This document shows, piece after piece, positions 1 through 64,000 of a stretch of 64,000 nucleotides of DNA. A program made the translations under genes and the position numbers. This DNA comes from Glandiceps talaboti (lineage: Eukaryota > Hemichordata > Enteropneusta > Spengelidae): the NCBI RefSeq assembly GCF_964340395.1, contig NC_135552.1, positions 20,834,181-20,898,180 of the forward strand. Direction: 5' to 3'. Every line of letters begins with the position of its first letter. Within the stretch, counting starts at the first letter, position 1. The notes beneath the pieces were generated by a model. That model saw only the letters and a list, made by a program, of their open reading frames with translations, had not been told where the DNA came from and ran no database searches.

Positions 1-567
1 AGAGAAGTACAGATTGACAGAACCACAGAATGTTGTTTGCCAAAATAAATACAAGATGGACCTACACTGCACACCTCACAAACTGAAAGATAAACACATT
101 GTTATTTTGAATGGTCCATGGATGAATTTTTCTATATTGTAGTTCAAATATAATTTATAACTCACCTTTCATATTATAATAAATATATATATACAATTGT
201 ATTCGATATTTGAAAGAAATACATATTCACATTTTTAATAACGATATTATAACTAATTAATAAGGACTGAACGAGTGCAGTGTTCATGAAGTGAATGTAA
301 TTTCAAGCTGTGCTACACAATTTTTGTGTGAGTGTGCGTACGTTTTTCATGTGATCTATGTGCAGTCGACAGAAGTCAATGACTTCCCTCTTTTGAAGCA
401 GACGTATAACGTTACAAAATACAATGTTGTTGACATTTCGTCTGATAACACTGAGCAGTCATCAGTGACATACAGCGTATTTAGTCAATTCTGGACAAAC
501 TGACTAATTGGTTGGCGCAAAATATCACGGTGTTGGCAAATAGTTACACACGATGAAGAATACTCAC
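1..567. other. AT-rich stretch, inferred PPP1R2 intron 1 (5' part)
   Basis: The stretch begins at the GT donor of the PPP1R2-like first exon (minus strand, 567-566) and reads leftward off the window. I see no second exon: the inhibitor-2 segment with KSQKWDE-like residues is not found on the minus strand here. The open frames at 291-503 and 553-900 on the plus strand have no recognisable family and no codon pattern that persuades me. Confidence 0.5.
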
Positions 568-641
568 TCGCTTTTGGTGCCCGGCTTTTCAAAATGTTTG
601 GCATTTTTTAGAATGCCCTTCTTCTCTTGCTTCTCCGCCAT
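568..641 (-). CDS. PPP1R2: Protein phosphatase inhibitor-2 homologue, first coding exon (partial gene)
   Basis: Inhibitor-2 binds and regulates the catalytic subunit of protein phosphatase 1 in nucleus and cytosol. The exon reads from ATG at 641 for 24 codons plus two bases and ends at a perfect donor, GTGAGTA, at 567-561. The short peptide is Lys-rich and contains KKGILKN at residues 7-13. This is the KGILK PP1-docking motif that sits near the N-terminus of inhibitor-2 proteins (human residues about 12-17), followed by a basic and aromatic stretch as in insect homologues. The remaining exons, including the WDE and HYNE regions, must lie left of the window. The call rests on one short motif, its N-terminal position and the clean exon structure, so another KGILKN-bearing protein is possible. 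It is transcribed away from C2orf69, whose first ATG is about 400 bases to the right. Confidence 0.7.
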
Positions 642-1038
642 GATGAATCAAATGATTTGTGCGCATGTGCACTTTCGAGAATTCGATGTTTATCGAATGC
701 CAATCGGCTGTACGAATATATTGAAAAAATATTGCGTTCGTCTTAACAGCAATAGCATTAAATGTTTACTCTTGAGTTTCGATGGTGTTCTTAAGCTGAC
801 TGATTTTTGTTGGGTTATCGGATTTTTATCTGACGACGACGAAACTATAGTCAGCGTCAGATTCACTTCACCAACATTTCAAGTTTCAAATTCAAACTGA
901 TCTGAATCTGAATCCGACGCCAATTTATTTTAGACATCAATCCTGTAGGTAAATAAATGTCACACTGCCAGCAGTTGCAGCCCAGAACTTCGAGTGTTTT
1001 CCAGATTATTTGGACACACTTGAAGTCTATGTTTTGGT
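642..1038. promoter_or_regulatory. Divergent promoter region, PPP1R2 / C2orf69
   Basis: Two genes start in opposite directions from this 397-base interval, so it must hold both 5'UTRs and probably a shared promoter. An in-frame TGA at 1021-1023 stops upstream extension of the C2orf69 reading frame. I see no TATA box placed convincingly for either gene. Confidence 0.5.
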
Positions 1039-3180
1039 ATGAAGGCAAGAGTAACATTTTCTGCAGTCTTCGCTTTTAAGTTTTTAATCCAGTCTCTGTC
1101 AAATGTCACAATGGCCTCAGGAACTAATCGCCGCTATGTTATCCCACCAGACGTATTTGCAAAGCCGTTTCCAGTTGACAATCTGCACAGATTACCCAGG
1201 ATTGAAGGCAGTGTTTGGAAGAGAAATGAAATGATATTTTGCACCGAATCTAAATCTGGTCGCAATCAGCATGTGATATTCTTCCCAGGCGATGTACAGG
1301 TGGGTATTGCTTTTTATCTTATGGAAGTTATGGCAACAAGAGGCGTGGTGCATGGTGGGGAGAGCAAGGTCTAACAGCACATACCTCTAGGCTTAGGACA
1401 CTCAGGGGGCCGTCCTGAATATTGCCCAGCTTGGAGGAGTGTCCTGAGCCTGGAGGTATGCTGTTAAACTTGTATGGGTGGGGATGTCGATCATTGACAT
1501 GTAAATTAGATACAAAATAATTATATCAAACTCAGTAAGTACGGGGCAGAAATGAGAGATTTTCAAATATGACCATAAGTGCAATTTCTTTTTCACCCCC
1601 ACCCGTTGATTTAAAATTGATCACAGGGAGCTATGCAAGTTTTAAAACAATCCATTTTATGTATTCATGATGAATTGAAACAGATTTCCCATAGCAATAA
1701 CAGTTAAATATAAATAACACATGCCAGCGAGGGCAATAGGCTAGGCAAGGGCATCATCAAAGTTTTAGTAAAGAGTGCCAGCCCGAGGACAGGCATTAAA
1801 TTGTGATATTGCCTGAGTTAATGTGTCATTAATTTCATTACACCATCCACTCATTTGTCCAATCATTCATCACCATTCATAGGTTTTCCCTTTCATTCTG
1901 CATTTCCAAACTGATGCACAATGGTTGAAATAACTCCTACTAGTCCTAGTCTCTACACGCGCGCGGGCAATATTATCACCATGCATGATGCAGGCAATAC
2001 TCTATTTAAAGGTCATGTGATTCGATTCTGACCAATGACAGCTTGAGTAAGAATGTTGATGTGTAATAATGACCCCTAGAGAATCATTTAATGAAACTTT
2101 GGAGGCACTAAGATATTACAACCCATAACACCAAAGTAAAGCATTTTCTGTGAAAATGATTTTCAGTTTTAGGGTAAAGGAATTTTGGATTGTAATATTT
2201 CAGTTCATTCACAATCTGAATATATTTACCATGGGATTAGATATGTATAACTGATTGAATTCACTCACTCCAGATGTGTACACATCTATAACTCATTGTT
2301 TCTATTACCTCCACTTTTACAGGATTTCCCAGAGTTGATGGAATCAAACCGAGATAACAGAAAATGGAGGAAATGGAATTTAGAATACACTGCCAATATT
2401 CTAAGACAAAGGTTTCCCAAAAGCTATGTATGGGTTATCAAATCGTCACGGCAACATGCAGGAAGTTTCAGCTGTTTTGATAATTTTGTACATTGTGACA
2501 TCATAGGGACACCTACCTATAGTGAAGGCGTGGAAGCAATCACCCATTTGAAGAAATTATTAGAAAATGCAATTGACTATGTCAATACTGAAACACCATA
2601 CTGTAGCACAGATCATACCAAGTTGTACACAGAGAAACAGAGTTCACAGTGTGTAGATGAAAGTGTGCAAAATGCAGAAGATAAAAGTGCTGAGAGTACA
2701 GGAGGGAAAGATGGACAGGCTGCAGGAGGGGCAGGTGTGCCAAATGCAATGGGCAAAAATGTACATAAAGCAAAGGTTCCAGTAGAACTTCCCATAGTAT
2801 TGGTAGGATTCAGTAAAGGCTGTGTGGTATTGAACCAAATACTACATGAATTGGACAATGCCAAACGAGACAGTGAAGTGGTAGAATTCCTTGGACGATG
2901 GAAAGATTTATACTGGCTTGACGGCGGACATAGTGGGGAACTGGAAACATGGATCACAGACACCAATCTACTACAAGGCCTGGCTGATTTGAAAGTAAAC
3001 ATCCATGTACACGTGACTCCATTCCAGGTACTAGATCCAAATCGTCCATGGAAAGGAAAGCAAGAGAGGCAATTTGTTGACAAATTGAAAGATATGGGAG
3101 CTAATGTTGAAGAAACTTTACATTTTGAAGGGGAGGGAATATCTTTTAAGAATCATTTCAAAGTTATTGAAACCTTTTGA
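1039..3180 (+). CDS. C2orf69: C2orf69 homologue, mitochondrial hydrolase-like protein
   Basis: Two coding exons, 1039-1299 and 2323-3180, joined in phase 0 (donor CAG|GTGGGT, acceptor TTTTACAG), give 372 residues; the human protein is about 385. Human C2orf69 is a mitochondrial protein linked to glycogen-branching enzyme metabolism, with an alpha/beta-hydrolase-like fold. Here residues 79-87 (FFPGDVQ and flanks) match the conserved YFPGDVQ block. The second exon carries the WNLE, FPKSYVWVIK and FSCFDNFV blocks, a GFSKG nucleophile-elbow-like motif followed by CVVLNQ, YWLDGGHSG, and the C-terminal ENHF-type end (here KNHF). I chose the ATG at 1039 because it is the first after an in-frame stop and adds a basic, hydrophobic leader suited to mitochondrial import. 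The ATG at 1111 is the alternative. Codons 2620-2760 encode a low-complexity Ser/Gly/Ala/Asp insert. The 1023-base intron contains a small foldback at 1373-1469. Confidence 0.92.
1373..1469. repeat. Short foldback (inverted repeat) in C2orf69 intron
   Basis: Arms at about 1373-1405 and 1437-1469 are near-perfect reverse complements. The left arm reads ACATACCTCTAGGCTTAGGA and the right arm, reversed, reads GCATACCTCCAGGCTCAGGA. About 30 bases lie between them. It resembles a very short MITE or a palindromic relic. Confidence 0.7.
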
Positions 3181-6020
3181 ATGGGAAAAGTTTGTAATGT
3201 AAACAGTACTTTTGGTAAACAACGATGGCACAATCAGACAACAATTATCCCAAATCATAGTCAAGTCTAGAATATCAGTGTTTCCAATATAATTTCACTG
3301 AAATATAATTTAAAGTTTTAATACTGTCAGGATATATTATATTATTATACTATAAAACATACTATTAGCATGTTTGTTAGCATTCTTAAGTTGAGAAGTA
3401 GTTATCACAGTGTTATGCACTGTGTGCCATAGTTTAAACTTGTTTATGTTCTCAGAATTTGAACAACAGCAGAAATATGACTTGTTTGGCAAATAATTAC
3501 AAAGCAGATTAATTAGCTGATAAAAGAGAAGGTTTGATTTGATGTAGTTATTATATTTCATATCGACTGTATGCTTGTTTTGTGTTTTACAACCCATAAC
3601 ATCAAAGTAAAGCATTTTCTGTATGTACCACAATTGTAAATCATAACATCCATATCAAGTGTAAAAGCATGCTATTTCATTAGCTAATTGACCACGTCAG
3701 AAAGGCCACATGCTAGGCTTGTAATTACCAATTGAAACGGTATATTTTTACTCTTGATATGAATGTATAAATGAGTGTAGCACATACAGAAAGTGCTTTA
3801 CTTCTGTGTTTAATACTCGTATTTGTCATGTGACTGACTTTTCACTTCATCAGATTGCTGATTGTAGTCACAGATAAATAGGAAATCTGGTGATTTTAAC
3901 AGAGATAGGAAATTGTGTGCAAAACATCTAAACTATTTTAAAAATACTGAACATGCTAGGAAAGGAAGGCAGGTATTAACTAGGTCCAGAATGTCGAATA
4001 CATTGACTCAGGTAGACTTGAATACATGTGAGTGAATAGTAAAAGGAATGTAAATGCATAAAATTTGATGTTTTGAATTGCTTCAAACACAACATATAAC
4101 ATGATGCATTCTAGATATGCGGTAAATGTGCTCACAGGATTGATAGCCATGAAGGGATCCACATATTTTATAATTAGAATGCAAGGTAAATATAAAATGA
4201 CATTTTGTATCATGAATGCACTTGCAGTCTCTGCATAACTATTCATTTCACTGATTATTGACAAGTATTCATTTATCATATATTTCAAGTATCTCATTTA
4301 GATTGTCAGTTTGTTCCCTTATCAAAATGAAACGATAAAGGATACTTTCCAATGTCAAGTACATTTCAAGTATGGACTTGGTCAATTATGATGCTAAATA
4401 ATTGTTTGTGAAATACAATAGGCATATACTTATTTTGTACATTTCAAGCATACTTATTTCATACTTATTTTTGACTTGGCAATGTCAAGTCAATACATTG
4501 AAAATTCTACAAAGTCCCATGCGAGTACAATTTAAGTGTGCTTATTTTATACTTATTTCTGACTTCATCTTTTCGTGCAGTGGCAGTTTTTATCAGGGGT
4601 GACATCTCCAAATTTAATTAGATCAGGTTTGTGGCATGTTGCTTGCATGAATTATTGTCTATTGGAAAAGTTAGCTGTTTAGCAATTGAGGCATCAGAAA
4701 GCAGTGGGGAATTTATACAAGCATCAAACATGTAAAACTTTAATGCAAAGACATACACAGAAATAGCATGTAACTTTTAATATCATTGTTTTTATTACTC
4801 TGGTAATTGAGCCTTCGGTTTACTATTACAGATGGACACAAACTAAAACTATTGTCGCAACTTATTGATACAACAGTGATCAGCTATTGAATGGATGTTG
4901 GTTTAATTATAGTCTCAGTAGAGAGGCATCGCAGAGTTTTATTGACAGAGTATCATGAACTTGCAGTGTACTGTTTTGGGACTTCCAATGTTTACACTAT
5001 CTTGATCACAGGATGATTTGAATTGCACAACAGAGGAACTACTATCACCCACTTGTGTAATCTACCACATTGAAGAACAATGGATTTAGTTTGCATCTAA
5101 TTTAATCGAAGGTTCAATTGTATACCAGAGTTGTATTTTTATTATAATTATCATATGGTAATAATGTACATGATGTAAATATTTGAAATCACAAGAAACA
5201 TTTTGAAAATGCTTTAATAATTTATGAAAAATGAAAATAATTATAACTCTACTCATCAAATTAAACTAAATTTACATGTATGAGTGATAAAAACTTATTT
5301 CAAATCATTCTACTCTTAATACGTGTGCTATTGTAGAACATGAACTCTGACAAATGAAATACTGGCACAAAATGATTCAAGAGATGTAGTCCAGATTTTA
5401 AAGTTTTTCTTCTTAATTTTTAGTGCCATATGAACTTTTAATAACTACTTCTTTCATGTGAGATAATTATCATGTTCATGTTTTAGTGACAAAATATGGC
5501 AAATAAATACACTTACAAATACAGTACTTGATATAATATATAGAATATATACATGCTATGTTTCATATGCTAATTATTGCTGTATTGGTGTTGAATTGCT
5601 GTGTGTATTATGGTCAAGTGTGTTTATCAAGAAAAGCCAAAGCTCAGATAACACTGTGTTGTATATATGAGAGTGTACATCATATCTATTTTTATAGCAT
5701 TAATAGTGACTTTGCTGACAAGTGAAGTACCTGACCTGTGATATGGGGGGGAGGGGGGGCGCAAGCTGTATTATTATTACAATGGACCACCTCTGAAATA
5801 AAACTTTACCTGTAATCGTTTGACTGTACCAATGTGAGTAAAGACAATATTAAGTTTAAGTGGTCAGTGATTTAAAGGTATCCTAACTATGTACTGACAT
5901 GGTAAAGGTTTTGAAGGGAATAATCATAGGCATTGTTAGGTTTAAATTGCAGAGTGGTCATTCACCACCGTGATAGTAATAATGTGTACTGATTGAATCA
6001 GAAGCTTGAATCTGTTTCAA

Positions 6021-6165
6021 GAATGTCTTGGTTTACAGGTTGGATGAGGTGATCTGTCTTGAAGAATGTCTTGGTTTACAGGTTGGACGAGGTGATCTGT
6101 CTTGAAGAATGTCTTGGTTTACAGGTTGGACAAGGTTATCTGTCTTGAAGATTGTCCTGGTTTTG
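6021..6165. repeat. 43-base tandem repeat, about 3.3 copies
   Basis: Unit starts are at 6021, 6064 and 6107, with a decaying fourth at 6150. Each begins GAATGTCTTGGTTTACAGGT. The TTTACAGGT core looks like a 3' splice site, but no exon adjoins it. Confidence 0.85.
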
Positions 6166-7326
6166 TCATATGACCACCCAATGGTTCCACACTGAGGCTA
6201 GGTTTTGATGTCAATACAGGATCACTGCTTATTGGATTATGGACCACTGTCAAACTCTCCTGTAACATAGATAAATATTGGTTGTAGTGTAACAATGTAC
6301 ATTCTCAGCTACTCGCACATACAGAAATATTGGTTTTAGTCTAAGAAGGTACAGTGTCAGTCTTATCAAGGTAAAATTAAACTGTTCAATACCACTCTCT
6401 GTCTAGCTTGTGACATCTAATTTATCCAGACAAGTGTATTGCATGGTGTTACATTATACTGAAGGTTGTCAATGTAAATGAATAGAGTAGTGGAATGAGA
6501 CTAGGCAATCTGATATAAATCTGAATTTTTTGGAGAAGGCTAGATTCAGTTTATTTATTTTCCTAAAGAATATGCATGTACACAAGAGTAAACGAAGAAC
6601 TACACAGTAGAATTTGTAAGAGATGAAAAATACTTTGAATGTATTTTTCTCAAAGATCAGATTTTGTAATCAGATTACCCAGCTTTGAATACATTATTAG
6701 TACACATCCACATGTCATAAGCAAATATGATGGTGATTAAAATATTTAAAAAAAGTCAGTCGGAAAATAAATATTTGAAGACAATGTAATTATGCAAAAA
6801 CATTACAAAACAGAGTTGGTGAAAACTGTCAGGCTGTGTTAACAGTATTTTGTGGCCATTTGTACGTTTACGGAAAATACTCATCAAAGTAATAAATTCC
6901 ACAAAATAACGATCCTGGAGAAAGCACACACAAAAAGCACTGAACTAGGCTAATTTGTACATGGTATTAAAAAAATACATGTATGTATAGTTCACTAATA
7001 TTAATAAATCATCAAGGTAAGAAGTGTCACATTTAATGTAATTTTACTAATTAATTGTCCAATTTGACTCCCTTCAATATGGCTGCCTTGGTCTGTGTCG
7101 CTATAGCAACCATGGTATGATAATGGGTCTGTCAGTATTGTTTATACATAGCAAAGTGATATCCGATAAGTTAATATTGAGCAATGTTAGTACATAATAG
7201 ACAATGTCCTCTGTGATATTGACAGTCAAATATGAATCAATTTATAAGTGTAAAGTAATTTCAATTTAATTTTGAAGTGAAATTTGATAAGCATGGGACT
7301 AGCACAATATTGTTCAGATTTTCTAT

Positions 7327-7632
7327 TTGATACAACCATGCAGAAACCAATAAGATACTGGATATGCTACACTTTAAGACAGCAAGATTGAATGAGTACA
7401 GTTTCTTTCAACATTTTGTCTAAGTGAAATGAACTACACATGCTACCTTACAAACACGGACATTTTATGCACCAGGCGTTTGATACTAAGAAAAACATTG
7501 GCATCCGAACATCTGCATGGAGTTGCAATACATTTTAATCGTTTATTTCATATAGCAAATACATGTGATCTTGCTATTGAAATGTGACATATGCAGTTAA
7601 TTCCTTGTTGGTTTCTGCGTGGTTGTATCAAA
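7327..7632. mobile_element. MITE-like inverted-repeat element, copy A
   Basis: The left end reads TTTGATACAACCATGCAGAA. The right end, reverse-complemented, reads TTTGATACAACCACGCAGAA, and homology extends inward through an AAGAAACTG-like block and a GCAAGATC block on both arms. There is no open frame. A second, diverged copy lies at 29276-29504. I could not fix a target-site duplication. Confidence 0.7.
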
Positions 7633-8457
7633 CAGAAGAGCTGAACAGTATTGTGAAATTCACAGTACTAGTATACATGTATGTTAGTATTTCTTAGAGT
7701 TTGGACTTTGAAACTACAGTTAGAGGCTTAGCGAGCTATACCAGTATTGTTAATGATATCTGAACTGATGATAAAACAGGTAATTCTTTATGATTTCAAT
7801 TATGGTATATTTGAATATATTTATATGAATTTATTCCAGGCTTAGTGTTAGTGATACTGTTAAAGTGGCCATGTGGATGAGGATTGGATATTTCATTTGG
7901 ATGCTCAATTTATCAAACAATGTTATTGTGGCATCCTACTTGAAAAATCAATGGAAAACAACATATGCCAAGTCCTTGTGTGTAATTGCAAAAGACTGAT
8001 AAATGTGTAAAACGTTTGTTATTGTGCTTATAATAACAACTTTTATACTCATTTTTTAACATTTTGCTATGCATTGAGCTACAAACACAGACTTGGTCTA
8101 TGATATTTACATTCATTTTTCAAGTAGAATACCATGATAAATTTGTTTCGTCAATTAGAAATCCAAAATAGATATCCAATTCTCATCCTTCTGCCACTTT
8201 AAGTGTTCAAGTGGAAATAGGTCAATTCTATCTCTACTTCTAGAATTGCATGCAATGACCAAACCTAATGTGCGTTTTATCACGCTGCAATTCAACTGAC
8301 ATTGTGCACAATTAGACAGGTACCACAAACAACCTAATATAGTCTTCACTTATGACTCATGTGAAACAAATAAAACATATATACAAATAAAACGTGATAT
8401 GACAATATCAATTAAGTGTACAATCAATAGCAAACACTAGACTGTGTAAACAATACC

Positions 8458-9075
8458 TTACAACTGAAAGGATATATATATATACATAATTGTGAGTACC
8501 TCATTTTCTGAAGTCTTCTTAGCCTTCCGTTTTAATCGAAATAATTTCCCGATAGGACTTTTCTTTGGCGTCTGTTTTCTGTTTGGTGATGTCTTCTTAG
8601 TTTTCTTAGGGGATACATGATGTCCTTCTGCTAAGACATTGGCTGCATCCTGTGGTGGCTGTGGTAAATCATCAACATACAATGCGTTCATGTCATCGGC
8701 ATATTTTTCAATCACCTTCTTCTTCTTGTATCTTGCCTCTATTTCTTTCATGGTCCTTGGGATGCGTACATCACATATACAACATGCAATGATTACTGTG
8801 GGGATCAAAGAATTACAACATGCAATGATTAGAGTGGGTATCAAACATATACAAGATATACAATGATTACTGTGGGGATCAAAGAACCAGGATCAAGTAT
8901 TCATGATATCTCTACATCAGTTTACATTACGTACATCATCACTTACACACATGTATAAAATGCCAGAGTTGGTTTTCACAATTTAAAGATATAGTATGGT
9001 ATGTGAAATTATATGCATGCATACCATCCGTCTACACATTTATACACAAATATTGCATGGCCTATTGATACACAC

Positions 9076-9118
<43 letters not shown>

Positions 9119-9990
9119 CTCACACTGTATATAGACATGTACAACCCCACATAAGTATCAACAAGTGAATGTCTTACCTACTACACAGAACAATCTCATA
9201 AGTATCAACATTGTGAATGGCATACTTACTACATAGAACAACCCCACATAGGAATATTCCAACTACCTGCCACAGCCTTAGTCCCCAAACATTAATTTCT
9301 GTGAACTTGACTTCAGTCTCAACAGTGCTAACTTCATCTTCAGTCTCCTAAATATAGGGTTACATTGTCATATCGTCAATGTTTTCCAATTTTCAGTTGA
9401 AATGAGGTGGAAATGACATTATCAAGGCAACCGTAACCATTCATCAACAAGTATTCAAATATTACAATGAAATTATACAGATTCTGTGCATGGAAAAGTA
9501 CAATTTTGTGATTTTGGTGCTATCCTTTTTTTAAGTATTCTCTTTACAGTGTAGAGTATTCTGATTTCTGTTTGTAATAGTAGCTTGGTTACACAAGGTG
9601 GGTATTTGTGGTCATCTCAGCAACAGGGTATAAACAGTGTGATAACGATACTACTGTGAATTATCGTGAATTATAGTTATAGTAGCTTAATAATAATCAA
9701 TACATGGATGGCATTTATTTGTCATTCTATTCAGTCATTGAAACGGCAGTTGACATTAATTCAATTCTTCATTTTAATCTGCCATTATCATAGTTGAAAT
9801 TCAATAATTCTGATGTACTGAAAAACAAATTAATCCACATGTACACTAAAAGCATTAATATCGCAAAAATAAATATTATGATAATATAGTTTAAGTTGTA
9901 AGTCACTATTACCTGGGCAGTAGCCAGAAGAATTTGACAAATCCACATCAATAATATCAGCATCACTTTCACTCCATCTTTACCCGCCAT
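8458..9990 (-). CDS. TMIE: Transmembrane inner ear expressed protein homologue
   Basis: TMIE is a small membrane protein of the TMC mechanotransduction complex in vertebrate hair cells. Coding exons on the minus strand are 9990-9913 (signal peptide, 26 residues ending TAQ), 9347-9230 (short extracellular part, then the membrane segment) and 8795-8500 or 8458. Phases are 0 and then 1. Residues about 52-60 read WGLRLWQVVGIF, matching human WDMRLWHVVGIF. After the membrane helix the third exon gives IIACC, then RIPRTMKEIEARY, nearly identical to the human cytosolic RVPRTRKEIEARY, and a Lys-rich tail. A good donor (GAG|GTACTC) follows at 8499, implying another exon that I cannot find. Reading through instead ends at a stop at 8458-8460, giving about 176 residues against 156 in human. 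Junctions of exons 2 and 3 are tandemly duplicated into the introns. Confidence 0.88.
8788..8885. repeat. Tandem copies of TMIE exon 3 acceptor junction
   Basis: Reading on the minus strand, the segment GATCCCCACAG|TAATCATTG, which is the exon 3 acceptor, occurs at the true site (exon start 8795). It recurs upstream in a diverged copy lacking the AG (about 8826-8845) and in an intact copy near 8866-8885. The true acceptor is the 3'-most in transcription. Confidence 0.85.
9071..9122. repeat. (CA)n microsatellite in TMIE intron 2
   Basis: CA dinucleotides with a few interruptions (CTCACA, CGCA). Confidence 0.95.
9141..9250. repeat. Tandem copies of TMIE exon 2 donor junction
   Basis: Two units of about 50 bases. 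On the minus strand each has exon end plus donor: TTCTATGTA|GTAAGTATG at the true site (9230/9229) and TTCTGTGTA|GTAGGTAAG downstream in the intron. The flanking GATACTTATG is shared. The true donor is the 5'-most copy. Confidence 0.85.
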
Positions 9991-10258
9991 TGTTGTATCG
10001 ATAAGACCCCCTAGGTGTGTGATTAAAATGATTGAGTGTAGGCCTTTCAATTTCAAAGAACCATTGTTTGAAGAGTCAATGCAAATATGAATACATTTAC
10101 TGGTAGATGCAAAGTAATTACTTACTTTGGGATGATATCACACTAAGTCATGACATTCAAACGCTTGAAATATTAATTGCTATGTATTATTGGCATGATT
10201 CAGATTTAACTTGAATCATTAATCTACAACTATACATCTACAAACACACAAGTATGCA

Positions 10259-10621
10259 CACAGGGAACTCAGGCTCAGTTAGTTTTGGTTACTAAATGAA
10301 CAAACAAACACGTAGATAAATAAATACTGACAAACATCAGCAATAGAGTAATCACAAATCAGTATTAACAATAATGAATGTTTCACAGTATCAAGAATCA
10401 TATATGTTTTCGTATATGCAAAACAATCACAAGTCCAAATAATGGGGGGTAATTGGTATTGACTCTTTTGCATATAAGGAAACATATACTAATTCTTGAT
10501 ACTTCATTATTGTTGATATTGATTTGTGATTACTCTATTGTTGATGTTTGTCAGTGTCTATTTATTTATTTATTTATGTTTGTTTTAGTAAACAAAACTA
10601 ACACAGCCTGAGTTCCCTGTG
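10259..10621. mobile_element. 363-base foldback element (MITE-like)
   Basis: Arms of about 150 bases are inverted copies. The outer ends are CACAGGGAACTCAGGCT (left) and its reverse complement (right). The match continues through GACAAACATC, AGAGTAATCACAAATC and AATAATGAA to a central loop near 10412-10475. No reading frame of note. Its ends lie beside CA-rich sequence. Confidence 0.8.
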
Positions 10622-10630
10622 CCTTGACAC

Positions 10631-10633
10631 AGT

Positions 10634-10668
<35 letters not shown>
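10631..10668. repeat. (CA)n microsatellite
   Basis: About 19 uninterrupted CA dinucleotides just outside the 363-base foldback. Confidence 0.95.
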
Positions 10669-10671
<3 letters not shown>

Positions 10672-10980
10672 GCATACATATAGACATATTTGCAATATAT
10701 ATTTCCAATTGTACATTTATTTCAGTTTTGCCTCAGACAAACTAACACACCTTTGCTCCAAAGTTGTCCAATTAAATCCAGTTAAATTTGACCACCACAG
10801 AGTTGTAATATAAAACAAAAATATGCAAAAACAGATATTTTAAGCTTGCTATGTTGACATACACAGTGAGTAAAAGACAACATACCTCTAATGCCATTGC
10901 TACTGTAGAGTCCAAAATATTGTCAACTCAAGGTATTAATACTAGTAAATATTTATAGGTAAGGAAACTAAAAAAAAGCC

Positions 10981-11877
10981 ACTGTACAGGACAGAGTTTA
11001 CTAGTGCTACTGTACAGGGCAGAGTTTACTAGTGCTACTGTACAGGGCAGAGTTTACTAGTGATACTGTACAGGACAGAGTTTACTAGTGCTACTGTACA
11101 GGGCAGAGTTTACTAGTGATACTGTACAGGGCAGAGTTTACTAGTGCTACTGTAGAGGGCAGAGTTTACTAGTGCTACTGTAGAGGGCAGAGTTTACTAG
11201 TGCTACTGTACAGGGCAGAGTTTACTAGTGATACTGTACAGGGTAGAGTTTACTAGAGCTACTGTACAGGGTAGAGTTTACTAATGCTACTGTACAGGGC
11301 AGAGTTTACTAGTGATACTGTACAGGGTAGAGTTTACTAGTGATACTGTACAGGGTAGAGTTTACTAGTGATACTGTACAGGGTAGAGTTTACTAGTGAT
11401 ACTGTACAGGGCAGAGTTTACTAGTGCTACTGTACAGGGCAGAGTTTACTAGTGCTACTGTACAGGGCAGAGTTTACTAGTGCTACTGTACAGGGCAGAG
11501 TTTACTAGTGCTACTGTACAGGGCAGAGTTTACTAGTGCTACTGTATAGGGCAGCATTTACTAGTGCTACTGTACAGGGCAGAGTTTACTAGTGCTACTG
11601 TACTGGGCAGTGTTTACTAGTGCTACTGTACAGGGCAGCATTTACTAGTGCTACTGTACTGTACAGGGCAGAGTTTACTAGTGATACTGTACAGGGCAGA
11701 GTTTACTAGTGATACTGTACAGGGGCAGAGTTTACTAGTGCTACTGTACAGGGCAGAGTTTACTAGTGATACTGTACAGGGCAGAGTTTACTAGTGATAC
11801 TGTACAGGGCAGCATTTACTAGTGCTACCTTACTGTACAAGGCAGCGTTTACTAGTGCTACTGTACAAGGGAAAGTT
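10981..11877. repeat. 28-base minisatellite, about 32 copies
   Basis: The consensus unit contains CTACTGTACAGGGCAGAG followed by TTTACTAGTG. Two short palindromes, CTGTACAG and ACTAGT, recur in each unit. Variants include TAGAGGG, GTGATACTG and GCAGCATTT. A few longer units with a repeated ACTGT lie near 11650 and 11830. Confidence 0.95.
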
Positions 11878-13449
11878 TACAAAGTTAGAATTAGTACAAA
11901 GATATGTGCAACTATATAAATGTATAGATTAGAATTGACATAAAGTTGATAAATATTTCCTGTCCAACTATAATTTTAATACAATTCTAAAATACAAATA
12001 ATTAGTGCCACTCACATTGGAAGGCAGCAGTGGTCATACTCCTGTGTACCTGTCTTTGTCCAAGCACAGGAAATAACAATTTGACACATGTGTAAAAGAG
12101 AGAGGCAGCTTAGTTCAGGTACCAATAATCACAAATATTTGGTTGATACAGCAATGAATATTTTATATAGGTAGGTTCAACATAAGTTACTTGCAGTTAC
12201 TTGTAAAGTATATATGTTACTTGTATTGGTAAATGGTTAATATTACAACCCATGAAAAAACACCAGAGCATTTGCTTGAATGAAGTGAGCCAAGGAAAGA
12301 CTTCAGGCAAAGACAAAATTAGGTACTAGCAAAAACAACAATACGACTGGCACAAAAAAAACAACAGTGGGTGCTATGATGTACTTTCACACAATGCTTG
12401 TATCTATTTGTTTATATTTGTAGAAGTTATAATGTAACAGTACCAGTAATATCTCAATGTGAAGTGTTCTATTAATAAACAGAGTGGGATCCAAACTCCT
12501 GTGGTGTTTATGCTTCTGTTACCAGCTCTAATTATATTCTATATCTTTGCATGAACCTTCTCTCGTTCCTACTAACCACAAGCAAGCAAATTAATATACC
12601 GGCATTTTTCACTGGGTTATAGTCACTTGATATGACTTGAGTTTGTAGAATTGTTGTAAGGCTGTTATTAATTTACCAATTAAACTGAAAACAATTCATT
12701 GTTACCCCAAATGGAAACTTGATATGATGTAAAAATACTACAATACTTATATGTAGTTAATGTATAAATTAAATGTTGCAATGACAATAAATTGGGTAAA
12801 TAGAATTTGGAGACAAAACACACAATGCATGCCAAGCAAATATTATTACATTACCAGCGGTATCAGTTTATATTTTCACATAATAAAGGTTAGCAAAATA
12901 TTAAAGCTTGAAGACAGAACTCATTTATTGTATTTTTGAATACCGTTGTCCATTTCTATTTCTGCTCTCTGTATAATCTAAAGTGCCGAGATATACATAA
13001 AATTGTTTCATATTATAAACAACAATGAACATGCTAGTAAGTGAAATCAAAGTAATGACAACATGTACACACATTATGGTGTAAACTACCCACTTTACAT
13101 GAAGTATTTCATACATCAACTCATACACTGATGGTTGATTATAGGATTTTATTTATTGAGAAGTCATAGAATTTTACTACACAAGTTTTACTGGTGAATA
13201 TTTCCTTTTATCATCAAGTCAAAAATCTGTTTTATTTTCAGCAGTTCACCTTGCAATCTCACATAGATTAAAGGTTAGTTCTAGGAGTTTCTTATCGGTT
13301 ATTAGAGACCTTTTCAGTCATATGAACACCTGCTATCTGTATCAGTATGCTAATAAGTCCACCTGGACTTAAATCATCATGGGTACTACACAATTAGAGT
13401 CCTTTGAACACCTCATATCTGTATCAGTATGTTTAGAAGTACCATTGAT

Positions 13450-16400
13450 TTAACACAGTTCCTCTTCACTGTCAGGATCTAAATTAATGATTTCATCCAC
13501 ATAGTTAGGGGGTTCATCACACAGTAGATACTCTGATGACAACGGATGAACAGTGTACTTAACTATGCTGTCAAAAAGCCATTCTCTGGAGACAGTTACA
13601 ACACCATATCTCTTGTAAAAACCTGAAACAAAGTAATAATTATGTTACAAATTTGTCAACACTGATGTAAGCTATGATGACTGATGGAATTAGCTTTCTT
13701 TTGTGTCATCATGTAAAGTGGGTTTTCATTTTCTTTTCATTGTTGTGAGATGTGTATGGAACTTGTTTATGGCTAATTTTATTGTAACAGCAAGACGTTT
13801 GCAAAAAAAAACGGACAAATAAATCACATGAAAATAAAAAATTACTGGGTATTCAAATTGTTGTAATACTTACTGTTGTAGTTAATACGAGTTGAATTAG
13901 CATCAGGTTGGGCTACAATAACTGGTGTTTTATCAAGGTCAAAACTAAACATTGATGGACTGTTGACAGTACTAGCACCACTCAGTTCCAATAAGAATCG
14001 TAACTGATCTGATGTAGAGAGACAGAGAGAAAAACAACTTAAATATTTTGTATAGAGTTCTAAATCATAATGATTACATGTACATCATTTTACATAATTG
14101 CTTTGTTTTTATAACTTTTTAGCCTTCAAAAGTAAATACTCAGATGTCGGATTACAGTTTATCCTACATCATATTTGTGATTACAACATTCTATTTAATG
14201 CTTCTCTAGTGTTACATGTCATCATTGTATTGACCTGTTAAAATGACTTGATAAAATTGTTAATAATATCACATAATTTTCATATAGTCTTCAGCAATTG
14301 GCTCAGTTTGTATCACATGGTATTCACTATTGACCCATAGTGACCTCAATTTGTATATAGGGGGCACTATTCACATTCTATTTTCCCTAAGGCAATATTC
14401 ATGTAGTGCGGAACTTTTATCAGGGATTAGCTTTGACTATAGAAAGAATATGTGCCTGAAAATGTGATGTGTTATAATAGCACTTATTCAGGCCTTATTT
14501 GGGCACTAGTAGACATCATATTACTCTTTGTGCTGTTATGTAGAAACAGGTACGTATTGCCTGGCCTTATTTCAGGCACTAGTAGATATCACATTACCCT
14601 TTGTACTGTTATGTAGAAACAAGTACTTATTCCTGGCCTTATTTGGGCACTAGGATGTCATATTACCCATCGTACTGTTATGTAGAAACTATTTCCCTTG
14701 GCTTTCAGCTTCGCGAAATAGTTGCTACACAACAGGCCTTCGTGGTAATAGATGTCTACTAGTACCCTCATAGCCAGGCAATACATGTAAGTGTATACTA
14801 TATTTCAGTTTGTACCTTTAGTTAATGCTGTAAATGCTCCTACACAACAAATCTCATATCCTTGAAGTAATGGTTTGCCTTGACTAGTTCTGGCTCTGTA
14901 TGGACCTCTATGACTGTCTCCATTTACTACATCACCACGCACTTCATACGGATCTTCTGAAACCATCTCATGAGCTTCTTTGCAGGCTAGAATCCCTGAA
15001 ATGTCAGTTTTATGAAATGATAATATCTGAACACCATACACATCACAATTTATGTGTCTATCAAAAATACAGATTGTGTAGCTTAAACTCTTATAGGGTT
15101 TGAAACAACATTGTAAATTTTTACCATGGATATCAACTAACATTTTGAAACATCTATATTACTTTTAATGCTTACCTTGAAATCAACAACGGTGATTTAT
15201 TTGTCTATAACCTCTGCATACAACGCTATCAGAAAAACTGCGACAAAAGTTCACAAAAGCTCCTACCAATCATATGTCTATCTATAATACAGGCTATAAA
15301 ACTTGGATACTTACATTTATAACTAACAACCCATTTTCTTGCAGCAATGCCAAAGAAATATTTCAGTGTGCGCTCAGCAACCATGTTATCATCTACATAG
15401 ATAATTAAACATGTGTAAATTGTTAATGTTCTAGTGTGTTTATAAGACTACAGTACATGAACACAACAACAAAGATATGCAATGGTAAGTGAAGGAAATA
15501 ACGACCACAAGACAAACACTAAACAGACCTACTTTCTGCAATTTTGAGCTACATGAAACAATTATAAATTGAAATGTATTGTTGCTTTCTTTTACTTTAC
15601 TAAGAATATGTATACTTATAATGTCAGGTGCATCATAAATACTACACAAGTCTAGGTGTAGGAGGAACTGGAAGGATTTCAAATCTGTATTTATAATAAG
15701 TACAAGATGGTAACATATGACATTTATAGACAAAGACTGTACTATTCATATTTTGAACCTTAAAGGTTTATATACTTTTGAAGTATGAGGTAAACAGATA
15801 TAATGACCACTAGGTCTCTGAATTCCCAGGGGAAAGCAAAAACCACTGATTAGTTGCAATTCTTCTAGAACTATTATGTACAGTTCTTACCTGTTTTAAC
15901 AATCACATGGGTTGTACTAGTTGTAAATTTGGACTGAACCTGGCAACCAACTTGTCTTGCAATATACTCAACATCTTTCTGTCATTAGTAAAGAAATTAT
16001 AAAACTTCAGTGAATAAAACAACAGAAACATTAATGACCGGGGGGGGGGGGGGGGGGGGCATCTATTTGTACCAATAAAACTATAAATTGAACAAAACAG
16101 GATTAAATATACCATAGAGAGAGAAATTCTTGTCTGTGTGTCTCTCTCAGCTGTTGATTGCCTTATGCAAGTTATTACAATTGGTAAATTCTACACATAA
16201 CTCTGTTCAAATTTGCCTACAACTGTATGAAAGCCAAGTTACATTTCACAAAATATCATGTCCATGTACAGAAAATGAATATTAGTTTTACTTTGAAAAT
16301 ACTAGTCAAGAGTAATATTAAAAAGTATAAGTTGACTTACCAGTTCTTCTCTGTTGAGACTAGTAGCAACAAAAGAATATTCAGATTTAAGTTTGTTCTG

Positions 16401-19400
16401 TCTTGCTGAGCTGGTACATACTATGGTACCACTGCCATCGTTTCTGAGTGATAGATCTGTCGTGGACACAGCAATGTTGCTGCTGTCTGCTGCAGTAACA
16501 GCTTGCTCTTTTGAAATAGAACTGCTTGTCACAACATTGTTACCAGCAGGACTGGCTTTACAACTTTTACTTTTAGTAAGGTTGTCAGTAGAACTAAATG
16601 CAAGTCCTATCTTTCTACTGGTGGATGGCTTTGTCAGCACACTATTACTACTAGTAGATGTTACACTTGTTGCCTCTACGTTGTTATTTCCAGTGATTCG
16701 TCGACTTGGGACATTGTGACTAAACTTAAATTTTCCTTGTGATTTCTGATTTCCCAGTTTCACTGTCTTTGTATTTTCACTATTGGTAGATTTCCCTTCA
16801 TCTGTCTGACAGTGTCTCTTCACTGTTGTCGGCAAACCAGCATCACTCTGATCACTTTCGTCACTGTCAGAGTCATCAGATACTACAGGTATATGTTTCT
16901 GTTTGTTACTTTCCTTGTTATCCTTCCTAGCACTTGTTTGTTTACAGTTTGATTTTACTGGATCTACAAGCTGATGTACTAATTTGTCTACTTCTATGAG
17001 TTTTTCTGATACAGTGGTAGGTGGATAGGAGACTTGAGACTCTGTCACATGTGGTGGCGGTGGTGGTGGTGAAGGTGATAATGGACTACAGCAAATATCA
17101 TCATCACTATCTTCCTTCATATCAACACCTTCATCATCAATGTCACTGTGTCTGCTTTCAATATTATCACTTGGTTTGTCACACACACTTTCCTGCATCG
17201 TATGTGTGGTGTCCACATCCATCAGACATTCATCTTCTCCACTCTCTGTACCATCTGCATCTTGTTGTTCCACATTTACATCAACACCTTTAGCAGAGAG
17301 CTTGGCTTTGATCTTAGCCATTTCAAACTCTATTTCATTCAACTCATCTTTCATTTGATTCCTTGCCTACAGAAATAAGAAATCACACCAAAATGTTGTC
17401 AGTACACATATTCAGGGACATAGAATGATTTAGGGATTGGTTTGACTCATGTACAAATGTCAACACTTTAGTTCCGTATTCTACATGGTACAGACTTGAT
17501 AATACAGACAGAATGAAGGAACATACAAACCTGTGTACAAAGTACATGTAAATCTCCTTGCTTAGACAATACAGACAGAATGAAGGATTATACAAACCTG
17601 TGTACAAAGTACATCTCCTTGACTAGACAAAACTGATGATGCACTGGTTAGATTCAGATGTTTACTGGTCATACTATCTTGTGTGCTGTCAGCTATAAAA
17701 TAAGACAAAATGAAAATGACATCAACCACTGAACACCAATTTAACTGATAAAACTACAATTACAGTCATTTCAATTTCTCCCCCTTCATTCTGTGAAAGT
17801 CAGAGATAAAAATGACTTGACAATAATTCAGAGTCTTTATCAGGATGTAACATCCACAATTTAAGTAATTTGTGTTAAATTACAACTGAGGTATATAAAA
17901 CCAACTGTTTCTCAACAAAAGAATGCATAATATTATGGTACAAAAAAATACATGCATTAGTTTTTCAGTCATAATTTGATGTCTAATCAGTGTATGATAT
18001 GCCACTGATGCAATCCAATTTCTTGTGGCACACTAAAATTTAGTGTTCTTCCATCCTTTACAATGTAATAGCTCCCACAAAAACCAAGTTATTATCATTT
18101 TGAACAACTATGTAAAATGTTCTTTTGTTACAGGGCAAAGTACGTATAACAGTAAATAATCAACCATAATGCTATTCAAGGTGTACATTGTATGTGACAC
18201 AAAATAAACCGAGAGAAATCTGACAGACAATAGTGAATTGTGAGACGAAAAGAGACTTACAATTATACTCTTCACAACTGTTGAGTGTCTTTTCTTCAAT
18301 TTGTTCACAGTATGTGTCAATGTCATGGTCATCTTGACAAGTCTCACCATTTGTAGTCTGTACTCCACCATCACCATTGTCATCTTCATTCTTATTATCT
18401 TGTCTTTGTGTCTGTTTATCAGGCAGATCAAACGGACATTGATAGAACATACCATCCCCTTGAGTACATTCTGGTAGATCATCATCCTCATCACTGTCAC
18501 TGTCTTCATCTAGTTGCGTAACAACTCTTCTCTTCCGCCGTACAACTGGTGATTCCACTGTAACCTTGACAACAGTTTTGTCACCTGTTGTGTCATCATT
18601 CTCCCCACAACCTTCCAGTATACTCTGACTTTCATCTTCATCATTAGGTAATACTTCTACCCTGTGGTTATCCATTATGTTTTGTTGATTGGCAACTTGA
18701 CTAGATCTATCCACATCAGTTACAGCCATTGGAACCCTGAAGGCATTGACATCTGGTTTGTGCATGTTGAATTTTGATTGCTTCTTATTTTGTGATATGG
18801 ACATTGGTGATTTATTTGTACTTGGGCTTGTAACACTAGGTGGTGTAGGTGGAACAATACATTCCCCACAATCTAGATCAGAGTCTTCATTCTCCTCATC
18901 ATTATCACAATTACTCCTCTCTCTCATCACCCGATTGTCTTCCTCAATTTGATGATCTTCTTCCTCATTACTTGTCATACTTTGATGTTCAGTATTACTG
19001 TACAACCTAGGTGTAGCACTAAGAGGAGGGCTTGGGGTAAACATCTCAGCTGTATGGTCATTTGGCGAGGATTTGCTACTCAGTGATTGGTTACCCGGTG
19101 AGGATTTGCAACTCAGTGATTGGTTACCCTGTGATTGGTTGCTAGGTGCATATTTATTACACTGTGATTGTATGCTAGGTGCTGATTTGTTACCCTGTGA
19201 TTGGTTGCTAGGTGCTGATTTGTTACTTTGTGATTGGTTACTTGGTGCTGATTTAATAAGTTGTATCTTTTGATCAGCTGATTCAGAAATCATTTCATTT
19301 GACTCCTTTTCTTTCATTGTCTGAGAGAGCTCATTCTGTTCAGGTGCACCATTCTTCTGTTTTTCTTTCATAGTGTTGGAGTTTGGAATTAGTACATCTT

Positions 19401-20559
19401 TTCTCTCGAGTTCTTTTCGTAAAGTCAAATTTGGTATCATTTTGTCTTCACTCAGTACATTACATGACTCTTCAACTGTAGTTATGCTGCTTTCACAAAT
19501 CAAACTGTCAGACTCTATTTGTTCAGGTGTATGTTTCTGACGCCTCCTTAATTTCATTTTCCTAGTACCTCTTATCTGCTTACTTATTGCATGTTGGTTA
19601 TCCTGTGTGGAAGACACGTCATTACAAGTATTACTGTCAATTTTAGTTGGTATACAGATAGGAGGAATGTGTTCATTGTTATTCTGGGACGCCCCTAAAG
19701 TTGCAGCTATGATAGATTCACAACTTCCTTGGTTCTGATCATCAATCTCCACTGATTGTCTTTTGTCGATATTGTCTTTGTTACTTGCTTCCCTGAATCC
19801 ATCTTTTCTAGAGTTGTTTGTTTGAGCTGCAAAGACAGGTGATTTATACTCCTTACTACCCCCAGAATTGTTACTGACAATGTCAGCTGGTGAATTCACT
19901 TTTCTTTGTCTCTTCAGTGGCTTCCTTCTCTGTTTTGTTGTTTTGTTAATGTCTACAACTTCACTAATTGTAGTGACATCATTACTACTTCCAATGACAT
20001 CACTGCTAATTTCAATGACATCATCACTTTTTGCAGAAAACAGTTCCTCTGTATTTTTTTGACAGTTTGAGGCATCATTGACGACATTCAGCATGGTGTC
20101 CATTCTCTGTCCTTCTAATGAACTGATTTTTTCATCTGTAGCTTTCAAAGATTTTTTCTGTTGAGATGCCGAATTCAATGTCCTAGGACTTCTCCCTTGG
20201 CTGTGTCTATGTCTACGTTTTGTTGTCAATGATATGCTATCATCAAGTGAGTTTAAAATGATTGACACTGGTGTATTACTTGTAGTGGTTTGTTTTCCCT
20301 CACATTCCGAGTTCTTCACATCAGGAGATGTATTCTTCATAGTTGTTACTGCCTGTTGACTGTCCACCCTGACATGTCTTGTCTTCTCCATCACTGTATC
20401 TTTCAATATTTCATTCTCTTTCCGTATATCAACTGAAACCATATCAATTTCAAATGACTGTCTCTTGACCTTTTGTTTCCCTCTAGCGATAAGGCTATCA
20501 TCTAAGTCACATATAAGGTCCAAGTCGGTGTCTTCATCTTCATCTTCATCATCATCATC

Positions 20560-20592
<33 letters not shown>

Positions 20593-21341
20593 TTCGCTAT
20601 CTTCTGACTGTCTCTCATCTCCTTCCACTACACTGCCTATTTCTCCATCATTATATGTAGCATCTCCTGTGACTGCATCTTTGCACTGGTCATCTAAACC
20701 TAACTGATTGTCATCCTTACATTGATTTGAACTATGAGATCCTTCTAGATTAGATTCAGGAATGGTTGATACTTGTACAGTGTTAATTATTTCTTTGTTC
20801 CTGTCTTTACTGTGATACCCTACAGTATGTTGATGAGCACTGGTAGGTGTCGGTAGGATAAAGCCTGGTGTATCATCTGACATCTCAGCTGTATGTCTGG
20901 ACTCCCCATTGCTGCCATCAGTTACTGACTTTATATCAAATTGTTGAGTTGAACTATTCTTCTGGCTAACAACACTCTCCATGACATCTTTATCACATAG
21001 TTCCTTATTTCCTTCAAGTACTTGTTGTTGAATACCTTAGCAGTAATAAAAAAATAATAATTTTGGTATTAGGCCTAAAAAAATTGTTAGGTTCCACCTA
21101 GTTTTTCACTGATGATCCTAAACGTTACTGTCATTTTCCAATCTGACTAACATATTATGTTTTTGATGATTTCAGCCTACAATGTCCATGTTTTCCATTT
21201 CTTTCCTACACTCATTTGATACAAGATGTTGCCATCGCAATGGATTGTCAACTAACTCTCAAGACAATGGAAGAGTACAGTATCCATAGTTACCTGTCAG
21301 TGGTTTATCAGTTCGTTGTATGACAATCCTATCTTTGTTAC

Positions 21342-21375
<34 letters not shown>

Positions 21376-24300
21376 TGATAATTCCAAGGATTCTGTTGTA
21401 CTACCATCTAACTCATCATTCATGTCCATACTTGGTTTATGACATTCTATATGGTCACCATCTGTAGATCTACATCCTGCAGGGTCATCATCTGTGGACC
21501 TGCAACCTGCAAGGTCACCATCTGTAGACATGACATGGCCATTATCTGTGATAGGAAAATGGTACATGTTTGTATCTTATTAATAGTATATGAAAAAAAC
21601 GAACAAACCAACTTGCAGTCAGTGATTTCAGAACTTAACAACAATGTTGCTAAACAAGAATGTGTCACCCAATAGTCATATCAGTCTCTTGGTTATAAAA
21701 AAGTTTGTATCAAAGTGGAGCTGAGTTGCATGGTTACAGGTGTCACATCATGTTATAGCTGTACTTAACTTACAGTACAGAAGAAGTAACATGCAAGACA
21801 AGTACTGGTAAATTAATAGACATTACCTTTTGAAAGGTCATCTTGCTGACTGTTCTGAAGATGTTTAGTTTCGGCACAGAGTGCATCCCCATCATTTAGA
21901 CTGCCCTCTAGTGTCCAATCTTTGTCTGACAAACATTGCGAAATCTTCAGTTCATCACTATCGTCTTCTAACACTGTGTTTTTCAGTATGTGACCTATAA
22001 CATCTTGACTACTGGGAATAAACTCATCCATGCTCTTCTTGATTGTTTTTTTCTTTTTACTGTTTCTTGATTTCTTGTTCTTGTCTATCAAACCGTTTAC
22101 ACTGACTGAAAAAGCAAGGCTTGGACAATTGATGGTAGCATCAGTGTTTTCAAATGAGTCAATCTGTGGATCAGACTCAGTGATTGCTTTCCTCTTTTGA
22201 TTAGAAGTCGTCTTGTCAAGATCAGTGGTGTCAGTGTCCATCATAGCTTCCAGTGACATATCGGATCTCATCATCTTTATGTCATCAACATTATCTGCCG
22301 TTTCTGCCTCAAAGTCTAGTGACACTTCCCAATCATTCACAATTTGATCACTTCTTTTCTTAACTTCAGTATTTTCAGCAGATTTCTTCCTACCATGTTT
22401 CTTGCCTTTGCTGTATGAATTCATAAAGACTTTACTACTGGTAGACCCTCTGGTAAAAGTAGAGAAGTCGTCATCCAAGTCAACTAAGCCATTATCTCTG
22501 TCATTTGTAGCTTCAGTATCTTTCCCTCTCTGGCTGCTTCTTGTTTGTCTCCTCTCCATGGCAACCCCATTTTCAATATTACACACGCCATTGGTAGCAC
22601 CACTTTCAATTAGTTTCTCTTTTTCATTGCCAGCATCCTTTCCCTTTGTTTTGTCCAAAGTATCACACTTAGTTTGTGTGACTGTGAAGTCTTTCAGATT
22701 TTCTGTTCCGGCTTCATTTCTATCTGATACTATGGCAACACAAGGTTTTTTCCTACTGGGTCTTTCACCACTACTGCTATGCCCTCTCTTGTTAGTAATT
22801 CTAGTTGTTTTCTTCCTCTGTGCCCTGCCTTTCTTCCTAGGAGTTCGTTGACTTGGTATAAATTCATAAGGATCTACATCAGACGTAGAAGAGCCAGTGA
22901 TAGCATTCCTACTTGATACTTTGGATGGCGAGATGAAAACATTTTCTTTTTCTTGACATACCCGTTCTGAGACACTACCAGAATTCTTTACTGGTATCCT
23001 TTCTATTTCTTGCAGGTTGTTTGTTACAGATGTTTGGTGAACTTGAGACTGTAGCGATACAGGACCATCAACTTGACCTAGCTGTACATCATCATCATCA
23101 CAACTGTTAAGTCCATTTTGTTGTCCAAGTGTTGGTAGTTTCTCTAACTCCAATATCAAATCTTGTCTTCTAGTTCTTACAGTATGATCAATATCAGGAT
23201 ATGAAGGCTCTCTCTGCCTTCTTCCCTTCCTACCTTTTTGATTAGTTGAAGATGGAGCCGGAAAAGAAGAACTGTGGAAAAGAAATTCAAAGAACTTGAA
23301 TTGATCAGTATTATATTCAGATAGGGCAAGTTTGTAGAGATGTCTGTTTACCATTTATACTCAGAGTAAAAAACCTGGCTATACTGATGATACGACTGGC
23401 TAGCTAAAAATAATATTTATGTCAACAATATTTGCTAATTTATCATACTGGTACTTGTGATTGAATATTTAGAACTAAATTACTGGGGTATTAATAATTA
23501 TGGCAAATCTTCTCAACTTTAAAAAACCAACATCAGCAATTTTATACCATCTTATCATATAACATATCCAAAACTAGACAAAGTATGGCACATATCAACC
23601 TTATCAGACATTATTGTTTGCGATAAAGACAGCTTGTATGCTGGAGTCCAAACTTGGACAAAGTACGGCATATTATATCAACCTTACCTGACGTTAGTGT
23701 TTGTAATAAAGACATCTAGTCTGCTGGAATCACTCTCGTAATCATCATCGACATACACTGGGATACTTGTACTTTCAGCCTTCTTTTTCTTAGCAATTCT
23801 TGTATTTTTTCTCTTTGTTCTTTTTCCAAAAGAGGTGGCACTGGTCTGAAAGAGGTACAAAATTGAGGTAAAATTAAAAATAAACACAATATATGAAATT
23901 AAATATCATGAGTACTGAACGATGACAATAAGATGTAAAATATATCAAAACCCTTGGTAGAAATATCCCTGAATTATTGAAACAAATATTTTTCCCCAAC
24001 AAAACCTGATCATTGATAAATCCATACCTGGTTTATTCCTGTTGTGGCATTCTGTATTTTTTGACTTGACCTAGGAGAAGGTTGTGAGGCCATGATAGGA
24101 CCACGTGGTGGTGTACCTGTAAATAAAACATGTATAATCACATTTCTCTGAGTGAACAGAAGTAAAAATATGAATCAAGTAATCAACCAACCAAGCAATC
24201 AATCACCAAGAAGTTACAAAGGTTTGAAATCCATTAATTTGCAATGTTCAATTTATAGGTGTCAATCAAAGATTTACAAAACACCAGGCTGAGGTTTAAA

Positions 24301-26224
24301 GTACTGTCTAGTTAAGTATCTTGGGCTGAGTGAAGAAACAAGTCTCTCAAAGAGAAACGAAGAAATTAAGATATTCCCAAATAATATCTAAGCAGTTAGA
24401 AATTGGTGCAATGTGAAAAGTGGGCTGTACCAAAGAATGTGAGCTACAATTTGCAATGTTATATATTTTAACAACCATATACTTACACTCCAGTCCTGTA
24501 TCATCTTTGACAGCATTGACAACACCCCGGACAGCAGTCACTATCTCATTCAGTTTATTATTTTCAGTTAAACTCCTGCAGAGAAATATAAAATAATACA
24601 CTGTAGCTTATAAATTCTTCAACTCAAAATATGTTTCTAACAAAAATTTTTTTTGGTATTAAACCTTAATGGATTACAATATGTAAGTTGAAGAAAGTGA
24701 AAACATTACCTATTAGTATTAGAGCATCTTACAGTAATTCAACCAAACAACTTTTTTATTAGGCCTTACTACAATATATGTCATTTCCTTTTTATGAAAT
24801 AAAATATTGTACTATACCTTTTTGTGATGGGCTTTTTACAAAGAGGACAAGGAGCTGATGACTTGCTGTGTAGAAATTCTACAATACAAAATCTAGAAAA
24901 CACAATAGCAAAGAGGTTTTTGTTAACTTGACTGGTAACAATGGTACACCCTTACATTCTGAAACTGGGATAATTTCTTGACAAGTGATAAGACTATTTT
25001 ACCACTGAACTCTTGCATAATTGTAGTTGGCTTGAAGCCTTCACCTTCACATCTGCCCAAGCCAAACCGTGTTGTTTGAAAGTCACTAGTAGCTACATGT
25101 ATGTATATGTGTAATACATGTACTAGTGACAAAGGTTTACTTTTTAGACAATGCCAAAGGGATGTATTGAATTTTTTGTTTATAATAAATATAACATTGA
25201 CTATCAAGGTGCATGGTACTTGTAAATAGTACGCTGTTTCTTGATAGTAATTGTCGGGTGTACATGCCATTAAAGTCATGGCTATCACCTTTTCCACAGC
25301 TTCCAAGTATATTCACTGGTCTTATTTTAGGAGACAAACATGGGTGCGATACTGCACTTTGGAACTCGCATGACATGTGTAGTGTACTGATGACGAATCC
25401 TGAACATTTCACATTCAAATTTAGTTAAAGGGAGTACAAATTATTGGTATAACTAACCTACAAAATTGATGATCACATCTTGTTGACACTGGGTCCTTCA
25501 TTAAATCCAAACTGCAATACAAAGTAATTGAAGTGATAAAGTCAAACATACAAGATATCATTAATTAATATGTTATAATAGTGACTGAGTAACTGAGTTC
25601 ACTATAACTACAGTACTCCAGCCATAGTCTATGGTTTTGTACAAGATTGTGTCATTGTAAATCTCAATAATTGAAACTTATAGTCTAGAAGGCTTGAATT
25701 GTGAAGTTAGTATGTCTTGTCAGTAAAAATGACACTTCTTGAAAAGTCATTCTGCTCATGGTGGTCTGCCACTCACTTCATCATGTTCTTGCAAGCTTGG
25801 GATTGTCTATAGTGAAATCCATTCATGCTTGATTCTTGCATAGACCATGGTGGATGTATTTGGGATCATAGACTGTCAATGTCTGATTGTCACTGCACAT
25901 AACATGTAATCAATGTACATGTACTTGACTAATTTGCATTTTTACTGTAATGGAACTATGAACAGGTCTATATGCCTATAGATACATAGATTGAGCACCG
26001 CAGTTACACCAAAGCCGTACACTGATTGTTCTAGCGGGTAGTCAGGGACTGTCGATGTCTTCTAGCCCAGAGACTTGGTGATTCTTCACTAGTTTGTTTT
26101 CTACTCTAGACTTCTCTTCAATGACACAACAGTATGTAGTCAATACTTACCATATCGGACATTCTAAATTCTTCTGCATTCGACATAAGGTGTCTTGAAC
26201 CAGTTTGATTTCGTTGGTCGCCAT
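13450..26224 (-). CDS. BRCA1: BRCA1 homologue, RING E3 ligase and DNA-repair scaffold
   Basis: Sixteen coding exons (minus strand, 5' to 3'): 26224-26151, 25511-25458, 24892-24818, 24575-24487, 24116-24028, 23845-23688, 23271-21827, 21545-21294, 21035-18261, 17692-17598, 17366-16341, 15978-15891, 15392-15315, 14995-14816, 14008-13874, 13622-13450. Phases all fit and give about 2261 residues (human 1863). BRCA1 with BARD1 ubiquitinates histone H2A and supports homologous recombination. The N-terminal C3HC4 RING is complete: C22, C25, C37, H39, C42, C45, C58, C61, then KRSL. Exons 7, 9 and 11 encode a long, polar, disordered middle with Asp/Glu tracts. At the exon 10/11 join, CTQ followed by a heptad-like helix (FEMAKIKAKL) matches the PALB2-binding coiled coil. 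The C-terminus is tandem BRCT: AERTLKYF keeps the phosphopeptide Arg and Lys; WVVSY and EVRGDVVNG are near-identical to human; the second repeat has REWLFDSI. The protein ends EELC. Divergent to MMADHC. Confidence 0.96.
14440..14790. repeat. Tandem plus inverted repeat in BRCA1 intron 14
   Basis: Three units of about 90 bases each contain CCTTATTT, GGCACTAG, a CATATTAC-like block and TGTTATGTAGAAAC (near 14500, 14590, 14660). The right part, 14690-14790, is partly the reverse complement (GTAGTTTC-type, TACTAGTAGACATC reversed, GCCAGGCAATAC). The whole forms a palindrome around 14700, with GAAATAGT on one side and ACTATTTC on the other. Confidence 0.65.
16040..16059. repeat. Uninterrupted poly-G run in BRCA1 intron 11
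   Basis: Twenty G in a row on the plus strand (C on the coding strand), so this is a C run in the pre-mRNA upstream of exon 12. Confidence 0.95.
17501..17632. repeat. Duplicate of BRCA1 exon 10 donor junction
   Basis: A 67-base unit starting AATACAGACAGAATGAAGGA occurs at 17501 and 17568. On the minus strand each unit brings exon-end sequence GTACTTTGTACACAG followed by GTTTGTAT. The true donor (17598/17597) is the 5'-most in transcription, and the intronic copy near 17530 keeps a usable GT. Confidence 0.85.
19066..19262 (-). repeat. Coding tandem repeat inside BRCA1 exon 9
   Basis: Units of about 33 bases (11 codons) encode SAPSNQSQ-type repeats: SAPSNQSQSNK, SAPSNQSQGNK, SAPSIQSQCNK, YAPSNQSQGNQ, then the Ser-rich variants SLSCKSSPGNQ and SLSSKSSPNDH. 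All units stay in frame, so the array expanded within the protein. Expected to be disordered. Confidence 0.9.
20531..20600 (-). repeat. Asp/Glu codon tract in BRCA1 exon 9
   Basis: GAT and GAA triplet runs encode an acidic stretch of about 25 residues (mostly Asp). A second run of 11 Asp codons lies in exon 8 at about 21343-21376. Both are triplet microsatellites in coding sequence. Confidence 0.9.
23590..23730. repeat. Diverged duplicate of BRCA1 exon 6 donor junction
   Basis: On the minus strand the exon end (GTCTTTATTACAAACACTAA, then CGTCAG|GTAAGGTTGATAT) is followed about 95 bases on by a copy: GTCTTTATCGCAAACAATAA, then TGTCTGATAAGGTTGATAT. In the copy the GT is GA, so the decoy donor is dead. 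Flanking TACTTTGTC and TTTGGAC are also shared. Confidence 0.8.
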
Positions 26225-27763
26225 AATGGTGTAGCTAATGTCCTGGGTTTTGTTTCAATTACAACATTGTACACACGGAACTGTGCACTTCACTTGTCTG
26301 CCTTATGAAACACTGTAGTACTCACGCTCGATCACATACACCTTTAGGTTACAATATTCGTATTTTGTCAAAAATATGTCTTCTAAATAGCATCAAAATA
26401 TCACAGTTGTCAAAATGCATATATATGACAAAAGTTAACCAATAAAAATTAAACTAAATAAAGGCTTCGCTCGCAATTTTGCCAGTGTCGTCATCAAACT
26501 CACTGCACAGAAATGTACAAGTTGGATCTTCGTGTCGTCGCCATATTCGATTTTCCCGCAAAATCTCACCCATCACGTGATCAAATTGGTAAGGTAATGT
26601 TTCTTCTCATAAAGTGCAACAAGCTGGCTATGGGATGTTTATAATGTGCCATTCACCAGCGCTTCCAAAACTAGTACCATTTCATTTCTTAACATGTGAA
26701 AAAAGGTAAAACGATAATTTTATTTATTTGCGAGAATAGATGTCGCGATATCGTGATAACCTTCGAGAGTCAAACACGTACGCAGTGGCTTGTGGGATAT
26801 GTAAGAGAGGGTCATTCTTGGGTCATGTTGCATTACTTATGGTGTGGCAAATTACGTTGACAACATTGGAGGATATTTCTGTTGAATAAAACACAATACC
26901 CTTAATTTTTCATAACAAGTGAGTATCGTACAACTTTCTTCTATTTTATTGAAACGGCGAGTTCTTAACGAACTTACTCTCGTGGTTAAATTGTTCGAAA
27001 CGATCAGAGTCGCAAGTTACTCGCATTCGTACGTGTGAATTGCATCACTTCAGTCTTCAATATTCAATATTCAAAATCATAATATTATTGACACTTCGAG
27101 TGGCTATGTTCACGACTATGTCAAGTTCAACGTACATTCTCCATTCAATGATCGAACCTTTCTGATAAAACTGTGTCATTAATCGACAAGGTGGATGAAG
27201 ACGTGTTTGTATTCCGTCAGTATTCAAAGAATCAAGAAAATCTTTTTGGCCCAAAGCAGTGTGTTAATGCACATTAGGTGATTTGACATCTGTTGATTTG
27301 ATTTGACACCTACCACCCTATTAATTGTCATTTCTACTGTTATAACTTCAAATTTTGCAAATTGCTAAATTTCATTCAAATTTACTTCTTTATTTTACAC
27401 CAATATACGAGTATTAAACCTCTGTTTACAAATGTAAATATGATCAAACGTTCTTGTGATTCTATTATTTCCGGGTAGAAAGTTTACATGTTTATAATGA
27501 TTATGATTAAAAATCTCTTAATTTTGAATTCATGACTTCGTGGGTGTTAGCACATTACACTACTCTGAAAAAGTTGACGTGTATATTTGTACATGTACCG
27601 GGACATGTACTTGTACTTACATTGTTTGGGTAAGTTTGATATGCTTACCATGAATTGTGGACGTCATACCATTTATTGCCATTGTTATTCTTCTATTTTA
27701 CATGATTTAGTTGCGTCCTCAAGGAAATCAGACCAGGATTTGAACAGTGCTAAAGACACCAAG
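26225..27763. promoter_or_regulatory. Divergent promoter region, BRCA1 / MMADHC
   Basis: The two genes start in opposite directions, with 1539 bases between the ATGs. It contains GCCATATT (YY1-like, 26540-26547), TTTTCCCGCAAAA (an E2F-type site, 26551-26563) and TCACGTGA (a palindromic E-box, 26573-26580). A plausible MMADHC noncoding first exon ends at CAA|GTGAGTAT near 26920, and its partner acceptor, GATTTAG, is near 27710. Sites are from consensus only. Confidence 0.5.
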
Positions 27764-30700
27764 ATGGCAAAGGTATTGCAAACTGATATATTTGATGTAT
27801 TTTACAAATTACTACATTTTCACGGTGTGCAAAATAGCTACATCAATATATTTCAAGGGGCTTGTGAGATATATAATTTCTTTGTCAAATACATACCATC
27901 TGTAAACCTCTTCTAAGATTGACCAGGGGTACTATATTATAGAGAGAAGTAAATATGGAATCACATCTTTGTTGCCTGTGTATACATGCTTTTACTGGGA
28001 ATTTATGGGAATTACAATATTTTGAAGGCAAAACAGGCTTGGTGTGTGGGAGGACCAAGGGAGGGCAGGAGAATAGATTTCCCTTCAACAACAGTGGGAC
28101 GGCACATAACAGGTTAAATGCCTTCCCCACAATTGCCATTTTTGAGTAATTGAATTCAAATATGTTTTATTTGGTGTGTGTTGGTGATCAAAATGACAAA
28201 TCTGCCCATTAGTTTCACCTGTGTATACATGCTTTTACTCTAGTTGGAGTAAATGTCAGCCCACACATTTGTCAAGAATTTGTTTTTCTTTGGAATAAAC
28301 CTGAACCCAGCAAAGATTTTTGATATGGATATTAACTACAGATTCCCGTTATGTCATTGGATGGGGAGTGTTTACATTTAAAGATGTCAACTTATAATAT
28401 TAAGACAGTCATCTGAAGATAGAATAGCACTAACAGGTTGTCGCCATCTTGAAGTGCCCTCACATGATCAATATAATTTTTTATTTTTCATCTGGTTCAA
28501 CCACCTGGATTTCAGAGTTCAATGGTGCATGCTACTACATCATGTACACGGTATATGACTGACAACATGTGTTTGTGATATTAATCTATCAGTTGATTTC
28601 TTCCTAGGTGCTTGCAGAGAGTCGAAAGTTGGTATGCCTTTTACCAAACCTCAGGGCAATGACAGCAAGAATAAGATGTTTTTCAAGTTATCGACAACAA
28701 CAGCAGTCTGCCAGTGTCTATGACGAACAGCAAGGTAAAATAACTGTGAACTTGTACTTTAGATGTTGGATACTGTCTTTATGCTCAGAATAACATTGCC
28801 CACAAGATTGTCCAAAGTAACTAGGTCACCATCAAGACACTTAATTTTCTTTGCTGACAAAGTTAGTAGTTAAAATTTCTACTCACAGAGTCAAAATATT
28901 TCTTGGAAGTGAATCCCAAATGTTTGCCAGTATCTTATTAGCATTGTCAGGGGTGTACTACTAACTTTTTGATGCTGTGAGTTGAAATTTTCATTAGTAG
29001 CAATGCACCCAGAGTGCATGAACATTCATTCTTGCAAGATGTTATAAGTTTTACCCATATCTGGTCAGTCGAGTTTTGTCTTAATTTATAGAAATTATGT
29101 TTCCATTTCAAAGTTTCCTTCAGTTGAAATTGGTGAATGGAAATGAGCATATTCCATTAACTGTTAAATTTTCAAATCAGTGTCTGAGATTTCCTCCATG
29201 TCAATCATATTACCTTGTATATGTTACCAACATGCTTTGCTGTACTTACCGCCTGTTTCATGTTGGCTCACTGACTTTGAACCATGCAGAAATCAATAAG
29301 AAATTGGACATGCTATTCATTAAAATACCAAATTGAATGAATACAAATTCTTGCACCATGCAGACATCATATGTAGAAATCAAAACATTGGCTCCCGCAT
29401 GTCTGCATCTAGGTAAAATGTAGCAACAAATTGTGATCTTGCTATTTTCATTAAAATGTAGAATTTGCAGTTTCTTAATGATTTCTGAGTGGTTACATAT
29501 CAAACAGCCAGTGAACACTAATATGAAGTGGGCTGTACAGTCAACTTTCCTTACCTAACTTGACTCTACTGTAGAATACAGACCTAATGAAAAACAAGCA
29601 ATCATGTTATTGTACATTACTTTCAGCATTCATGGCTTCTCTAATCAGTATAGACTGTAGTCAATATTTCAATTTCAGGGATTGAATTTATGGCTTTGAC
29701 AAAGTTTTTTGTACGCCATGCATATGACAGACATCTTTCTTATGTCTATTGTCACAAATAGGGATGTGGTAGGGTCATTCCTATTTATACGATTATTCGA
29801 TATAACTTACAAACATTAACGAACGTGTTTTGTTGTTACTATAAATATCTGTTGAAAAAAATACAATGGAGTAGTATTATTATGATAATTTTTATTGTAT
29901 TTGTTACATTAGCTGGTGTAGGGAGTGACTGGCCTGATGGTAAGCTTGGTTTCCTCACACCACCTGACAAAAGCTTTCCACTACCTGGCAATGTTGGTGC
30001 ATCAACTCAATTAAAACCACCAGAAGTTTGCTTACCAGTTGAACTTAATATCAAAACTTTGCCTACAGCACATGAAAAACAAGTAATTGTTATGGAACAA
30101 TTCTTTCTATCTGATGAGGTAAGTTTATAATGTTATTGCAACTATCATACAAAATTTCATGTTTTTCAGTTGTCACCAGTAAAGCTGGATAGATTTTTGT
30201 CCTGACCAATTCTTGAATAACAATTGTACATGTATGTGTCATATCTTTAGCGTTGCGAACAAAGCTGCAATGGTCAATGTGTGTCTTTCCCAGACCAACT
30301 GGTTCTCATGGAATTGGCATTTTTTGGCAAACTTCCTGTCTTTGAAACCATTCTAACATTGAAATTACGCAATTGAGACTGATATATATCTGAGATGAAA
30401 CTTACTGATTCCTCATTTGTATCTTCACCTTTCAATAACCAACCATTGAATTGAATTCAACTGAATTGAAATTTAAGAAATATATATGCATACAATCTTC
30501 GAAAGCAAAAGGGAAAACATTCCTAGTCATGATCAGTAGTGATTATTTGTGATAGTTCCTATGGCAATCTGGAATGTTGTATATATACACCAACAAGTAC
30601 TAGTATGTTTGATAGTCACTAGGCCTAGGAATACAAGCTTGACTAGCTTTGCTATTTCTTGATCCCTTTTTGCCATGTATTCTGTATATGTATCTATTTT

Positions 30701-32605
30701 AAGGTTAATTGTATTATATTGGTGAATAAACATTATTATTATATTAATATTTTTTCCACTTGTGCAAGTTCACTCAACAAGATGTATTTACCAATTGAGA
30801 ATTTGCTTGATATTCATGCCTATAAGCAGTATTTTCCTAAATTTCATATGCTGGTTTGTCATCCTCACCACTTTATTTTTTAAATATAATATAGTAAAAA
30901 CCATTGTATTTCTTGTAATTCTATTGCAGGGAAAAGCAATGACAGAACAAAGTGAACAATCTTCTAAAAGTATAGAAAATGTATTAGAATGTATAGCTGT
31001 GGAATGTCCTAAAAAGTTAAAAAAAGGCAAGTATGATGTCTGCATGTGATAATGTTGTTGACATTAGCACCCTTCGTCTAGCCATTCAAATTGTAATGTT
31101 TATGTGAGAGTTTTTCTGCTTTGAACCCCCATGGCACAAATTATTCAATTCTTCATGTGCTAGGTTTGAAAACAGAGGTATAAGAGTACATGTACCTTGT
31201 TTGATACAAGTATTCAATTCATTGTGTTCTCGGTGTGAAAACAGATATATCTTGTTTGATCATATTATCTGCAGTAAGAACTAGCGAGACATTGAATTAT
31301 GCTATGTTGCATATAAACAGACTACTAATGTAAGTGGTATGGTATATGCATTTAAATCTCAGTTAATATAGTAGCTAAGGTCATGTCAGTAGTCACTGAA
31401 GGGTTTATTAATTGATGGTTTTGGTTCTTTAGGTTTTATGGAATTATTTCCTGAGGCTGGTATTGGTAATGATGGTTTGACAGTAATTACACTCTGTCAG
31501 AAGACTGTAAATGATATGAGTGGATGGAGTCCTGCTGTGGAGGAGGAAAGGAATGATCTTACAGACTATGTAAGTTTTGATCTCATACTACCCCCTACGG
31601 TAAAATGATGTTATATCATCATTTAGTTCTTTATACAAACTATGGTGATGACAATTCCTCCCAACTCCTCATCTGAGACTATAGTAGAATTATATTGTGT
31701 TTCTATTCTATTCTGCAGTTTATGGCTGGTGCACAAGAAATCTGTGATTTGTTAAAATCTGAAGGTTTTTGGGCAGACTTTATTGATCCATCATCTGGTC
31801 TTGCAGTAAGTACATAAATATAGACTACTTTCTATTTGTATAGATTACATGATTGTGTGCATGCATATGTGCCCTTGTGTGTGTGTGTGTGTGTGTGTGA
31901 GTGTGTGTGTGTGTGTGTGTGACAGTGTGTGTGTGCGTGAGTGAGTGTGTGTGTGTGCTATGTAATGTTCAATTATTACTAACTCACCTCGAAAAGTATA
32001 CCACGCAATTGAAAAATCTTACTCCAAATGTTCTTTATAATGGATAAAATATATCAATGTAACATGATATTGGTAGTATTCAGGCTTCTTCAAAAGTTTG
32101 ATGGCCGACAACAAAATTGGATGCTTACAAAGTAAGATGTTGATGTAAAACATAGTTTTTTTGCTGTAGTTAAATAATTTCATCATGAGAACAGAATGCT
32201 CTGTATTGGGTACTGTTCTCGCCAGTGAGTATATATTGTGCTTGTCATTGATCAAAGTTAGTCAACATTATATAGCATTACAAAAAACTTTATATATCAA
32301 AGTATATTGCCTCCTATCTCCCTACTCATTTGCATTGTCTTTACTTCTCAGTAAAAGTATGCCAGTTAATGGTTATTTGTGTATATTTTACTTTTCAGTT
32401 TTATGGACGTCATACCAACATCAATCTGTTTGAAACTGATGAGCGTTATCAATCTCTTGGATTTGATATTATTGACCTAGGATGTTGTAAAGTGATTAGT
32501 CACCATGTATGGGGAACACATGCATTTGTAGGAAGTCTTTTCACCAATGCTCCAACAGACAGTACAATTATGAGACAAATTATGCAAAGCTTACATAAGG
32601 ACTGA
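27764..32605 (+). CDS. MMADHC: Cobalamin trafficking protein cblD homologue
   Basis: MMADHC receives processed vitamin B12 from MMACHC and directs it to methionine synthase in the cytosol and methylmalonyl-CoA mutase in mitochondria. Seven coding exons: 27764-27772, 28608-28734, 29913-30118, 30930-31026, 31433-31569, 31719-31805, 32399-32605. They join in phase and give 289 residues (human 296). The N-terminus [18 protein letters not shown] parallels human MANVLCNRARLVSYLPGF, a mitochondrial leader. Conserved blocks follow: [71 protein letters not shown]. Exon 1 carries only nine coding bases. Intron 4 begins with GC (AAAG|GCAAGT at 31027), and the nearby GT would put a stop in frame, so this is a GC-AG intron. 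A MITE copy and a (GT)n run lie in introns 2 and 6. Confidence 0.95.
28865..29000. repeat. Small foldback in MMADHC intron 2
   Basis: Arms of about 35 bases: GTTAGTAG…AAAATTTC…ACTCACAG…TCAAAA on the left, and the reverse complement with a few mismatches at 28965-29000. The spacer is about 65 bases. Confidence 0.6.
29276..29504. mobile_element. MITE-like inverted-repeat element, copy B
   Basis: Left end TTTGAACCATGCAGAAATCA; right end, reversed, TTTGATATGTAACCACTCAG, continuing into AAATCATTAAGAAACTGCAA. It shares CCATGCAGAAA, AATAAGAAA, GATTGAATGA-like and GTGATCTTGCTAT blocks with copy A at 7327-7632. More diverged than copy A. Confidence 0.65.
31878..31960. repeat. (GT)n microsatellite in MMADHC intron 6
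   Basis: GT dinucleotides with GA interruptions (GTGAGTGTG, GTGACAGTG). Confidence 0.95.
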
Positions 32606-35600
32606 AACAACATTGTATCATAGTTCAAGTCTGGAATACTATGTTATGAAATGTTCTTAAAATTATGTTTGCAGTGAAGAACGATGCAGTTTTATGGATA
32701 TGGACACTACAGAACATAAAATTTCAGAACAAGTATATACTGAAATACATATTTTACATTCACAGAGTTGTGAGTCAGACCTGAAATTTGTATTCCAGCA
32801 TTAAGTTTACAGTGTCATTTCACAGATTATACTAAAATCAGATTGTTGGCATACATTCACGTTAAAGTTGGCAAGAAGAATGTACATGGATGCTTGGTTA
32901 GTACGGTAAATTGCTATGAAAAAAACCATTTTATTCACTGTAAGTAATTCATGGAAATCAAATCCTAAGATGTCTCCTCAGTCTCACCAAGGATGTGCCA
33001 CTGACAGGACTGGTATCCAACATCTCCATTTGGAGACAAACCTTTTGGATTTGATTTCCAGAAATATTTGACTTTAAGATGAAATGTTTTATTCACATTA
33101 AAAGCATTTGATGCTATGTGTAGTACCTGGCAGTAGCTTTGTAAACAAAACACACAACTTACTATATCCCAGATGAGATGATGCATGGTGCTCAATATGT
33201 CAACCAGTTAGAAGGGTTGGTCATCATTCTACAACAGTTAATTGTAGTAGTAGTACTACATGTTGTTTTTCTTGGGATGGGGTTGGGTGGTGGGGGGGGG
33301 GGGGGGAGTGGGGGTGGAGTTGTTTGTCCACATTAAAAAAGTGTTCAGTTCAATTTTGCATGAAGTGAATTTCCCAGCTATTGTATTGGTATGCTGTGAC
33401 TACAATCAATCACTTTTGAGGAATGCTTTCTGATTGTGGATATTTGTTATTGTATTCACAGAAAGATTAAAATGTAAATTATTTTATGATGCTAAGTGGT
33501 ATATTGGCAAAATGTGTGTGTGATTCATATTTGTTTTACGTGAACAAGAAATGTAAACAAAACAGATTATCCAACATATTGTTCAGGATAACTTTTAAAA
33601 ATGAAATTTCTTTTAACTGCACTGCAAAATAGCCCCTGGTTCAAGTGGTTCTGTGTACAGAAACAGCACTATTTCACTAATTACCTGTAGTGTTGATAGG
33701 AAAGCAAGTGTTATATATATGGACAGTCATTAAAAGTGAAATCTGATGAAAGTTTTCAACCAGGCCTGAATAGATTTTACCCATGTAACACTAATGCTTT
33801 GTAAGAAAGTATCTATGGCATTCATAAAAAGTTTGATGGTTTTGGCGTGTTACATTGGCAGCTATAATTAAAAAAATGTTACAGGAATACTGTAAACCTG
33901 GAAATTTTTGCTGAAGAGGTATTTTTTGCTTATTTCGCAAACAAAAACGCAAAAATATATAGTAACTAAAATGCCTTCTCGTACCTGAACACAATGTACC
34001 AATCAGGCAATTAGTAAAAATTAGACTTTGAGAACTAGTTGAGAAGTGTAAAATCGCAAAATTTTCTAGGTAGTGAAAATATCTACGTTTACAGTATTCA
34101 CTTGATATCTGAGAGTCAATTCAGGGATATAGAACCAACAATTGTGTTTCCTTCAGTGATATATTTACAGAAAAGGTATTTTAATTTTAACAGTTGTATG
34201 TGTTTTGCAATTGTCATTATACTGATACATAAATTCTTTTGTGAAATGTACATTACTGTAAGCTATTTTTTAAAACCATAATAATTTTGTGTAAAAGCGA
34301 AAATATCTATTCTATGTATGTTTGGTGGCCAAAGGCTATTCAATTGTTTTGATGTACACCAATATACACTATGTTTTACTACAGTCAAGGAGACTGCAGT
34401 AATTATCATAATAATATTGTACTTCTAGTGCAAACACAACATGTACCAATACACACTGTCAATAAAGAGTACACAAACTAATGTTGTACAAGACAATGAT
34501 TTCATGACTTTGATGATTTCACATCACATAGTATTGCAGGGTTACTACTTACTAACATTGCATTCATGGGACACACTGTTTTTCTATTCTATAACAATAG
34601 ACACATATCAACTGCAGACTAACAATAACAGAGATACAACACACATAGCAGGATCTTTTACCTAATCTCATTGAAAAGTGAGTATTTCTATTCTTTTACA
34701 GTGCAGTAGAAATGGGCTTCTGCTGAACAGTTACACAATGGACTTACTGGTTTCGATCATTTGCTTTCCTACTGATAATCAATGTGATCATTTGTCTGCT
34801 TCTACATCATATGCTCGGTATCTCAATAATTGGTTATTTTGCATTGAAGTTGTCAGGGTGTGTAAATATGTCATGCCCCATCATGCCATGAGTCAACAGC
34901 CAATTTGTGCTATATCTAGAACAAGGCACCAATTTGTTCTCTTATTACTGATTGTTCAGCTACCAACATTTACAATATTAAAACAGTAAGACTCAGATTA
35001 GATATCGACCTGCACAGTGTCACTTTCTCTGAACTTCTAAATAACTTGCACCTCTTGCTTATCAAGCCATTTCAATTTCAACAGATATCATGAATGAACA
35101 TCATTCTTGTGCCCCAATGCCATTGTCAATCTCTGAACCCCCCCCCCCCCCCTTTCCTTTCATTGCCAGGCTCTATCTACCCCCACTCTCCTAATCTTTG
35201 TCTTTGTCATTACCAGTCTTTGTATCCCCCTTTCCTTTCACTTTCAGTCTCTATCTACCCTCCCCTCTCTCCTAATCTTTTGTATTAAATATAAAAAAAT
35301 GAGAACAATAGTATTTTGATTTTCATATATTAATTTTATTGCCATTGTACATCATCACCGTTACAGGGTCATTGTTTGACAGTGAATAGATGGAATCAAT
35401 GGTTGGCAGTGACCATATAATGCCCCAATAGAATAATTCTCTTCAATTGCAATTGTTTATGATTTGCAGTGTTTGACATCTCTTCTCCAGGAACACTGAT
35501 TCAAAGATTGTAATATGCAGTAACCATTCAAATCACTTGGCAGTAGTTTATGAATACATTAAATGGTGTACAGTTACAGCTTACAAAATTAACATTAAAA

Positions 35601-36186
35601 TTATTAATTATTTATCACCAAGGAATTCTTAGTAGAAATATTTGTTTTGGGATATAAATATGAATTATGAATTACTTTGAGTTCAGCAATGTGAGTACTC
35701 CTGATAGATTGTTTTTTGAAGTGCAAGTATATCTGATGATTTTAAATAACAAATTATCCTATGCGAAAATGTGAGACTAAATGACCCCCCTGCCCCTTCA
35801 CAGAAAGGTCAGCTTCAGTGACCCAGTACATAAAAGTCAGTCTCAATGGCCATTTGCATAAAGGTATGCTTGAATGACCCACTGCACAAAGGTCAGTGTG
35901 AATGATGTTTTGCATACATAACCTAACAGATTAGGCTAAGACAAAAAAAATCGTCCTGATTCCAGTAGAAAGGAAAGATAAAAAATACACATCTTGGTTA
36001 TTATTGTTGAATAAATTTATGAATAGTGGTAGTAAAGAAGAAAAATTAATATCGTCCACTACACATGGTTTCAAGAAAATCTAACTAAAACTCAAACCTT
36101 CATACTTCCTAAGGAACCAAATCAGTTGACAGAAATTAATGAACTGCCTTGCTATAATACCAACATGCTCTTGCTTGGTTCAGGAA
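32606..36186. other. Intergenic, between convergent MMADHC and dioxygenase
   Basis: No exon recognised. It holds both 3' ends, a G-rich run (33290-33322), and a stretch at about 33889-34300 with TACTGTAAACCTGGAAATTT and several TTTTGC and GCAAAA pieces that looks like an old interspersed repeat. A C run lies at 35138-35152, followed by duplicated CTATCTACCC-type pyrimidine tracts to about 35280. Confidence 0.6.
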
Positions 36187-39100
36187 TTAACCCTTCCAGA
36201 TCAATGGAAAGGTATCACACAATACCCGATCACCTGGTCGCAAACCACCTGTGATTGGTGGAGACACATCCCAAGGTCTGGTTGCTATGACAGCATCATC
36301 ACCGACCCATCTAGTGGATAAAACTCTTCTTGGTGTTGTCAAGGAAGTATTTGCTGGTGCACCATGGACAGTCAACATATGAAACACAACACAGTCACCA
36401 GGCTGTAACAGTTTTGTACAATGTAGTCAATATATGAAACAATGCAGTCACCATGCTGTGAAAGTTTTGTACAAATCAGTCAATATACGACACACAATAC
36501 ACTCACTGGCCTGTAAACGTTTTGTATAAATCAGTCAATATATGACACACATTAATGTAGTAACCAGGCTGTAACAGTTTTGTACAATGTAGTCAATATA
36601 TGAAACAATGCAGTCACCATGCTGTGAAAGTTTTGTGCAAATTACTCAATATGCGACACACAATACGGTCACCAGGCTGTAACAGTTTTGTATAATGCAG
36701 TCAATATATGAAACATAGTGCAGTCACCAGGTAGTACACATTTTGTACAAATCAGTCAATACAGATGAAACACACATGACAACGGAATATTAAGCAATAC
36801 ATAGTTTGCATTTTCTGAAGTTTGTGATTTTGTGAAGTTTGTCGTATTGAAAAGTAATCTCAAATAGAAATGGTGAAAAATATTGATAAAGTCCAGAATT
36901 TATCCTACCTGCATTTCCCATTTCAAGATATCACCTTCTGGGATTTCTTTATCGATATCAGGCATATCTTCATAGATTTTATCATCAGTATGGTTAGCAT
37001 TCCGCCCATAATTCAAAGATGTTGCAAACTTTCTCGGATGAAACCATTTACCCCATCGGTGAGATCCTCTGACATATTGGATGCTGGTTTCAATGGAAAC
37101 ATGATCAATTGGCATCCAAATGGAACAAACCTGAAAATAAATGTTATAATAGACACAATTTACAAATCTACTCACCAAATACATATTTAGTGTTCTAGAC
37201 ACTACAAACTTTTCTACTGAAAGTGACTCTCGAACAGTGCCCCAAAAGTAAAAATTCATCACCGCTCTCTGTTGTCTGAATTTCAAGACGGGTATCGCAT
37301 TGTTGTAGCTGTGCTGAAATTCAGTAATTAAATTGTGCAGTACGTAATTTTAGTAAATTGTGGGGTATCAAAATTCAGTAACTTGTGTTGAATATCAGAC
37401 CTATAAGGAGTTGAATTTCAGGCATGCTTGCACATAGTGCTCAGCTGAACTTGGATATGAGTGCAGTGCTGAATAACATTACTACAGCAGTACAGCAGAA
37501 TAACCCATTCACATGGCAGGACTACTGTGTTTTCTTTATGTAATATATTGTCTGTTACATCACTTTTGGTGGCAAGTGGCATTATGACTATCAATTTCAA
37601 TCCAGGTATCTGTTAATTGCTTGCAATTAATTTCTATCGATCAATTCTTCATATTTTTCCTTTCTTACAGTGAAAACATTTGGCATAAAATATTGACCAT
37701 TTTTGGAATACATTCCTTCAACATTTTCAACACAGTTCTTCAGCAGGAAATTTTGGATAATTGGTTCTGATTTTAAATTTTTGGTTGATAACTATATGGG
37801 TGTTAAGAAATGCAAATAAGTAGAATCACCTTGTTGCCATCTACAGGATAGTATGCTTGATCATGGTGCCATGGTGTTACTTTGGATGTATCTGGATCTT
37901 TAGTTAACACATGCTCATGGTAAAATACTACTTCCTGTCAACACAAAACACATTATTAGTAATTTACATAAATTTACGTTTATTAAATGAAAGATACTAA
38001 ACTGTATTTTCAAGTGTCCCATGACAAAAAACTATACATAATTAACAAACATCAACAACAGTGACTCTATCTTAAGTTCATTGCATTGTCTATTTACAAT
38101 TTCAAATATATGTTTTATTTGATGACGTGTTTTACAATGGGCAAACATGGATGTCTGCTAGATGTCTGATAGATTATGTTAGATTATGTTAGATGTATGC
38201 TAGATTATGTTAGATGTCTGCTAGATTATGTTAGATGTCTGCTAGATTATGTTAGATGTCTGCTAGATGTATGCTAGATGTTGATAGATGTCTGCTAGAT
38301 GTATGCTAGATTATGCTAGATGTATGCTAGATGTTGATAGATGTCTGCTAGATGTATGCTAGATGTCTGTGCTAGATGTCTGCTAGATTATGTTAGATGT
38401 CTGCTAGATTATGTTAGATGTCTGCTAGATTATGTTAGATGTTGATAGATGTCTGCTAGATGTATGCTAGATTATGCTAGATGTCTGCTAGATGTCTGCT
38501 AGATTATATTAGATGTCTGCTAGATGTCTGCTAGATGTTGATAGATGTCTGCTAGATGTATGCTAGATTATGCTAGATGTATGCTAGATGTTGAGAGATG
38601 TCTGCTAGATGTCTGCTAGATGTATGCTAGATGTCTGCCAGATGTCTGCTAGATTATGTTAGATGTCTGCTAGATTATGTTAGATGTCTGCTAGATGTAT
38701 GTTAGATGTTGATAGATGTATGCTAGATGTGTGCTAGATGTTGATAGATGTCTGCTAGATGTATGCTACATGTTGATAGATGTATGCTAGATGTTGATAG
38801 ATGTATGCTAGATGTTGATAGATGTTAGCAGAGAGATTAGAAGACTTACAAGAGGTATATAAGTCGATCAGTGTCATAAAAATGTAAGCAATCTAATTTT
38901 CATAGCAAAAGTGAAAATTAGCATCATATTATTCTATGAAAAATAAGGAATGTCAATAATGTATATCAAACTTTTTGGTGCATGTACTTCAAGAGACGGA
39001 TTGACAATATGTTTTTTAAAACTTTACTTTTAGTAAATTATTTTTAAACCAAATCTCTAGCTCTTACCATGATGCTGACTCATCTCAAACTGAAAGTCCA

Positions 39101-39388
39101 CTCTCTTACCTGTGTCTTCATCAGTTTGCCTACAATGGCAGCAGCAGGTGATTCCTTTGCATACTTCTCAAATTCTTCAATTTTCTGCCAGTTACAGTAA
39201 TCGTTGAAATAGCTACCAGGTCCATCCGCTCCTTTCAAACATTCAGAGTATTGACTTGGATTGGCCAAATTTTTGTTAATGCCAGCCTCTACTAATTGAA
39301 TCCAGTTTTGGTCAAAGACTCCTCTCAGACAAACTGCACCATTCTCTTCATACTCATGTATGATGTCTTCAGTTATCATCTCAGACAT
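36187..39388 (-). CDS. Phytanoyl-CoA dioxygenase (PhyH) family protein
   Basis: PhyH enzymes are Fe(II)/2-oxoglutarate oxygenases. Four coding exons on the minus strand, all phase 0: 39388-39110, 37934-37830, 37130-36909, 36402-36187, giving 273 residues. The first exon begins with an EYEENGAVCLRGVF block, typical of the PhyH N-terminus (a helix followed by a Y-x-x-x-G-x-x-x-L-R-G strand). The second has WHHDQAYYP, whose H-x-D is the metal-binding pair, followed by Tyr/Pro. The third has WMPIDHVSIET and a VRGSHRWG block, as in the family. The fourth opens PGDCVVFHMLTVHGA, supplying the distal iron His, and then RWVGDDA with the 2-oxoglutarate-binding Arg. No obvious peroxisomal C-terminal tripeptide (it ends IWKG), so it is not clearly orthologous to human PHYH; it looks closer to the cytosolic PhyH-like group. 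Substrate unknown. The start is the first Met of the exon. Confidence 0.88.
36403..36760. repeat. Tandem copies of the dioxygenase exon 4 acceptor junction
   Basis: On the plus strand the true junction is CACAGTCACCAGGCTGTAAC at 36390-36409. Diverged copies of the same block (CAGTCACCATGCTGTGAAAG, CACTCACTGGCCTGTAAACG, GTAACCAGGCTGTAACAG and others) recur every 55-65 bases, about six times. Each is joined to GTTTTGTACAA and GTCAATATATGA. The true acceptor is the 3'-most in transcription. Confidence 0.88.
38149..38826. repeat. Minisatellite in dioxygenase intron 1
   Basis: Mixed units of 10-11 bases built from GATGTCTGCTA, GATGTATGCTA, GATTATGTTA and GATGTTGATA, in higher-order blocks that repeat several times. 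Confidence 0.95.
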
Positions 39389-39529
39389 GATTTTTGAAAA
39401 CCTAGGAAAATATCAGTAATAATAGTGCCAATGATGTTGTAGCACAACTGCACAGTCTTTAAAAATGTTTATCCACATGCTGATCCATGCTAGGTATAGG
39501 TGTTCATTTGCTGAATGATTATCCAGTTG

Positions 39530-40640
39530 CCTATCCATCCCTGTTGTTATCTTTGCAATATACCGGGTATGCGATTATTTGGCTGTTGCTATGGGCATGG
39601 CCATGTTGCTAGACATATTTGCATATATTTTTTGGATGTTTATTCACTTGGCTATGAATCCCTGATGTTATCTTTGTGATATGGCTGTTGCTATGGGCAT
39701 GGTCTTGTTGCTAGGCACATTTAAATACATTTTTTGAATTTTATTCACTTGTCTATGAATGCCTGTTGTTATCTTTGCAATATATGCGATCATTTTGCTG
39801 TTGCTATGAATGTAGTCTTGTTGCTAGGCATATTTGCATACACTCTGTGAATGTTTGTTCACTTGTCTAAGAAACCATGTTGTTATCTTTACTTTTGTGA
39901 AATACACCACCGTTTGGCTGTTGCTATGGGCGTGGTCATGTTGCTAGGGGTATTTGTAAACTCGCTTGCCTATGAGATGATGTTATTTTAGCAAAATATA
40001 CTGGTATTTGGTTGTTGCTAAGGGCGTGGTCATGGTTGCTTGTGTCAATTGTGTCAAAATGTTTTAAACAAAATCTGCAGAAAAACACTTATAGAACCAT
40101 CTCATCAAATTTCAGTCCCATTGACCGAGTACATTGAGATATAAATTTTTACACCTAATTTGCATATCACTGATGAGATCATTATATGCTTAATAATTCT
40201 TCATCTACACACCACCAGATGCACCCCCATTACATTTCAGCCCAATCTGCTGAGTAGCATTGGAATTAAAGATTTTTGACAAAAAAGACACACTTTTAGC
40301 CCTAATTTGCATATCACTGATGGAATCATCATGTCATGAACAAATCTTAATCTACACACTCCTATGAATGTTCCCACCACATTTAAGACCAATCTGCCCA
40401 GTAGATTTTGAGTTTAAGTTTTTTGACCAAAAATAACATTTTTTTGAGCCAAATCACATACCTGTGATGCGATCATTTTGCTTTGGAGAATTTCCCAACA
40501 AGACACCAAAAGTATTGTCCCCATCAAATACCAAGGCAATTGGTCTACCTGTTTTTGAGTTTAAGTTGTCCACACACAGACAGACAGACGTAGACTGACG
40601 GACACTGCACCATGCCTATAGCACTAGTGAACCTTATCTG
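39530..40640. repeat. Composite interspersed repeat with internal tandem units
   Basis: GGCTGTTGCTATGGGC-type blocks recur at about 39573, 39683, 39798, 39917 and 40011, each followed by GGTCATGTTGCTAGG and TTATCTTTG. From 40055 to 40480 another pair of units shares CTAATTTGCATATCACTGATG-like blocks (first 20 bases identical) and CATTTCAGCCCAATCTGC. It ends in CAGACAGACAGACG and GTTCAGTTGTGCTAA. This looks like a dispersed family, not a gene. Confidence 0.6.
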
Positions 40641-41724
40641 AGTTCAGTTGTGCTAATAAAATGGGGTAATTATTTTGGAGTTTCATTCTACAAAATTATT
40701 TTACCATAGTTTCCTACTTTAACAAAAACAAACAAACAAACAAACAAACAAACAAAACAGTGTGACACAAAATGACCAAGTCAATATTTTGTTACTCAAT
40801 TGTAAAATTTACTAAATAGCTAAAAAAAAAAAACATCTGTGATCTGTAAACAAACTAGGTAAACATAAGTCAGCAAGTAAACATAGACTTTGTACAGCAA
40901 TGTTTCACTATATTCATTATATTTACTATATTATATGGAGACATATGGTATGCATGCAACATACAGTGGTGTTTGCACTATCTATATATAGGCTAGCACA
41001 GTAATGATTTACGACATACTGCATTGTTCTATACAAAACCACTTCCTGTTCGTACATTAATAAACTTTTCATCAAATTTTTGGATTTTTTGGTACTTTTA
41101 AAGTTATACAACTTATCAATCTGATTAAAATCTGATTTTAATCATATTGACAACTTATAGACACTGGCTCGGTTTATGTTCGCCCTCTCCCATATCGTTT
41201 TTTAAAAATAGAAAAACATGTACTAGACAGCTATTAAGTCTTCTGCATGGATGATGCAATCATTATGTACATCACAGCTAGCTACTTCAGTATTACTATA
41301 CCACAACACAATTTGTATCATATCGTAATCAACACGATGTCGTCATTGTGTAACAATATTACGACGATATCTGAAATCAACAACCTGTAAATTTACGGTT
41401 TACCGTTTAGCTCATTTGAGCGCAGTAACTTCAGAGTTCGAGACTGGCCTGTTGGACCACAGGTTGGACAAACAGATTACACGTAGTATTATGTGAAAAT
41501 GTATGCCATGTCTTGCATATGCGTGTTTGTTTTGAATATTTTTATCGCTTACCTTTTGAACTATGATTTATGAACTCCGTTTCCACTCATTATTCAAAAC
41601 TAAAATATGCCTATTGTGGTATTATTATTTTAGTTTTGAATAGCTTTGTGATTTTTACAGATATTTAAATGTTCTTGCCAGGTGCCAGTTCAAGTTGTTT
41701 GAAATACTTGAGATGACGTAATTA

Positions 41725-42755
41725 GGGACCAGACAGTTTCTTCGGCCGGGGGTGTGTGGATTTGTGTGTGTGTGTGTGTTTGTTTGTTTGTGTGTGTGTG
41801 TGTGGGGGGGGAGGTCACCCTGTTTTTGAAATTGACAGGGGGGGGGGGGTCATGCTGTTTTGAAAATTGTGGAGGGGGGGGGTCATTGTGTTTTGGATTG
41901 TGATGGAAGAAAACAATCCTTTTCTACAATGGTGTATAGCCTTGTCTGAAATGTGGTACATGTAAATATTTGTTCTTGTCCCTGTTTCTTACATGAATCC
42001 TTTACTATTACTTATTAGTTCAAACATAACTATACATATACATATACATGTATTACCTAGCTACCACACTAGTTACAGAACTTGTCATGTAAATGCTTGT
42101 TTCTCACAAGGTTGAACGTCATAGATAGTTTATAAAAGAAGTTAATCTAACTTGTTCTACTTGTCAGTATGAACTTGTCAGAAGGGATTAATACACTTTC
42201 TATTTTGGACACTATATGTTATTGACACTACAAATCACCACATCTCATCAGATTCCAGTTTATATTATACACTAGGTATGACCACCTAAAGTTCTCTAAC
42301 ATACCGGTGACTTTACTATACATGCAATATTAATGCCCCTATACCAATGTTACGGGCTCATTTTTATGTGACATGGGAAACTCGTTTAAAACTTACAGTT
42401 ACGTTAGCTTTTCGAAGCTTGGAAATATTACCTCGAAGACCATTATGAATAATATAAACATTGCCCTGTGTAGTCAATAATTATAATTATGATAGTGCTA
42501 ACCCGGGATCTTATAAGTAGATGCAAGACAGTCAAGCAGTCCACACTGAGTCACGATCAAAAAATACCTAGCTGTCATGTGAATATCATATATGGGGGGG
42601 GGGGGGTCATCATGTTTTAGAATTAAGTGATGGGGGGGGGGGGGTCAGCCTGTTTTTGGTTGTACAGATGGGGGGGGGGGGGGTAGTGACTTTTTGTCGG
42701 CCCGATTTAGGAATCCAACACCCCCCCCCCCAGACTGGAGAAACTGACCAGTCCC
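41725..42755. mobile_element. Non-autonomous DNA transposon, Harbinger-like ends
   Basis: Ends are GGGACCAGACAGTTTCTTCG (left) and, reversed, GGGACTGGTCAGTTTCTCCA (right), both followed inward by a long G run. They are flanked by TTA on each side (41722-41724 and 42756-42758). A 3-base TTA target duplication with GGG-starting ends is typical of PIF/Harbinger elements. The interior has no transposase frame, but it has repeated G-run plus GTCATGCTGTTTT and GTCAGCCTGTTTT blocks near both ends (41800-41890, 42592-42690). Its right end is 86 bases from the GLB1 ATG. Confidence 0.6.
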
Positions 42756-42841
42756 TTACTTAACTTGACTGAGGTTGACTGAGGTCGTGGTTGTAAGTCA
42801 CCTGATTATCACATGGTCACATGACCATACCTACATACAAC

Positions 42842-45800
42842 ATGGCAGTAGGTACGAGGTGTAACTTGTTTCCAGTGTTGGTTTTTATCATCATCATTAC
42901 TTCTCTGAGTGATTACGCAGTGAGTATTGGCATTTTTCCGTCACATAAAAGCACGTAGTTCAAATTGTGGCCGACTTCACACCCACACAATGCCTCGTCA
43001 CTATTTATTCACAAGTAATGTCATACGTACCATAACAAACTTGTGTGAATTAAAAAGGACACCTCCCCCCCCCCCCCCCCCCCAAGGTTAAGTCTGGCTA
43101 CAATGATTGTGTAGCGTTATGATTTTGAGTTTGACTTGTTTTTTTCTTCTGTTTTTGTGCTTTTTTGCGTTCCGTTAGTTTAACCGCAGAGCAAACAGTT
43201 CAAATGAAACTGAAATGAAATGAAAATTGAATGAACAACCTTCCAAAAAAACCTCAAATTCAAAACTATTAATATAATTACAAATATTGATATACAAATG
43301 TGCACAGTGCAATATTAGGAGCAGAGCATTACAAACTTAATCCAAGGAACTAGGATGTCACAAGATGTAACTTGGAGTTTCACACTTTAGCAATCTTAAA
43401 CGACTGATTCAGCTTGTCAAGGTGTTTGTTCATATAAAATTTAATTGCATTGCAATGGCTGTTGCTAAAGAGATCGTCAGGCGATTCTAATTTCTACGTT
43501 TTATGGGATTTTCTGATGTGATTAGCATGGTAGAATTTATTCTTGAGGTAGTAGTTCGAAACCAACTCAGATCTTTTGTTGTATTTTTTTTTCAATTATA
43601 TAAAATATGAGTTGTTAGTTTTGTTAAGTACGATAACTTTCTATTAATGCTCGAGTCATGTACACCGTGAACAGTATTGCATCAGCTGTGGATAAACATA
43701 GTTTTGTAGCTGTATGCATGGTATTAAATTCAAATCAATTGATTCTTGGGTCCACATCCAAAAATCAGGACCTTCAACAACAGCAATCACGATTTCCACC
43801 TGTTTCTGTATTTCTTATGGATAATATTGACCACTGAATAGCATTTACAATGTCCAACTATTGGTAATTAAACAATTTTCAGTGAATATAATGTAGTTGT
43901 TTGATCAAAAACTGATACTGCAGTTACACCACTACAGTTTTAACATGGTGACATATTCAAAACCAAGCCTATACTCAAAATTTAAACTGGCCACTACACT
44001 ACCTACAGATAATATTGACCACTAATTAACAAATGCAATGTCACTTTATAAATAACTGACAAATTTTTAGTGAATATATCTTTGGTTATTCAATGACGAA
44101 AAATATTTATTAATTACTCAAAATTTTGAAAGCCAGTACTGTTATTTTCTTTTCCATGAATTACTTTAGGTGATTGGAAGGTCTTTCTCAGTTGACTACA
44201 AGAACAACTGTTTTTTGAAAGATGGTGAGCCATTTCGTTACATATCAGGCAGCATTCACTATGCTAGAATACCTCATTACTATTGGCAAGATAGACTCAA
44301 GAAAATGTATACAGCTGGTTTGAATGCCATACAAATGTAAGTATGAAATGTACACAGCTGGTTTGAATGCCATGATACAAATGTAAGTATGAAATGTACA
44401 CAGCTGGTTTGAGTGCTATACAAATGTACTAAATGTATACAGGTGGTTTGAATGCTATACAAATGTAAGTATGAAATGTACACAGCTGGTTTGATAGCCG
44501 TGATACAAATGTAAGTATGAAATGTACACAACTGGTTTGAATGCTATACAAATGTAAGATGAAATGTATACAGCTGGTTTGAATGCCATACAAATGTAAG
44601 TATGAAATGTATACAGCTGGTTTGAATGCCATACAAATGTAAGTATGAAATGTATACAGCTGGTTTGAATGCTATACAAATGTAAGTATGAAATGTATAC
44701 AGCTGGTTTGAATGCCATACAAATGTAAGTATGAAATGTATACAGCTGGTTTGAATGCTATACAAATGGAAGTATGAAATGTACACAGCAGGTTTGAATG
44801 CCATACAAATGGAAGTATGAAATGTACACAGCTGGTTTGAATGCCATACAAATGGAAGTATGAAATGTACACAGCTGGTTTGAATGCCATACAAATGTAA
44901 CTTATGAAATGTATACAGCTGGTTTGAATGCTATACAAATGTAAGTATGAAAATGTACACAGCTGGTTTGAATGCTATACAAATGTAAGTATGAAATCTA
45001 CACAGTTAGTTTGAATGCCATACAAATGTAAGTATGAAATGTACACAGCTGGTTTGAATGCTATACAAATGTAAGTATGAAATGTACACAGCTGGTTTGA
45101 ATGCCATACAAATGTAAGTATGAAATGTACACAGCTGGTTTGAATGCCATACAAATGTAAGTATGAAAATGTACACAGCTGGTTTGAATGCCATATAAAT
45201 GTAAGTATGAAATGTACACAGCAGGTTTGAATGCCATACAAATGTAAGTATGAAATGTACACAGCAGGTTTGCATGCTATACAAATGTAAGTATGAAATG
45301 TACACAGCAGGTTTGAATGCTATACAAATGTAAGTATGAAATGTACACAGCAGGTTTGAATGCCATACAAATGGAAGTATGAAATGTACTCAGCTGGTTT
45401 GAATGCCATACAAATGTAAGTATGAAATGTACACAACTGGTTTGAATGCCATGATACAAATGTAACTTATGAAATGTATACAGCTGGTTTGAATGCCATA
45501 CAAATGTAAGATGAAATGTATACAGCTGGTTTGAATGCCATACAAATGTAAAATGAAATGTACACAGCTGGTTTGAATGCCATACAAATGTAAGATGAAA
45601 TATACACAGTTAGTTTGAATGCTATACAAATGTAAGTATGAAATGTACACAGCAGGTTTGAATGCTATACAAATGTAAGTATGAAATGTACACAGCAGGT
45701 TTGAATGCCATACAAATGTAAATATGAACTGTACACAGCTGGTTTGAATGCCATACAAATGTAACTTATGAAATGTATACAGCTGGTTTGAATGCCATGA

Positions 45801-48800
45801 TACAAATGTAAGTATGAAATGTACACAACTGGTTTGAATGCCATACAAATGTAAGATGAAATATACACAGTTAGTTTGAATGCTATACAAATGTAAGTAT
45901 GAAATGTACACAGCTGGTTTGAATGCCATACAAATGTAAGTATGAAATGTGCACAGCTGGTTTGAATGCTATACAAATGTTAGTATGAACTGTACGCAGC
46001 TGGTTTGATAGCCATACAAATCGATTGTATGAAATGTACACAGCTGGTTTGAATGCCATACAAATGTAAGATGAAATGTACACAGCTGGTTTGAATGCCA
46101 TACAAATGGAAGTATGAAATGTACACAGCTGGTTTGAATGCCATACAAATGTAAGATGAAATGTACACAGCTGGTTTGAATGCCATACAAATGTAAGTAT
46201 GAAATGTACACAGCTGGTTTGAATGCCTTACAAATGTTAGTATGAAATGTACACAGCTGGTTTGATAGCCATACAAATATAAGTATGAAATGGATACATG
46301 TACAGCTGGTTTGAATGAACAGATTTGTGGAAAAAGACCTAACACCCTGTGTGGGACTACTAGGTAATTTTAACTTTTTAATAGTGATTAGGTTGGTATA
46401 TTTTCCTTTATAGATTTGTTAATAAGCATTACTACTTGCCTACTTGCTGCACTTTGGGACTGACAAAACTTAAGATCATGATGTGCAATCATTCAGCTTT
46501 GCTAACTAATAGGCAACCCAAGATGCATTGTGCTCATTTGCAGGAGTTTTATAGTCATGTTTCCAGTTTCAGACTATAGTTGTTAAGATGTATTATCTGT
46601 AGTAATTTAGTACAGAAGTGACTTCTATGATATATCGTGACTTGAATCCTTTACTACTTATTTCCTGGTATTTTTTTTATACCATAGATATGTACCTTGG
46701 AACATTCATGAACCCAAGCCAGGACAGTTTAACTTTAAAGATGAAGCTAACTTGCCATCATTTCTACAAACTGCTAATGACACAGGACTGTTAGTCATTG
46801 CAAGGATTGGTCCATATATATGTGGAGAATGGGATATGGTAAGTATACAACTTATGTAGAATCAAAATGTTCATAGTGTCTGATCACTGACTTTTCCATG
46901 GCAATTAAAGCACTGAGTTTACTCAGCCTGTATGTTGTGGGTTGGGAGGGCAGGCTGAAGCATACAATATGTGAATTATCAGGAGTGGACCATAGAATTT
47001 GCAATGATAGAAATTGTTGGGGATGGTTCACTGTGATACAAATGTAGATTTAACATTCAGATAGACAGTCCTAATACTCAGACTCCGTAGAAATATGTAA
47101 ATATTCACATAACAACAAAGAGTCTGCTCCTTCAGAACCTTGTATTAATTATAAGGACAGAAAATCACACATTTCTACTCATTGTCTTTCAGGGTGGTTT
47201 GCCATCATGGCTGCTGAAAAATAATCCTGATATTCAGCTAAGATCTTCAGATCCTGATTATCTCACACCAGCTTTGAGTTGGATGGATAATCTCTTACAA
47301 CTCTTATCTTTATATCTGTATAAGAATGGAGGGCCTATCATTACTATACAGGTAAAAATAACTAAGCCACTGGTATAGAGACAATCACTATTCAGTCATT
47401 GTATAAGAATGGAGGGCCTATCATTACTATACAGGTAAAAATAACGTATAGAGACAATCACCATTCAGTCATTGTATAAGAATTGAGGGCCTATCATTAC
47501 TATACAGGTAAAAATAACTTAGCCACCGGTATAGACAATCACTGTTCAGTCATTGTATAAGAATGGAGGGCCTATCATTACTATACAGGTAAAAATAACT
47601 TAGCCACCGGTATAGAGACAATCACCATTCAGTCATTGTATAAGAATGGAGGGCCTATCATTACTATACAGGTAAAAATAACTTAGCCACCGGTATAGAC
47701 AATCACTGTTCAGTCATTGTATAAGAATGGAGGGCCTATCATTACTATACAGGTAAAAATAACTTAGCCACCGGTATAGACAATCACTGTTCAGTCATTG
47801 TATAAGAATGGAGGGCCTATCATTACTATACAGGTAAAAATAACTTAGCCACCGGTATAGACAATCACTGTTCAGTCATTGTATAAGAATGGAGGGCCTA
47901 TCATTACTATACAGGTAAAAATAACTTAGCCACTGGTATAGACAATCACTGTTCAGTCATTGTATAAGAATGGAGGGCCTATCATTACTATACAGGTAAA
48001 AATAACTTAGCCACTGGTATAGAGACAATCACCATTCAGTCATTGTATAAGAATGGAGGGCCTATCATTACTATACAGGTAAAAATAACTGACCGCTAGT
48101 CACTGATATAGACAATCACATAATTACTATAATGACTACATTACTATGTAGCCTGGTGTCTTGAACTGAATATCTTGTTACAGCTGTTTTACTGTTACTT
48201 GATTATAAAATACAGTTTCCAAGTATTTGTTGTCACTTTACCAAAGTACATTTTTTTGCTGTTACTTGACCAAAATACAGGTGTTTTTTTTGCTGTTACT
48301 TGGTCATGATACAGTTTGCAGAGGATACTCTATTGACAGTTAGCTGAATTAGATTTTGTTTCGGTCATTTTGGTTTGACTTTCAAGTTTTGAAATATTAT
48401 TAAATGTGTTTTATTTTCACATACTTTGATGTCTCTGTTTTCCATTTAACCCTTAGAATCCTAGCACAACCATTATCTTTTTACATGGACTTGACCTGAA
48501 TAGGGTTTTTAATAATCTTGTTATTCATTATGTACAGATTGAAAATGAATATGGTAGTTATTATGAATGTGATTATGATTATCTAAGAGCATTGAGGAGT
48601 AAAGTTGTTGATGTGCTTGGTGATGATGTTGTATTGTTTACAACTGATGGACCTTCTAATAACATGTTAAAATGTGGTGCATTACAAGGTGTTTTAACTA
48701 CTGTGGATTTTGGAGCAGGTGAGACTCTCTTATCGGTCTTGTACTTTGTCAAATAGAAGAGGATTATTTCATCATAGCAAAGAAAGAGAAAAGAAAAAAT

Positions 48801-48955
48801 TGAAACAGATTTTGTTGTCTCTAATCATATATCGTACTATATTATTTTAACATTGTCTATTAAAAGGAAGAAGAAAATATTAATATTAAAGACACTTCAA
48901 ACCTGTTTATCTGTTCAACAATCTTTGAATAAAATTATTGTCATTAATTTACCTC

Positions 48956-49004
<49 letters not shown>

Positions 49005-52000
49005 CACTCACTCACTCACTCACACATACACACACATACACATGCCCATGCATACATGCATACATGCATACATACATACATACATACATACATACATACA
49101 TACATACACATACATACATACATACATACATACATACATACATACATACATACATACATACATACATACATACATACAAACAAACATGCACACACACAAA
49201 CATACACATGCACATGCAGACACACATACACACACACACACACACATACACATGTTCACATACATGCACACACAGACAAACATAAACAAAAAACAAACAC
49301 ATACACAAATAGATACAAAAGTAATTATAGTTTAAGAAATTTATAGTTTGAATAAACTTAGTAAACAAAATTCTGTGGTTTGCCTTTTCAGGTGGTGATG
49401 TCAGTAAACCTTTCAGTGAATTGAGAAAATTTCAGCCTAATGGTCCCCTAGTAAGTGTAACTATTTATGTCACCCAGTGTATTACCCTTAGTGTTCATTC
49501 TCAGCCTAATGGTCCCCTAGTAAGTATAACTATTTATGTCACCCAGTGTATTACCCTAGCGTTCATTCTTAGCCTAATGGTCCCCTAGTAAGTGTAACTA
49601 TTTATGTCACCCAGTGTATTACCCTAGCGTTCATTCTTAGCCTAATGGTCCCCTAGTAAGTGTAACTATTTATGTCACCCAGTGTATTACCCAAGTGTTC
49701 ATTCTTAACCTAATGGTCCCCTAGTAAGTATAACTATTTATGTCACCCATTGTCATACCCTTAGTGTTCATTCTCAGCCTAATGGTCCCCTAGTAAGTAT
49801 AACTATTTATGTTACCCAGTGTCTTACCGTTAGTATTCATTCTCAGCCTAATGATCCCATTCTCAGCCCAGAAATCCAACCAAGTACATATTGAGTTTTA
49901 ACATTCAAGCTATAAATACAGGTGTTCATTCAAATACATGTTTGACTTGACAAGCAATCTGTTTTGTGTTCTGTGGACATTTTACAGACATATTAGAAGT
50001 AAACACCTGTTGGAAAAAAATAGTATTTCCATACTTTGATCTAGTATTTAAGCTAGATTATAGGTTCATCCCTCTATTGTACAAATAAATTGACTAAATT
50101 ATAGCATTTTGTCTAATGAAAACATCACTTCAAGAAAGTATTGCAGTGATTGGATATGATATAATAACACTAGATATAACAAATTGAATATGGTAATAGG
50201 TTACGGCACAAGAATGTTGTATGAAGGATAAAATACTATGCTTAGCATTGCTACCGTTTTGACTTAGGGTCTATATTTAATCACCCTGGTAATATATTCA
50301 ATGGGACAATGCATACTTTGTCTGTTTCTATTACTAGGTCAACTCAGAGTTTTATACAGGTTGGTTAGATCATTGGGGTCATGCCCATGCTGTGGTCAAT
50401 AAAGACAAAGTGACCAAGTCATTGGATGACATACTTGCTATGAATGCATCTGTTAATATGTGAGTATATAGTAACACAAATATCCATCACAGACATTAAT
50501 ATGACTAGTAGATAGAGGGATAAAATGGAGTGTTTGAAAACTATACATTGATGGGTAAGTTAATGGTACTGGTATGTTTGTGTTTATGAGTACATCCAGA
50601 TCCAAACAGAGGCTGCAAGTCTTATGTGTATTTTTTACCGACAGGTACATGTTTGAAGGTGGCACTAACTTTGGATTTATGAATGGTGCCAACTATGCTC
50701 CATACAAGCCACAACCAACCAGTTATGATTATGATGCACCATTGACTGAAGCAGGTGATCCCAATGACAAGTACATGGCCATTAGACAAGTGATAGCAAA
50801 GGTATGGAACCATACTACTTTTAAGTTATGCTGATAGATCAGATGTAGAGAACTGCTTGACCTTTACCCCAGACCATACCACTCCTTCAAGGGGTGGCCA
50901 ACTCTAATTGAGGATGACAATGATACAAATTTATATGATTAGGAAGTGCACACTACCAGACCCTATCCCACCACATAAAGTGATGATTTTATCTCCTTTC
51001 ATTTTCAGTACAGACAACTACCACCAGACCCTAACTCACCACATAAAGTGATAATTTTATCTCATTTCATTTTCAGTACAGACAGCTACCACCAGACCCT
51101 ATACCACCACATAAAGTGATGATTTTATCTCATTTCATTTTCAGTACAGACAACTACCACCAGACTCTATCTCACCACATAAAGTGATGATTTTATCTCT
51201 TTTCATTTTCAGTACAGACAACTACCACCAGACCCTATACCACCACATAAAGTGATGATTTTATCTCTTTTCATTTTCAGTACAGACAACTACCACCAGA
51301 CCCTATCTCACCACATAAAGTGATGATTTTATCTCATCCCATTTTCAGTACAGACAACTACCACCAGACCCTATCTCACCACATAAAGTGATGATTTTAT
51401 CTCTTTTCATTTTCAGTACAGACAACTACCACCAGACTCTATCTCACCACATAAAGTGATGATTTTATCTCCTTTCATTTTCAGTACAGACAACTACCAC
51501 CAGACCCTATACCACCACCTACACCAAAATCAGCCTATGGTCAGATCACAATGTCTAAAATGTCATCATTTTATGATGAACTAGATACAATGGCACCGTA
51601 TGGACCAATCAAGGCAACCTACCCAATCACTATGGAAGATATGCAACAGGTCAGTGCAATGGGAAAGACGTCAAGTACTTTTTATTACCCGTGGGACATC
51701 TGGGTATTTGAATTTGCCAAAATATATTTGCATCCCAAGACACCTTGGATTGGGTCAGTCTTGTTAAATGTAAACACAAAGTTCTGAGAAGACTGTAAGT
51801 TACCATCTTATATCCCATAATACATTCTGTAATGCCGTAATGAAGTATGAGATACATACAACACTACAAGTAAGTCATGAATTGTCAACATATAAAGTCA
51901 GTCTAACTGATATCCAGTATACATTCCTTAATTTTAATGGCATTCATTTCTTTCTTGCACCATTTCTTTTTCAGAGTTATGGTTTTATGTTATACAGAAC

Positions 52001-54430
52001 TACAGTACCAACAAATAGCAGTGATTCTTTACTTAGTGTCCCTGGTATTAGAGATAGGGGATATGTACTCATCAACCAGGTAGGTTAACACCCCCTCCCC
52101 CCTGTGCTGTAGTACCAACAAATAGCAGTGACACTGTACTCATATATGCACTCATCAACCAGGTAGTTACCCCCAATGCCCCTCAACCTCTGTATATTTT
52201 CATATTCGTTGCCCTTGTTGTTAAAGTATGGGAACAATGTAGTTGCTTGTTTGTCAACCTACAATGAGCACTGTCCAGAGGGGACTATAGAAATGGCCTA
52301 TGTCCATTTGACAGTGCATGCTGTCATCATGTACAGCCCTAGTATAGCTATACCACATATAACTCAATCTCAACCAGTTTATTATAGTTAACAGTATGTT
52401 ACATTATGACTATGGATGTTGTCAATCATTCAGTGTATTCACCTGCTAATTATCTTTGACCTCTAACTAAGAATTTATCCTTGTTTTCAGACTGTGGTAG
52501 GTATTTTATCCAGAATGACCAATGATCCTAGTCTGAGTACAACTCTGAACATTACAGCTGTGGCTGGTGATACACTGGATATCTTGGTGGAAAACCAGGG
52601 ACGAATAAATTATGGAAGTCACATAAACGACTCAAAGGTAAGGGATACAATAGCAACTGCTATCAGTCACATAAATAACTCCAAAGGTAAGGGATACAAT
52701 GGCAACTGCTATCAGTCACATAAATAACTCAAAAGATAAGGGATACAGTGGCAACTGCTATCAGTCACATAAATAACTCAAGGTAAGGGATACAATGTCA
52801 ACTGCTATCAGTCACATAAATAACTCAAAAGGTAAGGGATATTTTACAACTTCTATTTTTGATGCAGTCACATAAATGATTTGGATACTTCTATGCTGCT
52901 ATCTTTGTAGTAATTTAAATGGATCTATGGTGAGTTCAAAATGAACTGATTGTGTATTATAGCACACCTCCAAATATATTTATTTGTGGCATCAAAGTCT
53001 AGCATAAGTGAGGCAACATAGTATGTGGAACCAGAGACAGTGGAGGGGACCTATGATGGAACTTTTACCTCAATAGGTACCGACAAGAGTGATTTAAGTC
53101 GTGGCACATCACACAATATATTTTAGTAGTAGAGTATACTGTGTAGTATTTTGTGTGGACAGTTTGATTTTGTAAAATATGAAAATACAACAGAATTGTC
53201 CAGATAAAGCTTACAGTATATATTGTACAACCATAGCATCAAATTAAATTTTAGAAGCATATTTATCTGAATGGCTGATCTGAGATATAGTAATTCCTCA
53301 TTATGTGTGGCAAATGCTTTCCTGTTTTGGTAACATTTTGTTGTTTTTCAGGGAATTGTTGGTAATGTCACCATTGAGGGCGCTGTACTACAATCCTGGA
53401 GTATTTATTCATTGGACTTGGATGCTGTCATTAACCCTAGCTACGTCATCAACAAGAAAATAAACTTGAAGTACAGATCCAAGAAAACAGCAACTTTACA
53501 GACACCTTCATTTTATACTGGTACACTTAGTGTTGATACAGTACAGGACACTTTTCTTAACACTAAAGGATGGACAAAGGTAGGGGTCATATCAGGTCAC
53601 ATACTTAATGTTGATACAGTATAGGACACTTTTCTTAACACTAAAGGATGGACAAAGGTAGGGGTCATATCAGGTCACATACTTAGTGTTGATACAGTAC
53701 AGGACACTTTTCTTAACACTATAGGATGGACAAAGGTAGGGGTCATATCAGGTCACACACTTAGTGTTGATACAGTACAGGACACTTTTCTTAACACTAA
53801 AGGATGGACAAAGGTAGGGGTCATATCAGGTCACATACTTAGTGTTGATACAGTACAGGACACATTTCTTTATAACACTATAGGATGGACAAAGGTAGGG
53901 GTCATATCAGGTCACATACTTAGTGTTGATACAGTACAAGACACTTTTCTTAACACTAAAGGATGGACAAAGGTAGGGGTCATATCAGGTCACACACTTA
54001 GTGTTGATACCGTACAGGACACTTTTCTTTATAACACTATAGGATGGACAAAGGTAGGGTTCACATAAGGTCATTATATATTTCTGAAAAGTCACATGCT
54101 ACAATGTTATCATTGTTACACAGTGCTCCAATAACTGAATTTTTATTGTTTCACTTTCTTTTACACTAGGGTCAAGCATACATAAATGGTTTTAATTTGG
54201 GTCGTTACTGGCCAGTAGTTGGACCACAGTTAACTCTCTATGTACCAGCCAGTGTACTTACAACAGGAGATAACACCCTGACTGTCTTTGAACTGGAAAA
54301 TGCACCATGCAATGATGATGGAAACCATGGTAACCATCTATGGAATAATGACTGTCAATTTCAATTCATAGACAGACCTATCATAAATTCCACAATAGCA
54401 GTGATGGAAGACAACTATTGGATAAAGTGA
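42842..54430 (+). CDS. GLB1: Beta-galactosidase, lysosomal type (GH35)
   Basis: GLB1 removes terminal beta-galactose from gangliosides and glycoproteins in the lysosome. Thirteen coding exons: 42842-42919, 44170-44336, 46688-46838, 47193-47351, 48538-48718, 49392-49450, 50338-50459, 50645-50801, 51485-51649, 51975-52079, 52491-52637, 53352-53579, 54170-54430. All phases join, giving 659 residues (human 677). Exon 1 is a signal peptide with a [11 protein letters not shown] core. The TIM barrel follows: [41 protein letters not shown] holds the acid/base Glu, [13 protein letters not shown] the nucleophile Glu, and [11 protein letters not shown] closes the barrel. C-terminal beta domains have [29 protein letters not shown] and GPQLTLYVP, close to human. 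Seven junctions are embedded in minisatellites made of junction copies. Exon 9 is preceded by seven decoy acceptors, and exon 2 is followed by about 46 decoy donors. The gene otherwise looks intact. Confidence 0.97.
44337..46312. repeat. 43-base minisatellite of GLB1 exon 2 donor junction
   Basis: About 46 units, each carrying exon-end sequence (ACAGCTGGTTTGAATGCCAT, then ACAAAT) followed by GTAAGTATGAAATG. The first junction, 44336/44337, is the true donor. Many units keep a good GTAAGT donor. Variants include GGAAGTATG (GT lost), GTAAGATG, GTAACTTATG and ATGATAC. The minus-strand open frames here are artefacts of the repeat. Confidence 0.97.
47352..48090. repeat. 81-base minisatellite of GLB1 exon 4 donor junction
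   Basis: Nine extra copies of the exon end (GGAGGGCCTATCATTACTAT, then ACAG) plus GTAAAAATAAC follow the true donor at 47351/47352. Units differ mainly by CCACCGG or CCACTGG and by GAGA insertions. Downstream donor use would read VKIT then a stop in most copies. Confidence 0.97.
48957..49315. repeat. (CA)n / (CATA)n microsatellite in GLB1 intron 5
   Basis: CA run, then CACT, then a long CATA tetranucleotide tract, then mixed CA and CAAA. Open frames of His/Thr or Cys/Val repeats on both strands come only from this composition. Confidence 0.98.
49451..49870. repeat. About 69-base minisatellite of GLB1 exon 6 donor junction
   Basis: Five extra donors after the true one (49450/49451). Each has CAGCCTAATGGTCCCCTA (exon end) plus GTAAGTGTAAC or GTAAGTATAAC, TATTTATGTCACCCAGTGT and TTCATTCT. 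The last copies decay near 49850. Confidence 0.95.
50950..51484. repeat. 68-base minisatellite of GLB1 exon 9 acceptor junction
   Basis: Acceptor-type units end CATTTTCAG|TACAGACAACTACC. Pseudo-exon starts fall at 51009, 51077, 51145, 51213, 51281, 51349 and 51417, exactly 68 apart, and the true exon start is 51485. A partial unit lacking the acceptor begins at about 50950. All seven decoys have the polypyrimidine tract and AG. Confidence 0.97.
52108..52168. repeat. Partial duplicate of GLB1 exon 10 donor junction
   Basis: TAGTACCAACAAATAGCAGT, then ACTCATCAACCAG|GTAG, repeats the exon 10 end (about 52005-52081) with an internal deletion. The decoy donor reads GTAGTTAC and the true donor GTAGGTTA. 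Confidence 0.85.
52638..52845. repeat. 49-base minisatellite of GLB1 exon 11 donor junction
   Basis: After the true donor (52637/52638) come four copies of CAGTCACATAAATAACTC, AAAG and GTAAGGGATACAATGGCAAC. In one copy the donor is GATAAGGG and therefore dead. Confidence 0.93.
53580..54070. repeat. 78-base minisatellite of GLB1 exon 12 donor junction
   Basis: Six copies end at 53657, 53735, 53813, 53894, 53972 and 54053, with unit lengths 78, 78, 78, 81, 78 and 81. Each contains 50-plus bases of exon end (ending GGATGGACAAAG) plus GTAGGGGTCATATCAGGTCA. All lengths are multiples of three. The frame is open through every unit except one TAG in the first. Confidence 0.96.
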
Positions 54431-56999
54431 TCATGTATAAAGTTCCTTTTTAATACACCTAATCAGCATATATATCCAGTGTGATCATCCTCCAAAAGTC
54501 AAGATGCAGGGTAAATTGTCAGTGTAACTGATATCACAGTAGTTACAAAGTCAGAGATGTTTTCATTAGTCCCCTGAAAGGAAGACTATTACAATGGGCT
54601 CTGTCTGTCTGTCCATGTGTGTGTGTGTGCGTACGTACGTACACGTGTCTGTCTGTCCATAATGTCATTTCTCAGACATTCAATGTCCAATTTCTTTCAA
54701 ACCTGTTGTAAAGGGGGCATGTCATATGGGATATATGCACGTTAGCGGCATATGCACATTTGACAAAATGGCGGCCATTTTTGGAGAAAACAGAGAGACG
54801 CCATTCAAATGTCTACCCTTGTATTATCAGGTGCAAGACTTTTAGCTTTGACCTTGATGTTGACCTCCAGGAGCAGTTTTCAAAATCAAGCCATTTCCTG
54901 CATATTACAGACACTTTGTAGTATCTATTTGTTCCCTTGCTACTAGTTTCTTTTAAATCACATTGCCATTCAGTCACACAGAAGTAAACTTTTTGAGGGG
55001 TTTGTGTCTTCTACAAGAATTTGTTTAGATAAGAGGATTCATTATACACATGCTGACTGATTGCAAGGGCAACAGTATATATATGTCTGTTTTCTCAAGG
55101 GACTGTGGGTCACCCCAACAAAGACTTTCCCTGAGGGCGAAGCCCCAGAGAAACAGTCTGTGTTGGGGTGATGCACAGGCCTGAATTAGACTGACCTATG
55201 ATGTTGCATGAGCACGATCAGTCAATATGTGTTTTGTAACACACCACTACCTACATTCTCACTCTCTCGGCACACTGTTCTATATGGTTAACACATGACA
55301 GTGATGATAGTTCAGAAAACAACACAGGACGAACATAGAAAACTGTAATTCTTGAATAATTATCAAATGTGTTCTTTCCGAATCCTTAATTCTGGCACAA
55401 GGATGGCAAGATTGTCTTCAGAAATTTGTACAAAAAACAAGATGTCAGGTTCGTTTGTTTTGAAAACATGTACTCATGACATCACCAGTCAACAGCTGCT
55501 AATGCTGTTGCCCATACAGGCAACATCATTTGCAGTCAAGAGCACAAAAACTATACATACCATGTGACCATGTATTGACGAATCACAACACAGGAAATGT
55601 ACAACATGTAGTAGGTTTGCTTCTGAATCAATGATTAATGTGTTATACAGCTATACACATAACTTCATTGATAGTCAGTTCAATATATCTTTAGAATGAT
55701 ATAAACCATGAAGTTATTATAGACATCAAAATATTATTGTAGCTGTAACTTTTTGAGGAGTTTCTATTTTGTTATAAACCAGATGTCAATATTTTGATTA
55801 AAATGTCAGTTTCAACTGTTGGAAGTTGGATGCCCAATTTATACTATATGAATGAGTGGTGTACATCTATAAGTTTTGGGAGAATAATTGCTCTCAATGG
55901 ACCATCAAACTCACAGAAAGAAACTATCATTGACGATACAAAGCTCTGTTTTTAATCATACTTTGATAATTTGAGAAGACCCCTTAATTGATCGGCTCAG
56001 TCCTCTACAAATACAGAAATAAAGTCTCTACAAAATGGATATTGTAACAGTAATCATTTATTTATTCACATTCATACAAGAAAATAAGGAAGGTAAATAT
56101 GCAGCAGATGAACACTGGTAACTTACTGTAAACAGAACAGAACAGAACAACAATTTTCAATTCCTGTGTGACAGAATTGTTTGACCCTTCACAATGTTGA
56201 CTTGGTAAAATTAACTTACAAGAGTATGGTAAGAGTAATTAACTTACAACTTACAGCTGGTAAGGAAATTTACAATATTTAAAAACCAGAGGGAGGTCAA
56301 AGGTTTCTCAAAGATTGTGAACTTGTAGAAAATCAAAACTTTCTCAACTATAAGGCATATAATTTGTAAACATGAGGATTGTTTAGATTTGTGTAGTATC
56401 GACACCATTGACAGGTAGAATGTGCCTCAGTGAGAAATGTTTATGAAAATCAAAGTTGTTTCAAAATTTGTCATACCAAAGCTTGATCCTGGTCCATGTC
56501 AAATTTGGGGTCCACCATCTTGTTTTCAAAGAAATCGATTTTATATTCCAATAATTTAAAAGCTTTTGGTGGTCATATGGAATTCTAAAATGGCTTAATT
56601 TTGAGAACATTTTGACCTAATATTTCAACATTTTGTACAGAGACCCCCTGATTTCTTAATCTTGATTTCAACTTCAGAATGGGTTGGACTTTACTTGAAC
56701 AAACATTTATTTTATTTCCAAGGTTCATTTCACATTAACATAGAATACAATGAGGTACACGTTTGAGACAAATAAACCCTTACTACAAAGACAATAAACA
56801 TATACACATATATTCTGTTCTACGTCTAGTAATTCAAAAACAGATTTCTGGGAAAAAGAAGTACAAAAATAATACTGTTTAGTTTCAAAATACAATATTT
56901 ACATATAGAGCCTTGATTATACTGTGTAAAAACAACTTTGAATAAATACCCTTAATAAAGGTTTTGCAGCTCAGCTGCATATCATTCTATTGCTTCCAT

Positions 57000-57610
57000 G
57001 GATTCATGTATGCCATGGTCTCTTCCATGATTTCATGTATGCCAATCTATCTCTTCCATGAATTCATGTATGCCTATCTGTTTCTTCCATGATTTCATGT
57101 ATGCCAATCTATCTCTTCCATGGATTCATATATGCCAATCTATCTCTTCCATGGATTCATATATGCCAATCTATCTCTTCCATGGATTCATATATGCCAA
57201 TCTATCTCTTCCATGGATTCATGTATGCTAATCTATCTCTTCCATGAATTCATGTATGCCTATCTGTTTCTTCCATGATTTCATGTATGCCAATCTATCT
57301 CTTCCATGGATTCATGTATGCTAATCTATCTCTTCCATGGATTCATGTATGCCAATCTGTTTCTTCCATGGATATCTTGAATGCTGATCTCTCTTGCTTT
57401 GATTCATGAATGCTATACTGGTTCTTCTATAATTTCATGAAAATAATTCTACCTCTTTCATGGATTCATGAAAATAATTCTACCACTTCCATGGATTTCA
57501 TAAGTGCTATACTGTTTCATCCATGATTTCTCGAATGCTAGTCTATTTCTTCCATCCATGATTTCATGTATGCCAATCTGTTTCTTCCATGGTTTCTATT
57601 CTATCTCTTC
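57000..57610. repeat. About 31-base minisatellite, some 18 copies
   Basis: Units contain TCTTCCATGGATTCATGTAT followed by GCCAATCTATC, with ATGATTTCATG and CATATATGCC variants. Copies decay toward 57600. Confidence 0.95.
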
Positions 57611-57884
57611 CACGGATGTTATGTTGTACAAATGTGTCCTCAATACAAGGAAATAAATAATTGCATAAAATACATGACAATAAATTGATGAATTTCCCTA
57701 TCAATAAAATTATCCTTGGTTCCTAAGTCATTCAATCAGCAATAAATATATTATAGAGAATACATCAAATAGAAAATAAATTGATGTTGTATTACAGATA
57801 TGACCTCTGAAACACAAATGTAAAACTAACACAGGTAATTTACTCAAACATTTTCCGATTATCATATTTCTAGGTCTTCTGAAA

Positions 57885-58070
57885 TAGCATTTCAATTCTT
57901 GCTTGAGGGGTCTGAAATAGCATTTTGATTCCTGCTTGAGGGGTCTGAAATGGCATTTTAATTCCTGCTTGAAGGGTCTGAAATAGCATTTTAATTCCTG
58001 CTTGAGGGGTCTGAAATAGCATTTTGATTCCTGCTTGAGGGGTCTGAAATAGCATTTTGATTATTAAATA
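57885..58070. repeat. 33-base tandem repeat, about 5-6 copies
   Basis: Units contain TCTGAAATAGCATTTTGATT then CCTGCTTGAGGGG. The 33-base length keeps a frame open on the minus strand (MLFQTPQAGIK), but nothing else supports coding. Confidence 0.93.
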
Positions 58071-58599
58071 GCATTTTAAATATTTTGCAGTGTTCTGGAG
58101 CGTTATGCTTGGTATCCACAGCACTACTTTTGCCAGTTTTGGACTCTTTAGAATTGACATGATTCAATTAAAACATCAGATTATATAAATATTCAAGGTC
58201 AAAAGGTCAAAAATGTCACATTTATTCCTCAGCAAAGCATGACTCCCCCTCCTCTATCTACCTCAACATATCTACCTACCCCCTTGCCTATCTACCCCAA
58301 ACTTTATCTACCCACCCCAAACAATACATAATGAAGTTATGGTGTATGTATTCATTACATTAACTGAACTTTTCAGTGATATTATTTTGTCCTTTTTCAA
58401 ACATTTTTTCTCATCGATCATAAATGGTTCCATTCTTAGTGTCATAAATACGATACATTTCAAGTAAATATTGCATCAAAATACATATTAAATATTATAC
58501 AAAGTATAAATATAATGTTACTTAACAAAATTTTAAGTATGATGTCACCATTTTCCCCAACAATAGGCGCATGTACTGTTATAAACAATAAATATAGTA

Positions 58600-59260
58600 A
58601 ACATTTCCCTCAAGAAAGTACCATCTACTGGTACATGCAAAAATGTATGTACGACATTATTTTGCTAACAAAAGCTACATGTACTGGTACACATTTAAAG
58701 TACAACATCATGTATGTACTGGTGTATAAACAAAAAGCGCCATGTACTGGTACATATGTTAAGAACGACATTATTTTGCTAACAAAAGCTGCATGTACTG
58801 GTACACATATTAAGTACGACATCATGCATGTACTGGTGTATAAACAAAAAGCGCCATGTACTGGTACATATGTTAAGAACGACATTATTTTGCTAACAAA
58901 AGCTGCATGTACTGGTACACATATTAAGTACGACATCATGCATGTACTGGTGTCTAAACAAAAGTTTCACTCACTGCCAACAATCACCATGTACTGAAAA
59001 CAAAAGTGCCATGTACTGGTATATAACAATTTTAAGTATCCATTCTCCCAAAAAACACTACACTCACTGACATACAAACAGCTTTTAAGTATAGTATCAT
59101 TCCCCCCTCCTCCCAAAAAACAAGCTGCACATACTGAGATATAAACAGCTTTTAAGTATAGTATCATTCCCCCCTCTTCCCAAAAAACAAGTTGCACATA
59201 CTGACACATAAACAACTCAAAAGTACATGTATAATATCATCATTTTCCCACAGAACTTCA
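58600..59260. repeat. Nested tandem repeats with TGTACTGGTACA
   Basis: First a unit of about 112 bases (2.5 copies, 58640-58960) built from TGTACTGGTACA, GACATTATTTTGCTAACAAA and TATAAACAAAAAGCGCCATG. Then a unit of about 70 bases (3 copies, 59020-59240) with TTTTAAGTATAGTATCATTC, CCCCCT, CCAAAAAACA and ACATACTGA. The palindrome TGTACTGGTACA marks most units. Confidence 0.88.
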
Positions 59261-59640
59261 AAATGTACCATGTTGTGCAACGTGGCAATATTTAACACTG
59301 AGAAAGTCTCTCTCCCAGTACCCTACGGACAAGATACAATTTGGGAGGAAGACGATTATCAAGATACTATATACTAAGTATTAAAGTGGTGTCTCATTTG
59401 ATTAACACTAAATTAATCTGACAATTGCTTACAAGATAATGTACTTGATGGAGTCACATGACGGCACCATACACATATACTCCGTACTGTAGATTGTAAC
59501 CAAAAATAAATCAACAGAAAATGTTAAAAAGTTGCTTACTGTGACAATGTATTATATATCAGCTGCTGTTATTAGCTAAAAACACTAACAACATAACACA
59601 GTCCCATACAAAGATGAACCGTTCTCTTGGTTTCTTGAAG

Positions 59641-62600
59641 CTAAAGAATCCAACCATCATCTGAATTAATATCTGGTGTAAAATGTAGAGGTGTCTTTGG
59701 TGGAGTTGAACTTAGAGACCCTTTTTTCTTGCTTGATTCTAATACCACAGGAGAGCCATTAGTTGCATTACTGGTATCATTTTCTATATTCTGTACATCA
59801 TATGACTTTGGTGATTTAGCTTTCATAGTAATATCTGCATGATAAAGGCCATGGTTGATGTAGCCAGCTTCAGCCATCATAGCTGCCTCACTATCTCGAC
59901 GATCAAATAAATCAGGACGTCTGCTCTTTTTCTTCCGACGTGTACATCTACATTAGAAATAAAAATGGTTCAAGTTAACAAAATCTGATATTCTTACAAA
60001 CCCAATCGGACAAGATCGCATCACTTCAAATTATCAAATCATGTCTAACTGTATCATTACAAATTTCAAATTATCAAATAACATCAAACTGTATCATTAC
60101 AAATTACTGATATATCACTAAATTTGTAATTTCGACCTCATCTTAGTGTGACAACTTAGCTAGCAGAGAAATACGATATTATTAATGATATTAAAACTAG
60201 TATCAAAATACTTTGTCAAATTTAAAAAAAATTTAAGGTATATTATTCAAGACATTTTTCTTTACTCAAAAAAGTAATAGAGTGTTTCCCCAAGTTTTTC
60301 ACAAGAGGGCTCATGGATCAGTGATATCTTCTGAGTTGCCAGTTTGAGATAAGGTATGTAGTATCAGGGGTCTGGTGATTGTTGAAATACAACAATGCCG
60401 TTTTCAGTGCAGTTTTAAATTAATTTCATCAAGACAACTCTCAAACGCTATATGTACAAGTGTCACAATAGGCTTTTCCAAAATTTGCCATGGTGGCGCT
60501 CTACTTCCTGTCTGTGTGTACCTTGGAGGTATACATGGTTTGGGTTACTTGGTTAATCATAGAGTACTGCTGCTTTCCTTGATATCTGAACAATATGAAA
60601 AACATCCCTGATTTACACTTCTACAGAATACCAAGGAACAAAGCTCTTAAGAAACAGTACTACGAGGTGATGATACCCCCAATTTGAGCAGGGGCACTGT
60701 ATTCTCAATTTCCTGTTTGCAGTCTGCAATGGCCTATTGAAATTTGTACTCACCTACAGCATACTCGTATAACAATAGCATTGAAGATTATACAGACTAA
60801 AAGTCCACCAGTGACTCCAAGTATTATAAGCACATTCAGTGTTAATACCTCCGTGTCTACTGATTTAGCTGCATCACCAAAACCTGCTAATAAATAATAC
60901 ACATACACAATTTTACAGTAACTCATAACATTGGCTGTAATTCTGAGTACATGTCAACAGAATTAAATGTGATGCAATGATAAAACTAATATGAAGGGAC
61001 ATTCGCACAATGTTGCACAAGCTCAATAAATTGTTCGTTTAGGACACCCCCCCCCCCCCCCCCCCCGAACATTCACAAGTGCGATATCACATGTTTATAT
61101 ATGATGTATGTAAACCATAATGAAAAGTGTAGCAGTCACATCACTAAAATCGATGCAATGTGTAAAAACATTATGGTAAACATAAAGTTCCAACCTTATG
61201 AACCTGTTTACTGAGATGATGGCAAACACATCAAAATACTATAATAACCTCAGCACTGTATCTCACATTAGAAGTAATTAATTTTTTATCACCTTATCAA
61301 CATCCCAGTAGTAAATACAGAAGTTTTATCATTGAAGGTGTGAAAATTTTTGTAACTTGGTTAGAAGTGTGAAAATGAAGTTCAGCAATCGCACTGATGC
61401 CAGACCCCCTCCCTCCCTTAGTGAACAAAGTTCGCATGTTGAGTTTTTGTGACACTGTGTGATCGTCCCTAAGGTCGTATCTGCTATACAATTGTATGAC
61501 AGATACGACCTTACTGCACTGATATGACGAAATGTGGTCTATCTTCTGTGATTTTACACTGAAATCAATGTGATGTAGAACTAGTTTCATTTTAACTGTG
61601 ATCTGATGTAGATAGCAATATAAACTTACTGTCGACATCAACTTCTACTTCTTCAGCTGCCATCCACCATGACAAATGAGGAGCAGTGTAATACCAGGTT
61701 AACATTCCTTCATACTCAAATATTTTACCATAGCCAGTCTTAACCCAAACACCTGAAATCAGACAACACATAAACACTGCTAGTATCAACTTCCAGTCTA
61801 AAGACACATTATTCTAAATGATCAAGCTTACCCACATTGGTAGACTGTCGACAGTCGCTCGCGCCTTTTTTGCCCAAAGTTTTATCTAAACTCCGATCCC
61901 GCGCAACACTAGTCTAATCGCAAATTGAGGGCCGAAGGCCCGAGGTCGAGGGCCGAAGGCCCTTTGCAATACGGCCCTCGAAATCAGTTTGCGATTATAC
62001 TATTACTAGTGTTGCGCCGGACCGGAGTTTAGATAAAACGTATGGAAAAAAGGCGCGAGCGACTGTCGACAGTCTACCACATTGGATGTGGAACACCAGA
62101 TGTAGTATGTTAGGGTGACTTTATATTTTTTGTTTCTCATCATGAGAAACATTAAAAAAACAAAACCAAAGTCACTCTTACCAAATTGAAGGTGTCGAAA
62201 CACAAGAGGTGATACATATAGTTATGTGAATACTGGATGTTATCTATATGTGCACTGGATGTGCTAGAGATCTCCGCTCTGCAGACAAGTTACGTCTGAT
62301 TCCACCCCGCGGTACATTCAGTAAGACATACGGCCAGAGAGCCTTTTCAGTTTGCGCGCCATCACTGTGGAATATGTTACCTGTAGAGATTCGTACTGCA
62401 AGGAATGTTGAGTCTTTTAAACGCGGTTTGAAAACCTATCTTTTTAATATGTACTATCATTGATTCGTTTTTGCTTTGCTGTTCATTTATTTCACCGCAG
62501 GACTGTGTGTTCTTTACCCTACCACTTGCACTGTGTATTTTTAAATTTTGCATATTCTTTTTAGAGCTTCTGTACATCGCACTGTGACGTATGTGTAGTG

Positions 62601-64000
62601 CGTTTTCTAAGAAATTAAAATAATAATAATAATAATAATAATGTGCTACGTCACTCATGTGAAATGCCTGATATGGCATTTTACATGTAAAACAACTGGT
62701 ATGAAACACTAGCAATAACACTGAATAAAAATACCAGGGATAAATGTTTCAACATATTAACAAATTTGGCTTCATCCCTGTTTACTCTTTCAAATTACGC
62801 AATAAGGATTTTTTGATAATTTCACTTTTTGCTTAGTACAATGTTCTCAACTTACTTTCTTTCTGGTCGTAATACCATGCAGCAACTTTCTCCCTATCAT
62901 TAATACGTGCATCTGATGGTAGGGGCATGTAGATCTCAACGTCCCCCTCGATTGGAATTACTCTATCGTAGAAACTGTCCTTGACAGTTACTTCCATAGC
63001 ACTATGGAATATTATATTTAGTGGTTCAGAGGATTCAGGGTTGGTTGATGACGAGGTGACTAAGGCTGGAGTATAATCTGTTGACTGAACTAGTGTGACA
63101 GAAGCTGTTACATGACTGGTGTCCACAACATTGTCTGGTAATAACTTGGGGTCAAAGTTGACAACAGCTGATTGGCCTCCATCTGCAGAATGAAACATTG
63201 ACAAATAATGATTATAATTTAAAGTCCATGAGCAAGAGTTTATAACTCCATCACAATGCACATCCACTTTCTTGCACATTGGTTGATGCATAGTATATGT
63301 GATGCATAGTGTGGGGTGTACATGTGATGCATAGTATGTGGTGTACGTGTGATGCATAGTATGGGGTGACAAATGCCATATATTATTTACCTGTTGGTTG
63401 ACTGGTTATGAAGACAGCATCTTGTAATACTTCTACTTCAGCTGCTACCTCCTTGAGTAATAACAGCTCCACAACTGTGAATATCAATAAAATCAAGATT
63501 TATTGTAATGCTGCAATGCCAATTCATAATATCATAGTCAGAGCTTTATAGCATAGATTGTGAGCTGTGATTTTCTCAAAAATATTTTAGGACATAAAAT
63601 TACAATTAGAAGCAAGTAATTGCACAATGTGTGTGTATGCTATGACTCAATTTGATGACATGGATATCAAGGATACATACACTGCAACAGAAATATAAAA
63701 GATATCTAAAAATATAATTATTATCACAGTACACATGAAATTGAAACACTGACATAGAAGTTATGATAAAGTCAAATCCTACCTGTATCTTCATATTTGG
63801 TGAGATAGACAGAGTTATCCAAATAGTCTGGGTTAGATGCCTGTATTATCAACGGATGGTTGGAGTCTGGACTCACTGTCATCACTATCATGCCATTGGC
63901 ATTAGTACTTCTCATACTCAGAACTTCATTGTCTCTCATTGCCATAACAACAGCGCCTTGAAGAGGTTCATCAGTGGCTACATCTTTCACATGTACAAAA
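59641..64000 (-). CDS. FAM171: FAM171 family membrane protein (3' part; gene continues past window)
   Basis: FAM171 proteins are type I membrane proteins with an ectodomain resembling a carboxypeptidase regulatory domain; their role is poorly known (neuronal or actin-related in mammals). Exons on the minus strand: 64000-63783 (partial), 63474-63391, 63182-62856, 61752-61630, 60886-60754, 59947-59641, phase-consistent, about 397 residues in view. The first reads VKDVATDEPLQGA, like the FAM171 start after the signal peptide. The second has the LLL…FITSQPT pattern of the ITGK block. The third has NFDPKLL and MPLPSDA…VAAWYYD; the fourth VWVKTGYGK…LTWYYTAPHLSWWMAA, the family signature. The fifth is one helix (LNVLIILGVTGGLLVCIIF). 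The sixth is a basic tail of about 100 residues ending DDGWIL. Human members have cytosolic tails several times longer. The TM exon acceptor is a NAGNAG (TAGCAG, 60889-60884), so 60886 or 60883 may be its first base. Confidence 0.82.
61046..61066. repeat. Poly-C run in FAM171 intron
   Basis: About 20 C in a row on the plus strand (G on the coding strand). Confidence 0.9.
61841..62076. mobile_element. 236-base MITE with long terminal inverted repeats and 9-base TSD
   Basis: Both ends read TAGACTGTCGACAGTCGCTC inward, and the match continues with small gaps for about 100 bases (GCGCC, TTTTATCTAAACTCCG, GCAACACTAGT, AATCGCAAA). The centre has GGGCCGAAGGCCC-type palindromes. It is flanked on both sides by CCACATTGG (61832-61840 and 62077-62085), a perfect duplication. 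Long inverted repeats with a 9-base duplication are most like Mutator-type elements; a 7-8 base duplication cannot be ruled out because the flank and the end share bases. Much more GC-rich than its surroundings. It lies in a FAM171 intron. Confidence 0.85.
62240..62643 (+). mobile_element. LINE remnant, 3' end of a CR1/L2-type element
   Basis: The open frame at 62248-62463 encodes the extreme C-terminus typical of many CR1/L2-like reverse transcriptase proteins: LRSADKLRLIPPR, TYGQRAFSVCAPSLWNMLP, then ESFKRGLKTYLF and a stop. About 170 bases of 3'UTR follow, then a short (AAT)n tail at 62618-62641, as expected for these LINEs. Strongly 5'-truncated: no reverse transcriptase core or endonuclease is present. 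It sits in a FAM171 intron, antisense to the gene. Confidence 0.8.
63285..63372. repeat. Short tandem repeat in FAM171 intron
   Basis: Units of about 26-29 bases contain GTGATGCATAGTATG and GGGTGTACAT, about three copies. Confidence 0.85.

Follow-up and report, generated by a model that had tools for sequence, protein, structure and literature searches.

Tandem repeats across seven splice junctions of a GLB1 gene in the hemichordate Glandiceps talaboti

Seven of the 24 splice junctions of a GLB1 gene, here designated GLB1-A, carry tandem repeats: the donors of exons 2, 4, 6, 10, 11, and 12, and the acceptor of exon 9. All seven arrays cross their exon-intron boundary, as do the repeats known as mirages, and at all seven junctions the real site is the exon-proximal copy, that is, the 5'-most copy at the donors and the 3'-most copy at the acceptor. 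The phenomenon is thus a known one; what is new is its occurrence outside amphioxus and in several genes, together with a mosaic of shared exons and arrays in a pair of paralogues. We consider that the GLB1-A arrays are probably junction minisatellites of the mirage kind, with exon-proximal splicing that masks the duplicates and a mutational excess near the junctions. That the paralogues share exons together with arrays was not expected and is a distinct finding.

The GLB1-A gene and its junction arrays

The window, which is the whole stretch of DNA that was analysed (64,000 nucleotides), corresponds to C5:20834181-20898180 of the 590-Mb genome, and all positions given without a contig name refer to it. 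GLB1-A, the GLB1 gene of the window, occupies 42842-54430 on the plus strand and has 13 exons, which form a single open frame of 659 codons plus the stop codon. The exon edges were set by joining the 13 exons in frame and by alignment with the GLB1 chain 3wez, and GT-AG was found at every intron. The exons are located at 42842-42919 (exon 1, with the start codon), 44170-44336 (exon 2), 46688-46838 (exon 3), 47193-47351 (exon 4), 48538-48718 (exon 5), 49392-49450 (exon 6), 50338-50459 (exon 7), 50645-50801 (exon 8), 51485-51649 (exon 9), 51975-52079 (exon 10), 52491-52637 (exon 11), 53352-53579 (exon 12), and 54170-54430 (exon 13, with the stop codon). Residues 29-650 aligned with 3wez at 742 bits, and the array junctions were free of gaps. 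The array-bearing sites belong to an otherwise normal gene, as in the case of mirages. Immediately upstream of the gene, 35-38-bp repeats with long G runs were observed at 41801-42700.

Six strong arrays were detected by TRF, whereas the seventh, at exon 10, was not; all seven lie on the plus strand. The exon 2 donor array (44303-46292) has a period of 43 bp with 46.1 copies, and its unit consists of 34 bases of exon and 9 of intron. At the exon 4 donor (47317-48090), TRF gave 81 bp with 7.8 copies and a 162-bp row from 47317; there are 10 copies, including the last partial one, with 35 bases of exon and 46 of intron. The exon 6 donor array (49432-49858) has a period of 68-69 bp with 6.2 copies (19 exon and 50 intron bases), the exon 11 donor array (52617-52841) 49 bp with 4.7 copies (about 20 and 29), and the exon 12 donor array (53525-54073) 78 bp with 7.0 copies (55 and 23). 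The exon 9 acceptor array (50955-51518) has a period of 68 bp with 8.3 copies, and its unit consists of 34 bases of intron followed by 34 of exon. Since the exon and intron shares vary among the arrays (34+9, 35+46, 19+50, 34+34, and 55+23), there is no fixed distance of the cut from the splice signal.

In the case of the exon 10 donor, two diverged copies are found at 52004-52168 (limits set by eye), with a decoy donor after 52162. The donor-to-donor distance is 83 bp, which replaces the unit of about 69 bp given in the preliminary description of this DNA. Its count of seven arrayed junctions holds, six by TRF and exon 10 by eye and by alignment with the paralogue described below, in which exon 10 matches the second-copy piece 52113-52140.

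Many copies in the arrays contain the AG or GT splice signals, which is also a feature of mirages. GT is kept in 39 of the 46 copies of the exon 2 array and in 10/10, 6/6, 4/5, and 7/7 copies of the exon 4, 6, 11, and 12 arrays, respectively, and AG is kept in all eight copies of the exon 9 array. For the 46 copies of the exon 2 array, the divergence at the GT positions was 0.076, against a unit average of 0.044; the exon 11 array was left out of the GT-divergence figures.

When the 590-Mb genome was searched with very common words skipped, the 81-bp unit of exon 4 gave eight matches at one site, in this gene only, and the 43-bp unit of exon 2 gave 48 matches at two sites, exon 2 of GLB1-A and that of the paralogue. 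As far as this search shows, the two units are not dispersed repeats. The preliminary description was right that the units are unrelated in sequence, and each of the two units searched matched only at its own junction.

All six arrays of GLB1-A with a period of at least 28 and a score of at least 100 sit on junctions. Two other repeats of the gene lie off the junctions, namely a weaker array (score 85) at 48226-48317 and a CA/CATA microsatellite at 48957-49317.

The polarity noted in the preliminary description holds at all seven junctions, where it is fixed by the reading frame, and the same polarity was seen in the other junction arrays inspected by eye (in the exon sample, the neighbouring genes, and the C10 homologue; see below). 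Because the reading frame and exon continuity demand this polarity, it is not independent evidence. From the reading frame, we infer that the exon-proximal sites are used in the splicing of GLB1-A. Exact-pattern matching gave 68 decoy sites, of which 67 are predicted to lead to a premature stop; in 66 cases the stop falls more than 50 nt ahead of the last junction. The patterns missed at least one copy of the exon 2 array in which the exon edge is altered. The only decoy that leaves the full frame is the first one of exon 6, which adds 23 codons in frame.

A rule by which sites are paired across the shortest exon (exon definition) accounts for donors and acceptors alike. A rule by which the first-transcribed site wins would choose the wrong acceptor, because the frame-keeping acceptor is the last transcribed. 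The frame-keeping site is the first transcribed at donors and the last at acceptors, in agreement with exon definition rather than a simple first-come rule, and junction arrays are natural tests of splice-site choice.

Exons and arrays shared with a paralogue

A second GLB1 gene, GLB1-B, is located on the minus strand of C5, 1.55 Mb from GLB1-A (C5:19309001-19329000). Its exons 2-13 form one open frame with GT-AG introns. GLB1-B has arrays at exons 2, 9, and 12 as in GLB1-A, with 67, 18, and 9 copies against 46, 8, and 7 in GLB1-A, and it has neither the arrays of exons 4, 6, and 11 nor the exon 10 duplication. The two genes fall into two classes of exons: exons 2, 3, 9, 10, 12, and 13 differ at 6.1% of synonymous sites, and exons 4-8 and 11 at 74%, near saturation (the edge of exon 5 was off by two bases in this calculation). 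The junctions of exons 2-13 are common to both genes, arrayed or not, although some exons are saturated; thus, the introns predate the arrays private to GLB1-A. The intron positions of GLB1-A presumably also agree with those of human GLB1.

The alignable blocks of the two genes are 44168-46317, 46674-46844, 50952-51651, 51968-52102, and 53346-54442, and on array-free sides they stop 2-23 bases from the exon edge. Beyond the arrays and microsatellites, no introns of the two genes aligned at E 1e-5, save intron 12, which lies within the last block. When 600 bases of intron 1, introns 2-4 and 8-11, and the 3' side were searched with a word size of 7, intron 10 gave short traces of similarity and the 3' flank a match of 40 bases.

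The unit distances between the genes in the three shared arrays were 0.077, 0.052, and 0.052, and the net distances over those within genes were 0.004, 0.003, and 0.008. Identical variants common to GLB1-A and GLB1-B numbered five, one, and one. These distances and shared variants suggest that arrays already holding several variant copies moved with the exons. Each junction had been proposed to have acquired its array independently. This account is incomplete, since GLB1-B has three of the seven as multi-copy arrays with near-identical exons, and these three therefore did not arise anew in each gene.

Exon-limited gene conversion between paralogues produces near-identical exons flanked by unrelated introns. 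GLB1-A and GLB1-B resemble such pairs in both respects and differ in that the exons are accompanied by multi-copy arrays on their intron side. The exon and its array seem to move as a cassette between the paralogues, and gene conversion limited by islands of homologous exons would be the simplest account of the pattern of alignable blocks. We suggest, tentatively and with some doubt, that junction arrays are portable: many copies of an exon edge might offer a repair strand many landing sites, exon plus array might move as a cassette between paralogues 1.55 Mb apart, and some exons would stay uniform while the introns drift. If so, junction minisatellites would direct concerted evolution to particular exons of a gene pair.

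Junction arrays in other genes and the mitochondrial contig

Junction arrays are not special to GLB1-A. In the window, a gene for a PhyH-like dioxygenase on the minus strand has an acceptor array at 36369-36761 (about 55 bp, seven copies; TRF, reading frame, and Pfam), in which the real acceptor is the 3'-most copy. A TMIE-like gene, also on the minus strand, has an acceptor array at 8773-8883 (36 bp, three copies; TRF and Pfam), for which the exon edge is predicted from the reading frame. Two two-copy donor arrays, both detected by TRF, belong to one unnamed minus-strand gene, of which two scanned stretches had no Pfam match: at 23577-23728, where the decoy GT is lost, the edge is predicted from coding score and frame, and at 17493-17630 from the reading frame. 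Across the window, 28 arrays have a period of at least 28 and a score of at least 100, and no fewer than 10 of them are on junctions. Among the other 18, exon edges were read for those at 6010-6163 and 14491-14689 only, which were not counted as junction arrays. Past the TMIE-like gene, a 28-bp minisatellite of 32 copies was observed at 10981-11880.

A GLB1-like homologue on C10 (C10:24252001-24282000; stretches L011-L013) has three donor junction arrays, at 11406-12297, 20440-20686, and 26236-26602 on the reverse strand of that region. Two of the arrayed introns are absent from GLB1-A and GLB1-B, and the third is about four codons from one of theirs.

We also studied an exon sample of 88 exons from Pfam matches in the genome, with flanks of 220-250 bp on each side. 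The 40 myosin exons were taken from 78 matches (from the first 41 by E-value without stops), and the 40 kinesin exons, without stops, from 142 matches by E-value, with a multi-copy family at profile positions 245-320 omitted except for one member. The eight kinase exons, short and stop-free, were chosen by eye from 132 matches. The number of exon ends examined was 175 (the kinesin stretch L086 has no low flank), of which a few may be gene ends. The threshold for arrays (period of at least 28 and score of at least 100) was set after the first exon sample was seen; flank arrays in L036, L056, L076, and L104 score at least 100 with shorter periods and fall outside it. The kinesin-motor exon of the omitted family is found on C22, C23, C9, C2, C5, C12, C15, C18, and C11, where its copies are often clustered at spacings of about 2 kb and have nearly equal scores; it may be read as a recently multiplied kinesin-like gene or as a mobile segment.

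Junction arrays were found at seven of the 175 ends: five donors (L034, L044, L062, L086, and L090) and two acceptors (L032 and L041), with none at the 16 kinase exon ends. Ten further flank arrays lie off the exon edges (L030, L031, L045, L054, L064, L072, L079, L097, L098, and L113). L045 was considered as a junction array and dropped, as its repeat includes a donor-like site and not the exon edge. In L064 (C12:386602-387269), a diverged two-copy duplication over the acceptor of a myosin exon was seen by eye; it was not so called by TRF, and this stretch was counted as non-junction. The array beside a kinesin exon in L079 (C11:2237207-2237937) has a 44-bp unit that resembles an inverted repeat.

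Three null models were compared with the seven junction arrays of the sample. When each of the 17 arrays was represented by one unit placed randomly in its own flank, 2.46 were expected (local null, P 0.006). The number of units per ancestral base in random stretches predicted 1.11 (ancestral null, P 0.00016); the random control consisted of thirteen 10-kb stretches, in which 12 arrays covered 2.5% of bases. However, the raw array coverage predicted 4.39, and this null was not exceeded (P 0.16). We argue that the coverage null counts expanded bases and therefore overstates the target; the excess at junctions depends on counting ancestral units rather than bases. The suggestion that splice junctions themselves seed duplications thus gains from the first two nulls and not from the third, and it is plausible but not shown. 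A genome-wide count makes it testable whether splice junctions are mutational hot spots.

With 7 of 24 junctions arrayed, GLB1-A is an outlier relative to the sample rate of 7/175 (P 0.00003), although the gene was preselected for its arrays. The ratio of donors to acceptors was 16:5 (P 0.027) in a pool of GLB1-A (6:1), which was preselected, the C10 homologue (3:0), the three other window genes (2:2), and the exon sample (5:2), with the paralogue excluded. The exon sample by itself gave P 0.45; thus, the donor excess is a lead and not a result.

The mitochondrial contig (C40; stretches L107 and L108) repeats every 15,435 bases and has three COX1 matches, which gives it the appearance of a head-to-tail concatemer. 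Among the codons of eight mitochondrial genes on L108 (of which ND4 is partial), AAA, AGA, and AGG are absent. The anticodon-containing loops of the tRNAs are CTCTTAA for Lys and CTGTTAA for Asn. COX1 has four ATA codons; in the alignment with the PDB chain 7o37_a, Ile or Val stands opposite three of them and Met opposite the other. According to the part of PMC3121625 that includes Table 3, Balanoglossus reads AUA as Ile and AGA as Ser, has neither AAA nor AGG, and has the loops CU GUU AA (Asn) and CU CUU AA (Lys). In the same source, cephalochordates read AUA as Met with a Lys UUU, and echinoderms read AUA as Ile with a Lys CUU but use AAA and have the Asn loop CC GUU AA. The code of this contig, so compared, points to that of Balanoglossus, not to that of cephalochordates or echinoderms. 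At least 23 contigs of the genome exceed 10 Mb; two hemichordates also have 23 chromosomes, in larger genomes of 1.16 and 0.93 Gb (PMC11175523), and this lends the hemichordate placement weak support. Cytochrome b is located between ATP6 and COX3; by contrast, nd5 and cob are adjacent in Balanoglossus and Saccoglossus according to the portion of PMC2697986 used here.

Origin of the arrays and comparison with known systems

For the observed anatomy, polarity, frame consequence, and occurrence in several genes, we propose the following course of events. A short stretch over the exon-intron border (43-83 bp for the units of GLB1-A, 48-141 bp in the exon sample) would be duplicated in tandem, owing to a putative mutational excess of duplications close to junctions, and the duplicated pair would then expand or contract as any minisatellite does. 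The exon would remain joined to the exon-proximal copy, and the mRNA would be unchanged if the spliceosome follows the shortest-exon rule. The use of a decoy would nearly always introduce a premature stop and probably send the mis-spliced RNA to nonsense-mediated decay. Once established, an array could travel to a paralogue along with its exon.

If duplications instead arise evenly along genes, with exonic ones purged and junction ones hidden by exon-proximal splicing, tolerance would be sufficient and no seeding would be required. This possibility deserves attention, though we do not think it probable: the failure to exceed the coverage null and the ten non-junction arrays in the same sampled flanks speak for it, but the excess over the local and ancestral nulls and the position on junctions of all six strong GLB1-A arrays, and of 10 or more of the 28 in the window, speak against it. 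Retention of the decoys for a function, e.g. regulated mis-splicing with decay or U1 recruitment, would agree with most decoys being intact and with the stops at 67 of 68; however, the GT positions of the exon 2 array vary more than its unit average, the intact copies elsewhere follow from low overall divergence, and the paralogue does without arrays at exons 4, 6, 10, and 11, so that we regard a function as improbable.

It is still less probable that the arrays are relics of intron birth through tandem duplication, the route proposed for amphioxus globins in the part of PMC3087553 consulted. The C10 homologue, with arrays at two introns absent from GLB1-A and GLB1-B and at a third about four codons off, would suit this route, but in GLB1-A the array-bearing introns do not appear younger than their neighbours, as the junctions of exons 2-13 are also present in the paralogue, although its exons 4-8 and 11 have diverged from those of GLB1-A to near saturation. 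An assembly artefact is the least probable of all. Long arrays are hard to assemble, and the mitochondrial contig itself looks like a concatemer of head-to-tail copies. Yet the copies within arrays differ mutually, the same units are present in the paralogue in other numbers, and unrelated genes also have short arrays of two copies. We therefore retain the reading of junction minisatellites with exon-proximal splicing and a mutational excess near the junctions as the probable one.

Intron gain is reportedly known to have occurred by internal tandem duplication in the potato RdRp gene. GLB1-A is similar to this kind of event in that the duplicated unit includes splice signals, and differs in that the duplications lie on existing junctions and no resulting new intron was seen. 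The model of Rogers for such gain is cited in the consulted part of PMC3087553.

The link to amphioxus mirages made in the preliminary description is confirmed by PMC3087553, as far as its consulted part goes. In the parts of PMC3087553 and PMC3902484 used here, lancelet mirages are tandem repeats that span exon-intron boundaries in Adh3, the globins BflGb6 and BflGb9, troponin C, and PGBD5; RT-PCR suggests regular splicing, and length instability is reported. The globins have repeats at one boundary each (3-6 units in BflGb6), and PGBD5 has them at both the 5' and 3' splice sites. The mirage work met in a narrow literature search on minisatellites in hemichordates concerns lancelets (PMC3902484, in part). 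The arrays of GLB1-A are like the mirages of amphioxus in that they are minisatellite-like, span a donor or an acceptor boundary, and have splice signals in many copies. For mirages, the same partial sources describe apparently normal mRNA, whereas for GLB1-A an intact frame is known from the genomic sequence. Mirages, in those sources, are cephalochordate, whereas the arrays described here are from a hemichordate, occupy seven junctions in one gene, reach 46 copies (67 in the paralogue), and are shared between paralogues. With the hemichordate placement, mirages are not a lancelet oddity, and they may be old or recurrent among deuterostomes.
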